From NCBI RefSeq assembly GCF_016097555.1, contig NC_054708.1, forward strand, positions 18,510,596-18,574,595: 64,000 nt of DNA, written 5' to 3'. Made by a program: the position numbers and the translations under genes. The stretch is from Gigantopelta aegis (lineage: Eukaryota; Mollusca; Gastropoda; Neomphalida; Peltospiridae). Shown one piece after another: positions 1 to 64,000 of the stretch. The notes beneath the pieces are model-generated. The model did not search any database. It saw nothing but the letters and a program-made list of their open reading frames with translations, and was not told the origin of the DNA. Numbering within the stretch: position 1 is the first letter of the stretch; every line of letters starts with the position of its first letter.

Positions 1-620
1 TTTTATATATGCATGTCCCGTTTCAGATCCGGGACGAGCGCCCCAATTTTCTACTCCTGTCACGGGGATTCTATAATACCCGTAACTGAATAAAACACGA
101 TTGTCCAAATATCTCTCCTAACTGTATATCTATTAGATCTCTCTGTAACAGGCAGTATATACCCGCGTTGGCTCGTCTAGGTATGATCAGAGATACGATC
201 TTATATAAAGTATATATTATTATATTTTTCTCTGATCGTCAGACTGGCTGTCGCCATCGTCGCCAAATCACGGTTGTAAAAACCGCACCCGCGGAGGTAT
301 TACGTTACTACTCGCCACATGGCCTCCGCACCTGGCTGGGTGTGTGTTAGAAGTACAGCTCGAGGACCGTCGCGCAGAAGTATTACGTAATAAGTTGCCC
401 ACCTGGGCTAAGTGCATTGAAACTGCACACGGCCCTCTAACACAATTAATATCGCCACAGGCGAAAACAAAATTAAGAGCATGTACCGTCACACTAGGAT
501 TTTTTTTTTTTTTGGGGGGGGGGGGGCAATTGAGTAGTTAATAGTCTAAAACTCCTTAAACGGTTAAGAAAAGAATTTTCTTGAAATATAAATGCCCCCT
601 CCCCCACCCCCCGCTAGCTA
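1..620. other. No gene recognised
   Basis: Moderately GC-rich patches with repeated GTATTACGT words (297 and 381) and a T/G homopolymer at 500-527. Possibly an old transposon end; no frame is convincing. The missing exons of the minus-strand gene were not found here. Confidence 0.4.
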
Positions 621-627
621 CAGTCCT

Positions 628-736
628 GGGCCCCGTTTTACAAAGCGATTTTATTACTAAGATCACCGTAAATGTATAGCTACCTAATGCACTTAAGGTG
701 ATCTTAGTGCTAAGATCGCTACGTAAAACGGGGCCC
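628..736. mobile_element. Short palindromic MITE
   Basis: GGGCCCCGTTTTAC at the left is inverted at the right (GTAAAACGGGGCCC), with further internal pairing (CTAAGATCACC / GGTGATCTTAG). About 109 bp. Confidence 0.75.
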
Positions 737-1107
737 TGATTTAGCACAAACACATTTTATTTTTAACTGTAATTATAAGCGGCAGTATAAAGTTCTAACG
801 TGTGATACACATCGCATTTGGGTTATACATCTACTTCTACGAGAAGTGTATTGCTAGGAAGATAATGACAAGGGTAAGACCAAGGAAAGGAAGAAGTGAA
901 AACCCCAGATATCGACATGGGGATGCTCAAAACCAATTGCTCAACTACCAGTGGCAGTTCCATCTGCGTTGGTGCACATGAGAGATGCTATGGATTCACC
1001 AGCCAACCCTAAGTCTCCTCACAGTTCAGCTTTAGCTTCAGCTGGTAGTGGTGAGTCACTAGTTAAGCAAGTGGCTCCCAAGGCAAGAGGCATGACAAAA
1101 GGAAAGA

Positions 1108-1410
1108 AAAATGGAATGCTTTATTTAACGACGATCAACACATTTTAATAACGGTTATATGGCATCAGACATATGTTTGAGGTTCACACAGATAACGAGA
1201 GAGGAAACTCGCCGCCGCCACGCTATGGAATATTCTTTTCGATTAGCAGCAAGGGATATTTTATATGTAGCATCCCACAGACAGGATAGTACATACCACT
1301 TGTGGAGCAGTGGCTGTAGCGAGAAATATCCTAATGGGCCCTCCGATCCTAGATCGACCGCGCGTCTGGCAGGCGCTTCACCACTGGGCTACGTACCGCC
1401 TCATAGCAAG
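1108..1410 (-). mobile_element. tRNA-derived SINE, tail A
   Basis: Complement order: tail (CATTTC-type end), core, then head with CCACTGGGCTACGT, the complement of an A-box-like TAGCCCAGTGG. Diverged. Confidence 0.75.
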
Positions 1411-1445
1411 AGGAGGAAGGTCATCACAAGCCAGTAGCAATTAAG

Positions 1446-1743
1446 GAAGGAAGGAAATGTTTTATTTTATTTACGGTTATATGGGGTTAGACATATGGTT
1501 AAGGACCACACAGATATTGAGAGACGAAACCCGCTGTCGCCACTTCATGGGCTACTCTTTCCGATTATCAGCAAGGGATCTTTTATATGCATCACCCCAC
1601 AGACAGAATAACACATACCACGGCCTTTGATATACCAGTCGTGGTGCACTGGCTGGAACAAGAAATAGCCCAATGGGCCAACTGACGGGGATCGATCCCA
1701 CACCGACCGCGCATCGAGCGAACGCTGTTCCACTTAGCTACGT
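1446..1743 (-). mobile_element. tRNA-derived SINE, head 1 with tail A
   Basis: A near full-length copy next to the previous one, ending at a run of about 30 C. Core (CCACAGACAGAATAACACA) and head with GATCGATCCC box B are clear. Confidence 0.85.
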
Positions 1744-1770
1744 CCCCCCCCCCCCCCCCCCCCCCCCCCC

Positions 1771-2420
1771 AGCAATTAAGGAGCAACCCAGTTACTGAGT
1801 AAGCAGTGACGAAAACCTCTCGGCTAACAGCGCTGAACAAGATCCGCTCAAGATAGTGATTTTGCATTACTCGAAAAACATCCAAAAATTAGCAACTGGG
1901 CAACTAAAAATAAAACTCTTGTACAAGACAATGCTCACGGTGTAGATCATGCATCACTTGTGAAACCATTACTACAGATGGAAGAAGTACACAAACGAAT
2001 GGAATATTGACAGCAGCTGGGAACCTTTTGGATTCGGATATCCAGCTACGCATAAGGAACTGTGTTACAGCGTCACTAGAGGCGACTGCGACTGTATGCC
2101 GGGAAATAATATATAGAGTCTCGTATATGAGCCACTGAGCCACAATATATTTAAGATTATGTTATGGGCGGAAAACATATGTATGGTAGAGCAGTTGAGC
2201 CATTGTTTCAGATTCTGTTTAGCTTTCTATACGGGAAATTTTCCTCTGATAGTCTTTAGGTCTTTTTATCAAACTTTGAAGGATTTGGTTATCTCTCATA
2301 AACGTACTCTTTGTTTTCTTTAAATTAGTCCGAAGCACTTTATATTGGTAATATATCCCACTTTGGACATGGGTGTCGCTTACATAATTAAATGTTGGTT
2401 ATCTCCCCTCTTTAATATTT
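1771..2420. other. No gene recognised
   Basis: Non-repetitive at this scale. Minus-strand frames at 1904-2143 lack splice context and similarity to anything I know. Confidence 0.4.
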
Positions 2421-2422
2421 AC

Positions 2423-2660
2423 CGTATTTATTCCATCATCACCGTAGTACATGATTGTCTGATAAACGTATCCGCTAGGTACTCTGTCAACACCTCCCAT
2501 GATGCCCCAGCTCACTCTGGAGTTTCTGACGTCACTGAATACACTTGCGGCCATGAACTCGTTAAATGGAGCTGTAATTAGGACGTTTTTAAGTGTGTCA
2601 AACATGACCACTGGACCTCCTTCTAGTCCGCTGTTAATCCGCGAGTTGTCCGAGGGCCAT
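2423..2660 (-). CDS. Unassigned gene, exon d
   Basis: Acceptor GTTCTTTCAG and donor AATACG|GTAAAT bound a 238-nt exon. It encodes WPSDNSRINSGLEGGPVV, then a segment with LITAPFNEFMAASVF, RVSWGIMGGVDRVPSG and a Tyr-rich end YVYQTIMYYGDDGINT. It ends in phase 0. Continuation exons should lie further along the minus strand, toward or beyond position 1; I found none in 1-2420. Confidence 0.75.
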
Positions 2661-5600
2661 CTGAAAGAACAAGATACATAGGATAATTAATATAACTGGC
2701 CCCTTATAAATATAACATTTTGTTTTGCGTTGTCTAGATGGAATATTTCTATCGTTGTTAAAGTTTGTTTTGTTTAATGACATCACTAGAGTACATTAAT
2801 TAATTCATTATTGGCTATTGGATGTCAAACATTTGGTAATTTTGACACGTAGTCATCAGAGGAAATCAGTTACATTTTTTCTTTTATATTACAGGAAAGC
2901 ACATACCACGGCCTTTTACCAGTTGTGGTGCACTAGTTGGAACGAGAAAAAAACAATCAGGTGAATGGATCCACCGAAGTGGTTCGATCCTCCGCCGCAA
3001 GCACCTCAAGCGAGCACTCAACCGACTGAGCTAAATCGCGCCCTTCTCTCGTTGTAGGTCTTCACCATAGGCCTATATGGGTGATTCGTGAAAAAAGTAT
3101 CCGGCTTTCTGAATTTGAATAGCGGAAAAAGTATGCAAAATAGCACATTGAAAATTTGAACAAAACCAGTTGATGATGTCTGTCGATAGTAGAAAATGGT
3201 GTACGATACAAAACTTAATATCCAAGATACAAAACTTAATATCCAAAAATGCTATACTATTAAGAAGCAACTCAACATATACGATGGGTCATTAACTCAT
3301 CATGTGCTTCTACTAGAGCATGTACGGTTTTCTTTCAGAGTGAAATAAAAACTATGGTTTGTAGTAAAAGACGGTCGTCGTTTTATTATGTACAGTATCA
3401 GGGGCGCGCGCAGGAAATTTTGCGGGGGGGGGGGGGGGGGGGGTCGAGGTGTCTGGCGAAGCCCGATAACATCTCAGTACTTCCATATCCATTCACAGGA
3501 ATGTAAAAAATCGGGACATGAATTTTGTTTTTTCGCTTTGAGCGGGGGGGGGGGGGGGGGGGGTCGACCCCAACCCCCCACCGCTGCGCACGCGCCTGAG
3601 TGTGTTTTTAGTAGGTTCTCAATCGTATAGGATTTTTTTTAATTAAATGTTTTAATCATTTACTATTTTAAAAGTAAAGTATACAACGATGTAAAACTTT
3701 AGCCATTAATAAACAATATAATAAACTAGTTTTTTTGTGCAAATGTTTTATGTTCTCTTGTTCACATTTTTCCCCCGTATACAACGTCAAAAAGTGGAAC
3801 AATTTTTGTCTATGAATTAACCGATATGTTAACTCGATGAATGAAAAGCAGTGCTTACCGGTTGAAAGTATACAGTCAAGGCATTATTAACTTAAATTGT
3901 CGAATTACATCTATCTTTCTTATGAAGACGACTAAGACAGTTAAAAAAAAAGTCGAAATATCGGGAAATACTATAACATATATGATATATTTTCTGAGTA
4001 ACAAAAACCAATAATTATCCAACTTTAGAATTTATGTGCAAATATAAAGAACTTTTTTAAGAAATGTTAAGAAAAGTGAAAAATATATATTTTTAGTCAG
4101 TTTCCTCTAAAGTGTTGTTATAATCAGGTTAGCAGGGCCGTACCCTCCGGGGGGGCGGGGGGGGGGGGCAGCTGCCCCCCCTGAGAATCTTGTCCTTTTT
4201 TTTTTTTTTATATATCTCCAGTAATAGCATAGAAATGTTTAATCTTTATAGTATGTTAAAAATTATTTATAAAATTTAGTGCCGCCCCCCCCCCCCCCCC
4301 CCCCCCATGGATTTTGGTCAGGGTACGGCCCTGGTTAGAGTCAAAATTGTACTTCATTGACAGAAAATTGTACTTTTTAAAAATGTGTACATGTACCAAC
4401 AACCAATAATTAAGTAAATTTTGATGGTCACCTGCCATATTTGATTGCTGTTCCTCCAAACATGTCGCCTCCATAAGACAAGAAACCAAGGGAAGCCGAG
4501 GTGTTTGCCACTTGGAAAGATGGGAAACCGGATATCACGCCGTTTGTATCACCGGAACTTGTACCGTCAACTGTATCCTCATAAATCTGAAATATGCATA
4601 TCAGATATACGCTGTCATCTCGGTCATATAATATATATTGTGGGGAACTTTTACATGTATATGTACACGCACTTTATCACAGAGAGCATAACAAACAACA
4701 CGACGTTTGATATAACAGTTGTGGAGCACTGATTTAAATGCTAGTAATTCAATTAAACCACTTTGTAGATAGGTCTTTTGTAGCCAGTGCATCAATCTGT
4801 TACAATATCGCTAATTATTATGAAGCTTACATGTCTCATAACCCATTAGATTCACCACGAATGGTGTAAAAAGAATTAACACAGAAATGTAACGTTACTT
4901 AACATTTAGTCTCCGAAATTTGACTTTCGGGTTCAAATGTGGAGTGCTTATCTGGAACCATGAACCGTGATGAAATATTTTAGCATGATTAATGTCATTT
5001 GTAATTTTAAAACCCACACACGCATGCAAGCACGCACACACACACACACACACACACACATAACCCCACAAAAAAAACCCACACGTACATCAGAATTTTT
5101 GGTAAACATATTTCACAGGGTTGATCGGTCGACCAAATGGTTTGTTTTTAAATTTTATTGTATAACATCAGTGAAATATCTTAAAATATCAGTGAAATAA
5201 AAGTGTTATCAGTCACTCAGTGACGATAACACATTTTAGAGTGAAAATTTCACTATTTCAGTCTAAAATGTATTATCGTCACTGTAGAAAGTGTTATCTT
5301 CACTGTAAGAAAGCCGGAGCTATTTTGCTACTACCATTTAAAAAAAGAGGTAAATTGCCAAAAGTTATCTAAGTTATATAACATAGAAAAAAATGCATGT
5401 TTTTTTTGTTTTTTTGTTTTTTTGGTCAAATATGATTTATATCTCATCTCGTAAAGTTTGCAATCATATCACATTCGTCGCGCAAGCGCGACTCATGAGA
5501 TATGATTGCAAACTTCACTCGATGAGATATAAGTTACATTTGACAAAAAAACATGAAATATCCTCTATGTATTGTAATGCTAATATGTGCCATTGAAAAG

Positions 5601-8600
5601 CTTAATAGGCCCCTAACCTTTAATAAATAGTCCGCGTCCTTCTGTTCTATTTCCAATATTAATCGTTATACCTCCTACCCCAATCTATCACTAACTATTT
5701 TCTACAGACTTGAATGTTGCTTTTCCTTTCTAAGCCTATTTGTTTTACCCCAGTGTTAGACGTGAGTTACATGTCTGTTGTTATTGAGGTATCGCTGGGT
5801 ACCTGTCAAAGCATATTCAAGAGGTTGAACTCTCGCGGTCGGTTTCTCAACAGGTTTTAGCTAATAACTTTAAATGGATGTGTTTAGATGGGATCATTCG
5901 ATGGGATGGAACCTAGTGGGCGATTGTGTGGCTTGGGACCCCTCTGCTTCAAGTGAAATTTCTATTTTGTTTCCATGGGGTTTTTTTTCCGGTGGGTATT
6001 ACCCGATCCCCCCTCCCCTCCTAAAACCTTCGTTCGCCACAGTCTAGACCCCTCCTCCCGAACGGTTTCCTGACCATGAGCCTGACTTGTGAAATTGTTT
6101 ATAAGCAATCTCTCTCCAGAACATTTAACTATATGGTTTAGCTATAAGATCTGCCTGTAGGTCTGGGTGCACGGGGTATGTCTAATAGATCTACCTGTCT
6201 GAAGATTACAACGGGTAGATCTGTGTACACGGGGTATGTCCTGATAGATCTACCTGTCCGAAGATTATAACGGGTAGGTCTGGGTGCACGGGGTATGTCC
6301 TGATAGATCTACCTGTCTGAAGATTATAACGCTCTGGGTGCACGGGGTATGTCCTGATAGATCTACCTGTCTGAAGATCATAACGGGTAGATCTGTGTAC
6401 ACGGGGTATGTCCTGATAGATCTACCTGTCTGAAGATTATAACGGGTAGGTCTCGGTGCACGGGGTATGTCCTGATAGATCTACCTGTCTGAAGATTATA
6501 ACGGGTAGGTCTGTGTGTACGGGGTATATCCTGATAGATCTACCTGTCTGAAGATTACAACGGGTAGGTCTGGGTGTCTGATAGATCTGCCTGTCTGAAG
6601 ATTATAACGGGTAGGTCTGTGTGCACGGGGTATCTACCTGTCCAACGGGTAGGTCTGGGTGTCTGATAGATCTACCTGTCTGAAGATTATAACGGGTAGG
6701 TCTGTGTGTACGGGGTATGTCCTGATAGATCTACCTGTCTGAAGATTACAACGGGTAGGTCTGGGTGTCTGATAGATCTACCTGTCTGAAGATTATAACG
6801 GGTAGGTCTGTGTGTACGGGGTATATCCTGATAGATCTACCTGTCCGAAGATTATAACGGGTAGGTCTGTGTGTACGGGGTATATCCTGATAGATCTACC
6901 TGTCTGAAGATTACAACGGGTAGGTCTGGGTGTCTGATAGATCTACCTGTCTGAAGATTATAACGGGTAGGTCTGTGTGTACGGGGTATGTCCTGATAGA
7001 TCTACCTGTCTGAAGATTATAACGGGTAGGTCTGTGTGTACGGGGTATATCCTGATAGATCTACCTGTCCGAAGATTATAACGGGTAGGTCTGTGTGTAC
7101 GGGGTATATCCTGATAGATCTACCTGTCTGAAGATTATAACGGGTCGGTCTGGGTGCACGGGGTATGTCCTGATAGATATACCTGTCTGAAGATTATAAC
7201 GGGTAGGTATGTGTACACGGGGTATGTCCTGGTAGATCTACCTGTCTGAAGATTATAACGGGTACGTCAGGATGTACGGGGTATATCCTGATAGATCTAC
7301 CTGTCCGAAGATTATAACGGGTAGGTCTGTGTGTACGGGGTATATCCTGATATATCTACCTGTCTGAAGATTACAACGGGTAGGTCTGGGTGTCTGATAG
7401 ATCTACCTGTCTGAAGATTATAACGGGTAGGTCTGTGTGTACGGGGTATATCCTGATAGATCTACCTGTCTGAAGATTATAACGGTTAGGTCTGTGTGCA
7501 CGGGGTATGTTCCAATATATCTACCTGTCTGAAGATTATAACGGGTAGGTCTGTGTGTACGGGGTATGTCCTGATAGATCTACCTGTCTGAAGATTATAA
7601 CGGGTAGGTCTGGGTGCACGGGGTATGTCCTGATAGATCTACCTGTCTGAAGATTATAACGGGTAGGTCTGGGTGCACGGGGTATGTCCTGATAGATCTA
7701 CCTGTCTGAAGATTATAACGGGTAGGTCTCGGTGCACGGGGTATGTCCCGATATATCTACCTGTCTGAAGATTACAATGGGTCGGTCGAAGATTATAACG
7801 GGGGTGCACGGGGTATGTTCCGATATATCTACCTGTCTGAAGATTATAACGGGTAGGTCTCTGGTATAACGGGGTATGTCCTGATAGATCTACCTGTCTG
7901 AAGATTATAACGGGTAGGTCTGGGTGCACGGAGAATGTCCTGATAGATCTACCTGTCTGAAGATTATAACGGGTAGGTCTCGGTGCACGGAGAATGTCCT
8001 GATAGATCTACCTGTCTGAAGATTATAACGGGTAGGTCTCGGTGCACGGGGTATGTCCCGATATATCTACCTGTCTGAAGATTACAATGGGTCGGTCTGG
8101 GTGCACGGGGTATGTTCCGATATATCTACCTGTCTGAAGATTATAACGGGTAGGTCTGGGTGCACGGGGTATGTTCCGATACATCTACCTGTCTGAAGAT
8201 TATAACGGGTAGGTCTGGGTGCACGGGCTATGTCCTGATAGATCTACCTGTCTGAAGATTATAACGGGTAGGTCTGGGTGCACGGAGAATGTCCTGATAG
8301 ATCCACCTATCTGAAGATTATAACGGGTAGGTCTGGGTGCACGGAGAATGTCCTGATAGATCCACCTATCTGAAGATTATAACGGGTAGGTCTGGGTGCA
8401 CGGAGAATGTCCTGATAGATCCACCTATCTGAAGATTATAACGGGTAGGTCTGGGTGCACAGGGTGTCCTGATAGATCTACCTGTCTGAAGATTACAACA
8501 GGTAGGTCTGGGTGCGTGGGATATGTTCTGATACAGCCTGTGATGTTGTAATTCCTCGCTGTGAAATGCGTGCAGTCGTCCTTCCACTGTCCCAGCTTGT

Positions 8601-9975
8601 CACTACCACTGCTCAATGTGATGGACCTTCATGTGAAAGTAAAATAATAAACAGAAATAGTTCATTGAAATTAGAATGTTTATTAGTGAAACAAAAAGTA
8701 TATTCGAAATGTTATCTAGCTAAAACTAGGAATGTCTAGTGAGAAATGAAAAGTGTATTCTATTTATGGTTTCTCCCAATCTGTGGATCCAACACCAGCC
8801 AGTTGGAGCTCATGTCCACCAATCAAAACCTTACTTGCAGAATCCTGCCAGTGATTTAAAAATAATTTGAAAACATTCCGAATTATCCTGAGGGTATACG
8901 ACATGTTTCGTGTGAATTACGAATGCCTTAAAACATGTTTTATTTTATAAAATAAATAATTTGTAATGTAAAACTGAAGCCTGATTTATTTTTTGTTTTG
9001 TTTTATATATATAAATAAATAAATAATTTTTAATGTAAAATTGAAGACTGATAACCCACCTCGTACGTATTGGTATGGTTCGCTGTACTACGGCCACTAA
9101 AATAGACTCGCCCGATATTTTTAGAATTTGTATGCTCCCAAATAACGTTATAAAAGGCGAAGTATGATTGGTCAATATTTAAATTATTATTTACAGACGA
9201 AATGTTACAGGACATTGGGGACTACGCAGTGTTGTTAGTTTTAAATCACTGACAGGATTCTGCAAGTAAGGTTTTGATTGGTGGACATGAGCTCCAACTG
9301 GCTGGTGTTAGATCCACATGTAATAGTGGAGCTAATTTTAATTAGATTGGGTTTCTCCAGTATTTACACTTATTGCCGTACTTCTATCCAATTACGGTTC
9401 AAGCACGTTGTCTTGGGCATACGCACACCTCATCCATCTGGGCTAACTGTAGTAGATTAGTGGTCAGTTGTCAGTGGTTAGTGAGAGAGAGGTCTGTCTA
9501 TTGGCCTTATACCAGTCGCTCTGGGTGGGAGCCGGTACCGGCTGCGAACCCAGTACCTTCCAGTCTTATGTGCGTCTGAAGATGCCAGTAACTGAAGGGG
9601 CCAGATATATTAATCGTCTTTCAACTGAGAAGTGGGCAGATGCATAATCTTCATAGAAAGAGGAGGGGGGGGGGGGGGGGGGGAGAGAGAGTACCCTCCT
9701 GGTCTCCCTGCTTCCGACGCATATCATTACATCCTGAGGCTATTTCTCGTTCTAGCCGGTGCACCACAACTGGTATATCAAATGCCGTAGTGTGTGCTAT
9801 CATGTCTATGGCTTAATCGTGCATATAAAAGATCCCTTGCTACTAATGAAAAAAAAATGTTGCTTGTTTCCTCTCTAAGACTATATGTCAAAATTACCTA
9901 ATGTTTGACATCCAATAGCTAATGTTGTCGTTAAATAGAACAAATTGTAATTGTTGTATATCCTGAAGGTTGTTT

Positions 9976-10041
<66 letters not shown>

Positions 10042-12535
10042 TTCAAAAAAGTAGGGAACCTGAAATATATATATACTGAACAAAATAAGAAACTTCCACT
10101 AACTTTGCTTGAACATAACTTGATGAAAGCAAACCGGGGGAATAATTGTTATATATGCGTTTAAAGAGTGTTCCATGATGCACCGTTTGGTGCAAAAATC
10201 ATGGCCATAGGTTAACAGAAACTGGGAGAAATTTTGACCAAGTGTGGTAGGTGTTAAAAAAAAACCCACCCACTTAATAACGGGTATGACCATCTCTTGA
10301 ATTGACCACTGCAGTGCATCGCAGGCGCATAGAATTGACTAAAGTGTTGATTTCTGCCTGTGGAATATTGTTCCATTCGTGAATGAGCGCTTGACGAAGT
10401 TCGATGACGTTAGCGGGATGGTTGGGACGACGCCTCAATCGTTTGTCCAGACTATCCCAGACATGCTCGATGGGGTTGAGATTAGGACTTTTAGCGGGCC
10501 AGTCATCAATGAAATCAATGTTATTTGTCCTAAGAAAATGTACAGTGTCTATAGCTGTATGAGAGGTGGCATTATCATGCTGAAAAATCGAGATGTTGGC
10601 ATTGTTATGGAACAGAGGAATGACGTGATGAGTGAGAATGTCATCGCGGTAACGTTGAGCATTTAAATTGCCATCAATGACGACTAGTGGTGAACGATAA
10701 CCATGGGCAATGGCTGCCCAGACCATGACACAACCCCCACCCACGACACGATATCGTTCAAGAACACAACAGTCAGCATAGCGTTCATTTCTCCTACGAT
10801 AGACGCGCACCCTGCCATCACCACGTTGTAAAGAAAATCTGGATTCATCCAAAACAAACCCCTGTATTCCAGCGTCGCCGTATCCAACGAGTGTGTACAC
10901 GTGCCCAATTGAGACGATTTAGACGATGACGTTGCGTTAAAACACATCCGACGTAAGGACGTCGTGCATGTAAACCGTTCTTCCGCAGACGATTACGAAC
11001 AGTTTGCCCACTGATTCGGTTATTATGAAGCCCAGGTGTGTTAGCAACAGTAGCAGTGGCAGTTTGGAATCGATTGCGCAAATGCGTGCTCATGATATAG
11101 CGGTCTTGACCACGCGTTGTAACACGCGGACGTCCACGACGTGGCAAGTTGTTGCTGCTTCCTGTCGTTCGAAATCTTACGCGAAGATTTCGTATCGCTC
11201 GACTAGAACTCCCAACATGCCTTGCAACGTCTTCTGTCGACATGCCAGCATCAAACATGCCAATCGCCCGTTCGCGTAAATTGTTGGGTATTCTTGGCAT
11301 ACTAAAAATGCTACAATGTAAAAAACGTAAAAAAAAAATTACAAATTTTTAAGCGTTTTCGTTCACTTGACAACAATGTCAGTAAGACAAGTAAAACAAA
11401 TTGACCGAATACTACACGGGACATGTCGAACCATGCATGCACGTGCAAATTGAATTTCACGTTGTCGACGATTAGCAGTGCAAAAATAATCGATAAAATT
11501 CATGAATCCTGATAATACAGCTCAAGGCTAATACTACCTATATAATTTCATTACACAATGAATTCTTTAACACAACAAATACTATATGTACAAATCGGAA
11601 GTTTCGTTTTTTGTTCAGTATATATTCTTCAAAAAAGTAGGGGAACCTGAAATATTAATGTTCATATCAACTATTAGACCGAACATACGTTTTGACCAGA
11701 GACATCCTAGTAAAGAACGTTCGGGTCTGTTTATATCAACACACTGAAACACATTCCATAGTTTGCACGTGCATCACGCAGTTGCCCCGTACACGTGCGT
11801 GAGGTGTCATTCTCGATTTTAACAATTTCCAGGAAGGTCGATTAATCACTGTGGAACATTATTTCTGTCAATCTTTTTCATTCTGTTGATCATACAGCTG
11901 TTATTGTTTTGTTTTTAGTCATTTTATTGTTTGAATTTGCGATGCGGCGTATTCAACGCGATGAGCGTCTACGGGCTATAGTCATGCTGCACCCTTTGTC
12001 GTCCCGTTTTGAGTCGACGTTTTGTTTTTCAGGACGAAAGTGCCCGAGCTCATCGTGCACGAATCGTAAATGCTCACCTCCAGCAGCACTACATCTATCG
12101 AATGCCATGGCCAGCATTGAGCCCAGACCTTTCCCCCATTGAACACGTCTGGGATATGATAGGGAGACGTGTGCGTCAACGTCAAAGACCGCCAACCACG
12201 TTAGGGGAACTTCGTCAGGCGCTGCAAGAGGAGATAAACAGACTCCCTTAAATGGCCATTGGGAGACTCATACGCAGTATGCCTCGTCGTCTGACACATC
12301 GTGGCGGTATCACCCACTACTGATAAAAAAACCCGTCAACTTTCAAATTTCACATCTGACCCCAATCGTCCTTCAAGATCTTTGGTGGTCATAAAACTTA
12401 CTGTAATATTGAACTACCGGTTGTAATGTTTGCCCAATTAATTAACTATTATGATATAACCATTCCCGACAGCTAATATACCTTACAATTTTGGCAGTTG
12501 TAAATTCTTATTAGAGTTTCACCTACTTTTTTGAA

Positions 12536-12620
<85 letters not shown>

Positions 12621-12887
12621 TAATATAATAAACCCACCAAAACAAAAAACAACAAAAATCTAACTACTGCATATTTGTTTGCCAATTTGCAAGTCTTGTA
12701 TATAATACATTATATATAGAATACCTTATCTTTAACGTTTTATCACCCAAAGAGTACGTCTTTCCAGCCGCGTTGAAAAAGGTTGGCGCGCTACGTAACC
12801 AGGTGACGCCGTTGACGAGGATGCTGTAGGTCCCGTCTGTGGAAATGTCGATAACGAAGCGATCGCTGTCCACGTGCCCGACAGCTG
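2423..12887 (-). CDS. Unassigned protein gene, four internal exons (partial)
   Basis: Four exons on the minus strand (12725-12887, 8482-8608, 4432-4586, 2423-2660) have AG/GT borders and phases that join without a break: exon a ends two bases into a codon, exon b supplies one base and ends in phase 0, exon c starts in phase 0 and ends with two bases, exon d supplies one. The joined protein has about 227 residues and reads as one compact beta-rich, Gly/Asp/Ser-rich chain with motifs such as ISTDGTYSILVNG, WLRSAPTFF, YEDTVDGTSSGDTNG and SWGIMGG. There is no start codon or signal peptide in exon a, and no stop after exon d, so exons are missing upstream of 12887 and before 2423. I do not recognise a named family. 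It vaguely recalls uncharacterised secreted or glycosidase-like invertebrate proteins, which I cannot verify. Phase agreement over three junctions makes a real gene likely; function is unknown. Confidence 0.75.
2757..3045 (-). mobile_element. tRNA-derived SINE, head 2 with tail B
   Basis: The head reads GATTTAGCTCAGTCGGTTGA on the minus strand, a clear tRNA-type A box. Tail B (TTTAATGACATCACTAGAG in complement) follows, with a shortened core. Confidence 0.8.
3398..3599. mobile_element. TIR element with poly-G tracts
   Basis: TCAGGGGCGCGCGCAGG and CTGCGCACGCGCCTGA are inverted ends. Two long G runs lie just inside. Confidence 0.6.
4136..4336. mobile_element. TIR element (CAGGGCCGTA ends) with G/C runs
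   Basis: CAGGGCCGTACCCT and AGGGTACGGCCCTG are exact inverted ends, with GGTTAG on both flanks, and with G and C runs inside. It lies just 3' of exon c of the minus-strand gene. Confidence 0.75.
4432..4586 (-). CDS. Unassigned gene, exon c
   Basis: Acceptor GCATATTTCAG and donor GGCAG|GTGACC bound a 155-nt exon that is open only in one frame: IYEDTVDGTSSGDTNG, then VISGFPSFQVANTSASLG and a Gly-rich end FLSYGGDMFGGTAIKYG. It starts in phase 0 and ends with AG, which joins to exon d as Arg. Confidence 0.75.
5034..5060. repeat. (CA)n microsatellite
   Basis: A short CA run. Confidence 0.9.
5219..5285. repeat. Hairpin-forming inverted repeat
   Basis: AGTGACGATAACACATTTTAGA pairs with TCTAAAATGTATTATCGTCACT across a 21-base loop with one mismatch. 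Confidence 0.8.
5423..5545. mobile_element. Palindromic foldback element
   Basis: GTCAAATATGATTTATATCTC to its complement near 5545; arms of about 50 bases with the GCAATCATATC segment around a GCGCAAGCGC centre. Confidence 0.7.
6140..8530. repeat. 59-bp minisatellite copied from an exon end and its 5' splice site
   Basis: About 41 tandem units, mostly 59 bp, with several shortened units (around 45 bp) that lack the CACGGGGTATGTC part. Read on the minus strand, a unit is GTAGATC (7 intron bases) followed by 52 bases matching the 3' end of exon 8482-8608, including the codons for HPDLPVxIFRQ and a final CAG. Most units therefore carry an intact CAG|GTAGAT donor, and also an acceptor-like TAATCTTCAG four bases before it. 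The array abuts the exon and fills 2.4 kb of the following intron. Units differ by scattered substitutions shared between neighbours, as expected of unequal exchange. Confidence 0.95.
8482..8608 (-). CDS. Unassigned gene, exon b, ending in a minisatellite unit
   Basis: The exon follows a TTGAGCAG acceptor, completes the split codon as Ser and encodes 42 residues beginning GSDKLGQWKDDC and ending HPDLPVVIFRQ. It ends at ACAG|GTAGATC in phase 0, which fits exon c. A nearer GT at 8534 would leave the wrong phase. The last 52 nt of the exon plus the first 7 nt of the intron are the 59-bp unit that is repeated about 41 times downstream. The exon's own copy is the most diverged one. Confidence 0.65.
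8783..9317. mobile_element. Foldback MITE with 75-bp inverted repeats
   Basis: Left arm 8783-8859 and right arm 9240-9317 match in inverted orientation with about three differences (core GGAGCTCATGTCCACCAATC). The 380-bp interior has no coding capacity. Confidence 0.85.
9372..9590 (-). mobile_element. SINE of the GGATATAAGC-tail family
   Basis: Shares the CTCTGGGTGGGAGCCGGTAC and TTAGTGAGAGAGAG segments with copies at 17737, 28860, 42170 and 61165. The head at its right end is incomplete. Confidence 0.7.
9733..9955 (+). mobile_element. SINE, head truncated, tail B
   Basis: Core and tail B are present (GTGCATATAAAAGATCCCTT; AGACTATATGTCAAAATTAC); the tRNA-like head is missing. Confidence 0.8.
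9978..10039. repeat. (TA)n microsatellite
   Basis: About 30 TA units directly next to a Tc1-family end. A similar run is at 12539-12614 on the other side. Confidence 0.95.
10076..11618 (-). mobile_element. Tc1-like DNA transposon, frameshifted
   Basis: Terminal inverted repeats start TACTGAACAAAA and end in matching CTTCC, flanked by TA on both sides. Inside, two minus-strand frames together cover a full Tc1-type transposase: 10845-11300 has the helix-turn-helix DNA-binding half, and 10274-10900 has the catalytic half. The frames overlap at a G/T run near 10850-10870, a one-base shift. Length 1.54 kb is normal for Tc1. Confidence 0.92.
10274..11300 (-). pseudogene. Tc1-like transposase, broken by a frameshift
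   Basis: The first frame begins MPRIPNNLRERAIGMFDAGM with two helix-turn-helix motifs and the GRPR hinge (RRGRPRVTTRGQD). The second frame carries the catalytic triad in FVLDESRF, FQHDNATSHTA and NPIEHVWDSL, with DD34E-like spacing. The frameshift sits just before the first catalytic Asp, so no active enzyme is expected from this copy unless frameshifting occurs. Confidence 0.92.
11623..12540 (+). mobile_element. Second Tc1-like element, internally deleted
   Basis: Ends match as inverted repeats: TTCTTCAAAAAAGTAGGGG at the left and its complement at 12517-12538, next to TA-rich DNA. Only pieces of transposase remain inside. An extra copy of the left end lies at 10039-10070, before the other Tc1, so this family was the insertion context for it. 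A 542-bp relative with the same ends lies at 34093-34634. Confidence 0.85.
11942..12251 (+). pseudogene. Tc1-like transposase remnant
   Basis: The first codons (MRRIQRDERLRAIVML) look like a transposase N-terminus. They are followed after a deletion, in another frame from 12009, by the C-terminal part with FQDESARAHRARIV and SPDLSPIEHVWDMIGRRV, which holds the last two catalytic acids. The first catalytic region is lost. Confidence 0.8.
12539..12614. repeat. (TA)n microsatellite
   Basis: About 37 TA units abutting the right end of the deleted Tc1-like element. Confidence 0.95.
12725..12887 (-). CDS. Unassigned gene, exon a
   Basis: The exon follows a TTTACTTTACAG acceptor and ends at AAGATAAG|GTATTC. 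A second CAG three bases further in could also serve as acceptor. It encodes AVGHVDSDRFVIDISTDG followed by a segment with YSILVNG, TWLRSAPTFFNAAGK and LGDKTLKI, a beta-strand-like pattern. It ends in phase 2. Codons are GC-rich compared with the surrounding AT-rich DNA, which supports coding. A further upstream exon must carry the start; none was found. Confidence 0.7.
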
Positions 12888-13104
12888 CTGTAAAGTAAAT
12901 AGAACTCCGATAGCTGACCTAACCTTCAACATTTGATATGAATTTGTAATTTTAAAGACAGGCTACTTTAGCACGACAGTCGACTTACTAATCAATAGTC
13001 TATCTATAATATAATACGCAATGTAATTTTATAGTTTTCCATTGTACTGATCGCTTCTCTTTTCATCTGCATCGCCGACCGCCTTCTTTCTACTTCCAGT
13101 ATTT

Positions 13105-13332
13105 AACGCTCATATAAACTGGATGCGGCGCGTGCGTGCGATCCGATCATATTGTGTTTGATGCGTCTACGGCTTACGTTTTGCGCATATACACCAACCA
13201 TATAATATAATATATATATACCATTATTTCATCGCACGCTTCCAGTCTAGACGCTCTTATTGAAACTAATGCATTTCGATTTTTGTTTTAGCTGGACCGC
13301 ACGCACGCGCCGCATCCAGTCTATATGAACAT
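13105..13332. mobile_element. MITE with ~35-bp TIRs
   Basis: ACTGGATGCGGCGCGTGCGT at 13118 is inverted at 13298-13325. It is GC-rich at the ends and AT-rich inside, and lies upstream of exon a of the minus-strand gene. Confidence 0.75.
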
Positions 13333-13334
13333 TT

Positions 13335-13690
13335 ACCCGATGCCGCACTTTAAACTCGGGTCCAGTCGACTACCGAATACACATCATACTAATTAGTGCA
13401 TACACAGATGAATTCCATAAATACAACAGTAACATAAGTGGCTGTATACTTGGCGGCCGTGTATATAGCTTTGGCTAATGGGGTTGGCTATCTACATGGC
13501 ATTTTTGTTTTGTTTTTGGGGGTTTTAGGGGAAGGGGTGGAGGGGTGTATTTTTTTTTATTATTTTTTTTTTGGGGGGGGGGGGGGGGAGCCCAGTGTAA
13601 GGCCATCACACCCTATCTAAACTGTTCAGTGCTAAGCACGGTTTACATCTAGTGATATTTAAATTGCTCGGATTGTGTGACTTGAGATAT
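13335..13690. repeat. Dispersed repeat, also at 28745-29335
   Basis: CTCGGGTCCAGT, GATGAATTCCATAAATACAA and the TGGCTATATA/GGCTAATG segments occur in the same order at both places. The second copy is split by a SINE. No coding signal. Confidence 0.65.
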
Positions 13691-13845
13691 ACATTTTATA
13701 TACGTTCTACTTCAGTTAATGTTCGCTAACATAAGCACCTTTGCACCTAATGTTACCATTGTCAGACCTCGCTATGAAAATCAAAATAAGTAGAGCGATT
13801 AATAGCTTCCCTAACTTAGATTATGCATGAGGTGTCATTTAAGAT

Positions 13846-13862
13846 ACGGCGGACGGACGGAC

Positions 13863-13896
<34 letters not shown>

Positions 13897-13998
13897 ATAA
13901 AATGGATGGAATGGATGGATGGATGGATGGATGGATGGATGTGTGTGTATTGATGGATGGATGGACGGATAGATGATGGATGGATGGACGGATGGATG
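13846..13998. repeat. (GGAT)n microsatellite
   Basis: GGAT/GGAC units, with interruptions by TGTGTG and GATGAT. Confidence 0.92.
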
Positions 13999-14436
13999 AT
14001 GGATGGATATACATGTATATGGATGTATATGTTTATGCATATTACTCTTAATATGCATATGGACGTTTACATATTATATTATGTATATATACTTCGGAAT
14101 ACTGTCGGTACCCTTGTTTTAAGGTGCACCTCCTCCCATTAAAACAAAATCTGCATCTACTAATATAAAATAGATAAACAGATAAATAAAACGGCAAAGT
14201 AACTAAGTAAATAAATAATATTCTTACTTCCGACCAAAATCAGTAGAGCTAGACTCGACCATGTCTCAGTGGCTGCCATGTCGGACTCTCGACTAACTGT
14301 CAGTCTCATGTGTGACCAAGCAGATTACGTTAAACCAAGATAACATCTATCCCTGCACAGATAACCCACTAACATTTCCCAGTCGCTGATTTGCAGATAC
14401 ATACACTTAAATAAGATGACAATCTTTGGCTATAAT

Positions 14437-14768
14437 GGAAAGAAATGTTTTATTTAACGACGCACTCAACACATTTTATTTACGGTTATATGGCGTCAGA
14501 CATATGGTTAAGGACCACACAGATTTTGAGAGGAAACCCGCTGTCGCCACTACACGGGCTACTCTTTCCGATTAGCAGCAAGGATCTTTTATTTGCGCTT
14601 CCCACAGGCAGGATAGCACAAACCATGGCCTTTGTTCAACCAGTTATGGATCACTGGTCGGTGCAAGTGATTTACACATACCCATTGAGCCTTGCGGAGC
14701 ACTCACGCAGGGTTTGGAGTAGGTATCTGGATTAAAAATCCCATGCCTCGACTGGGAAGTTCGATCTC
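14437..14768 (-). mobile_element. SINE, head 3 with tail A
   Basis: Tail A and core are followed by the head 3 linker (GATTAAAAATCCCATGCCTC). The tRNA-like end is truncated. Confidence 0.8.
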
Positions 14769-14872
14769 AATCGGTTCACAAATACGTTATGTTTACGATT
14801 TAGTTACAGTTTTATTTAATTAGAAAATGTTAAAGTATAATATTTTCTAAAATAATGTGAATATGTATTGCA

Positions 14873-15411
14873 GGGCCGTAGCTAGCGGAGGGGGGAGGAG
14901 GGGGGTAAGGGGCAAAAAATCAACAAAAAATTATAGAAACTTAAAGAAAATTCTCTTCTTAAAGGGAGATACCCTAGTTTTTAAACACTAAGGCATATTT
15001 TTTACTATTAGAGCCGTTTTTGGTAACTGAAATCACACTTTACTTAGATTGTATTGTTTATATTATCCACTTCCGTATATTCGAAGTGTTTTTGGTAATG
15101 CTGGTGTTTTTAATATCACAAAATGCATTTCTCTTATGTTTAAAAACGCGTGCGTCTGAGAAGTAACAGTTACGGAGTCGAGGTTTGGTCTATTTTAGAG
15201 GGTATTTCACAATTTCAAAGTCAAAAACTCATGTTTCACTTAATTGTAACTTTATTCAAATGTGTTACAGTTTTGTAGATTTACTAAAATTTAGTGTGCA
15301 TTTTCATGGCTGAAACTAGGGTATGTCCCTTTAACCGTTTAAGGAGTTTTATATTAGTAACTACTAGTACTCAGTTGCCCCCCAAACAAAAAATCCTAGT
15401 TACGGTCCTGT
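14873..15411. mobile_element. TIR element (CAGGGCCGTAG ends) hosting a TTAA MITE
   Basis: CAGGGCCGTAGCTA at the left and TAGTTACGGTCCTG at the right, with GTATTG on both flanks. The inner 14959-15334 is a separate element. Confidence 0.7.
14959..15334 (-). mobile_element. TTAA-flanked MITE, copy 1 (nested)
   Basis: TTAAAGGGAGATACCCTAG and CTAGGGTATGTCCCTTTAA are inverted ends with TTAA at each border. It matches 32529-32907 in the opposite direction. TTAA borders suggest piggyBac-type mobilisation (inference). Confidence 0.82.
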
Positions 15412-15837
15412 ATTGTCTACTTATTACAGAATTAGGTTCATTGTTACGAATACAGCAGTTAATGGACAATATAATAAATATATCTAATAGTGATTAATTC
15501 TTTAAGGACGGATCCAAAGGAGGGGACTAGTGAGACCTGTCCTCTCAAAAAAAAACCCAAAAAACCCAAGTGCTCCCTTTTTCACAATTCAGTACTGCCT
15601 ACCACCCCCCCCCCCCCCCCCCAACCAAATATTTTTCTTTACCGTATTCAAAAAGCTGGAAATGCCGTATTTTAACACCTGAAGTTAAATATGTTTTGAG
15701 GGTTTGGGCACTGAAAAACATGTATTTTCATCCACCCCAGACCATCGAACTGACAGTGGTACCTCCCCCACCCCTTCAAATACACTCCCTTTTGGCTCAG
15801 TGCAAGGCCAAGTGCTACATCTGTTTCTCTGTGCCTT

Positions 15838-15842
<5 letters not shown>

Positions 15843-15911
<69 letters not shown>
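15843..15911. repeat. (CT)n microsatellite
   Basis: About 34 CT units. The open frames over it are artefacts. Confidence 0.95.
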
Positions 15912-15915
<4 letters not shown>

Positions 15916-15984
15916 AATATTCAGGTAGGCAAAAGTGAGGGCATAGTACCCCCCAGGACCCAGCTCCGACGGCCCTGACATACA

Positions 15985-17070
15985 TATATAAATCTTAAAT
16001 TAGCTAAATCAAAATGTAACAAACGTTGTCCTACAGACAAGGGATGTAACTCTCGATGTCTTCGCGCTTAGTGGTATTTAACGTTTCTGCTCGCACCTGT
16101 TGCACGGTTAGATGACCTACTTTCATTGGCGGTAAAACACGATCGATAGTTCTTACTGGTTGGTCTTCTGTAGTCGCCAACTGGGCCGACTTGAATTATT
16201 AAAGATACGCGAAGCGGTGGACTAACCAGGCATACTTTGATGTTTTTGTAGGTTCAATGCACGCCATATGCTCGACTTCAGTATGGGTAGTTAACGAGTG
16301 AAAAGTGCGAAAAACGCTAGAAAATGCCACGGTTATGTTGGACTGTGTGGTAGCGAGTTTTTGTCGTTCATTCGATCGCAAGTTTATAAAAGTTTGGATT
16401 ACTTCATACTTCGATTTTTTTCTTCTTCAGCATTTATTCCTTTATAGGTTTATGAGTAATAGCTACACAAACGCAGTTTACTGTAGGCGAGACTGCATTT
16501 ACGATAAGGTAAGCAATAATTAAAGTTTATATACATTCATGAAACATACCTACACAATAGATTGAATAATTGTAACTATAACTTTGTCTTATGAATATAA
16601 TATGACTAAAATGTGAATAGTTTAAATGTTTTAGTATTCTGACTAATTATAATAAAGCATTTTTAAATACTTAAAATTACATATTAAATACATATTCTTA
16701 TTCAAAATATCAGTGTTTGTATTAGTCCGAATGAACGTAGAAAGTGTGGTTCTTTCTATGTCCAAATATTATTTCATACCCTATATATAGCTGGTATTCA
16801 AAACTTGTGGCACCATGTTTCAACCATTTCTCCCGTTTTTCCAGTTTCTCAACCGAAATAGTGCAACAAATGGACACGAACCAAAAATGGATAACCTACC
16901 TTACTAAATCCCGATAGAAGTACTTGCATCATTATTAACAAAATAAATCTTCCAACGACAACATAAGAAATTGTCCCACCATTTTAAATTTGCTAAATGT
17001 ACGGAAACAACTCGCCCTGCACATTAAGAAAAGTATTGACTTAATGTGTGCCCCCCACTATGTCTGTACA
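15985..17070. other. No gene recognised
   Basis: AT-rich unique sequence with no supported exon. It may hold the unseen 5' end of the minus-strand gene. Confidence 0.4.
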
Positions 17071-17076
17071 GGCATA

Positions 17077-17357
17077 GGCGTATGGGCTCCTATCTTTGTG
17101 TGGGGGGGGGGGGGGCAGGTTTGTTTTTGTCCGAATTTAAACGAAAATGCCCGAATCTGGATAACATCATTTATGCATATTAGTATTAGTACCAAACAGC
17201 TATATAGGGTTGCAAATTAATCACTACACATTTTTACATGAATTACAATTAATTTTGATCGAAATACATTTTTCACAAATATCTCTATCATTTTTGCCCC
17301 AATATGCAGTTTTGTTCCATTTGCCCCCTCCACCACTGTCTCATACGCTTATGTGTA
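17077..17357. mobile_element. TIR element with subterminal poly-G
   Basis: GCATAGGCGTATG and CATACGCTTATG are inverted, with TGTACAG-like flanks on both sides. The interior (GAATCTGGATAA, CCAAACAGCTATATAGG) recurs at 46372-46605. Confidence 0.65.
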
Positions 17358-17639
17358 CAGGCTACAAGGTGTTTCTGACTGTTCTGTTTGTAGTTGCATA
17401 AGGAATTTTACCTCCCAATAGTATTACACATATGAAAAATATACATATATATTGTGAATAAATTGAAGTAATAAAGTTTAAGTAAGTCTCTTAGTCAGGA
17501 ACATTTTAACAATGACAGAAAACTGGACAATCAGGTATAATATCAGGTATTTCAGTTTAGTTAAAATATTTTTACTATAGTTTTTACAAAATAAAACCAA
17601 AACAAAACTCTTATTAGGATCACCATGGGCTATTTCAGC

Positions 17640-17706
17640 AGCAGCGTCCGTCCGTCCGTCCATCTATGTGTCTGTCCGTCCGTCAATCCATCCATCCATC
17701 CATCCA
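17640..17706. repeat. (CCGT)n/(CCAT)n microsatellite
   Basis: CCGT units followed by CCAT units; another CCAT stretch is at 17985-18065. Confidence 0.85.
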
Positions 17707-17736
17707 TTTCCTTTAATTTTTGTTTTAATTATTTCT

Positions 17737-17980
17737 GTGCTTATATCCAAGTACGGTTAAAACACACTGTCCTGGGCACACACTTCAGCTATCTGGTACT
17801 GTCTATCCAGGACAGTGGGTTAGTTGTTAGTGGTTAGTGAGAGAAAAGTGGGTGTAGTGGTCTTACACCTACCCACTGAGTCGCTGAAACTCGCTCTGGG
17901 TGGGAGCCGGTACCGGGCTGAGAACCCTGTACTTGCCAGCCTTATGTCCGATGGCTTAACCACGACACCACTGAGGCCGG
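17737..17980 (-). mobile_element. SINE of the GGATATAAGC-tail family
   Basis: A full-length copy whose head reads GGCCTCAGTGGTGTCGTGGT on the minus strand. It sits between two (CCAT)n stretches. Confidence 0.8.
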
Positions 17981-18065
17981 TATCTATCCATCCCATCCAT
18001 CCATCCTCCCATCCACCCCCAAAAAAACACCCACCTTCCCAAAATCCATCCATCCATCCACCCAC

Positions 18066-18692
18066 TGATTTATAATTTACTCATCTGTCCATCTGTCAGT
18101 CCATCCATCATTAGACCTCTTTCGCATTCCTATTTCGTATGTGCGCGAAGAGTATTGTCCCTTGCCGAATTCGTCTGTATCCAGGCTATTTACAACTTGG
18201 GGGGAATGATAGACAGTTGTCATGAGCGACGTGAGTAGCTTCGTAGGAGCTGTGAATCTCTGGCAACTAACATACATATTTCGTATCAGATGGTATAATG
18301 GCAGTGAAAAACGGTCTACTAAAGTTTACATTGGAATGGTTTAAGACCAAAAGCAGTGAAACATTAACTTAGACGAAATCTGTAGAGCAGCCTGTCAAGG
18401 GTTTTTACAAAGCAAAATTAAAATATTTATACAATAAAATGAACTTAATTGGAATGTATTTGCTACTTTTAAAAATTAAAATTATAGTTATATTCACGCG
18501 GATTCCTAGTGATGTTTAATTCTCCACATGTATCAGTATTTAAAATTTAATAAAAATATGCCTCCCCTTCCACCTAAAAACTCCAACAAAATCTATCACA
18601 GCTATATTTTCACCTTATCATTTCATTAAAAAAAGACAGTCATATAACTACTAAACAATGCTACATGTCTTATCTACAAACAAAAAAAATCT

Positions 18693-18738
<46 letters not shown>

Positions 18739-20480
18739 TTTTCACTATCATTTATATCAGACACATACAACTTCATTTGAAATATCTGGTATTCTTTATT
18801 TATGTTATTTTTATTTATTTATTTATTTATTCTTTCTTTTTTTTCTTTCTTTTATTTATTCTTCACTATAATTTATATTGGACACATACAATTTCATTTG
18901 AAATATCTAGTATTTACGTAGTTTTAAATATAGTTATTTATTTATTTTATTTTATTTTATTTTATTTTATTTTATTTTATTTTTCATTTTTATTTTATTT
19001 TTAATTTTTATATTTTTCTTGTATTTACTTTTCACTATCATTTATATGAGACACATACAACTTCAAGTCTGCCGAGCATAATACATTCCTAATCTATAAT
19101 ATTGACGATACCAAAACACACGAGGGTAATAATCTCTTTATCATATAATCTCAAACATATTTTTGTAAACTATATATACCAGTTAACCATTGATCGATAT
19201 ATTCAAATGACATATGGATATGTGATGCAGCGTCGTTTTGAATGTGAACGACATCGGATATCCTTACATCAAAATAAACTAGCACATGACGTTTGTTTTG
19301 TTTTTTGAACGCTGGACAACTTCAAAGTAAAGTTGCTATTGACGTGTTTTTGTTTGACAACTGCTGATGCATACGTCAATTTTGGAGTGTCACCATAGTA
19401 CGATTGCTTAAATGTTAATAAAGGTAGTGACGATACCTTGATTAATTTACAGTTATCAAATTCTGAAAGTATGTGATCTGAAAAATATTTATTTATTTAT
19501 TTTATTGGCATAACTCTTCTTTTTCTTTCACCATTTTAATTATTTCAGCTTAAATTTAGGCTTGTCCGTCGTCCGAGGCATAATACTTCATATGTTTGCT
19601 TCCAACGTTCAAACGAAGTACCTTTTGACTGTGCATAATAAACCCTCTTGAGTTTATAATAAAGGGACCATCCTGAGTTTGTAGCCATATTATCATAGCC
19701 ATATTAGTTTAATCTCTTATAAATAAATCTTACATGTTTCTTAAGCTACATATTATTGCTTCAAATATAAATATTTGTATATGCAATACAATTACATTTC
19801 TGGCCATACTCAGGTCGGTAGCAACCGACAGGCCAGGGCGGGGGACTGTATCCCCACTTTTAATACTTTATATAAATCCTGTTTAAAATATGGCTTGTGT
19901 CCCCCCCCCCCCACACACACACACTAGACTGTGTCCCTCCACTACAGATTGTGTCCCCCCTCCACCCCCAATATTGTTCTTATGGGCCTGATTCTAATGT
20001 TTTATAGTAGCTCAAATTCCATACGTATCATTTCATTTTTCTTCCAAATACAGAACAAAATTTTAAATAATTGGCTAAAAAAAAATATTTATAAATATTT
20101 AAATCATGTTAAATATGATAAATATCTGCATACATACATACACACGCGCGCACGCACACACATTATTATTTCAGCCCATATCCGATATTTATTGTGTACG
20201 AATCTGAAACCGATGGTTTCTCGGGCATTAACAAAATATTTTTTATTTCATGATAAGCAATAAGACACAAACATTTCCAATAAGTATTTCTTGGATGTTT
20301 ACAGACGTTTTGTGTTCCTATTGACAGAATTATTAATAATAGAGCTAATTCACATTCCTATTGTGTGGTCTCCCATTGTCAATGCCCCCCAATTTGTAGA
20401 CAGAGCTATTTTTACGAGATCTCACGTGAGTTCACAGTTAGCATCCACGAGTTGCTCCGCTGCGCACACATGCAAAAGAG
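18066..20480. other. No gene recognised outside low-complexity DNA
   Basis: The minus-strand frame at 18077-18277 is partly GC-balanced but has no similarity I can name. The rest is AT-rich, with poly-C and (CA) patches near 19900 and 20140. Confidence 0.35.
18697..18985. repeat. Poly-T, (ATTT)n and (TTTTA)n low-complexity tract
   Basis: A 36-base T run, then two imperfect ~120-bp repeats with ACACATACAA and TTCATTTGAAATATCT, and about eleven TTTTA units. A third repeat copy is at 19021-19070. Confidence 0.85.
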
Positions 20481-20489
20481 GTCTATTCA

Positions 20490-20771
20490 TCCTTCCATCC
20501 ATCCATCCTTCAATCCATCCTTCAATCCATCCACTTATGTATAATTCACATCCATCCAACCTATTTATTATTCACTGTTCCACTAATCCATCCATCCATC
20601 CATCATCCGTCCGTCCATCCATCCATCCATCCATTTGTCCATCCATCCATCCATTTGTCCATCCATCCAATCATCCGTCCATCCAATCATCCGTCCCATC
20701 CGTCCCATCCATCCCATCCATCCCATCCATCCCATCCATCCATCCCATCCATCCATCCATCCATCCATCCA
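20490..20771. repeat. (CCAT)n microsatellite
   Basis: CCAT units with CCGT and CCCAT variants, upstream of the LINE. Open frames here are artefacts. Confidence 0.92.
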
Positions 20772-20916
20772 AAGTCCAATTAACAGTCTTTTCATTCATA
20801 ATGATTCATGTCACCCATTGCTCTTGCTATTTGAAACAGAAGTTGATTACATGTAACATACTAATCCATTTAGTACTATGCATAACTACCCAGTGTTTAC
20901 TTATTGATTTCTGAAA

Positions 20917-20985
20917 GGGGTGAGATCTAGCTCAGTTGGTAGCATGCTCATCTGAGGTGCTTTGATTGCAAGATCAATGAACACA
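20917..20985 (+). mobile_element. Solitary tRNA-like SINE head 2
   Basis: GATCTAGCTCAGTTGGTAGC is a tRNA-like A box with a degraded B box. No core follows, and it cannot fold as a full tRNA. Confidence 0.55.
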
Positions 20986-21512
20986 TTCTTATACTCTATA
21001 AAAACTGTTCACATAAAGAGTTTGATGAAAACTGGGCACCTTGGCAAAGATGTCTAGAAAATTAAACTTAGCCTTAATAGTTAAAAATAACTCCAATATA
21101 AGACACATACTGTTGGTGGTGTTTTTTTTTGTGGGGGGGGGGGGGGGGGGTGTTTGTAACCTAAAAGCCAATAACGTTTGTTTTCTATACATGTATTTGG
21201 GAATATGGCTTTTTCATTTCTTCTTTTCTCTCTGTCTATCTGTTTAATTTCTTTTTTATTATATATTTAGTCTGTCATTAATTTTGTGCTCCAAATTTGA
21301 CTGTTTCAATTAACTAGTAATTTTATTGAATGCACTTCATATTTATGTATCTATTGTTAGATAATGATTTCAGGGCCCCAACCCTGACATTATCAATATA
21401 TAAATATCTGGGACAATAAATATATTTAAAAAAACCCACACAAAAAACCCACAAAAAAAACCCCAAAAAAAAAACGAAAGAAAAAAACACACATCCCCCC
21501 CCCCCCCCCCCC

Positions 21513-21700
21513 GTTTCACCCAGTGCCCCAAAACTGGTACATCCAAGGCCGCATTATGAGCTGTACTGTTTCTGGGAAAGTGCATATAAAAGATCCTTTA
21601 AAGCTAAAAGACAAATATGGGTGGTTGACATACAACAGCTGATGATGAATAAATCAATGTGCTCTAGTGATGTCATTAAAAAAACAAAACTGTATGATGT
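21513..21700 (+). mobile_element. Diverged SINE, core and tail B
   Basis: GTGCATATAAAAGATCC and TGTGCTCTAGTGATGTCATT are recognisable; the rest is decayed. A poly-C run precedes it. Confidence 0.65.
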
Positions 21701-21744
21701 ATAAACTTTCTAATAACTTGCTCCCCACATTCTTGACATTACAA

Positions 21745-22550
21745 TTACCACGCCCCATTTCTGCAAAAAAAAACATATTACACTCGTAATGTAGATCGCC
21801 TCCTTACATACTTTTGTCGAACTAAACTTTTCGCGAATTCCTTTTTTCCTTCCGCAGTTAAATTATGGAATAATATAACGTCCGATATTAGGAATTCTTC
21901 ATCGTTAAATAGATTTAAATCAGAATTAAATAAATCAGACCCAATTGTACCGTGCTACTTTTACAATGGTGATAGAAGGCAACAGATATTACATAGTCGA
22001 CTCCGCTTGGGAACCAGCGATCTAAATGGTCATAAATTTGCAAGACACGTAAGTGACAGTCCATTTTGTACTTGTGGACATCTTATTGAAGATGCAGAAC
22101 ATTTTTTATGTTATTGTCCACTATATAATGTAATTCGTAATACTCACCTGTCAAAATATCACAATCTTAATTGCAAGACTTTATTATTTGGTGACCCAAA
22201 TTTTAGTACCCACGAAAATAATGTTATATTTAAATCTGTTCAAGACTTTATAATTAATAGCAAACGTTTCGATAACTAACCATTCATTATTCCTCCTTCT
22301 CCCTTCCCTACTGTGACTAAATAATATCATATCAACTATCTATTTTTATTTTTCCTTTCTTCTCTCTCTTCCATTCTTCTCATCTTAGCTAATTTGAATT
22401 TATTTAATCTTCTGTCAATTTCTGTCATCTTGATGTATCAAACTTGTATTTATAAATGTAGGGAGAGGCCTTAATATAGGCTCTTGCCTGTTGGCCAATC
22501 CCAAACAGCATTTTGACGGCAATAAATATTGTTTAAACTAAAAAAAAAAA
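21745..22550 (+). mobile_element. 5'-truncated non-LTR retrotransposon (LINE)
   Basis: One open frame from about 21780 to 22279 encodes the C-terminal end of a LINE polyprotein: RSLLTYFCR-like start, AVKLWNNITSDIRNSS, LHSRLRLGTSDLNGHKF, and the zinc-finger-like pattern CTCGHLIEDAEHFLCYCPLY. A 3' UTR with GGCAATAAATATTGTTTAAA and a poly-A tail follows at 22520-22550. The clade is not determinable from this part; the reverse transcriptase domain is lost. Confidence 0.85.
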
Positions 22551-22702
22551 ACTTTAACTTTTTTATTTCTGTAATAAATAAAGTACTAGTATGTGATAAA
22601 AACATATGTAGATGAAAGCCGTATTTTTCATCACAAGTTCTGTTTTAATCACTTTCACTGATCTACATACTGAGAGAAAAACTAAGGGAACACTTGGAAG
22701 AA

Positions 22703-23012
22703 GACGTTTGTTTTGTTTAACGACACCACTAGAGCACATTGATTTATTAATCATCAGCTATTGGATGTCAAACATTTGGTAATTTTGACATAGTCTTAGA
22801 GTGGAAATCCGCTACATTTTCCCATTAGTAGCAAGGGGTCTTTTATATGCACCATCCCACAGATATGATAGCACATACCATGGCCTTTCATATACCAGTC
22901 GTGGTGCACTGGCTGGAACGAGAAATAGCCCAATGGGCCCACCGACAGGGTCAATCCTAAACCAACTGTGCATTAAGCGAACACTTTACCACTAGGCTGC
23001 GTCCTGCCCCAC
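22703..23012 (-). mobile_element. tRNA-derived SINE, head 1 with tail B
   Basis: A nearly full-length copy in complement, from TGTTTAACGACACCACTAGA to CTAGGCTGCGTCCTG. Confidence 0.85.
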
Positions 23013-23157
23013 TTAGAATTGTAGACAAAATGTCATCATGATTAGCATCCTAATGTCTGTATAAAGTTCAAACGTGTGATGTGAGATTAAATGCCAACGT
23101 CACAGTTAACTACTGACTATGGATGAGGGTTTTGGTTCCTGTCACTCTTCCCTGTTA

Positions 23158-23553
23158 CCGGCCTCGGTGGCGCCGTGGCAGGCCATCGGTCTACAGGCTG
23201 GTAGGTACTGGGTTCGGATCCCAGTCGAGGCATGGGATTTTTAATCCAGATACCGACTCCAAACCCTGAGTGAGTGCTCCGCAAGGCTCAATGGGTAGGT
23301 GTAAACCACTTGCACCGACCAGTGATCCATAACTGGTTCAACAAAGGCTATGGTTTGTGCTATCCTGTCTGTGGGAAGTGCAAATAAAACAGACCTTGCT
23401 GCCTGTCGTAAAAAGAGTAGCCTATGTGGCGACAGCGGGTTTCCTCTGAAACACAGTGTCAGAATGACCATATGTTTGACGTCCAATAGCCGATGATAAG
23501 ATAAAAAATCAATGTGCTCCAGTGGCGTCGTTAAATAAAACAAACTTTACTTT
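23158..23553 (+). mobile_element. SINE, head 3 with tail B, just upstream of whirlin
   Basis: Head 3 (GGCCTCGGTGGCGCCGTGG), core, then tail B ending ACAAACTTTACTTT. Flanked by a 14-bp duplication ACTCTTCCCTGTTA at 23144-23157 and 23554-23567. It lies about 130 bases before the 5' UTR acceptor of whirlin. Confidence 0.9.
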
Positions 23554-23759
23554 ACTCTTCCCTGTTAGTTTTGGTGTGATCCTTTATTTCTATCCATCAG
23601 TATATATATATAGATGGATTGTGTTGGCCTGTAGACATTCATTTCATAACACTGATTTGTGTGTGGATTGTTTTGTTTTTCAGATTAATTTAACATCTGT
23701 AGTTTCCAAGAAGGTGAGAACAACTACCAGACTGTGTGAGATTTTAATCACCAGACACC

Positions 23760-24578
23760 ATGATAGCAGCCCACTCGCAGGCAGCCGACCTGATCCAGCG
23801 CCACAAGACGCTGTCCGTGAATGTGCGCAGACTTCAGGATGCGCTAAGCATGTACCTGGACGAGCAGGAGATCTGCACGTTTATCGACGCCCTCAACGGT
23901 TACCATACCAACAGAGATGTCTTCGAGTTCGTAAACTTCCTGAAGAAGATTCTCAACACTCCAGTGAAGAGACAACTGTTACCCTTGATCAAGCAGGTTA
24001 TTCCACACACAGATGCACCAGCCTTCGAACTCCTCACTACGGGAGACCGGAACTACAACACTCTGCCACGGCCCATACTCTATCGGCCTCATTCTGCAGA
24101 TGTCGCTGTGTACAAGAAACAGAAAAGCCGTCCATCGAGCCATCATGGAGGATTTGATGAACACGTTTCCCGGAATCACGTAAAACACAATGAACTGATT
24201 CCCCGTCAGACGAGACGCGGTGACACAGCACCGAGAAGTCAGTACAGAGATGGCGAACTGAAGCCTCGTAGCAGACACAGAGGACAGACACAGTTCAACA
24301 TGGCCAAACACAGTCTGACTCAGCATCGTGGCTTGGGAGCTCTGTCCGAACTGGATTTCGAAGCCGAGACGTTGAAGCTGTATATCGGCCCACCCCAGGA
24401 CAGCGAGAGAGGGTTTGGCTTCACAATCCGTGGCGGTCAGGAGTATGGTCTGGGGGTGTACGTGTCATCGGTGGACGATGGGGGACATGCCAAGGCTCAA
24501 GGGTTGGAGGTTGGAGATCGGATTCTTGAGGTCAATGACATCTCTTTTGAAAACATATCACATATTGAAGCAGCCAAG
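23760..24578 (+). CDS. WHRN: WHRN exon 1: start, HHD1, most of PDZ1
   Basis: The ATG at 23760 starts a 273-codon segment. It is the first ATG after the 23684 acceptor that opens the conserved frame, beginning MIAAHSQAADLIQRHKTL. Helical harmonin-homology sequence (DALSMYLDEQEICTFIDAL) is followed by an Arg/His-rich linker and PDZ1 from residue about 205, with GFGFTIRGGQEYGLGVYV. The exon ends phase 0 at GCCAAG|GTAAAAGT. A MITE begins 8 bases after the donor, and its 8-bp target duplication is the donor itself. Confidence 0.95.
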
Positions 24579-27500
24579 GTAAAAGTCAGGGCTTCTAGAA
24601 AAAAAATTAAATGCACTAGCCATGGGATCAGTTATTTTAAAACTTTACTAGCCACAATTAAAAATCCACTAGCCATACTTTACTTTTAAGTTAAAACAAT
24701 TTTACTAAATAATAGTAATAATCCGAAATGTCACCTAAAGAGGGAGATAGAGCTTAAAAATAGTCAGGATATTTATATTTACAAAATAGACTTAACTGCA
24801 ACATTTGACACCAAAAATTCACTAGGCATCTGGCATGGCAATAGTAGTTACTTACTAGCCCAATATTGAATATCACTAGCCATGGGAGTGGTAAGCCCTG
24901 TAAAAGTGATTATTTATTTCACTTTAAATACTACTTTCCAAACTTCATAGAATAAATGAAGTTTACTCAACAACAAAAAAACCACAAATATTAAATTAGT
25001 TTAAATATTTAAAATTATTCAGTTTTAATCTCGTTAGTTTTTGTGTCTGTTAAAAGTGTCCAGTGAATATTGTAGGTCAAGGCCAATCTGGACACTCTAT
25101 TTACCAAATTAATTGTATGATGAAAAAAAACTGGTATAAATTATTATAAAAATAGTTGCATTTCTTTTGTTGGTCAGTATATTTATTTTGCAACAATAGT
25201 GAATTAATGTTGTTACTAACTATAAAGTCAACTTGGTGAGACCTATAGAGGAAGAATATTCATGCCTCCCCAACCCTGACATGACCTATTTTGGGGGGAT
25301 AATAAAGAATTTGAAAAAAAAAGGGTTGTGACGTTTGTAGCCTAATGGTTAAGCCATCACTTTAAGACAGATAGGTTCTGGGTTTGTATCAGAGAGTGAG
25401 TTTAAACAGATCGTTGAAGAGATGTAACAATGCTAGACTTACTTCTCTCTGAGTAATAACTAAACACTAACCACTGACACCTGTCTTGAACAGACAGTCT
25501 AGACACCTGAGATATGTGCCAAGTACGGCATGCTTGGATGTAATCATAAAAATCAAGTAAAATTTAAAAAAACAAAAAAACCCTCAGTTTGGACCCTTAC
25601 AAGCAATGTGGAGGAGATCTGAGTTGGTAGAGCATTCGCTTGAGTTGCTTGGGTCATAGAATCAAACCACCTTGATGGACCACCTAATCTCTGATTGGGG
25701 GTTTTCTGTCCCAAGTTGTGCCCAATGTCTGGTATATCAAAGGCCTTGCTATGTGTTATCTTGTCTGTGAGAACGTGCATAAATGGAAGATTCAAGATCC
25801 CTTGTCACTGAAGGAAAAATGTACCTGGTTAACTCTGAAGTGTGTGTTGGAATTGTCAGATGTTACCAATGGTTAATCAGTCAATGTGCTCAAGTGGTGT
25901 CATTAAACAAAAATAAACCTACAAATGACAAAGTAACAAAAACATCAAATATTTTGAAATGAATATTGCACACAAAAAAAGTTCCATTATTTAAGTTTAT
26001 AAAAATTGCTGCAAGTATCAAAATCCAGTGCAGTGCTGACGCAATACAACCGTAAATAAAATGTGTTGAGTGCATCATTAAATAACACATTTCCTTCCAG
26101 TGCAGTGCTTTACTTGGGGAACATGTACATGTACATGTTTAAGATTTGCCTTCGATAGGTTTTCTCCCATCTCAACCAGTGCCCAATGACTGGTACATCA
26201 GATGCTGTGGCATGTACTGTCCTGCCTATCGGAAAGAGCCAAAACAGAGGCCTAGCTTGGGATTTTCGGGTGGTACACAGACTTTTTTCAGCGATGGAAT
26301 AAAACACTATTGGCATAAAGCATACACGCATTTACATCATATATTTTAATAAACAAAAAATTTGTAATCTCAGGTGGTGCACAGCTGTGTACCTGTGTAT
26401 ATGGAAGCTAGGCCTCTGCAAAATAACCATATGTTTATCTATAGACACCTAATAACTATACTTGTAGTTGAGCAAAATATTCCTTTCCCTTTTTTTTCCA
26501 TTCAGATTGTAAAAGCGGCAAAACGACTGGAGCTGTGTGTCTCGCGAGTGGGTCGCATTCCCGGAACCCACATTGTGCACCAGGCGTACCGGTGGGTGGA
26601 TCCAAAAGGCCGTCCTGTGACCCCACCCCCAGAGCTTGAGCTGTTGGGGTCAGCGGAGGACTTGCTGGAAAACCGCAGCAGGAGTGGGAGCACACTTCTA
26701 AAGGGAAGTGATGAAAGAAAGGTGATTTTTCCACGTACATTATTTCTGGTGCAGCATGGGCAAGGAATGCAGAAACTGATGCAATAATAATAAAAAATTG
26801 ATTGTATGCTTATCAGTAGGACTCCCACGAGTACTCAAGTACTCAGGCACGGGTCGAGTCTGGCACGGGTCGAGTCTAGCAAGACTCGAGTCCGTTCACA
26901 GGACTTGAGTACCCATACTAAGTGTATTACAATGATCAACTATAATGCAATGGACAATGTAGGACAATAATTTCAGCAGTAGATAATCAACGGTAAAAGT
27001 TACACAATAATTATATGATCATGCGCTAGTTTCTTTTTTTAAACTGTCTGTCTGTCCTTCACAACACTGAACATATCAACCTGTTTTTAAATGCAATCCA
27101 ATAACATGATTTGGCAGCCATGTTCAGCGCTGGAATTAAGATGCATAAAGCTATTTAGTTTTATTCCTTAGTCTCATCATCATCTAGTGTAAGTGTCGGG
27201 TCCGGGTCGAGTTTGACCCTCAAGTACTCGAGTCCAATATTTTGGACTCTTTGGAGGCCCTACTTGTCAGTAACTATGCTTCCACATTAGCAGTACAGTA
27301 TCCATCCATTTTTTATGTTCCATTCCTGTGCTGCACAGAAAACACTTACAGAATGTAGTTATGAAGTGTAATCACAGTGAAACCTGTCTAAACATAGGGA
27401 CCTAATATGTATCCAATTTAAACAGGATCCGGTGTTTAAAGAATCACATTTTAAAATTTAGAAAATTCGGGACCATGAAACTTGGCTGGTTTTGACAGGT

Positions 27501-30500
27501 TTCCGTTTTTATTCAGGGTCTGGTTTAGACAGGTTTCACTATATTATTATTTGAATAAATTAGTTTTTAAAATGGAGAGAAAAGAATTATATTACTGAGG
27601 TAGATAAACAATTTTTAATTAATCCTTATACATGTTATTTTATTAATGTTTGAAAGACAACATTCTAGCATTAAAAATATAAAAATAATTGACAGAAAAT
27701 CTACACCCATTATTTTTTGTTACTGTTGTGCAGACATTTCCCCCAGCTTTTATGATGAACAGTAAAACCTTGTTGATATCCTACAAGCATTGATAGTTCT
27801 CAAGTAAGTCTCCTATTTAAATGGTCAAAAACAAATTATACCTTTTAGGCCAATCCCAAAGCGCTCTATTTGCTTGCAGAATAAAATATTGTTTAAACCA
27901 ACTTATACCCTAGTATTGGTTTCCTGTAGCATGTGCTTTTAGCAGTTACCAGTATATCTAAATATTATAATAGTGTGGACAAGGTTTTTGTGGTAACACA
28001 TGTTTCTATACACAGAACACACAGTCTGGTAGACAAATAGACAACAGCTAGCAAATCAATAGCAGTAGATGTGAACACATCTCAATCTGTTGACTTTCAC
28101 CAGCATGAGTTTGCGTCTAATTTGATTTTAATAATTCATCACAAGGAAACTTAATTATTTTCTCATTAATTTTGCATCATAACGAGTCTTGAGAAAAATC
28201 TAGATGGTTCCACCTGAAAGTGTGTGTTAAATATGTGCAGTAATTATAATTCCTGTAATCTGTTTATTGCAGCTTTTGGAAATCTACATAATTAGTTGTC
28301 CAATTTGTATGAAGTTTGTGAAATGCAATTTGCATTTGTGACACATATTTCCATATCCAGTATTATTCAGAAATGTATCTATAATGTAATACGCAAGTCC
28401 ATTTTAACAGTTCCCTGTTGTTCTGACCACATCTCTTTTGATTTATATTGTCATAGATCAGGGCCCAATTTCACAAAACATCGTAAGATTTGTTTTGCAC
28501 GTAAATGTAAATCTACAACTAAACCACAATTTTTATTACTATTATAGTGCAACAAATATAGTTAAAAGTACACATATGTCATTTTCTTTTGTCTTTAAAT
28601 TACTCCATTAGTGATGTAAATTTCTTCGTGAAATAGATGCCAAACGTGTAAATGTATGGCTGGTATAACTACTAGTTGGAGACGTAAACTTACGATGTTT
28701 TGTGAAATGGCCCCTGTCTTCTTTGTACTTACCCAATGCCACATTTCATAAGGATCTTATTGCACTCGGGTCCAGTTGACTGCCCAAGGCCTACAAATAT
28801 AGTGCTCAATATTGCGTACTCCGATGAATTCCATAAATACAACCTTATTAGAGGTCACCTGACTTGGTGGTCTCATGGTTAAGCCATTGGGCATAAGGCT
28901 GGTAGGTACAGGGTTCGGAACCCGGTACCAGTTCCCACCCAGAGTTTTGACGACTCAATGGGTAGGTGTAAGGCCAATACACATTTTTCGCTCTCTCTAA
29001 TCACTAACCACTAACCCACTGTCCTGGATTGACAGCCCAGATAGCTGAGGTGTGTGCCCAGGACAGCATGCTTGAACTTTAATTGGATATAAGCATGAAA
29101 ATAAGTTGATAAGAAATAATGACTATTAGAGGTCACCATATTTGTTATTTAACACTAAAGTGGCTATATATACACTGGCCATATATACACTGGCCATGTA
29201 TTTAGCATCGGCTAATGTGGGCTGCTTATGTACCCAGTGGCAATTTGTTTTTGGAAAGCCCCATGTAAGGTACCCACATTCCATCTAAACATCGACAAGT
29301 ATTGCATGGGTTACATCTGGTATTATATAATTATTAACCTCTTCAGTAATGGGATTTTCTAAAGGTCTACTTTGTCAAGAGTGTTGATGCTGACATGCAA
29401 AGTGCACAGTGACATGGTGCAAAGTGCCATAGGTCCTCAACATAGAAATTAAATTACATGACAAATAAAAAATGAACTAATTTTAGAAGTATTAAATTTT
29501 TTAAATAAAGAAAGTCCTTAGTCTAGGGGGGCCCCTCTGGCAGGGGGTCCCAGGGCAATTGCCCCCTTTGCCCCCTTATAAATCTGGCACTGATTGCACA
29601 TGTATAAATTTATGAAATAATCATTATATAAAGTATCTGTTTTATAAAGTATCTGTTTTATAAAGTATCTGTTTCATGCTTGTTGGGGAAAACATCTGCT
29701 CAGTGAGTGCTTTATAATAGGCTTAATAAAATCTCTATAACTCTGTTAGTATTAGAGGACCGGCCTCGATGGCATCGTGGTAGGCCATCGGTCTACAGGC
29801 TGGTAGGTACTGGGTTCGGATCCCAGTCAAGGCATGGGATTTTTAATCCAGATACCGACTCCAAACCTTGAGTGAGTGCTCCGCAAGGCTCAATGGGTAG
29901 GTGTAAACCACTTGCACCGACCAGTGATCAATAACTGTTCAACAAAGGCAATGGTTTGTGCTATCCTGCCTGTGGGAAGCGCAAATAAAAGATCCCTTGC
30001 TGCTAATCGGAAAGAGTAGCCCATGTAGTGGCAAAAGCGGGTTTCCTCTCAAAATCTGTGTGGTCCTTAACCATATGCCTGACGCCATATAACCGTAAAT
30101 AAAATATGTTGAGTGTATCATTAAATAAAACATTTCTTTCTTTTTTTCTTTCTGTTAGTATTAGACTAATTTTCTTTTGAGGTATTCTTAATAATTATGT
30201 ATAAGTATTTACTTTGATAAGTTCCATACATTAAGAATTCTCCTGTATAAGACATGTTAATAATGTGTTAATCCTGTACTTTAGGATTTCCCTGTACAAG
30301 CCATGTATTCATGGCTGGTGTGTTCATTCGGTACAGTAGGGTTGTCTAGTACAGTAGGATACTTCTGTACATGGTTTATCTGACTGCTGGTACTGCTACT
30401 GTACAGTAGGATTCTTCTGTACAAGGCATGCATGGCTAATCCTGCAATAGACATATATAACTAATCCCATAAAAGGCACATGTATGACTAATCCTGTGCA

Positions 30501-33500
30501 AAGCATGCATGATTAATCCTGTACAAGGAATACATTACTAATCATGAAAAAGCATGTAAAACTAATCATGTACCAGGTATGCATGACTAACGCTGTAAAG
30601 ATCTGTATGACTAATCGTTTAAAAAGATGTATGACTAATCCAGTAAAGAAATGTATGACTAATCCTGTACAAGACATGTATGACTAATCCTGTACAAGAC
30701 ATGTATGACTAATCCTGTAAAGTGATGTATGACTAATCATTTAAAGATATGTATGACTAATCATGTAAAGAGATGTATGACTAATCCTGTAAAAGGATGT
30801 ATTATTAATCCTGGAAAGGGATGTATGACTAATCATGTAAAGAGATGTATGACTAATCCTGTAAAGTGATGTATGATTAATCCGGTAAAGTGATGTATGA
30901 CTAATCATGTAAAGAGATGTATGACTAATCCTGTAAAGGGATGTATGACTAATCCTGTAAAGGGATGTATGACTAATCATGTAAAGAGATGTATGACTAA
31001 TCATGTAAAGAGATGTATGACTAATCCTGTAAAGGGATGTATGACTAATCCTAGAAAGGGGGATGTATGACTAATCCTGTAACGGGATGTATGACTAATC
31101 CTGTAAAGGGATGTATGACTAATCCTGTAAAGGGATGCATGACTAATCATGTAATGGGATATATGATTAATCCTACCTACAAGGCATGCATGACTACTCC
31201 TGTAAAGAGATGTATGACTAATCCTATAAAGAGATGTATGACTAATCCTGTAAAGGGATGTGTGACTACTCCTGTAAAGAGATGTGTGACTACTCCTGTA
31301 AAGAGATGTATGGCTAATCATGTAAAGAGATGTATGACTAATCTTGTAAAAGGATATATGACTAATCCTGTAAAGAGATGTATGACTAATCCTGTAAAGG
31401 GATGTGTGACTACTCCTGTAAAGAGATGTATGACTAATCCCGTCGAAGGCCTATATGACCAATGTATTAAGTCAGCACGGCATGTTAACATATTGATTTC
31501 ACACCACCTGCGGAACGAGTGTTTGTCAGTGTTTGTCGTCCCAAGTCAATACTAAACTCAAAACTCCCTGTCAACAGCATGCAGAGATTATTGACAGACA
31601 GTGAATGAAGTACAGAACTCTCATGCTGTGCTTTCATTTATTTCCTTTCACAACTCAGAAACTCATTAATGACTACCAGTAGTAATAAAATGTTATTGTA
31701 AAACGCCAGTACTGACAACAATATCTATTACTGACATAGAACATTATACATAATACATATATCATGTGTTTGATAATTATTGTCTGGATCTCTCTGTCTT
31801 AATTAATTCAGTCATAATTTGTCTTTAGCAGTTACCGTAGCACTGGTGTATCAAAGGCTGTGGTATGTACTACCCTGTCTGTGGGATGGTGCACATAAAA
31901 GATTACTTGCTGCTAATCGAAAAGAGTAGCCCATGAAGTGGCAACAGCAGGTTTCCTCTCAATATTTGTGTGGTCCTTAACCATATGTCTGATGCCATAT
32001 AACCATAAATAAAATGTGTTGAGTGCGTTGTTAAATAAAGCATTCCTTCCTTCCTTCCCAATAGCTGATGTGTATTTTTGTCCTGGGGTGTCATTAAACA
32101 TTTATTCATTCTTTTGACTAAATGTTAATTAACTATAATAACAACAACAATGGTAGACAATATAGAGTACTTACACAGGAAGGATGAATGACCATCACAT
32201 TGTTAAAGCACAGGGCCCAGTCGTGGGTGTGGGTAATTTCTGGCATGCTTCCATCAGAGAACTGTTCAAGCATGCCTGTCATGGGCACAACATCTGACTT
32301 CGCCAAAGAGTTCTGTGCATGACAGGGGATGGCCCAGTTGATCAAAGCACAGTTAAATTAACCCGGGGTTAGTTTAATATCTTCCTTTTAATTAGTTTTG
32401 CACAAATACAAAAGTAAACTCTATTTCATTGTGTATGAATACCTTTGGTTGTTCTAAATCAAGTTTTTAACATCATGTCTTTATTTATTAACTGTATTGA
32501 TTCAAGCTATTGTTTTGATTTTTTTTTCTTAAAGGGACATACCCTAGTTTCAACCTGTAAAAATTAACACTAAGTTTAGTTAATCTACAAACCTGTAACA
32601 TATTTGGATAAAGTTACAATTCAGTGAAACATGAGTCTGTGACTTTGAAATGGTGAAATACCCTCTAAAAATAGACTAAAACTTGATTCCATTACTGTTA
32701 CTTCTCAGACGCACATGCGTTTTTAAAAATATGAGAAATGCATTTTGTGATATTAAAAACACCAGGATCACCAAAAACACTTAGAATGTACAAAAATTGA
32801 TAATCTAAACCATAAAATCTAAGTAAAGTATGATTTTAGTTATCAAAAAAGGCTCTAATAGTAAAAAATATGCCTTAGTGTTTAAAAACTAGGGTATGTC
32901 CTTTTAACCACTGGTTAAGCTAACTAACGTTTGAACAACCATGCCCTGGTTTTTAAAATATCCATTTTGTATGAGTTTATTTACTATCATTGAAATTGTA
33001 TGCCTTAATTGTGCATAGATACACAACCTGTAATTATAATATTCCCTCTACATGTGTTTATTTCCCAGGTAAATGTGGTGGTGGAGAAGGGGGAGTGTCT
33101 GGGACTGATGGTTCGAGGGGGGAGAGAGTTTGGTCTCGGCATCTACATCTCTGGAGTAGATCCATTCTCAGTGGCCGAGAATGCTGGCCTTAAGGTAAGT
33201 AGTTCTCTCCTGTTGGTTTAAAGAGTTGTTTTATATATATACTCACAGAAAAAAGTTCCTGTGCATCATTAAAATTTCAGTAGGACTTATATTTTTAAAA
33301 TTTAAAAATATTGTGATTTACATAGATGTACTATTGATCTGTTAAAAGTACGGTGATCCTCTCCTGCCTTCTGAACCTGAAGTACTGTTTACACAATGTT
33401 TGTTGCACCGTCGGTGACGATGTAACAGAACAACATACTGATGTACGGTCATGGTCATACTTAGTTATCACCTAATTGGTTGCGTTCAGTTCTTCCACTG

Positions 33501-36500
33501 ATTGGCTTTAACTCAGAGATGCATTAGGATGTTAAACGTATCATTTCCAAATAATTCCATATGTGCACCCGGTTAATACTGACGATTTGCTGACGTGGCG
33601 TCACGTGTCGACTCCCTAAACATGGAAGATTCCTAGTACCCTTAAACTGTTGAGAACATCTCCACAGATATTGCATAGTGTTCTGATGAACACCAATGAA
33701 TACCAGAATTACTAGCAACAGCGTTTGTGCTGTTCTAACCTCAATTATACCCATCGTTAGAAGGAGTCCATTTTCTGGGAGGCGTGGCATCACACTGACA
33801 ACAATCAGATACCAACAAAAATATTTTTCTGAGTGATGAGAATCCATGCAATAGTTTTAAAGTCCAATGATAAGAAAAATGACGTCAAACAGGAGTACGT
33901 GACCAAGAATGCTAGTAATGCAACGTGTGATCACAAAGTATGAATAGTTCGTGCAATTGACAGGACACCACTGGAATATCGACGGGAGTGATTACACGCT
34001 CAGTTACTGAAATTTGTATAACCTGATTTCAAGTCAATTATATTCTATATGAAATCATTTGGTGTACAGGAACTTTTTTGTGCAAGTATATATACTCTTA
34101 AAAAAAGATGGGGAACCTGAAATATTCATGTTAATATCAACTATTAGATCGAACATACGTTTTGACCACAGACATCCTAGTAACGAACGTTCAGGTCTGT
34201 TTATTAACACACCAAAACATATTCCATAGTTTGTACATGCATCACGCAGTTGCCCCATACACGTGCATGGGGTGTCATTCTTGATTTTGACAATTTCCAG
34301 GAAGGTCCATTAATCACTGTATAACATTATTTCTGTCAATCTGTTTCATTCTGATGATCATACAGTTGTTATTGTTTCGTTTTTAGTCATTTTTATTGTT
34401 TGAATTTGCAATTTACTGATAAAAAAAACTTCAACTTTCAAATTTCACTTCTGACACCAATCGTCCTTCAAGATCTTTGGTGGTCATAAAACCTACTGTA
34501 ATACTGAACTACCAGTTGTAATGTTTGCCCAATTAATTCACTATTATCATATAACCATTCCCCACAGCTAATATACTTTACAATTTTGGCAATTGTAAAT
34601 TCTTATTAGAGTTCCCCTAATTTTTTTGAAGAGTATATATATAGCTCACATTAATATCCAGCCCAATATTGAATTTACGTGAGAGTTCTATGGTTATAAA
34701 ATGCTTACCTTACTAGCCAGGGGCCTAATTCACTAAACTCTCGCAACTTTGCGATCTCGCAGTGCAATGCTAAAAAACTTGCAAAGAGGATGCTTTGTTG
34801 TCTAGCAGAGCCTAAGAGACCTTTGTGAATTAGGCCCCAGGTTTTTACATATAACGTTAAACAAATGTGTGAGAACCAGTCAAATTGTTAATGGTTGCTC
34901 ATAATAAAACCTTTGTACAAAACATAGTCCAGGATTTAATCTTTGTCCTGGACAGCCAGTCCGGAGTGATGATGTGTGAGTCCAGGAGAATGTGTTTGAA
35001 TCTTAATGGATGTAAATTGAAATGAAATTTCAAACACTGAGCTCAAAAAGTCTCTCCAAAAGTTCTACAAATAATTTGTAAACATAAATGTTAAATTGTA
35101 TTGTCATGCCAGCATAGGCATAATTATCTCTACAATCATACAAATGATGGGATCTAGCTCAGTTAATACAGTACTCACCTGAGGCACTTTGATCATAGGA
35201 TCAAACCCCCAGGGTGGACCCATGACATTCAACCAGTGTCCCACGACTGGTATATCAAAGGCTATTGTGTGTGCTGTCCGGTCTATGGGGAAAGTGCATA
35301 TAAAAAGATCCCTTGCTCCTAATGCAGAAATGTAGCAGGTTTCCTCAGAAGACTATGTGTAAGAATTACCAAATCTTTGACATCCATTAGCTGATGTCTT
35401 AGAGAGAAAACACACTACATTTTTCCATTAGTAGCAAGGGATCTTTTATATACACCATCCCACAGACAGGATAGCACATACCACTGCCTTTGATGTACCT
35501 GTTGTTGTGCACTGGCTGGAATGAAAAATAGCCCAATGAGCCCACCGACATGGATTGATCCCAGACCGACCGTGCTTCAAGCGAATGCTTTACCACTGGG
35601 CTACGTCCAGGAACCAGTCAGATTGTTAATGGTTGCTCTTGATAAAATCATTCTATTGTTAATGGTTGCTCTTGATAAAATCTTTCTATTGTTAATGGTT
35701 GCTCATGATAAAATCTTTCTATTGTTAATGGTTACTCATGATAAAATCTTTCTATTGTGAATGGTTGCTCATGATAAAATCATTCTATTGTTAATGGTTA
35801 CTCATGATAAAATCTTTCTACTGTTAATGGTTACTCATGATAAAATCTTTCTACTGTGAATGGTTGCTCATGATAAAATCATTCTATTGTTAATGGTTGC
35901 TCATGATAAAATCATTCTATTGTTAATGGTTACTCATGATAAAATCGTTCTATTGTTAATGGTTACTCATGATAAAATCTTTCTATTGTGAATGGTTGCT
36001 CACTATAAAATCTTTATATTGTGAATGGTTGCTCACGATAAAATCTTTCTATTGTTAATGGTTGCTCATGATAAAATCATTCTATTGTTAATGGTTACTC
36101 ATGATAAAATCATTCTATTGTTAATGGTTGCTCATGATAAAATCTTTCTATTACACATAGCCCAGACTTTAACCTCTGTCCTGAATTCCTGTAATTGTTA
36201 ATTGTTATCAGGTAGGAGACCAGATTCTACATGTGAACAAGCACAGTTTCCTGGACATCACCCACATGGACGCTGTCCGCATTCTCAAGGTCACCAAGCA
36301 CATGGTCATCACGGTGAAGGACGTGGGGAAACTGCCGTTTGCCAAGACAACCATTGACAGAACAAAATGGCTGTTCTCTGACGAACTGTCTCATCAAAAC
36401 AGATCAATTAGTGGAAGGTAAATGTTTAAGTAGGAAAAAAAACATGGAGATGTTTAAGTATTTTAGTGAAAGCTAAAGGTTTGAGAACAAAAACATAGAA

Positions 36501-39500
36501 TTTAAAAATCTTTGTTGAAAATCAAGCTCGGTGAATAAATGGTTTTGGGCGAAATTTCTTACAAAACTTTTAATCATGTCTTCAAACATTTAATATTATA
36601 GTGTGTATAGCAATAATATATTAACTACCAGTAGTGCAGTGAAACACCTCAAAACTGGACCCTCTGTAAAATGGAAATTCACCCCCTAAGATCTGTTGTT
36701 TTTCATGGTCCCTTTTTAAACATCAGTACCTCTCTGTACTGGATACCCCTTAAAACCAGAGTTCTTATTAATCCCTGTGGGTGTCTGTTTTAGAGGGGTT
36801 CCACTGTATATAGCCAAAGAACATACATTGGGTGCAATGTTCTAAATATAGTTTTTAAAAAATGGTTTCATTTGGAACTGAGGTTTTTTTTTTTAAACCT
36901 CGTTTTAGTGTTATAGGGTGTATACTACCAAATCAAATTCCACAGATGACAATAGTAACATATGTGGCTAAAACTCCTACCTGCAGCATGAATCAGAAAA
37001 AATTTGGGAGTCAAGCTGCTTATTTCTGCGATAACAGGTAGCGTCTATGACTACCCTAGTTCCGCACAAAATTTGAGTACTTTTTTTTTACAGGTACCCA
37101 GTACATGTTTCAAGCACAAGGCTACTTGACACAGTGGTACTAGATGAAATAAAATTGCATACATTTTTTGCCCAGATGAAACTATTACAACCAACACACT
37201 CACATTTATCACCAATCACAGGACTTGTGGTGTTCACTTCTCTATCAAAAGTTCGGTGTACCTCGAACTTTGACCCAGCTGGGAGTTATTTGGTTTAGTA
37301 CTATCTGAACAACTAATCCTAATAAACTGTAATTAATTGGATCTATCTACCAGTCTTAATCAATTACCATTATCTCATTATGTAAATTATTTTTAATTTT
37401 CTCACAGATTATCAGCCAGCCTTGACAGCCTGAACAACGTTCCTAACAGTTACAACACGGTAAATATACAAATATGTTTTGGCTTGGAGAATTTGTTACC
37501 AAATCATATATACATTTCAAAAATCTAATGCAAAAGCATCAATATAAATTAGCTTTTTTACCCATTAGCAAATCCCTACACAAGCACTGAATGGATGGGA
37601 CGTAGCCCAATGGTAAAGTGCTCGCCTAAGGTGCGGTCAGACTAGGATCGATTCCTGTCAGTGGGCTCATTGGGTTATTTCTTGTTCCAGCCAGTGCACC
37701 ATGTCTGGTATATCAAAGGTCGTGGTATGTGCTGTCCTGTCTGTGGGATGGTGCATATAAAAGATCTCTTGCTACTAATGGAAAAATGTAGCAGGTTTCC
37801 TCTCTAAGACTATATTATGTCAAAATTACCAAATGTTTGACATCTAATAACCGATGCTTAAGAAATCAATGCACTCTAGTGGTGTCATTAAACAAAACAA
37901 ACTTTAACTTTTCATTCCAACCTGATGTATGTTCAGAAGGGCAAGCGATCATGGTCATTCATTAGACTGGTTTTTATGCTCAGTGTTAGATGAATGTGAC
38001 ATGATACATGGTAATGGTACCAATCAAATTGTTCACACAAGTGCTCAGGCTCCAGAACACAACACAGACCTTCTTGACTGATATTTTAAATGATGTGGTA
38101 TGTGCTGTCCTGTCTAAGAATGTAAAAGATCCCTTGCTTTAATTGGTAAGAATAGACTTTGTGGTGCTGGCTGAGTCTTTTCTTGTTCTATGTTGCAAGA
38201 CTGCAAGTACATTATGTTAGACAGCTAATAGCTTTTTGACTGGTATGCATATTCAGCTTTATATAATGCACATTATTGCTTAATATCAACAAGTGTATTG
38301 GTATATTTAATAAATAAAATGGTACAAATGTGATGGCTATTATGCCAATCATGTTTTTTTTAAATTAATTCTACCAATACTAATTTTTCATTTGTTAAAC
38401 TGTCTCTATGTGTATGTGGTCCGAGTATGCATCTTTCTAACATTCCAGCCAATGCACCACGACTGGTATATCAAAGGCCATGATATGTGCTATCCTGTCT
38501 GTGGGATGGTGTATATAAAAGATTCCTTGCTGCTAATCGAAAAGAGTAGCCCATGAAGTGGTGACAGCAGGTTTTCTATCTCAATATCTGTGTGGTTCAT
38601 AACCATATGTCCGATACGATATAACCTTAAATAAAATATGTTGAGTGTATCGTTAAATAAAACATTTCCTTGCTTCTTTTCCAACATAAGTCTCATATTT
38701 GACTTGATTGTCGCTTTAAAATATGTTACAAAATGTCTTCCTTTCCTTCTGTAGATTGGCTTCATGAAGGGAGCTGGATCTCAGCTGATGAGAACGGGGT
38801 TGTCATGGCAGTCACATGACGTCATCGACCAGCAGGCTCGCATCTTGCTCAATGATTCAGAGCAGGCCACTCTGCGTTACTACCTCCGCGAATACCAGAA
38901 AGGAGCAGTCGGAGTTGATGGTCTGGTGTCTGCCCTGTTTGAGCTACTCAACACTCAGGCAAAGGTCAGGGTTCAAATACAACTTGTTTAACTTTAGTAG
39001 ACGATTTCCAGCTTTTTAAATTTTAAAGGTTAACTTTGTAATAAAATTATGAACTATGAGCATATGTATTTTCTTGTATACTTTTTATTCCCAATAACGA
39101 GTAAAACATGTTATTCCTACTTCAAATGCCTAAATTACCTAGGTCAAACAGTGGCGTAGGAAAGTGCCAAAAAGTGGGGGGGGGGGGGGGCACACTTTTA
39201 TATTTACACATGTTTACACTATTATAAAACAAATATAAAGCACAATATCTGAAAAGTGGGGGGCACATGCCCCCTTGCCCCACTTCCTATGCCAGTGTTA
39301 TTCCAGACTTTATCTGTTTTTAGTATATACATCGTATATTATACACAAATAAAACAAATGATGTCACTATTTAAGAGAAAATCGTACAAACTGTTCAAGA
39401 AAGTTAACTCTTGGTCCTTTGTTGAAATTTGTTGTTATAAATTTGAAATAGCCTTTACTGGAAATGAAAACAAACGTAATGTCATCTCCTAATATTTGAC

Positions 39501-42500
39501 TACAACTGCAAATTAACCTTTAAAAAAGGTAATTCTTAAAAGGAATTTTATACATTTTTACAAACATATTTTCTTCACACCTCAATCTAAAATAAACTTA
39601 ATGTAAAAACGATTTTCAAAAATCTATTCAGAATGACTTCAACAAATATTTATAATCTCTCCTCGGTGCAAATTAACTATTCAGACTGAATCTGAATTAA
39701 AGGATTTTGTGTTTTGGGGAGTGAAGGTCATTGGAAAATTTAAATGTAAAATTAAGAATTAAATTTCGATACTTTCCTTACAGCAGTGATATAGTGTGAT
39801 AAAAATATAATTATGGTAAGTGAAAATGTTTTAAGTGTTGAATATAAAATTATAAATATGATTTTTTGTTAGACCAAGTTACTATAGAATCATTGTATAT
39901 GTATTGAGCTGGGGGTTTTGAAGAAAAAAAGTAAAATTATTATGGAAAATGAATGTACTGATATGCACTTCAAAAAATAAAATATAATGATAAATATTTG
40001 TATATCTGCAAGAATCAAATTGTTTTTCAAAATGTTATTTGATGCAAATGTACAAGTCAGACTGAGTCCATGTAAATTCTGTTCAGGATATAAATTTAAC
40101 TACTGATATATCTTTTTTTCTTTCTTTTTCTTTTTTAAATTTCCATAGCAGTTATTTCAAACACATGGTATCAGTTTACTTACAATTTAAAGCCTGTCCA
40201 TCTTGCTCTCATGAATGTGGGTTTCTTTCTTTTCTGTTTTTGTTTTGTCTGCTTGGTGTTGTTTTTTGTTAGTTTTTTTTAACATTTTGGGTGGGTTTTT
40301 AAAAGTTTTATTGGTGTTGTTGTATATCAAATTTATTGGTATTGTAGTTTAATTTATATCTGCTTTTCTTCCCCAGTTCACTCTGTTGTCCGATATCCGA
40401 ACTCTGATCACCCCACGAGAGCTTGATAGATTTGACACTCTTGTTCTCCGCAAGGAAGCTGACTTGACAAGGGTAGGTATTGATGTCAATGACAGATCAT
40501 AATTAGCAGACCTCACTGTGAATATAACTGAGGGGAGTTATTGATTGCTCCCCTAACTTAGGTTTTTGGGAGCCATTTAACTTAGGTTTTGGGGAGCCAT
40601 TTAACTTAGATTTTGAGAAGCCTTAGGTTTTGGGAAATTATTTTAAAATGTCCATATTGAACACTGAAATTAAAACCTTTTCTAATATACTATTTCTTTA
40701 CAGTTCACCCACTAAGGGGAGCTAAAATAACTCTCCTTAAATTGGTCTCGGAGTGATATTCCCCTTAAATGATGAGGTCTGAATCATCTGGTCATTAATA
40801 GGACATCAAACGAAATGACTTGAATTTAGTGGCCAGATAAAACAACACGTTATGACATCATATCCTGCCAAATATCTCATCAATGGCAAGCATGGCAGTA
40901 TTCAGTGTTCTATTTATAGTTTGGGGTACTTTGAACTGGGGGCAAGACATAGCCCAATGGTAAACCTTGATGTATGGTCGGTTTGAGATCGATTCCCGTC
41001 GGTGGGCCCATTGGGCTATTTCTCGTTCCAGCTAGTGCACCATGACTGGTATATCAAAGGCTGTGGCATGTATTATCCTGTCTGTGGGATGGTGCATATA
41101 AAAGATCCCTTGCTACTAATGGAAAAATGTAGCGGGTTTCCTCTCTAAGACTATATGTCAAAATTACCAAATGTTTGACTTCCAATAGCTAATGATTTAT
41201 AAATCAGTGTTCTCTAGTGGTGTCATTAAACAAAACAAACTTTGAACTGTGGTATATTACATGTATTTTTTACAGTACACCTAAATCAGATTTACTTTTG
41301 TTTTCATCTTGTTTAATGAACAAACTTAATTTTAACTCTAAGACCTACAATGATTATTAATACTAACAGAGTTCATATTTTAATAGTTATTAGAATTTGT
41401 GAAGTCCATTTTAAAACATTTAAAAATATATATATATTTTATATAAATATTACTGAACATTTTTCTTTCTCAGATTGGACAAAGACATTCAGTGATTCCA
41501 GACAATTTATCAGTTATCTCTCATGATAGTGGACAGCCATTTATTGAGGACAAAAACAGGAGAACTCTCTTTTCAGCAGAGGTAATATATTTTTCAGGGC
41601 TAGCTCTGGGTGAGCAAAACATTTGGCCAAATTATCTATAAAAGAAGACCCAAAACCCAGAGTTATTTTCCTACAAAACACCAATTATTACTTGAACTTT
41701 TTTCGCCAAATTAAAATAAAATTCGCCAGTTGTTACTAAAATTCGAAATTGGCGAATTTGGTGAGTGGCAGAGCTAGCCCTGTTTTTACCTAAAACCACA
41801 AAACACATTTTAGTTTATATTTAAAATTTAACTAGTTACCATCAATGATGAACTATTTATTTCTGCACAGTATGATCATTTTATATGATGTACTGTAATT
41901 CTTGAGGTTACTGATCTCAATGGGCATTACAAAGGTGTAGCGCCCATTACGCACAGTACGTACGTGCGTAATGCAAAACAAATCCGGGAATAGGTCGAGG
42001 CTGTCTGTAATTGTTCTATAAAATATCCTTTTCCTTTTTTCAGTAATTAAGTTTTCCCAATGAAGCAGCATGCATAATGCTAAATGTTTTCTGGCTATGC
42101 CCCTGCATTATAATGTTAGACTGGACATAGGCATATGATACAAATGTTCAACACAACTATTTCATTTCAACTTATTTTTGTGTTTATATCCCATTAAGGT
42201 TCAAGCACGCTGTCCTGGGCAAACACCTCAGCTATCTGGGCTGTCTGTTCAGTACAGTGAGTTAGTGGTTAGTGAGAGAGAAGAGGATTTAGTAGTCTTA
42301 CACCTACCCATTGGATCATTAAGACTCACTCTGGGTGGGAGCCATTACTAGGCTGTGAACTCAGTACCTACCAGCCTTATGTCTGATGACTTAACCACAA
42401 CACCACCAAGGCAAGATTCAGATTCAGGTGGCCCATCTGGCCCTATTTATTCCTTTTTGTTCTCCAAACATCAGTCCTGGCTTTTGTTAGTTCGAATATT

Positions 42501-45500
42501 CAGTCAACACATGGCCTACCCATTAACTAATGCCTGCATTTACTTCTGTTCAAGACAGGGTATCACTAAATCAAGTTCAGTTATGATGTGTAATGTCATC
42601 AAAATAAAATTAAATATGGTGGTTGTCATTAAAATAAATTAAAATATTTTAGTTATCATTATGATTCAATTATATTGAAGTTATCACTTTTAAACTTCAG
42701 AGAAGTTTGAACAACAAGAAGACCATTATGATGGAACCAGTGGTGTTCAACTCAATTCCCACAAGAAAGACTTTGGTAAGTTTTATCAGCGCTTCTAGAA
42801 TTTTTATCAAAATCACTAGCCATGGGATCAGTGATTTAAAAAATTTACTAGCATTGATTAAAAATTCACTAGCCGTACGTTTAAGTAAATACAATTTTAC
42901 TCATAGTAATAATCAAATATGTCACATAAAGTGGAAGATAGAGCTTATAAACCCTTAGATTTGGGGAGAGGATATTCATGTTTAATAAATAAACTTAAAT
43001 ACAGCATTTGACAACTTCTTTTTTTCACTAGCCATTGGGCATGGCGATAGTAGTTATTTACTAGTCCAACATTGAATATCATTAGCCATGGGAGTGGGGC
43101 TACCATAATCTAGCAACCGTGAAGTTCTATCTTATTCTTTATATCAGTTGTGATGTAATTGCATATTGGAAATTTATGCCATAAAGCAGTACTACAAAAG
43201 TTGTCATTTACAGGTAGTGTGATTCATGTTTATTAACTACAATTAGTATTAAAAGAATGAATGAACGTTTAACGACTCTTCAGCACGAAAAACACATTGG
43301 CTACTGGGTGTCAAATGTATAGTACTGAAAGATGCATACTTTATATACTGGTATATCAAAGGCCGTGGTATGTGCTGTCCTGTCTGTAGGATGGTGCATA
43401 TAGAAGATCCCTTGCTACTAATGGAAAAATGTAGCGGTTTTCCATTCTAAGACTATGTAAAAATTACCAAATGTCTGACATCCAATAGCCCATGAATAAG
43501 AAATAAATGTGCTCTAGTGGTGTCGTTAAACAAAACAAACTTTAACTTTAGCTAAATTGTTTTAAGTCTTGTCATGAATTTTTCTTGTTTTTATAATTGG
43601 TTCTGACTAATCAGTAGTCAGACAAATCTCATCCTAAATGGAAAATGAAACTATTTCCAAATGTCATTGTTTGTATATAATCTATGATTGACTATTACTT
43701 TGACATCTGATGGCTAGATAGTTCAGTATGTTATTAATCACCTACTGGTCCAACAATGCCTCGAGATATTGAGCTGAAATTTTGTGTATAGCTTTACCAT
43801 GTACCGTTACAGATCAAGTTTTCATGGCCATTTACACTTATTTGATAGTTATGGCCCTTGAACTAAGGAGATATGGAAAAAAAAATTCCAGACATTTTTT
43901 TATTTTGGCAATGCCTGAAGACATTAAGATGAAACTGACCTACTGTTATAGATCAAGTTTAACTTTCATGGTGATTTATCAATTTTTTTCACAGAGTTAT
44001 GGCCCTTGAATTTAGGGATTACAAAAACTTGTTGTGCCTGGTAGGGGACATGTATTGCTTTAGCAGTACTCTCAGTATGTAATTAATTTTTGTTTTAACA
44101 GGCATTACCAGGAAATAACAAGTCGTTAAACCTGTCTCTCGGTCATCTGAACAATGAGCATGAGCAGATGTATGATGGGAATGAAATAGAGTATGATGGG
44201 AATGAAGAACTGCTTGATGGGAATGATCAGTTACCCGATCACCTTCCAGAGGTTGGTCCATTATTTATAACCTGTTATAAACCTAGTTATAGTTAGTTAA
44301 AGAAATGAAGTATATGTGCCATAAATCATTGGTAACTGGCGAACATCAGCTATAGGGAAACCTTAATTTAAAGCCCTGAAAACATACTTTTTATTTGACC
44401 TATTTCAGAGTTAACTGATGAAAAAAGATCTTGTTTAAAACTAGTTTGAAGCAATTTCCTTGTTTTCAGTGATGGAATCACTTATGGCCAACACTACAAC
44501 TGCACAGGTTTATATAATGAAACCTCTCAAAACCAGACCCTCTGTAAACCGGAATTCCCTCAAAACTTGATGTTTTTCATGGTCCCTTTTTAAATATATG
44601 TACAGAAGAGAACCTCTCTAAACTGGATACCTCTTAAAACCAGACTTTTTAGTTGGTCCCAAGGGTGTCCGGTTTAGAGGAGTTTCACTGTATAGTTATA
44701 ATTTTTAAATTAGTCTCTAACACTAACACTAGTTTTATTATAATTTATAACAAATAATTAATAATAATGGTGTTCTGAAAATATTTTTAATATCTTTTCA
44801 TTAGGAAATAGACAAAAGGATCCCAATTCTAAATATTTTTTTGTTTTACAGTATTTTTTATGCTCGCTATACTCCGGTACATTTAAATACCAGACTTGCT
44901 TTGTGGGTTTAGGTTTGTACTGAAAGTTTTAAATTTTTGTTCAGGTAGAACCTGTAAGCTCCAAGGGTCGAACGTCACCACGTCCTGAAAAAAAAATGAC
45001 TGTTAATTTGACCCAGCCCAAATATCTCCATTCAAGGGTAAGGTCAAGGTCAAAATCACCATTACCATCTCGTTCACCTATTCCATCATTTCGATTCACA
45101 CCACCGGTATCAACAGTGATGACATCATCAACTACAGCAGCAAAGAACACTACAACTGCACAGGTTCACCAGACAGGAAAGGTGGGATTTACTAACAATA
45201 TTTAAATTGTGTAAACTAATTAACTTGTAGCTTTTATGTAGACATCAGGGGCGTAGGCTGGGAGGGGGGTTGGCTAAAATAATTTTTACAGTCAATATTA
45301 GACTATTCATAGAGGTGCCCAGGGAAACTGTAGACTAAAAGAATCCTTCATATGTGTCCATGTGGGACAGGACTATTCCACCTGAGGGGAACCTGATGGT
45401 GGAATAGCCCTGTCCCTCATACGATACATAATGGAGGATTATTTTTCTCTCATCCAGTATATGAAAAACAAACATTTTGGGAAAATGTGAAAAACCGACA

Positions 45501-48500
45501 TTTTTTTTTTATCTTGAAATAAAATAATCATAATATAATCATTGAAAAGATCGTACCCAAAAATGGTTTATACTAAAAGTATAAACTGAAAATGATAGTA
45601 TAATTTCATTATGACAGCAGGTTTCCTTGTTTTTATGAAATATAAAGAGCATTTCTTGTGTTATTATGCCGTTTACATGTCGTCACCCAATGTTACTATC
45701 AGCTCAAACAACAGAAGTCACGTGGTCATGCAAGACCGATTTGTTTTGCATGGGCTGACGTCATGGAGTACGCCTGTCTTGCATGGCTAGGGATGGGAGA
45801 AAAAAGGGTCTGCTAGGTTTGAACGCCCACCAGGTCTAGACCACACTATGCCAGTGTAGACAAGTTTTTGATTGGTAAATGTTTTACTCAGTAACTTAAC
45901 TACATACAATACTGGATGATTTGCATAACATTGTATACATATGTCTTTTATTTGGGCTAAAGAAGCAAGGTTATATTTTACGAACTTATCTCCCTTGATA
46001 TGTGTTTTTTTTAAAGCTTGAAGTGCCTCTTCAACAATAGAAGTTTTAATAATAGAACTAATTAAATTAAATAAAATAAAACATGGATATACTATGATCA
46101 CTGATTGGTGCCCCTACTGAAGTCTTAATTGCCGAGCCTCAAAGTGGTGCAGGGGTGAACACCTTGGATACCAATCCAGGTATCTGAGGTGACCAATCAC
46201 AGCAATATAAATTAAGTATAACATTGGTATTGTTTAATTTCAAAACACAGTAAATGGTTTGGGATGAACTAACACTGATAATACTATGAGCACTTGATCA
46301 CTGAATGGTACTTGTTTGATTTCATGCTTTTTAATTTTATAATGTAACGTCATAGAACACCATTTTGTAAAAAATGCCTGAATCTGGATAATAGCATTTA
46401 TTCATATTAGCATTACTACCAAACAGCTATATAGGATTGCAAACGAATCACTAAGCATTTTACATGGATTACAACTAATTTTGAGGGTAGAATGATGGAA
46501 ATACATTGTAAAAAAAGTCTCAGGTTAGCTCATTTTGCCCAAATATCTGTATAATTTATTGCACAAATTTGATATTTTGATCCAGCACTAGTCTTGTACG
46601 CTAATGGTTAACAGTCACTTAATTCACATATTTGCATCTGAATATAAAGGTATAATAATTGTTGTAGTAAACTGATTATTTTAAAAACATTATATTTTTT
46701 ATTTGAACAGGGTGATGATAACCCCAGTGATGACAGTGGTGTTGAGATCTGTGCACTGCACAATGCAGACAACCTCGCTGCGCCTGCTTTACAGAGGTGA
46801 GTGTAATAGTGGTTTCAGTTCACCTGATATTGGGGGACTCAAGTGAACTATCATGGTAACTGTTAGACAGTTTGATGACCTTTAGATAATATGATGACCT
46901 TTAGATAGTTTGATGACCTTTAGATAGTTTAATGACCTTTAGATAGTTTGATGACTTTTAAATAGTATGATGACCTTTAGATAGTTTGATGACCTTTAGA
47001 CAGTATGATGACCTTTAGACAGTATGATTACTTTTAGATAGTATGATGACCTTTTAATAGTATGATGACCTTGAATGCAATATTTTGATAAGCTTGGCAT
47101 ATTTTAATAGGAATGATATCTGGAGGTGGACATGATCTTTTGTACAAGGGGCACAGTGTGTAGGGGAAGGGGTCCCAAGCCAGATTTTGATCTTTATTTA
47201 TATGGATATGGAGTAAGAAAACAAACCCCTTATATCATGGGCATAGGAAGGTGCCAAAACGTGTGGGGAGGGGGTGCACACAAATACATATATATATATG
47301 TAAATACATGTATAAATATATAAAAAAACATCGCTGCATTAGCCCCCCTTGCCCCCCCCCCCCCCCTCCCCACTCCCCACTTCCTACACCAGTGCATATT
47401 TTCGTCTTTTAAGTAGAGGCACCGGCCATCCCCCAGTTCCTACTGGCTTGTTTAACGGCCTTGAGTGAGATTATTATTTTGATGACATAGAAACATATCC
47501 AGATGATCTTCAGTAATGTATTTTCAATGCTTGAATTTAAGAACTTGTAACTTTAGAAAATTTTGAAATGCTTTTTCTGTAGGCAAACTGCTCACCTATG
47601 GCAATTGTGAGCCTGCCAAAAGCAATTTTTAACCAGTAACCAGTAAATGGCAATAAATTTTATCCAGCAGCAAAAAGTGTGCCATTGCTAAAATCCATGA
47701 CTTACATCCATTTATTTAGCTGCACTGTATTTTTAACAATTAAGTGCAATATTTACATTCTAGAAAGCATGAAATCAAACGAGTACCATTCAGTGATCAA
47801 GTGCTCATAGTATTATCAGTGTTAGTTCATCCCAAACCATTTACTGTGTTTTGAAATTAAACAATACCAATGTTATACTTAATTTAATTAGTTCATCAAT
47901 ATATACATGTTTTTAATATATATCTGAGTTTTGAAATTAAACAATACCAATGTTATACTTAATTTAATTAGTTCATCAATATTATAATCGTGTGAATAGT
48001 ATGATCGTAAATGATATATTTTGTAAGATATTTTGATTTTTAAAAGCAATAAATTGAATTAGGTATTAGCTTATCAATTCAGACAATTATCTTGATCAGT
48101 TATTATTCTATTTGTTGCTACAGAGAGGGGTCTGACAGAAAAAAGAGGTTTGTAAAAATAATCACATTGTCAGCATGTAGTTTTGGTTTTTATTGCACGA
48201 TGTCACTGCGTGTTACAAACAGGACTGTTTGTTGTTACATTAATACATCAGCATGGGCAGAATTCCAGTGTAACTCACAGTACATTAAAACAGTGGAATG
48301 TACTGTCCTGTCTGTGATATGGGTCATATAAAATATCCTGTGAATAGCCCATAGAGTGGCAAAAACAGGTTTCTTCTCTGTGTGGTTCTAAACCATATGT
48401 TTGATACTATATAACTGTTCATAAAAGCATGCTAAGTGCTTCATTAAATAGGGTGACATCTCAACACCAACTAGGTCCCGGTAACAAGCTACCCTTGGTA

Positions 48501-51500
48501 AACTAAGTTCCAAAACATATATAGCCCCCCCTTTCCAATTTGGTGGACCAGTAAAAAATGTGCCAAATTTCCTTCATTGAAATTGTGCATCTTTTTCCCT
48601 TTGGCATTAATCCTACCAAAACTAACCCCCAGCCTGTTACCAACTCTCGTCGGGCTGCTGGTGCTCTCTTTCACCTGCCAATGCAGGTGGTCCCTTCTCC
48701 CACCCACCCCAACCTTTCCTGTCCTGAACAGAGGAGCTGGCCTAGGCTGGCACCTGTGCCCATGACAGGTGTGCGCTAAAACAGCTTGCTCTGAATGTGC
48801 ATGTTAATCCCTATCGCCTAACCTGACCTCATTAAATAAAACATTTCTTTTTTCGTCATAGAATCAGTTGTGTAGAGAATCAACAGTGATTTGCATACTA
48901 ATTCATTCATTAATTTCTTAGTGTTACTTCATCACGTCATCACCTGCCAGTCAGTATAGGAATATGGGAGAGCACTCTATTGAACTGTCTCAATGAATCT
49001 GCCCTGAATTTGTTTTTAAAAACATGATAAAGTTTGTTTTGTTTAACGACACCACTAGAACACATTGATTTATTAATCATTGGCTATTGGATTTCAAACA
49101 TTTGGTAATTTTGACATATAGTCTTAGAGAGGAAACCCGCTACATTTGTCCAATAGTAGCAAGGGATTTTTTATATGTGTCATCCCACAGAGTGGATAGT
49201 ACATACCACGGCCTTTGATATACCAGTCGTGAAATGAGAATGAGAAATAGCTCAGTGGGCCCACCAACGGTGATCAGTCCCAAACCGACTGCGCATGAAG
49301 CGATCCCTTTACCACTGGGCTACATACCACCCATTTAAAAACATGATTTCTGCATATATACTGAGGGTGTTCATTAAACTTTGAAAACAGGAGGCTGTTT
49401 GAGAAAAGCAGATGGCTATATTTATTGAATGTAGAGAGGTTTATAACTGTAAGCATGAACAATATGTGACAATAGTTGGCAAAAATCACTGCCTGCCTCC
49501 TACTAATGGTAACACTGCACATTATATTTAACATAAAGTAATGCAAAAGTAGAGAAATCAATTTACTACATAGTAGCAAACAGATTTGAATCTCTAGAGA
49601 GTCTAAAGTTTTTTAAGTCTAGGCCCAGTCCCAATATAGTTTCATTGTTAACAGAAAGAGCATAATTGGGTACCTTTTCCCCAATCTCATTCTATCTACA
49701 TGTTGCACCTAATTACAACTTTATATATATTTGAATAGTCTTTAAAACTCATATTTATTATTCATATGGTTCAACGTAACCAAGTTAATATAATCATATG
49801 AAGCACACGTGTAATAACAAGTGTAATGACGTAATTTTGGGAAGCGACGTCAGTACAACACACAAGCTCGTATAATAATCTCTATTTATTACTTGGGAAT
49901 TGTGATCTGTGAAGATACACAAGACAAATCTAGACTAATTACAATCTTTAAATTGTCTTTATGTATATTATGGTTAAACAGTTTGTTTTGTTTAACGACA
50001 CCACTAGAGCATATTGATGTATTAATCATCGGCTATTGGATGTCAAACATATGGTCATTTTGACACAGTCATATAGAGGAAATCCGCTACATTTTTCCAT
50101 TATTAGCAAGGGATCTTTTATATGCACCATCCCACAGACAGGATAGCACATACCATGGCCTTTGATATACCAGTCGTGGTGCACTGACTGAAACGAGAAA
50201 TAGCCCAATGGTCCCACCGACGGGGATCAATCCTAGACCGATTGTGCATCAGGCGTGTGCTTTACCACTGGGCTACGTGCCACCCACTTGGTTAAACACA
50301 TGTGCCTTGAGTAGTGACCTAACCTAAAGTGATACATTTTACACTGGTTTCTAAATCTGGTGGTTTTTGAAAACTACCATAGCTGTAAAACTGAATGATC
50401 ACAATGATCATATACCAAACACCAAATGACAGTTAAGTAATGGGGCATTAGTAGGATTTAAAAAGTTTTGGCCATTTTTCCAGATTACTATTTATCCTTA
50501 TTTTTATTATATGACACACATATACTTTGCTGCCTGTTCAAAATGCTCAAATCAACTTCAACATTTTGACTGAGCAATTGATCTATTTTTAGATTTGGCT
50601 TTAAATTTAGTCCGGACATGTTTAATTTTTAATTTACTACATTTGTATTGCAAATTTCACCCATCTCAAATGGACTTGGCCACTGGCACTGTCAAAGATT
50701 GGACCCAGAAGTATGTGCCTGAACCTTTTCATAGGATAGGGACATGTTAATAGGTTGTCCATGTCCGCATACGTTAATTAAAAATGTCCTGCAATGTTGT
50801 TAAACATTCCGTTTTCCCTTCCAGGGTAACTAGGGGCGAGACGTAGCCCAATGGTACAGCGCTCACTCAATGCATGGTCAGTGTGGGATCGATCCCAGTC
50901 GGTTTGCCCATTGGGCTATTTCTCGTTTCAGCCAAATGCACCACGACTGGTATATCAAAGGCCGTGGCATGTACTATCCTGTCTGTGGGATGGTGCATAT
51001 AAAAGATCCCTTGCTACTAATCGAAAAGAGTAGCCCATGAAGTGGCAACAGCGGATTTCCTTCTCAATATCTGTGTGGTCTTATCCAAATGTGTGACACC
51101 ATATAACTATAAATACAATGTGTCGAGTGCGTCGTTAAATAAAACATTTCTTTTTTCTTTTTTTTCCAGGGTAACTATCTCGACTGAAGAAGACACTACA
51201 GAGCCTGTGCCCGATTATGAACCACCTCCAGTCCCCCGTGATGACCCTGAACCCCTCCCGGATTACGAGGCGGATCCACAGACATCCACTTCCCAGGATT
51301 CTCTGTACGCAGTCATCAAGAAGAGGCCTCGGAAACCACCACGCAAGGTTTGCCGTTTTTCTTCAGTTTGATAAGAGTTTGACCCATGTTCAGTGTATCC
51401 GACTTCCTAGATGCTATCGGTTGCTGGATCAAACATATGAACAGACCACTTTAGATTTTTTTCATTCTAACCAGTGCTCCACAATTAGCATATGAAAAGC

Positions 51501-54500
51501 CCCAACCCCCATCAATAAAAAAACGAAGTACAGATGGCAATAATTTTGTTTTAAAAATGGAAGTTAGTTTTGCCGGTTGTTGCACTAATCTGTAGAACTA
51601 ATCCTACATGTACACACGAGTGCTATACACATAAAACAATAGTTTTCCTGCTTTAACCAATCAAGACTTTATTGTTTACAAATTAATAAGCTTACAGAAG
51701 GTGCTTACCGCGTGCAGTTTTTCTTAATCCTTATAATTGTTATAAAAACAAAAACCGAAAACAAACAAAACAAAATTTGAAGGCACAAGCTACTAGTACT
51801 CGGTAACTTAAGTTTGATTGAAACAATATTTATTGCCTTCAAAATACTAGTTCAAAACTGTTTGTGATTAGAGTAAAGTAGCGACGTGTACTATAAATAA
51901 AATTGTGAAACATCTGAACATAGCCTAGTCCGGATTTTTTCACTTCCACATTTTTAAAGCCGCACACCCTAGTTCCATCCAGTGAAAATAAATTATAATT
52001 TGGTTAATCTACAAACCTGTAACACACTTAGATCACGTTTTTATCAAATGGAGTGAAAAAGCAGGTTTTATATCGATAAATACCATGGGAATCCCCATGT
52101 CCCAATTGCTTGAAATAATTTTGAAAGTTAGTATTCTGATGTCACCAGTAGATGTCGCTCGAAGCACAACAATGCCTACGTCACGACAAATTTCACAGAC
52201 TTGGGGTGCGTTTCTTTCACCTCTCCTGGACATGTTCCAACTGTTCTGTCCTGGTTGTATCCCCTCTCCAGATATCGTAAGACTTAGCAAAATTATTGGT
52301 TTTAAGGGTTTGTAACGTTTTGTATTGAGACACTTGTCTGAACCTTATTGTTACTGAAAATGTTCACGAACTGTGAAGAAAAATCTCGCAAATGAACAAC
52401 AACAAATCGTATGTTGATTGCGTGAACCGTGCATGAGAAAACAAACCGAACCAAAATGATAACGATCACGTGATATACCAACGTCTGTGACATTGAAATG
52501 GAAATATCCCCTCTAAAAATAGATTAGACCTTGTCTGCTCAACGTTTTTTTCTCAGATGTGCGTGCGATTTTATGAAATACGGAAAATGCATTTTGTGGT
52601 ATTACAAAAACCAGGATTACCAAAAAACAATTCAGGTGAATGGAAATGTATATTCTAAATAATAAACGGTAAGTAAAGTGCAATTTTATTTGTGAAAAAA
52701 TTGGTTTAATAGCGAAAAACAACGCCATAATGGTTAACAACTAGCCGTAACTAGGGTGTGTCCCTTTAAGATACTGTGATTGTGCATGTTTACTTCCGTC
52801 GTTGAACATGTGTAGACTCCAGAGGTGGGGAAAAGCCCTTTTCTCCCGGTCTGGGACCGATTCTCGATCTTTGAGACCGAAATTATTTTTTAAAAACGTG
52901 TGTTTGCCGGTCCCACTTTTGTCATTCTTGTCGGTCCGAAGCACCTGTCCATTTCTATTATTGGAACAAATTCTTATCCGTCAAGTGGACCGGCCTGCCC
53001 AGACATCGGTATCTCATGCATGATGTAAAATAATAAATAAATAGTGGTCAATATGGCTGGTGTTTCAGACATCTGTGATTTTAAAGTCTGCCTAAGTATA
53101 TATCATCTGTCACTGAAGTCGGACCTACAGTAGTGTCAATCCACAGCCACTAGGCTAGACATTAATTTTGTCAAAGTTGCTGAGCCGGTCAAACGATTAA
53201 AGAGACGTTAACAATAACACCATTCTTGGCGAGAGAGCCATCAAGGTATTACATACACTCCAATTAAAACAAAGGACCCAGAGTTTGCAACTGGTTACAA
53301 TCAACACCTGTCAACACCTATGTATGGAGCTTTATCGGGTCGAGTGTCCTAGTCCGAAACAAGAGACTTTTGTGCAATACAAACTGCTTGAAATAGCATA
53401 AAATATACTGAAATAATTTATAAATGTATTTATTGTTGACTGTTCAATGTAGTCTATCCAATAATTATAAAAGGATTTTAAAATTAAGAAAAGGTTTCCA
53501 CTTTTTTGTCAACGAGTGGGAGTAAGCAGAACAGCTACATGTACAGGTTATCTCAAGAGCCAGTAGAGGTCAGATTTCATCCAATCAGCGATGACGTTAT
53601 TAATCTCTTTGTCTAAACATGTGCTGGCTCAGGCTGTCAAACACTTCAACGGTGCGATCTTTTATTAATTTTCAGGACACCGTACTGAATACTGGTACTT
53701 TTTATACATATATGGGATTTAAATTCATAACTTTTATTCCTTCTTTATATTATTTATTCCATTATGTAAAATATATATACAATTTGTGTTTGGTTTTTTC
53801 ACTGATGTGATAAAAAAAAATTTTTTATTCCATTCTTTTTTCCACTCGCACCCCCCTCCCCCCTCCCCCCTCCGTTAATGATGACATCAAGTGGGACCGA
53901 TTGACAATTTTATTTTTCCCCACCCCTGGTAGACTCGTGGAGCACCGCTTTTTTCCTACTAGCCTAGTACATCGGAAATAATGTGGCATAGTTGAACGAG
54001 ACTACATATTTTTTATATTTTTGGTCAGCCTTTATTTTCGCGTGGAATATATTTTCACGAATTTCATTCATACGCGAAAAATGCGAAAATAAATTCCACA
54101 TGAAAATAAAGTATTCTACAGTAATTGATCAATGGCTACTGGATGTCAAACATTTAGTAATTAGTGTTAGGGGAGACCCTCTTAATAAGTAAAGGGTCTT
54201 TAATACGCACCATCCCCAGGGCTTCTAGATTTTGTGGAATGGGAATAATTTGTTATCACAGTTGTATGATATGGTTACAAATTTCACTCGGTGAAACATT
54301 AATCATATATTACACGAATATTAAACATCCACTATTCATAGCTCCATTGGAAGCATGTTGTATTACTGGTTGTGACTGCTGGAGTTGTAGTAGGCTTAAT
54401 TGAGTTTTAAATTATAAATTATTTCATACATTAGTAAATAGCTTTTGAAGGAAGGAAATGTTTTATTTAACGATGCACTCAAAACATTTTATTTACGGTT

Positions 54501-57500
54501 ATATGGCGTCAGACATATGGTTAAGGACCACACAGATATTGAGAGAGGAAACCCGCTGTCGCCACTTCATGGGCTACTCTTTTCGATTAGCAGCAAGGAG
54601 TCTTTTATATGCACCATCCCACAGACAGGATAGCACATACCACGGCCTTTTGATATACCAGTCGTGGTGCACTGGCTGGAGCGAGAAATAGCTTGTGATG
54701 TCCAGAGGTGTTCATTATGTGAGGTGGTTCAATTCTATGATGAAAGCACCTCAGACAAGTGCTCTACAGACTGAGTCGCTAAACCATGCCGATTTAGTTA
54801 CCGGGTATTGCTAGTGTCCCTGCACATTTCTTTTTAAAATCATTATTCTGTAATATTTACTCATATTGCAGCAGTTTTCTGTTTGCTTATTGTTAACCAT
54901 GGTCATTACCTCAGAAAGTATTGATTAACACCAACCCTCATTATCTGCTGCTTTACTCTAATTATTTGTCCTTTTATGTGAAGCACTACGTATCAGAAAT
55001 TAAGAGAGAAATTCTATCATTTGATGTCTGTTTCTATGGAAACGCAAATAATGGTATCAACAAGATCTATATGTCAGTGCTGTTATCTGTTGTTGTCATG
55101 ATGAATGGAAAGGTCTGCTTTTATAATTGCAGCAGAATGTCATAGAATATAGTATTACAGTGTACAAATGTACTTTGGTCATCCTCTGGTACATATAGTA
55201 GGTCTCGTGTGGTGATGGTCAATTAAGAATATTGAAATTGGTTTTGTCCAATGCCCATTGCAGGGCTCACCCTGTGTGTTGCCAATTGCTAATTTTTATA
55301 CAAAATGGCTAAAATGTTTACACTTTGGCTAATAAAATATTCTTTAAATTAAACAAAGAAATGTTTTATTTAACGACACATTCAACACATTTTATTTATG
55401 GTTATATGGTGTCAGACATATGGTTAAGGACCATACAGATATTGAGAGAGGAAACCCGCTGTCTCCACTTCATGGGCTATTCTTTTCGATTAGCAGCAAG
55501 GGATCTTTTATATGCACCATCCCACAAACAGGGTAGTACATACCACAGCCTTTGATATACCAGTCATGATGCACTGGCTGGAACGAGAAATAGTGCAATG
55601 GAGCCACCGACAGGGATCGATCACACATTGACCGCGCATTGAGTGAGCACTGTACCACTGGACTACTTCCCGCCCTTCTTTAAATTAACCACATTTTAAT
55701 AATTTTCATGGAAATACTCTATATTTATGAAAATTGGCTAAACCAAAAAATTTTCCAGTGTGAGCCCTGCTATTCTGAATTTATTAGAAATACATTATAG
55801 GACACCTGTCTTGTGCGTAAATAAGTAATATATTCTATTTTGTTTCAGTGTGACTAAATGGAATATTAAGCAAAAGCCAGGGATAAAATTACAGCTCTCG
55901 AAATAAAGTTAAAAAGTTAAAGTTTGTTTAGTTTAATGACACCACTAGAGCACATAGATTTTATTAATCATCGGCAATTGGATATCAAACATTTAGTTAT
56001 TTTGACAACTTGCTACATTTTTCCATTAGTAGCAAGGGATCTTTTATATATGCATCATCCCGCAGACAGGATGGCACATACCACGGTCTTTGATATACTA
56101 TCAGTAGTATATATATTTTTTAAAAACCACATACACTCCAAAAAAATATTTTTAAAAATTAAGTGTCTAGATCAAGTAGAGCAATATAGATATCAAGAAA
56201 CAAAGTGTAGATATAAAAAAAAAATTAAAATGTGAAGAATTACAGAAGTGTAAATCTCAGAAAGCAAAATTGTGTAAATCTGTAGCTGTATTGATTTACA
56301 GAAACGGTGTGTAAACTTAAAGATTGCATTTAATATAGATCTGTAGAAGCAAATATAAAAAACCTAGAAAATTACAATGTGCTGCCTTTGATTAATCAAA
56401 TATTCACTTTGATGTTTTTCTATCAAGCAAGTCCAAAGTTTGTTCACAGTCATATTGATTGATTTGACCAGGTGTAGAGCTTAGGTGACAGCATCTGTTT
56501 GTCACAATACAAGCTTACCTAGCCTCTTGGTAATTATTTACAATCAGCAGTCATGTTGACAGCTTCCGAGCACAGACAGATTATCTCTGGCTTCACCTTG
56601 ATAATTGAACTACAGTGGAATCGGTGATGTTACAGTTACACACATTTCTCTATCACGGCTGATCATCTACCTCACCAAAGAGACTCAGAGTGGTGTTAAA
56701 TATTTATATGTGAGGTTGTAGAGTGGATAGAAATATATATTATGTATTTGTAAACTGACCACTGTTTGCTTCAGTCTACCAAACATGTTGTCAGGTGCTA
56801 AGAGTTCATCATTGGAAGAATGCTCCTAAATAGACTTCAGAATGTTTTTTCAAAGAAACTAATGGTTCAAGATGGAAGGAGTTGAAGTAATGGTTCTGTT
56901 AATTTATCAACAGAGTCAATTTAGAAAAAAAACAATGAACAATGATAATACATACATGGAATATATAGAAACATCTGTCTAATTAACATGAAATGGCCTA
57001 CACCAAGGTGTGAATTGACTGAACTGTAGAATCTGTTGTGTACTTTGATTAGTTTGGATGTGAATAGCTTTATTCTTTCACTTGCTGACTTTGATATGGA
57101 GGAAACCACATCTGTGCTAAGATCTGGCTACTGTCAAATCTATCAGTAGGATTACTGACCAGTGAACATTTTGGCTTTTCTGAAATAATGATGTTTAACT
57201 GGATTAGTTTGTTTATGGATTATTCGTTTAATAATAACAAAAATATGTTAGTGTCTTTTTGTGGATAAACATGGGGATATATACAATATGAGTTTTTAAA
57301 ACTTCAGCATATAATTACTGCTGTGAATGAAAGTGGTTTTCACAATATTTATTGACAAGAAAATAAATAAGAAATTCACCAATATGCATTCAAGATATTC
57401 TGACCATGTCATTTTCCAATGACCAAACTTCAAAGCCAATAGCTGAAAATGGCATCGTGAAAAAAACAATGTCTGCTTGATTGTACATCAGTTATTTCTG

Positions 57501-60500
57501 TGTTTAAAATATGGATGGATGTTTGACGGTGAAACCACTGCATCTGCCCCGACCATCTGTATACACCGAAGTAGAGATGATCATTTTCCACCAAAATGAA
57601 AAGGTCTTCACCATTTTGTCATTTTCTTTCTAGTACTTTTTTAGATGAAAATTGATATTTTAGTTTTTACTTAATGATAATCTGCTATTTTAATTTATGT
57701 TTTCCAATTTTTATAGCAGGTTTTGTTGTTTACAGTTACTTAATGATAATCTGATATTTTATATCTTTAATTTATGTTTTTCAATTTTTGGGGGCAGGTT
57801 TTGTTGTTTACAGTTATGGAGTAAATTTGCTGAGGCTTTAGTCAATTAATTTCTTACATATTTTCTCATTTGTATTTATCAGAAGATATATAAATAAACA
57901 ACCATCTTAGTTCCGTGTTTGAAATCCTTCTATAGACTTGGTGCTTTCATTTAGTTCCTTTGAGTTTAATTAGACTGGCCTCGGTGGTGTCGTGGTTAGG
58001 CCATCGGACTACAGGCTGGTAGGTACTGGGTTCGGATCCCAGTTGAGGCATGGGATTTTTAATCCAGATACCGACTCCAAACCCTGAGTGAGTGCTCCAC
58101 AAGGCTCAATGGGTAGGTGTAAACCACTTCACCGACCAGTGATCCATAACTGGTTCAACGAAGGACATGGTTTGTGCTATCCTGCCTGTGGGAAGCACAA
58201 ATAAAAGATCCCTTGCTGCTAATCGGAAAGAGTAGCCCATGTAATGGTGACAGCGGGTTTTCTCTCTCTATATCTGTGTGGTCCTTAACCATATGTCTGA
58301 CACCATATAACCGTAAATAAAATGTGTCGAGTGCATCGTTAAATAAAACATTTCTTTCTTTCTTGAGTTTAATTTCTGTAGTTATTGTTATTATTATTAT
58401 TCAGTTTATATTTGCTGGCATGTTAAGTTTAGGTCTGTAATCTTGTTACCTTTCTGAGGTTTTCTTTCCAACATTAAAGTTTTCAATTATGTCTCTAATA
58501 ACCTTCCGATGCTGCACCAGTTTGCTCAGTGAATTGGATAGTGTGTCAGGACTTCTAGATTATGGTAGCCCCACTCCCATGGCTAGTGATATTCAGTGTT
58601 GGGCTAGTAAATAACTACTATAACTAGCCCGACGGCTAGTGGGGGGAAAAAACCCTTGTCAAATGCTGCATTTAAGTCTTATTTTATAAATATGAATATC
58701 CTGCCATCTATGGGGTTTTAAGCTCTATCTCTCTCTTTAGGTGACATATCTGATTATTACTATTAGTAAAATTGTATTTATTTGAAGTAGGGCTTGTGAA
58801 ATTTTAATCATGGCCAGTAAATTTTTTAAATCACTGATCCCATGGCTAGTGGATTTTTATAAAATTCTAGAAGCCCTATTTATTTTCAGTCATGAATAAT
58901 CAACAGCAATCCCAAGGATAAATAATTATAATAAATATTAGGTTCTGTAAAGGAAAGGAATAATGGATGACATTTCAGCAGAGTTTTAAACTATGGCCAT
59001 TTAGCATCCATCAGGAGAAGGATAGAGGGGAAACCTGCTGCCACTACATAGGCTACCCTTAATGAAAGAGAAGCAAGAGATCTTTTATATGCAGTTTCCC
59101 ATAGACAGGATAATGCATTTAAAACAAAATTAAAAAGGAAAGAAAAAACCCCCAAAAGAGTCCACCAAAGGCAAATGATCCTGCAACCTACTGCACCTCG
59201 GACACATGGTCTACCACTGATCTACATCTTGCCTCCAGCAGATTCTTATGTTTGATTTATTTATTTGCACTAGGAATGCTCAATCAGTGTGAATAACAGA
59301 GATGAGACCTGGTTACGATTATTTTCATCTTTTTGTGTGTTTGTTTTTTAGGAAGGAAACAAAAAAAGCATTGCTAAAGAAAAATATGGTGACATTCCAC
59401 TGGAGTATGTCAACGTATATCGCACCAAGCCGACTCTGGGCCTGGCCATTGAAGGTGGAGCCAATACTCGACAGCCTCTCCCACGAGTTATCAATGTTCA
59501 GGTACCGGTTTATCTTCGATTCATCATTTTATATCGATGGAAAGAAATAAAGGATCACACAGACAGCAGCAAGAAATAATGACTACATCAAAAATCAATT
59601 CATATTGTTAGAAATTGACTGGGAACATATTGGCAGCACATTCAACACTACAGACATTCAATCCCACATTACAACTTGGTATGAAATACAGCCATTAATA
59701 CACTAGTTGTGAATTAAATTTGGTCTACAATTTGATGTGTTCCCTTATTTCTTCTCATCAGTATATTATAGCAATATTGTAAAACAATTTCTGGTTTCTA
59801 ATGAATAATGGTAACAAATGTCAATGATAGTTAAGGGAAACATATATTCTGACTTTGAAGGTAATGAAATAAAATTTGGAATTTTTACTTGCTTACTGTA
59901 GTAACATCTTGAAGGAAGAAGTTTGTTTTGTTTAATTAATGACACCACTAGAGCACATTGATTTAATAATCATTGGCTATTGGTAATTTTGACATATAGT
60001 CTTAGAGAGAAAACCCGCTACATTTTTCCATTAGTAGCGAGGGATCTTTTATATGCACCATCCCACAGACAGGACAGCACATACCACGGCCTTTGATATA
60101 CCAATTGTTGTGCACTGGCTGGAATGAGATGTGGGAGTTGGAATGAATGCTAATATTAGTTAATAGTTATTGCAATCAATTATAGGCTTAGTCATCTTAC
60201 AGGATATTTCTTCTCTTATTCTCTAGACCAAAGAAAAGTTTGTTTTATTTAACGATGCCTCTAGAGCACATTGATTTTTATCTTATCATCGGCTACTAGA
60301 CATCAAACATATGGTCATTCTGACATATTTCTTTAGAGGAATCTGCTGCCGCCACATAGGCTACTCTTTCCGATAAGCAGCAAGGGGTCTTTTATATGCA
60401 TTTTTCCAGACAGGACAGCACATACCATGACCTTTGATGAACCAGTTGTGGACCACTGGATGGAATGGAAAATAGCCCAAACTGCAAATGGGTCTACTAA

Positions 60501-60970
60501 GAAGGATCGATCCGATGACCGACCGCTTCACAGGCAGACATGCTACCGCTTGAGCTACATCCCGCTCCCTCTAGACCAAAGAGTCACTAGTACCAAGATG
60601 CACAAGATAGCTGATGATTAAACAAAAGCATCTGAATCCATTTTATATTCATTGATACAGTTTAAATAATTTTCACATAATTAACACTATGTTAACATTC
60701 ATTTTTTTTTTTTTTTTTTTTTTTCTCCAGCCAGGTGGTTCAGCATTTGAATCTGGTGGACTGAAAGTGGGTCATATAATTCTGGAGGTGAATGGACAGA
60801 CGGTGGTGGGTCTGGAACACACAGAGGTTGCCAAGGTGATTGCCGAGTCATTTAAAAACAAACAGCTGCCCAAGATGGAACTGTTAGTGACAGAGACCGG
60901 GGTGGAGCTCACGGGAACTATGAAAGACCTTGTCACGGCAGCAGATGATCAAGAGCCATCCACTACGTAG
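23760..60970 (+). CDS. WHRN: Whirlin, PDZ scaffold protein (15 coding exons)
   Basis: Joining 15 exons gives 982 residues, close to human whirlin (about 900). Order: harmonin-homology domain 1 (about 7-90), a basic low-complexity linker, PDZ1 (about 205-290, loop GFGFTIRGG), PDZ2 (about 346-428, loop LGLMVRGG), harmonin-homology domain 2 (about 485-570), a long disordered region with Ser/Arg and Pro-rich stretches (576-853), and PDZ3 (about 872-958, loop LGLAIEGG), ending EPSTT. This order is diagnostic of whirlin. Harmonin has only one harmonin-homology domain, and PDZD7 differs in layout. In vertebrates whirlin is a cytoplasmic scaffold at stereocilia tips and the photoreceptor periciliary membrane, binding usherin, ADGRV1 and myosin XVa; a role in mollusc sensory or ciliated cells is inference. 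All junctions are GT-AG with matching phase and there are no internal stops. Confidence 0.95.
24587..24899 (+). mobile_element. hAT-like MITE at the exon 1 donor, copy 1
   Basis: Begins CAGGGCTTCTAGAA and ends AGCCCT. The exact 8-bp flanks GTAAAAGT (24579-24586 and 24900-24907) are the exon 1 splice donor. The interior repeats CTAGCCATGGGA. Relatives lie at 42787 and 58547. Confidence 0.88.
25325..25560 (+). mobile_element. Diverged SINE of the GGATATAAGC-tail family
   Basis: AGCCTAATGGTTAAGCCATC and TAACCACTGACACCTGTC correspond to the head and body of this family; many substitutions. Confidence 0.55.
25611..25915 (+). mobile_element. SINE, head 2 with tail B, diverged
   Basis: Head GTTGGTAGAGCATTCGC, core and TGTGCTCAAGTGGTGTCATT tail in order, in whirlin intron 1. 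Fragments of tail A (26038-26098) and core (26165-26245) follow. Confidence 0.75.
26506..26721 (+). CDS. WHRN: WHRN exon 2: end of PDZ1 and linker
   Basis: Seventy-two codons between TTCCATTCAG and GAAAG|GTGATT. It begins IVKAAKRLELCVSRVGRIPG, the last PDZ1 helix and strand, then an HQAYRWVDPKGRP segment typical of whirlin and a Glu/Ser-rich linker. Both ends are phase 0. Confidence 0.93.
26817..27265. mobile_element. TIR-like element rich in GAGTACTC/ACTCGAGT words
   Basis: GTAGGACTCCCACGAGTACT and the complement-like AAGTACTCGAGT...GGAGGCCCTAC ends; flanks TATCAGTA and TGTCAGTA. Confidence 0.5.
27374..27543. mobile_element. Mini-transposon with CAGTGAAACCTGTC ends
   Basis: CAGTGAAACCTGTCTAA and TTAGACAGGTTTCACT are inverted ends. 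Relatives at 36634-36811 and 44520-44692 have CAGTGAAACACCTC/AATGAAACCTCTC ends. Confidence 0.7.
27845..27905 (+). mobile_element. LINE 3' tail fragment
   Basis: GGCCAATCCCAAA and ATATTGTTTAAAC match the 3' end of the LINE at 22490-22540. Only the tail is present, a typical short truncated insertion. Confidence 0.6.
28461..28718. mobile_element. MITE with GGGCCCAATTTCAC ends
   Basis: GGGCCCAATTTCACAAAACA and CGATGTTTTGTGAAATGGCC are inverted; the interior is AT-rich. Confidence 0.75.
28745..29335. repeat. Dispersed repeat, second copy, split by a SINE
   Basis: It matches 13335-13690 on either side of the SINE at 28860-29123, so the SINE is younger. Confidence 0.65.
28860..29123 (+). mobile_element. 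SINE of the GGATATAAGC-tail family, intact TSD
   Basis: Flanked by TATTAGAGGTCACC at 28846-28859 and 29124-29137. It starts TGACTTGGTGGTCTCATGG and ends GGATATAAGCATGAAAATAA. It splits an older repeat shared with 13335-13690. Confidence 0.9.
29757..30150 (+). mobile_element. SINE, head 3 with tail A, intact TSD
   Basis: Flanked by TCTGTTAGTATTAGA at 29742-29756 and 30151-30165. Full length with a CTTT-rich tail. Confidence 0.92.
30460..31446. repeat. 24-bp tandem array
   Basis: Unit ATGTATGACTAATCCTGTAA plus AGGG, about 35-40 copies with variants (CATG, GAGATG, ACTACTCC), fading leftwards to about 30300. Because 24 is a multiple of 3, long frames of eight-residue repeats stay open on both strands; these are not genes. 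In whirlin intron 2. Confidence 0.92.
31835..32058 (+). mobile_element. SINE, head missing, tail A
   Basis: Core and tail A are well preserved with a CCTT tail; the tRNA-like part is absent. Confidence 0.8.
32529..32907 (+). mobile_element. TTAA-flanked MITE, copy 2
   Basis: 379 bp with ends TTAAAGGGACATACCCTAG and CTAGGGTATGTCCTTTTAA, in whirlin intron 2. Confidence 0.85.
33069..33194 (+). CDS. WHRN: WHRN exon 3: first half of PDZ2
   Basis: Forty-two codons between TTTCCCAG and CTTAAG|GTAAGT. It encodes the carboxylate-binding loop CLGLMVRGGREFGLGIYI and SVAENAGLK. Both ends are phase 0. Confidence 0.95.
34093..34634 (+). mobile_element. MITE derived from the 11.6-12.5 kb Tc1-like element
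   Basis: About 320 bp of the left part and 230 bp of the right part match the 11623-12540 element closely. The transposase part is deleted between GAATTTGC and ACTGATAAAA. Ends are flanked by TATA. It lies in the whirlin intron between exons 3 and 4. Confidence 0.85.
34720..34848. mobile_element. MITE with GGGGCCTAATTCAC ends
   Basis: GGGGCCTAATTCACTAAA and TTTGTGAATTAGGCCCC are inverted; 129 bp. Confidence 0.75.
35148..35396 (+). mobile_element. SINE, head 2 with tail B
   Basis: GATCTAGCTCAGTTAATACA head, core, and a tail cut at CATTAGCTGATG, where a second copy in the opposite direction begins. Confidence 0.8.
35397..35612 (-). mobile_element. SINE, head 1, tail truncated, head-on with the previous copy
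   Basis: Complement copy from TCTTAGAGAGAAAAC to CACTGGGCTACGTCC, directly abutting the plus-strand SINE and followed by the 33-bp array. Confidence 0.8.
35621..36151. repeat. 33-bp tandem array before exon 4
   Basis: About 16 copies of a 33-bp unit containing GTTAATGGTTGCTCATGATA and AAATCTTTCTATT. A single related unit at 34870-34925 marks the probable source. Confidence 0.92.
36212..36417 (+). CDS. WHRN: WHRN exon 4: second half of PDZ2
   Basis: The exon begins VGDQILHVNKHSFLDITH, continues through AVRILKVTKHMVITVKDVG, and then has a linker rich in Lys/Ser. It ends with two bases of a split Arg codon (GGAAG|GTAAAT). The acceptor lies about 60 bases after a 33-bp tandem array. Confidence 0.95.
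36634..36811. mobile_element. Mini-transposon, second copy of the CAGTGAAAC family
   Basis: Shares TTTTTCATGGTCCCTTTTTA and the terminal words with 44520-44692; TA follows the right end (CACTGTATA). Confidence 0.7.
37408..37459 (+). CDS. WHRN: WHRN exon 5: short linker exon
   Basis: A 52-nt exon between TTCTCACAG and AACACG|GTAAAT. It completes the split Arg and encodes LSASLDSLNNVPNSYNT. It is too short for simple ORF scans but its phases (in 2, out 0) link exons 4 and 6 exactly. Confidence 0.9.
37592..37912 (+). mobile_element. SINE, head 1 with tail B
   Basis: Full length: TGGGACGTAGCCCAATGGT head, core, and CAAAACAAACTTTAAC end. A decayed core fragment lies at 38060-38165. Confidence 0.85.
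38443..38675 (+). mobile_element. SINE, head missing, tail A
   Basis: Core and tail A end about 80 bases before the exon 6 acceptor. Confidence 0.8.
38755..38964 (+). CDS. WHRN: WHRN exon 6: harmonin-homology domain 2
   Basis: Seventy codons between CCTTCTGTAG and GCAAAG|GTCAGG. The helical sequence includes QQARILLNDSEQATLRYYL and GAVGVDGLVSALFELLN, the second harmonin-homology domain that marks whirlin. Both ends are phase 0. Confidence 0.94.
39148..39297. mobile_element. TIR element with subterminal poly-G (CAGTGGCGTAGGAA)
   Basis: CAGTGGCGTAGGAA and TTCCTATGCCAGTG are inverted. AAAAGTGGGGGG runs lie inside both ends. A relative is at 47234-47395. Confidence 0.7.
39300..40370. other. Whirlin intron 6, no feature seen
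   Basis: AT-rich unique intron sequence ending in a T-rich tract before exon 7. Confidence 0.5.
40377..40472 (+). CDS. WHRN: WHRN exon 7: end of HHD2
   Basis: Thirty-two codons between CTTCCCCAG and ACAAGG|GTAGGT. FTLLSDIRTLITPRELDRFD is the last helix region of the domain. Both ends are phase 0. Confidence 0.93.
40939..41238 (+). mobile_element. SINE, head 1 with tail B, TSD present
   Basis: Flanked by ACTTTGAACTG at 40928-40938 and 41239-41249. In whirlin intron 7. Confidence 0.88.
41474..41581 (+). CDS. WHRN: WHRN exon 8: linker
   Basis: Thirty-six codons between TTTCTCAG and GCAGAG|GTAATA, encoding a polar linker with HSVIPDNLSVISHDSG. Both ends are phase 0. A small TIR element begins 14 bases after the exon. 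Confidence 0.85.
41595..41784. mobile_element. Small TIR element after exon 8
   Basis: CAGGGCTAGCTCTG and CAGAGCTAGCCCTG are exact inverted ends. It begins 14 bases after the exon 8 end. Confidence 0.75.
42170..42412 (-). mobile_element. SINE of the GGATATAAGC-tail family
   Basis: Complement copy with CTCACTCTGGGTGGGAGCC and the head at its right end. Confidence 0.75.
42701..42775 (+). CDS. WHRN: WHRN exon 9: short linker exon
   Basis: Twenty-five codons between TTAAACTTCAG and ACTTTG|GTAAGT, beginning RSLNNKKTIMMEPVVFNSIP. Both ends are phase 0, so it could be skipped without changing frame. A MITE starts 12 bases after the exon end. Confidence 0.82.
42787..43121 (+). mobile_element. hAT-like MITE after exon 9, copy 2
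   Basis: The same family as 24587; begins CAGCGCTTCTAGAA 12 bases after exon 9. The flanks AAGTTTTAT and AAGTTCTAT differ at one base. Confidence 0.82.
43342..43552 (+). mobile_element. SINE, head missing, tail B
   Basis: Core from CTGGTATATCAAAGG to CAAACTTTAACTTT. Confidence 0.8.
44102..44251 (+). CDS. WHRN: WHRN exon 10: acidic linker with repeated DGNE
   Basis: Fifty codons between GTTTTAACAG and CCAGAG|GTTGGT. The second half is an imperfect internal repeat of YDGNE/LDGND units, an acidic expansion not typical of vertebrate whirlin as far as I know. Both ends are phase 0. The donor is weak (GTTGGT). Confidence 0.82.
44520..44692. mobile_element. Mini-transposon, third copy of the CAGTGAAAC family
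   Basis: Matches the 36634 copy through most of its length and ends GGAGTTTCACTGTA. Confidence 0.7.
44945..45181 (+). CDS. WHRN: WHRN exon 11: Ser/Arg/Pro-rich linker
   Basis: Seventy-nine codons between TTTGTTCAG and GGAAAG|GTGGGA. It includes SRVRSRSKSPLPSRSPIPS and a Thr/Ser-rich end. Both ends are phase 0. It matches the disordered region before PDZ3 in whirlins. Confidence 0.85.
45363..45418. repeat. Strong hairpin
   Basis: GGGACAGGACTATTCCACC pairs with GGTGGAATAGCCCTGTCCC across a short loop, with one mismatch. In intron 11. Confidence 0.75.
46208..46333 (+). repeat. Left arm of an inverted repeat around exon 12
   Basis: 126 bases nearly identical (about two differences) to the complement of 47761-47886. 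Key words: AACATTGGTATTG, GGTTTGGGATGAAC, GAGCACTTGATCACTG. Confidence 0.92.
46372..46605. mobile_element. Copy of the 17.1 kb TIR element, ends lost
   Basis: GAATCTGGATAA, CCAAACAGCTATATAGG and CATTTTGCCC occur in the same order as at 17150-17320. It lies in intron 11 before exon 12. Confidence 0.65.
46711..46796 (+). CDS. WHRN: WHRN exon 12: acidic linker
   Basis: An 86-nt exon between ATTTGAACAG and ACAGAG|GTGAGT. It encodes GDDNPSDDSGVEICALHNAD and ends in a split Arg codon. It lies between two nearly identical inverted arms at 46208-46333 and 47761-47886. Confidence 0.85.
46866..47070. repeat. 19-bp tandem array
   Basis: About ten copies of GATGACCTTTAGATAGTTT and variants, right after exon 12. 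Confidence 0.88.
47234..47395. mobile_element. TIR element with subterminal poly-G, second copy
   Basis: GGGCATAGGAAGGTGCCAAA and CCCCACTTCCTACACCAGTG match the 39148 element; in intron 12. Confidence 0.65.
47761..47886 (-). repeat. Right arm of an inverted repeat around exon 12
   Basis: The complement of 46208-46333. A direct duplicate of its last part (about 53 bases from TTTTGAAATTAAACAATACC) follows at 47930-47984. Confidence 0.92.
48292..48450 (+). mobile_element. Decayed SINE, core and tail A
   Basis: TACTGTCCTGTCTGTGATAT and CTAAGTGCTTCATTAAATA are recognisable. A separate AAATAAAACATTTC end at 48833-48848 may belong to another retroelement spanning 48451-48848. Confidence 0.5.
49029..49333 (-). 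mobile_element. SINE, head 1 with tail B, intact TSD
   Basis: Flanked by TTTAAAAACATGAT at 49015-49028 and 49334-49347. Confidence 0.9.
49981..50288 (-). mobile_element. SINE, head 1 with tail B, intact TSD
   Basis: Flanked by TGGTTAAACA at 49971-49980 and 50289-50298. Confidence 0.9.
50833..51163 (+). mobile_element. SINE inserted at the exon 13 splice acceptor
   Basis: Head 1 (GGGGCGAGACGTAGCCC), core and tail A, ending in AAACATTTC and a T-rich run. The 14-bp target duplication TTCCAGGGTAACTA at 50819-50832 and 51164-51177 contains the last bases of the intron and the first of the exon. The SINE's T-rich tail now forms the polypyrimidine tract of the downstream acceptor. Confidence 0.95.
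51170..51347 (+). CDS. WHRN: WHRN exon 13: proline-rich region
   Basis: The exon starts at TTTTTTCCAG|GGTAAC and ends at CGCAAG|GTTTGC. It completes Arg and encodes 59 codons with PDYEPPPVPRDD and LPDYE motifs and a basic end (KKRPRKPPRK). A SINE directly upstream has duplicated the acceptor; the other copy is at 50819-50832. Using the upstream copy would add SINE sequence and a TAG within eight codons. Confidence 0.9.
51954..52769 (+). mobile_element. TTAA-flanked MITE, longer copy 3
   Basis: The same ends (TTAAAGCCGCACACCCTAG; CTAGGGTGTGTCCCTTTAA) and flanking interior, but with about 430 extra bases at 52050-52490. Either an insertion or a longer ancestral form; no coding signal seen in it. 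Confidence 0.75.
52820..53928. mobile_element. hAT-like nonautonomous element, 1.1 kb, perfect TSD
   Basis: Begins CAGAGGTGGGGAAAA and ends TTTTTCCCCACCCCTG. The exact 8-bp duplication GTAGACTC lies at 52812-52819 and 53929-53936. No transposase frame is seen inside. In whirlin intron 13. Confidence 0.88.
54121..54215 (-). mobile_element. SINE fragment, tail B
   Basis: TCAATGGCTACTGGATGTCA and AAAGGGTCTTTAATACGCAC match the tail and core. Confidence 0.6.
54449..54792 (-). mobile_element. SINE, head 2 with tail A
   Basis: The tail A and core are in complement, then a head 2-type tRNA-like end (GACTCAGTCTGTAGAGCAC on the minus strand). Confidence 0.82.
55262..55768. mobile_element. TIR element (CAGGGCTCAC ends) with nested SINE
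   Basis: Left end CAGGGCTCACCCTGTGTG and right end CCAGTGTGAGCCCTG are inverted. A SINE at 55353-55675 with duplication TTCTTTAAATTAA (55340-55352 and 55676-55688) is nested in it. Without the SINE the element is about 170 bp. Confidence 0.75.
55353..55675 (-). mobile_element. SINE, head 1 with tail A, nested
   Basis: A full-length complement copy with an exact 13-bp target duplication, inserted in a small TIR element. Confidence 0.9.
55915..56105 (-). mobile_element. SINE, tail B and core, head missing
   Basis: TTTAATGACACCACTAGAGC to CACGGTCTTTGATATAC. Confidence 0.75.
56106..57959. other. Whirlin intron 13, no gene seen
   Basis: Unique AT-rich intron. An imperfect direct repeat of CTTAATGATAATCTGATATTT and TTTATGTTTT words lies at 57660-57810. 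Confidence 0.5.
57972..58362 (+). mobile_element. SINE, head 3 with tail A, intact TSD
   Basis: Flanked by TTGAGTTTAATT at 57960-57971 and 58363-58374. Full length with a TTTC tail, in whirlin intron 13. Confidence 0.92.
58547..58877 (-). mobile_element. hAT-like MITE, copy 3
   Basis: The same family in the opposite direction, from CAGGACTTCTAGAT to TTCTAGAAGCCCT, in intron 13. No clear duplication. A lone end of the family is at 54217-54232. Confidence 0.82.
59025..59236 (-). mobile_element. Decayed SINE
   Basis: Core words such as GATCTTTTATATGCAG and AGACAGGATAATGCA remain, about 120 bases before exon 14. Confidence 0.55.
59352..59501 (+). CDS. WHRN: WHRN exon 14: first half of PDZ3
   Basis: Fifty codons between GTTTTTTAG and GTTCAG|GTACCG. 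It encodes the carboxylate-binding loop TLGLAIEGGANTRQPLPRV preceded by a Lys-rich segment. Both ends are phase 0. Confidence 0.94.
59914..60130 (-). mobile_element. SINE, tail B and core, head missing
   Basis: From GTTTGTTTTGTTTAATTAAT to GTGCACTGGCTGGAATG, in intron 14. Confidence 0.8.
60233..60572 (-). mobile_element. SINE with hybrid middle and tail B
   Basis: The tail is of type B, but the part next to the core (GCCGCCACATAGGCTACTC) is of the type seen with tail A. The head has a tRNA-like end at 60530-60572. Confidence 0.8.
60731..60970 (+). CDS. WHRN: WHRN exon 15: second half of PDZ3 and stop
   Basis: After a long T tract and TTTTCTCCAG the exon encodes PGGSAFESGGLKVGHIILEV, VGLEHTEVAKVIAESFK and MELLVTETG, then a short acidic tail ending EPSTT and TAG at 60968-60970. 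Confidence 0.95.
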   Translation, partial: PGGSAFESGGLKVGHIILEVNGQTVVGLEHTEVAKVIAESFKNKQLPKMELLVTETGVELTGTMKDLVTAADDQEPSTT

Positions 60971-61164
60971 TGTTAAGAGCCTGTACTGAAACTATGAAAA
61001 GCTAAGAATTGCATAGTTGAGATCTCCTGTTACATAGTCTCAGAGTGTTTTAAGAACTACAAAATGTATGTAAGAACAGGCCCTATTATAACACTTCAGA
61101 GTCTAGATGCAAGCTATAAAAAAAAAGTCATGCCCATACAAATAGATCGGCATCAGTGTTGACT

Positions 61165-61380
61165 TGAGACTGGTAGGTACTGTGTTCACATCCTGGTGCC
61201 GACTCCCACTCGGAGCAAGTTTAACGACTCAGTGGGTAGGTGTAAGGCCACTACACAGACTTCTCTCTAACCAGTAAACCACTGGCCTGGACAGACAACC
61301 CAGATAGCCAAGGTGTGTACCCAGGACAGTATGCTTGAAACTTAATTGGATATAAGCATGAAAATGTAAATAAAAAATTA
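61165..61380 (+). mobile_element. SINE of the GGATATAAGC-tail family in the whirlin 3' UTR
   Basis: Body and tail are intact (CAATGGGTAGG-like part, TTAATTGGATATAAGCATG); the head is truncated. If the polyA site at 62131 is used, it is part of the mature mRNA. Confidence 0.75.
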
Positions 61381-62130
61381 TATGCAATACAAATAGAATG
61401 TAGTTGAAGTATGAAGACTTTATAACCCCAGGGGTTTCCGTTACTGGTCTTAAGACCTGCATTGGATCTGCAAAGTTGAGGAGTTTCTGTATTTACTGTT
61501 ACATGGTCTTGAAACAAGGTACAAATGTGAGCTTCAACTATGACAGACCAAGAAGTGCACCTCATTTACCTTCATTTTATCAGGATCTCTCATAAGTAAG
61601 GTAAAACTGACAAGATGAAGACATGTTGTGAAATGCTCTTTACTGATCAACATCTTTAACTTCTGTCTTGTGAAAGATTTTTAAAACTGAAAACATATCT
61701 ATGTCATCAATAATAGTAGTCAAGATGTTTTAAGACTAACAATGAAATGATGTGTTATTGATTGAAAACATATTTTATTGTACAAAGAACAAAAAAATCG
61801 GGCACAAGTTTGACAACTAACGAGACCCTCTTCTATATACAAACATTATACAGTGTTTGATATTCCCATGAAGGTGGTTCACAGTACTCGATCCAAATGT
61901 GTGTAAATATGCTTCATTTCACAGAGACATTTTGTACATACAAACATTGAGAGAACAGTTTATCACTCTTTAGTGAAGTTAAAAGATTTAATTGAGAATG
62001 TTTTGTGTGTTACCTCGTCTCTTTGAATTCTCCATTTCAAGCACAAATCTTTTGTAATTTATTGTTATTTACAAAATTTTAATATCCTGGATGCTGTATT
62101 CAAATAATCATTTCATTAACATTATGGTAT

Positions 62131-62136
62131 AATAAA
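62131..62136 (+). terminator. WHRN: Likely whirlin polyadenylation signal
   Basis: AATAAA about 1.16 kb after the stop codon, in AT-rich DNA followed by a T-rich stretch. It is the best canonical hexamer seen downstream; another site could be used. Confidence 0.4.
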
Positions 62137-62549
62137 TATACTAATTTGATTTAATTTTTGTTTTACATCTGGAATGGTTTATTAACTTGAAGGTGTGACA
62201 AAATAAGGCATCAAAGATATGGAAATCATCCCTGAAAATGTACAAAAACAAATATTCATTAGTATTATTAGAATTATCTGCAGAAATAAAATGACTACTG
62301 GTCTTAGTATGGTTTGAATAATATTGAAATTTATTTAAGACAAATTTAAAAGGATCCATTATTTGGATCATTCAAACTAAATACAATTTTAAAAAAGTGT
62401 GTCTTTTATCAGTTTGGGTATGGTCAGAAAGTACCACACTGAGAAATGCCCAATGCATAACGTAAAAGTTTATTGCAGTCTAAAAATCATTTTAAATGCT
62501 GCTTGACATGTGCTAACCTCCTGATGACCTAAACATCCATTCTTATTTC

Positions 62550-62770
62550 AAAGTTAAGTTTAACGACACCACTATAGCAGACTGATTTATTAATCATCGA
62601 GTATTGGATGTCAAACATTTTGTAATTTTGACATACAGTTCTACAGACCAAAACCTGCATTATTTTTCCATTAGTAGCATGGGATCTTTTATAGGTACCA
62701 TCTACAGAAAAGACAGCACATATCATGGCCTTTGATACATGGTCCACTGGCTGGAACAAGAAATAATCCA
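62550..62770 (-). mobile_element. Decayed SINE, tail B and core
   Basis: TTTAACGACACCACTATAGC to CACTGGCTGGAACAAG, downstream of whirlin. Confidence 0.7.
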
Positions 62771-64000
62771 GTTGGTAAAATATATTATTATTACTAAAAG
62801 CAAGACAAAACGAGTTTGCAAGAAGGTCCAGTTTTGAGAGGTTTCACCGTGTATGGAAGCAACAAGAACAATAAAATGGATATACGACCTTTTAATGTTG
62901 ATGTTTAACATATTTAAAATACACATGTACAACAAATAAATATAACAATCAAGACGTAAAGACAAATACACCAATAGGATCACCAGACAGCAGTTGTGGT
63001 TTTCTAAACCAGCTATCTGTCATTTATCATATCAATTTTTCATCAAGTTAATAATAACCTTTATCTTTCAGAAACAGGACTTCTGTGGAATTAAATATCT
63101 TAACTACCATAAACCATTTTAGTGCACTATGTTGAATATTCGAAGGTGCAACTAAACAAAGTTTCATTGACCTTGGCCTTAAGAGTTTGCGAGAAACTGA
63201 TCTAAATGTAAAACTTTAACATTAAACTTTAATGCAAACTTCGATGCCACCTCCGGCACTGAAAAAGTATTACTTATATCCCTGTTTTACTTCTCTTTAT
63301 TACTTCATAAAGGTGAGACAAAAAATGGTTCTTTCTGACTTTCGAACGATATGTGAATGAAGAAACTTGTTTGTTTTAACCATTACAAATACACAGATTA
63401 AGTCAGTCTCATATATGCATCAAACATTAATTGTGGTGATTGAGATGATTATTTACATAATATATTACCATACAATAACTTCTAAACCATTTAACACAAT
63501 TTTTTTTTAAAGAATTTACAGCAGATCATTTATACATAATTACAATAATTTATGGTATGTTTTTCTGCATACAATTTACTTCAGTAAATTTGTTTTCAAT
63601 ATATGTGTTTTGTAAAAAAATTTTTTACAACATTTCAATAATTTGACAATTAGCAACTTTATTATCATTGCTAATGCTCTATGTTATTTCTATACAGTAA
63701 AACATGTAAACCCTTCACAGTGAATATTGCTACACAGCAACATACGCATATGAGTACATACCCTTGCAGTGTGTACCTCTACACAACAATGCATTTAAAC
63801 CCTGTACAGTTTGCACGGATGAAGTCTTTATTCTGTTGCTACATACTGGCAGAGGTTGAGATCAACTCTGAAGTGTTGGCTGCAGTGTTATTACCACCAA
63901 CTTTTATTGATGTATAGTAAATGTTTGCAGACCAATGTAAGTTTTATTTGCTGTAGCATTGGGTTTTTTGTTTTTTCAATGGAAGCAAAGTGTACTAGTT
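62771..64000. other. Downstream intergenic region, no gene recognised
   Basis: AT-rich. A partial end of the CAGTGAAACC mini-transposon family is at 62832-62855. No supported exon on either strand. Confidence 0.45.

Follow-up and report, generated by a model that had tools for sequence, protein, structure and literature searches.

A SINE insertion duplicated the 3' splice site of whirlin exon 13 in Gigantopelta aegis and may have supplied its new polypyrimidine tract

In the whirlin gene of the deep-sea vent gastropod Gigantopelta aegis, a SINE with pol III boxes and a pyrimidine tail has inserted in sense orientation across the boundary of intron 12 and exon 13, with a target duplication that copies the acceptor AG together with the first eight bases of the exon and leaves the CT-rich tail of the element in front of the downstream copy. 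We consider it probable, at roughly 80%, that this tail now serves the copied AG as polypyrimidine tract and that the downstream acceptor is the one in main use, with a GTTAAA located 32 to 33 nt before the exon as a possible branch site. If the tail works in this way, the SINE and one copy of the repeat would now belong to intron 12, with no change to the coding sequence, while the old acceptor would now be a decoy whose use brings a stop 19 nt further on and probably leads to degradation of the transcript. An insertion that hits a splice acceptor is usually regarded as a knock-out; in this one, the target duplication copies the AG, the tail of the element would supply the pyrimidine tract, and the gene appears to survive. 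With ca. 30 copies per 64 kb, 14 acceptors and targets of ca. 14 bp, rough arithmetic predicts, before selection, ca. 0.1 acceptor hits in a gene as large as whirlin, and the genome must therefore contain some insertions of this kind that survived. The whirlin insertion stands out by its apparent self-repair and not by the occurrence of an acceptor hit itself.

The whirlin gene and its insertion site

The host gene was identified by its joined exons, for which the best protein match among the best 120 of 591 is the whirlin-like isoform X2 of Gigantopelta aegis (P0001); the best of these 120 matches are whirlins. All 982 residues of P0001, a prediction that depends on the assembly and was very probably made from this very genome, are reproduced residue for residue from 15 coding exons at 23760-60970, with two equivalent exon chains that differ solely in the boundary of exons 10 and 11. 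The window therefore belongs to this species or, in this gene, cannot be told apart from it. This reconstruction agrees with the exon number of 13 and the frame given in the preliminary description. Pfam recognises PDZ in three stretches of the protein as well as the harmonin N-terminal domain USH1C_N, which exceeds the whole-protein cut-off (34.4 vs 27) with no single stretch passing alone, and the protein thus combines the three PDZ domains and the harmonin-type helical domain of a whirlin. On the plus strand, exon 12 (46711-46796) ends in phase 2 at the donor GAG/gtgagt and is followed in the public gene model by an intron 12 of 4373 nt that includes the SINE (46797-51169), though its ancestral end was presumably at the old AG. 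Exon 13 (51170-51347; 178 nt) encodes VTISTEED and a proline-rich part and ends at the low-scoring donor AAG/gtttgc, while exon 14 (59352-59501) holds the start of the PDZ3 region and exon 15 (60731-60970) the rest of it with the stop codon; exons 14 and 15 would both be lost from the protein via the upstream AG. Exons 13 to 15 are open in the downstream frame, and the part encoded by exons 14 and 15 is 75-81% identical to whirlin of Haliotis and Patella. We note that the acceptor of exon 15 (60690-60730) follows a long T run with at least 27 consecutive pyrimidines, the length of which may vary between individuals.

The sequence TTCCAGGGTAACTA is found identically at 50819-50832 and at 51164-51177 as a perfect 14-bp repeat that comprises the acceptor AG and the first eight bases of coding exon 13. 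Between the two copies lies the 331-bp SINE (50833-51163, plus strand), recognised by BLAST, copy alignment and box matches and inserted in sense orientation. Chance does not account for a 14-base match that sits precisely at the two ends of the element, and the preliminary description's view of a 14-bp target duplication carrying the AG and eight exon bases, by which a SINE doubled the 3' splice site, is confirmed by this perfect repeat around a dispersed element. Sequence and exon reconstruction place the ancestral acceptor, with the old polypyrimidine tract and the old AG (50823-50824), at 50809-50824, partly inside the upstream copy, and the public gene model takes the AG at 51168-51169, inside the downstream copy, as its acceptor. 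It had also been proposed that the upstream copy keeps the old tract and that a T-rich SINE tail precedes the downstream one, and both hold: the tail and the TTCC of the duplication form what would be the new polypyrimidine tract (51147-51167), in which all 21 nt before the downstream AG are pyrimidines and 17 of them T. On the best reading, the insertion lengthened intron 12 by 345 bp.

Where the exon began before the insertion can be judged from other whirlins. P0001 joins the end of exon 12 at 46796 to 51170 and reads ...LQ-R-VTISTEED at the junction, and the preceding motif P-[ST]-DDSG-[VIL] is present in 13 of 156 fetched proteins. In eight of these 13 (P0001, P0002, P0003, P0004, P0012, P0013, P0014 and P0017, from gastropods and bivalves) the motif is followed by R-VTIS, i.e., in seven of the 12 other than P0001 itself, while R-VTIS is absent from the stretch printed for the remaining five (P0005, P0021, P0022, P0065 and P0107), among which P0021 has GVTIS and P0065, a partial protein, stops short of the junction. 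Since R-VTIS recurs in seven of 12 other proteins, exon 13 would originally have begun as it does at 51170. Prior to the insertion, the exon thus most likely started with GGTAACTATCTC, and what stands upstream would be a fragment severed after GGTAACTA by the SINE.

The pyrimidine-tailed SINE family

The element in whirlin is dispersed across the window, by which we mean the whole 64-kb stretch of DNA analysed, with 34 BLAST rows at E<=1e-3 including the match to itself; these are not a copy number, as one copy may account for several rows. From an alignment of 12 copies we derived a consensus; of 330 positions aligned to it, the whirlin copy departs from it at 22. Its 5' part contains a pol III A box, TAGCCCAATGG (50844-50854, plus strand), and a B box, GGATCGATCCC (50886-50896, plus strand), which match the box consensuses at 11/11 and 9/11 positions, respectively, and the first three bases of the A box are the stop codon TAG (50844) that is read after splicing to the upstream AG. 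ARAGORN detected no tRNA in the SINE copy or the head of the consensus, and Rfam gave no tRNA match of the head at E<=10, so a tRNA or Rfam identity of the head was rejected. We regard the element as a SINE with pol III boxes and a putative derivation from a tRNA.

At its 3' end, the SINE reads GTCGTTAAATAAAACATTTC and continues into a tail rich in C and T. Twelve copies, the whirlin one included, match beyond position 300, and ten of them have such a tail; the two exceptions are a copy near 23332 that ends like another family and a tailless one near 48293. Clear flanking repeats accompany four of 11 copies examined (one further copy is doubtful and six are without), namely the whirlin insertion (14 bp) and three of the ten others, near 55352 (13 bp), near 1464 (12 bp, where a G run separates the repeat from the element) and near 26037 (14 bp); these lengths were read from the printed flanks, and the 5' limits of the six copies without repeats are unrefined. 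The window thus holds dispersed copies with target-site duplications, as is characteristic of a SINE. Scored as an acceptor, the AG that comes first behind the tail exceeds 6 in three of 11 copies, that of whirlin among them, and stays below 2.2 in the other eight. The tail alone is therefore insufficient and the target must bring the AG, and we rejected the idea that tails of this family generally make acceptors.

A short 3' piece of the same SINE at 26037-26096 in whirlin intron 1, flanked by the repeat TCCAGTGCAGTGCT, again has CCAG after its pyrimidine tail, though with a poor acceptor score of -1.35. Another sense copy of this SINE (38443-38680) ends 75 bp before whirlin exon 6 (38755), close enough that it could affect the branch region of that exon. 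A second SINE family shares approximately the first 200 bp with this one and has a different 3' third that ends in GTTAAACAAAACAAAC in six of seven copies inspected; parts of it are located at 40939-41133, 50086-50278, 22811-23010, 37599-37792, 49139-49323 and 43347-43435.

The two acceptors and their products

We scored both acceptors with a weight matrix built from the 13 other acceptors of whirlin, themselves taken from the P0001 model. Over 20 nt and with a pseudocount of 1, the downstream site reaches 11.95 compared to 4.69 for the upstream site, while the leave-one-out scores of the real acceptors range from -3.8 to 15.4, with eight of 13 below the downstream and five of 13 below the upstream site. 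The downstream AG outscores the upstream one in all 32 settings, which varied the length scored, the pseudocount and the training set, even though the upstream AG on its part exceeds 10 of 13, or nine of 12, real acceptors when only 12 nt are scored. Of the 21 nt before the upstream AG, 16 are pyrimidines and eight are T, the fewest T among the 15 acceptors compared. With respect to branch sites, the upstream acceptor has a YTNAY motif at -48, while no strict YTNAY lies within 60 nt of the downstream one and only GTTAAA is found there, at -33/-32. Exon definition favours the downstream site, since exon 13 then measures 178 nt instead of 523 nt and the exon's own donor is weak (0.5, leave-one-out). 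The best AG within the SINE body scores only -0.93, and a cryptic acceptor in the body was rejected on this ground. Against our main reading, the upstream acceptor is intact and transcribed first, and we infer the relative use of the two sites from their scores and the predicted model. The preliminary description's claim that the SINE tail has been taken over as a functional polypyrimidine tract is thus favoured by the public model, the R-VTIS junction and the 32 concordant score comparisons, although the public model is a prediction and not RNA.

The consequences for the protein are as had been anticipated for both sites. Splicing to the downstream AG restores the full whirlin of 982 residues, while splicing to the upstream AG gives 800 residues ending in ...LQRVTRGET before the TAG at 50844 and removes the proline-rich part and PDZ3. 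This stop leaves 501 nt of its exon, and nonsense-mediated decay is expected for a transcript with a stop that far before the exon end. A truncated whirlin or a decay switch is no more than a possibility. Skipping of exon 13 was rejected as an outcome because it would yield 854 residues whose end is shifted.

A fair donor within the SINE, passed over in the preliminary description, adds a further product to these predictions. If the GT in the repeat is left aside, the strongest GT from the old acceptor to the new one is ATG/GTCAGT after 50876, which scores 7.55 with a matrix resting on 14 whirlin donors, ranks 53 of 3920 GTs and exceeds eight of the 14 whirlin donors including that of exon 13 (leave-one-out); the corresponding site of the SINE consensus, GCG/GTCAGT, scores 7.37. 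The old AG and this donor could define a 52-nt exon (50825-50876, plus strand) in place of the 523-nt one that uses the donor of exon 13, and this candidate poison exon, at present a prediction only, would consist of the eight exon bases and 44 nt of SINE with the TAG at 50844. It is a speculative and rather doubtful extension of our main reading that a single retroposition built both a poison-exon switch, from the old AG and the SINE donor, and its cure, with tail and copied AG as the main acceptor. On this view, because donor-like site and pyrimidine tail are traits of the family, sense insertions at a YAG would be partly spliceable and the family would be tolerated at splice acceptors in general.

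Alternative readings, age and precedents

That both acceptors are used appreciably, with the old AG spliced on to either the SINE donor (52 nt) or the donor of exon 13 (523 nt) to give a decay-prone or PDZ3-less whirlin, perhaps under regulation, strikes us as unlikely, though some points favour it: the upstream acceptor is intact and above five of 13 real ones under the 20-nt setting, the SINE donor has the score and rank given above, and mouse whirlin is described as having N-terminal transcripts without PDZ3 (PMC4859837, PMC2873905). The donor scores come from a small matrix of 14 donors. A query with exons 12 to 15 returned 36 protein sequences, all of at most 75% identity and none a Gigantopelta aegis fragment at the junction, a result that is silent on upstream use. 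We consider it very improbable that the GT of the upstream repeat (AGG/GTAACT) serves as a donor from which the SINE would be spliced out as an intron of its own, in the manner of recursive splicing or introner-like gain; the site scores 7.47 and ranks 58 of 3919, yet its use adds one base, shifts the frame and runs into a stop at 799 residues, on which grounds this candidate was rejected. An assembly error seems least probable of all: the source is a single assembly, but the family-typical ends of the element, the exact target repeat and the open frames on either side all speak against it, and the chromosome-level assembly of the species, from which the window presumably comes, is described as built from PacBio reads with Illumina polishing (PMC7895826).

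Likelier than these last two, though still clearly on the unlikely side, is that the insertion is a deleterious loss-of-function allele carried by the haplotype that was sequenced and that upstream splicing dominates. The intact upstream acceptor fits it, as does the identity of the duplicated bases expected for a recent insertion, and the four clear target repeats (53 bp including the whirlin insertion) have 0 mismatches, which fits a younger age, though repeats found by a similarity-based search favour such a result. On the other hand, the whirlin copy has 16 private differences (three of CpG type) among the 327 positions tested, against a nucleotide diversity of 0.0025 reported for Gigantopelta aegis (PMC7736800), so that at face value the insertion would be older than standing variation, unless the differences derive from the source copy, as part of them may; seven of the 16 rest on just two to four other copies. 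Given the conflict between 16/327 private differences and 0 mismatches in 53 bp, we rejected dating by private substitutions. The open exons 13 to 15, with the 75-81% identity of exons 14 and 15 noted above, likewise argue against loss of function, and the open frames also for our preferred reading of a downstream acceptor in main use.

Similar insertions are known, above all from merle dogs, though the one in whirlin appears to have repaired its own damage. The canine merle SINE (SINE-Cf) is described at the boundary of PMEL17 intron 10 and exon 11, in antisense and with a 15-bp duplication that includes the acceptor, and its poly(T) acts as the tract for a cryptic acceptor in the SINE body, with the choice of acceptor setting the protein made (PMC7349775). 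Both cases thus share a SINE that sits where an intron meets an exon, a target duplication that includes the acceptor, a T stretch of the SINE tail as pyrimidine tract and an acceptor choice that decides the protein, the latter two by inferred function in whirlin. They differ in that merle is antisense with its poly(T) at the upstream end and uses an acceptor in the body, whereas the whirlin SINE is in sense with its tail adjoining the copied AG and offers only a poor AG in its body. Among the open-licence papers listed and screened by title and start of abstract, merle was the only close case of a further acceptor duplication by a SINE that we recognised, and we make no claim of absence from print. 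Alu exonization similarly reads a SINE tail as the pyrimidine tract of a 3' splice site (PMC7349775) but mostly involves antisense copies that create new exons, whereas whirlin would keep its old exon and need no SINE base in the mRNA. Introners, which are described as taking splice sites from target repeats in many ways, are comparable in that element and target repeat jointly supply splice signals and the insertion is spliced out (PMC9860276). Unlike most introners, which are thought to be DNA-based and create a new intron inside an exon, the SINE here would lengthen an existing intron, given that the R-VTIS junction is kept and the repeat-GT donor breaks the frame. In length and internal boxes, the element also resembles a candidate relative from another gastropod, the Nin-domain SINE of Lottia gigantea, which is described as 369 bp long and likewise contains an A box and a B box (PMC11121367). 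The tail is CT-rich and in sense here as opposed to poly(A) and antisense in mammals, and if such insertions were found at other acceptors, the chemistry of a SINE family's tail would help decide where insertions persist, and introns would have a direct route by which to grow at the 3' end and to gain poison exons.

Beyond these SINEs, the window contains the remains of a Tc1/mariner-type transposase on the minus strand (10277-11348) in two overlapping frames (DDE_3 and HTH_Tnp_Tc3_2). A 180-codon open stretch at 21737-22276 looks by eye like the C-terminus of a reverse transcriptase of LINE type, with no Pfam match at E<=0.001. Intron 2 of whirlin carries a 24-bp tandem repeat of 38.6 copies (30505-31440).
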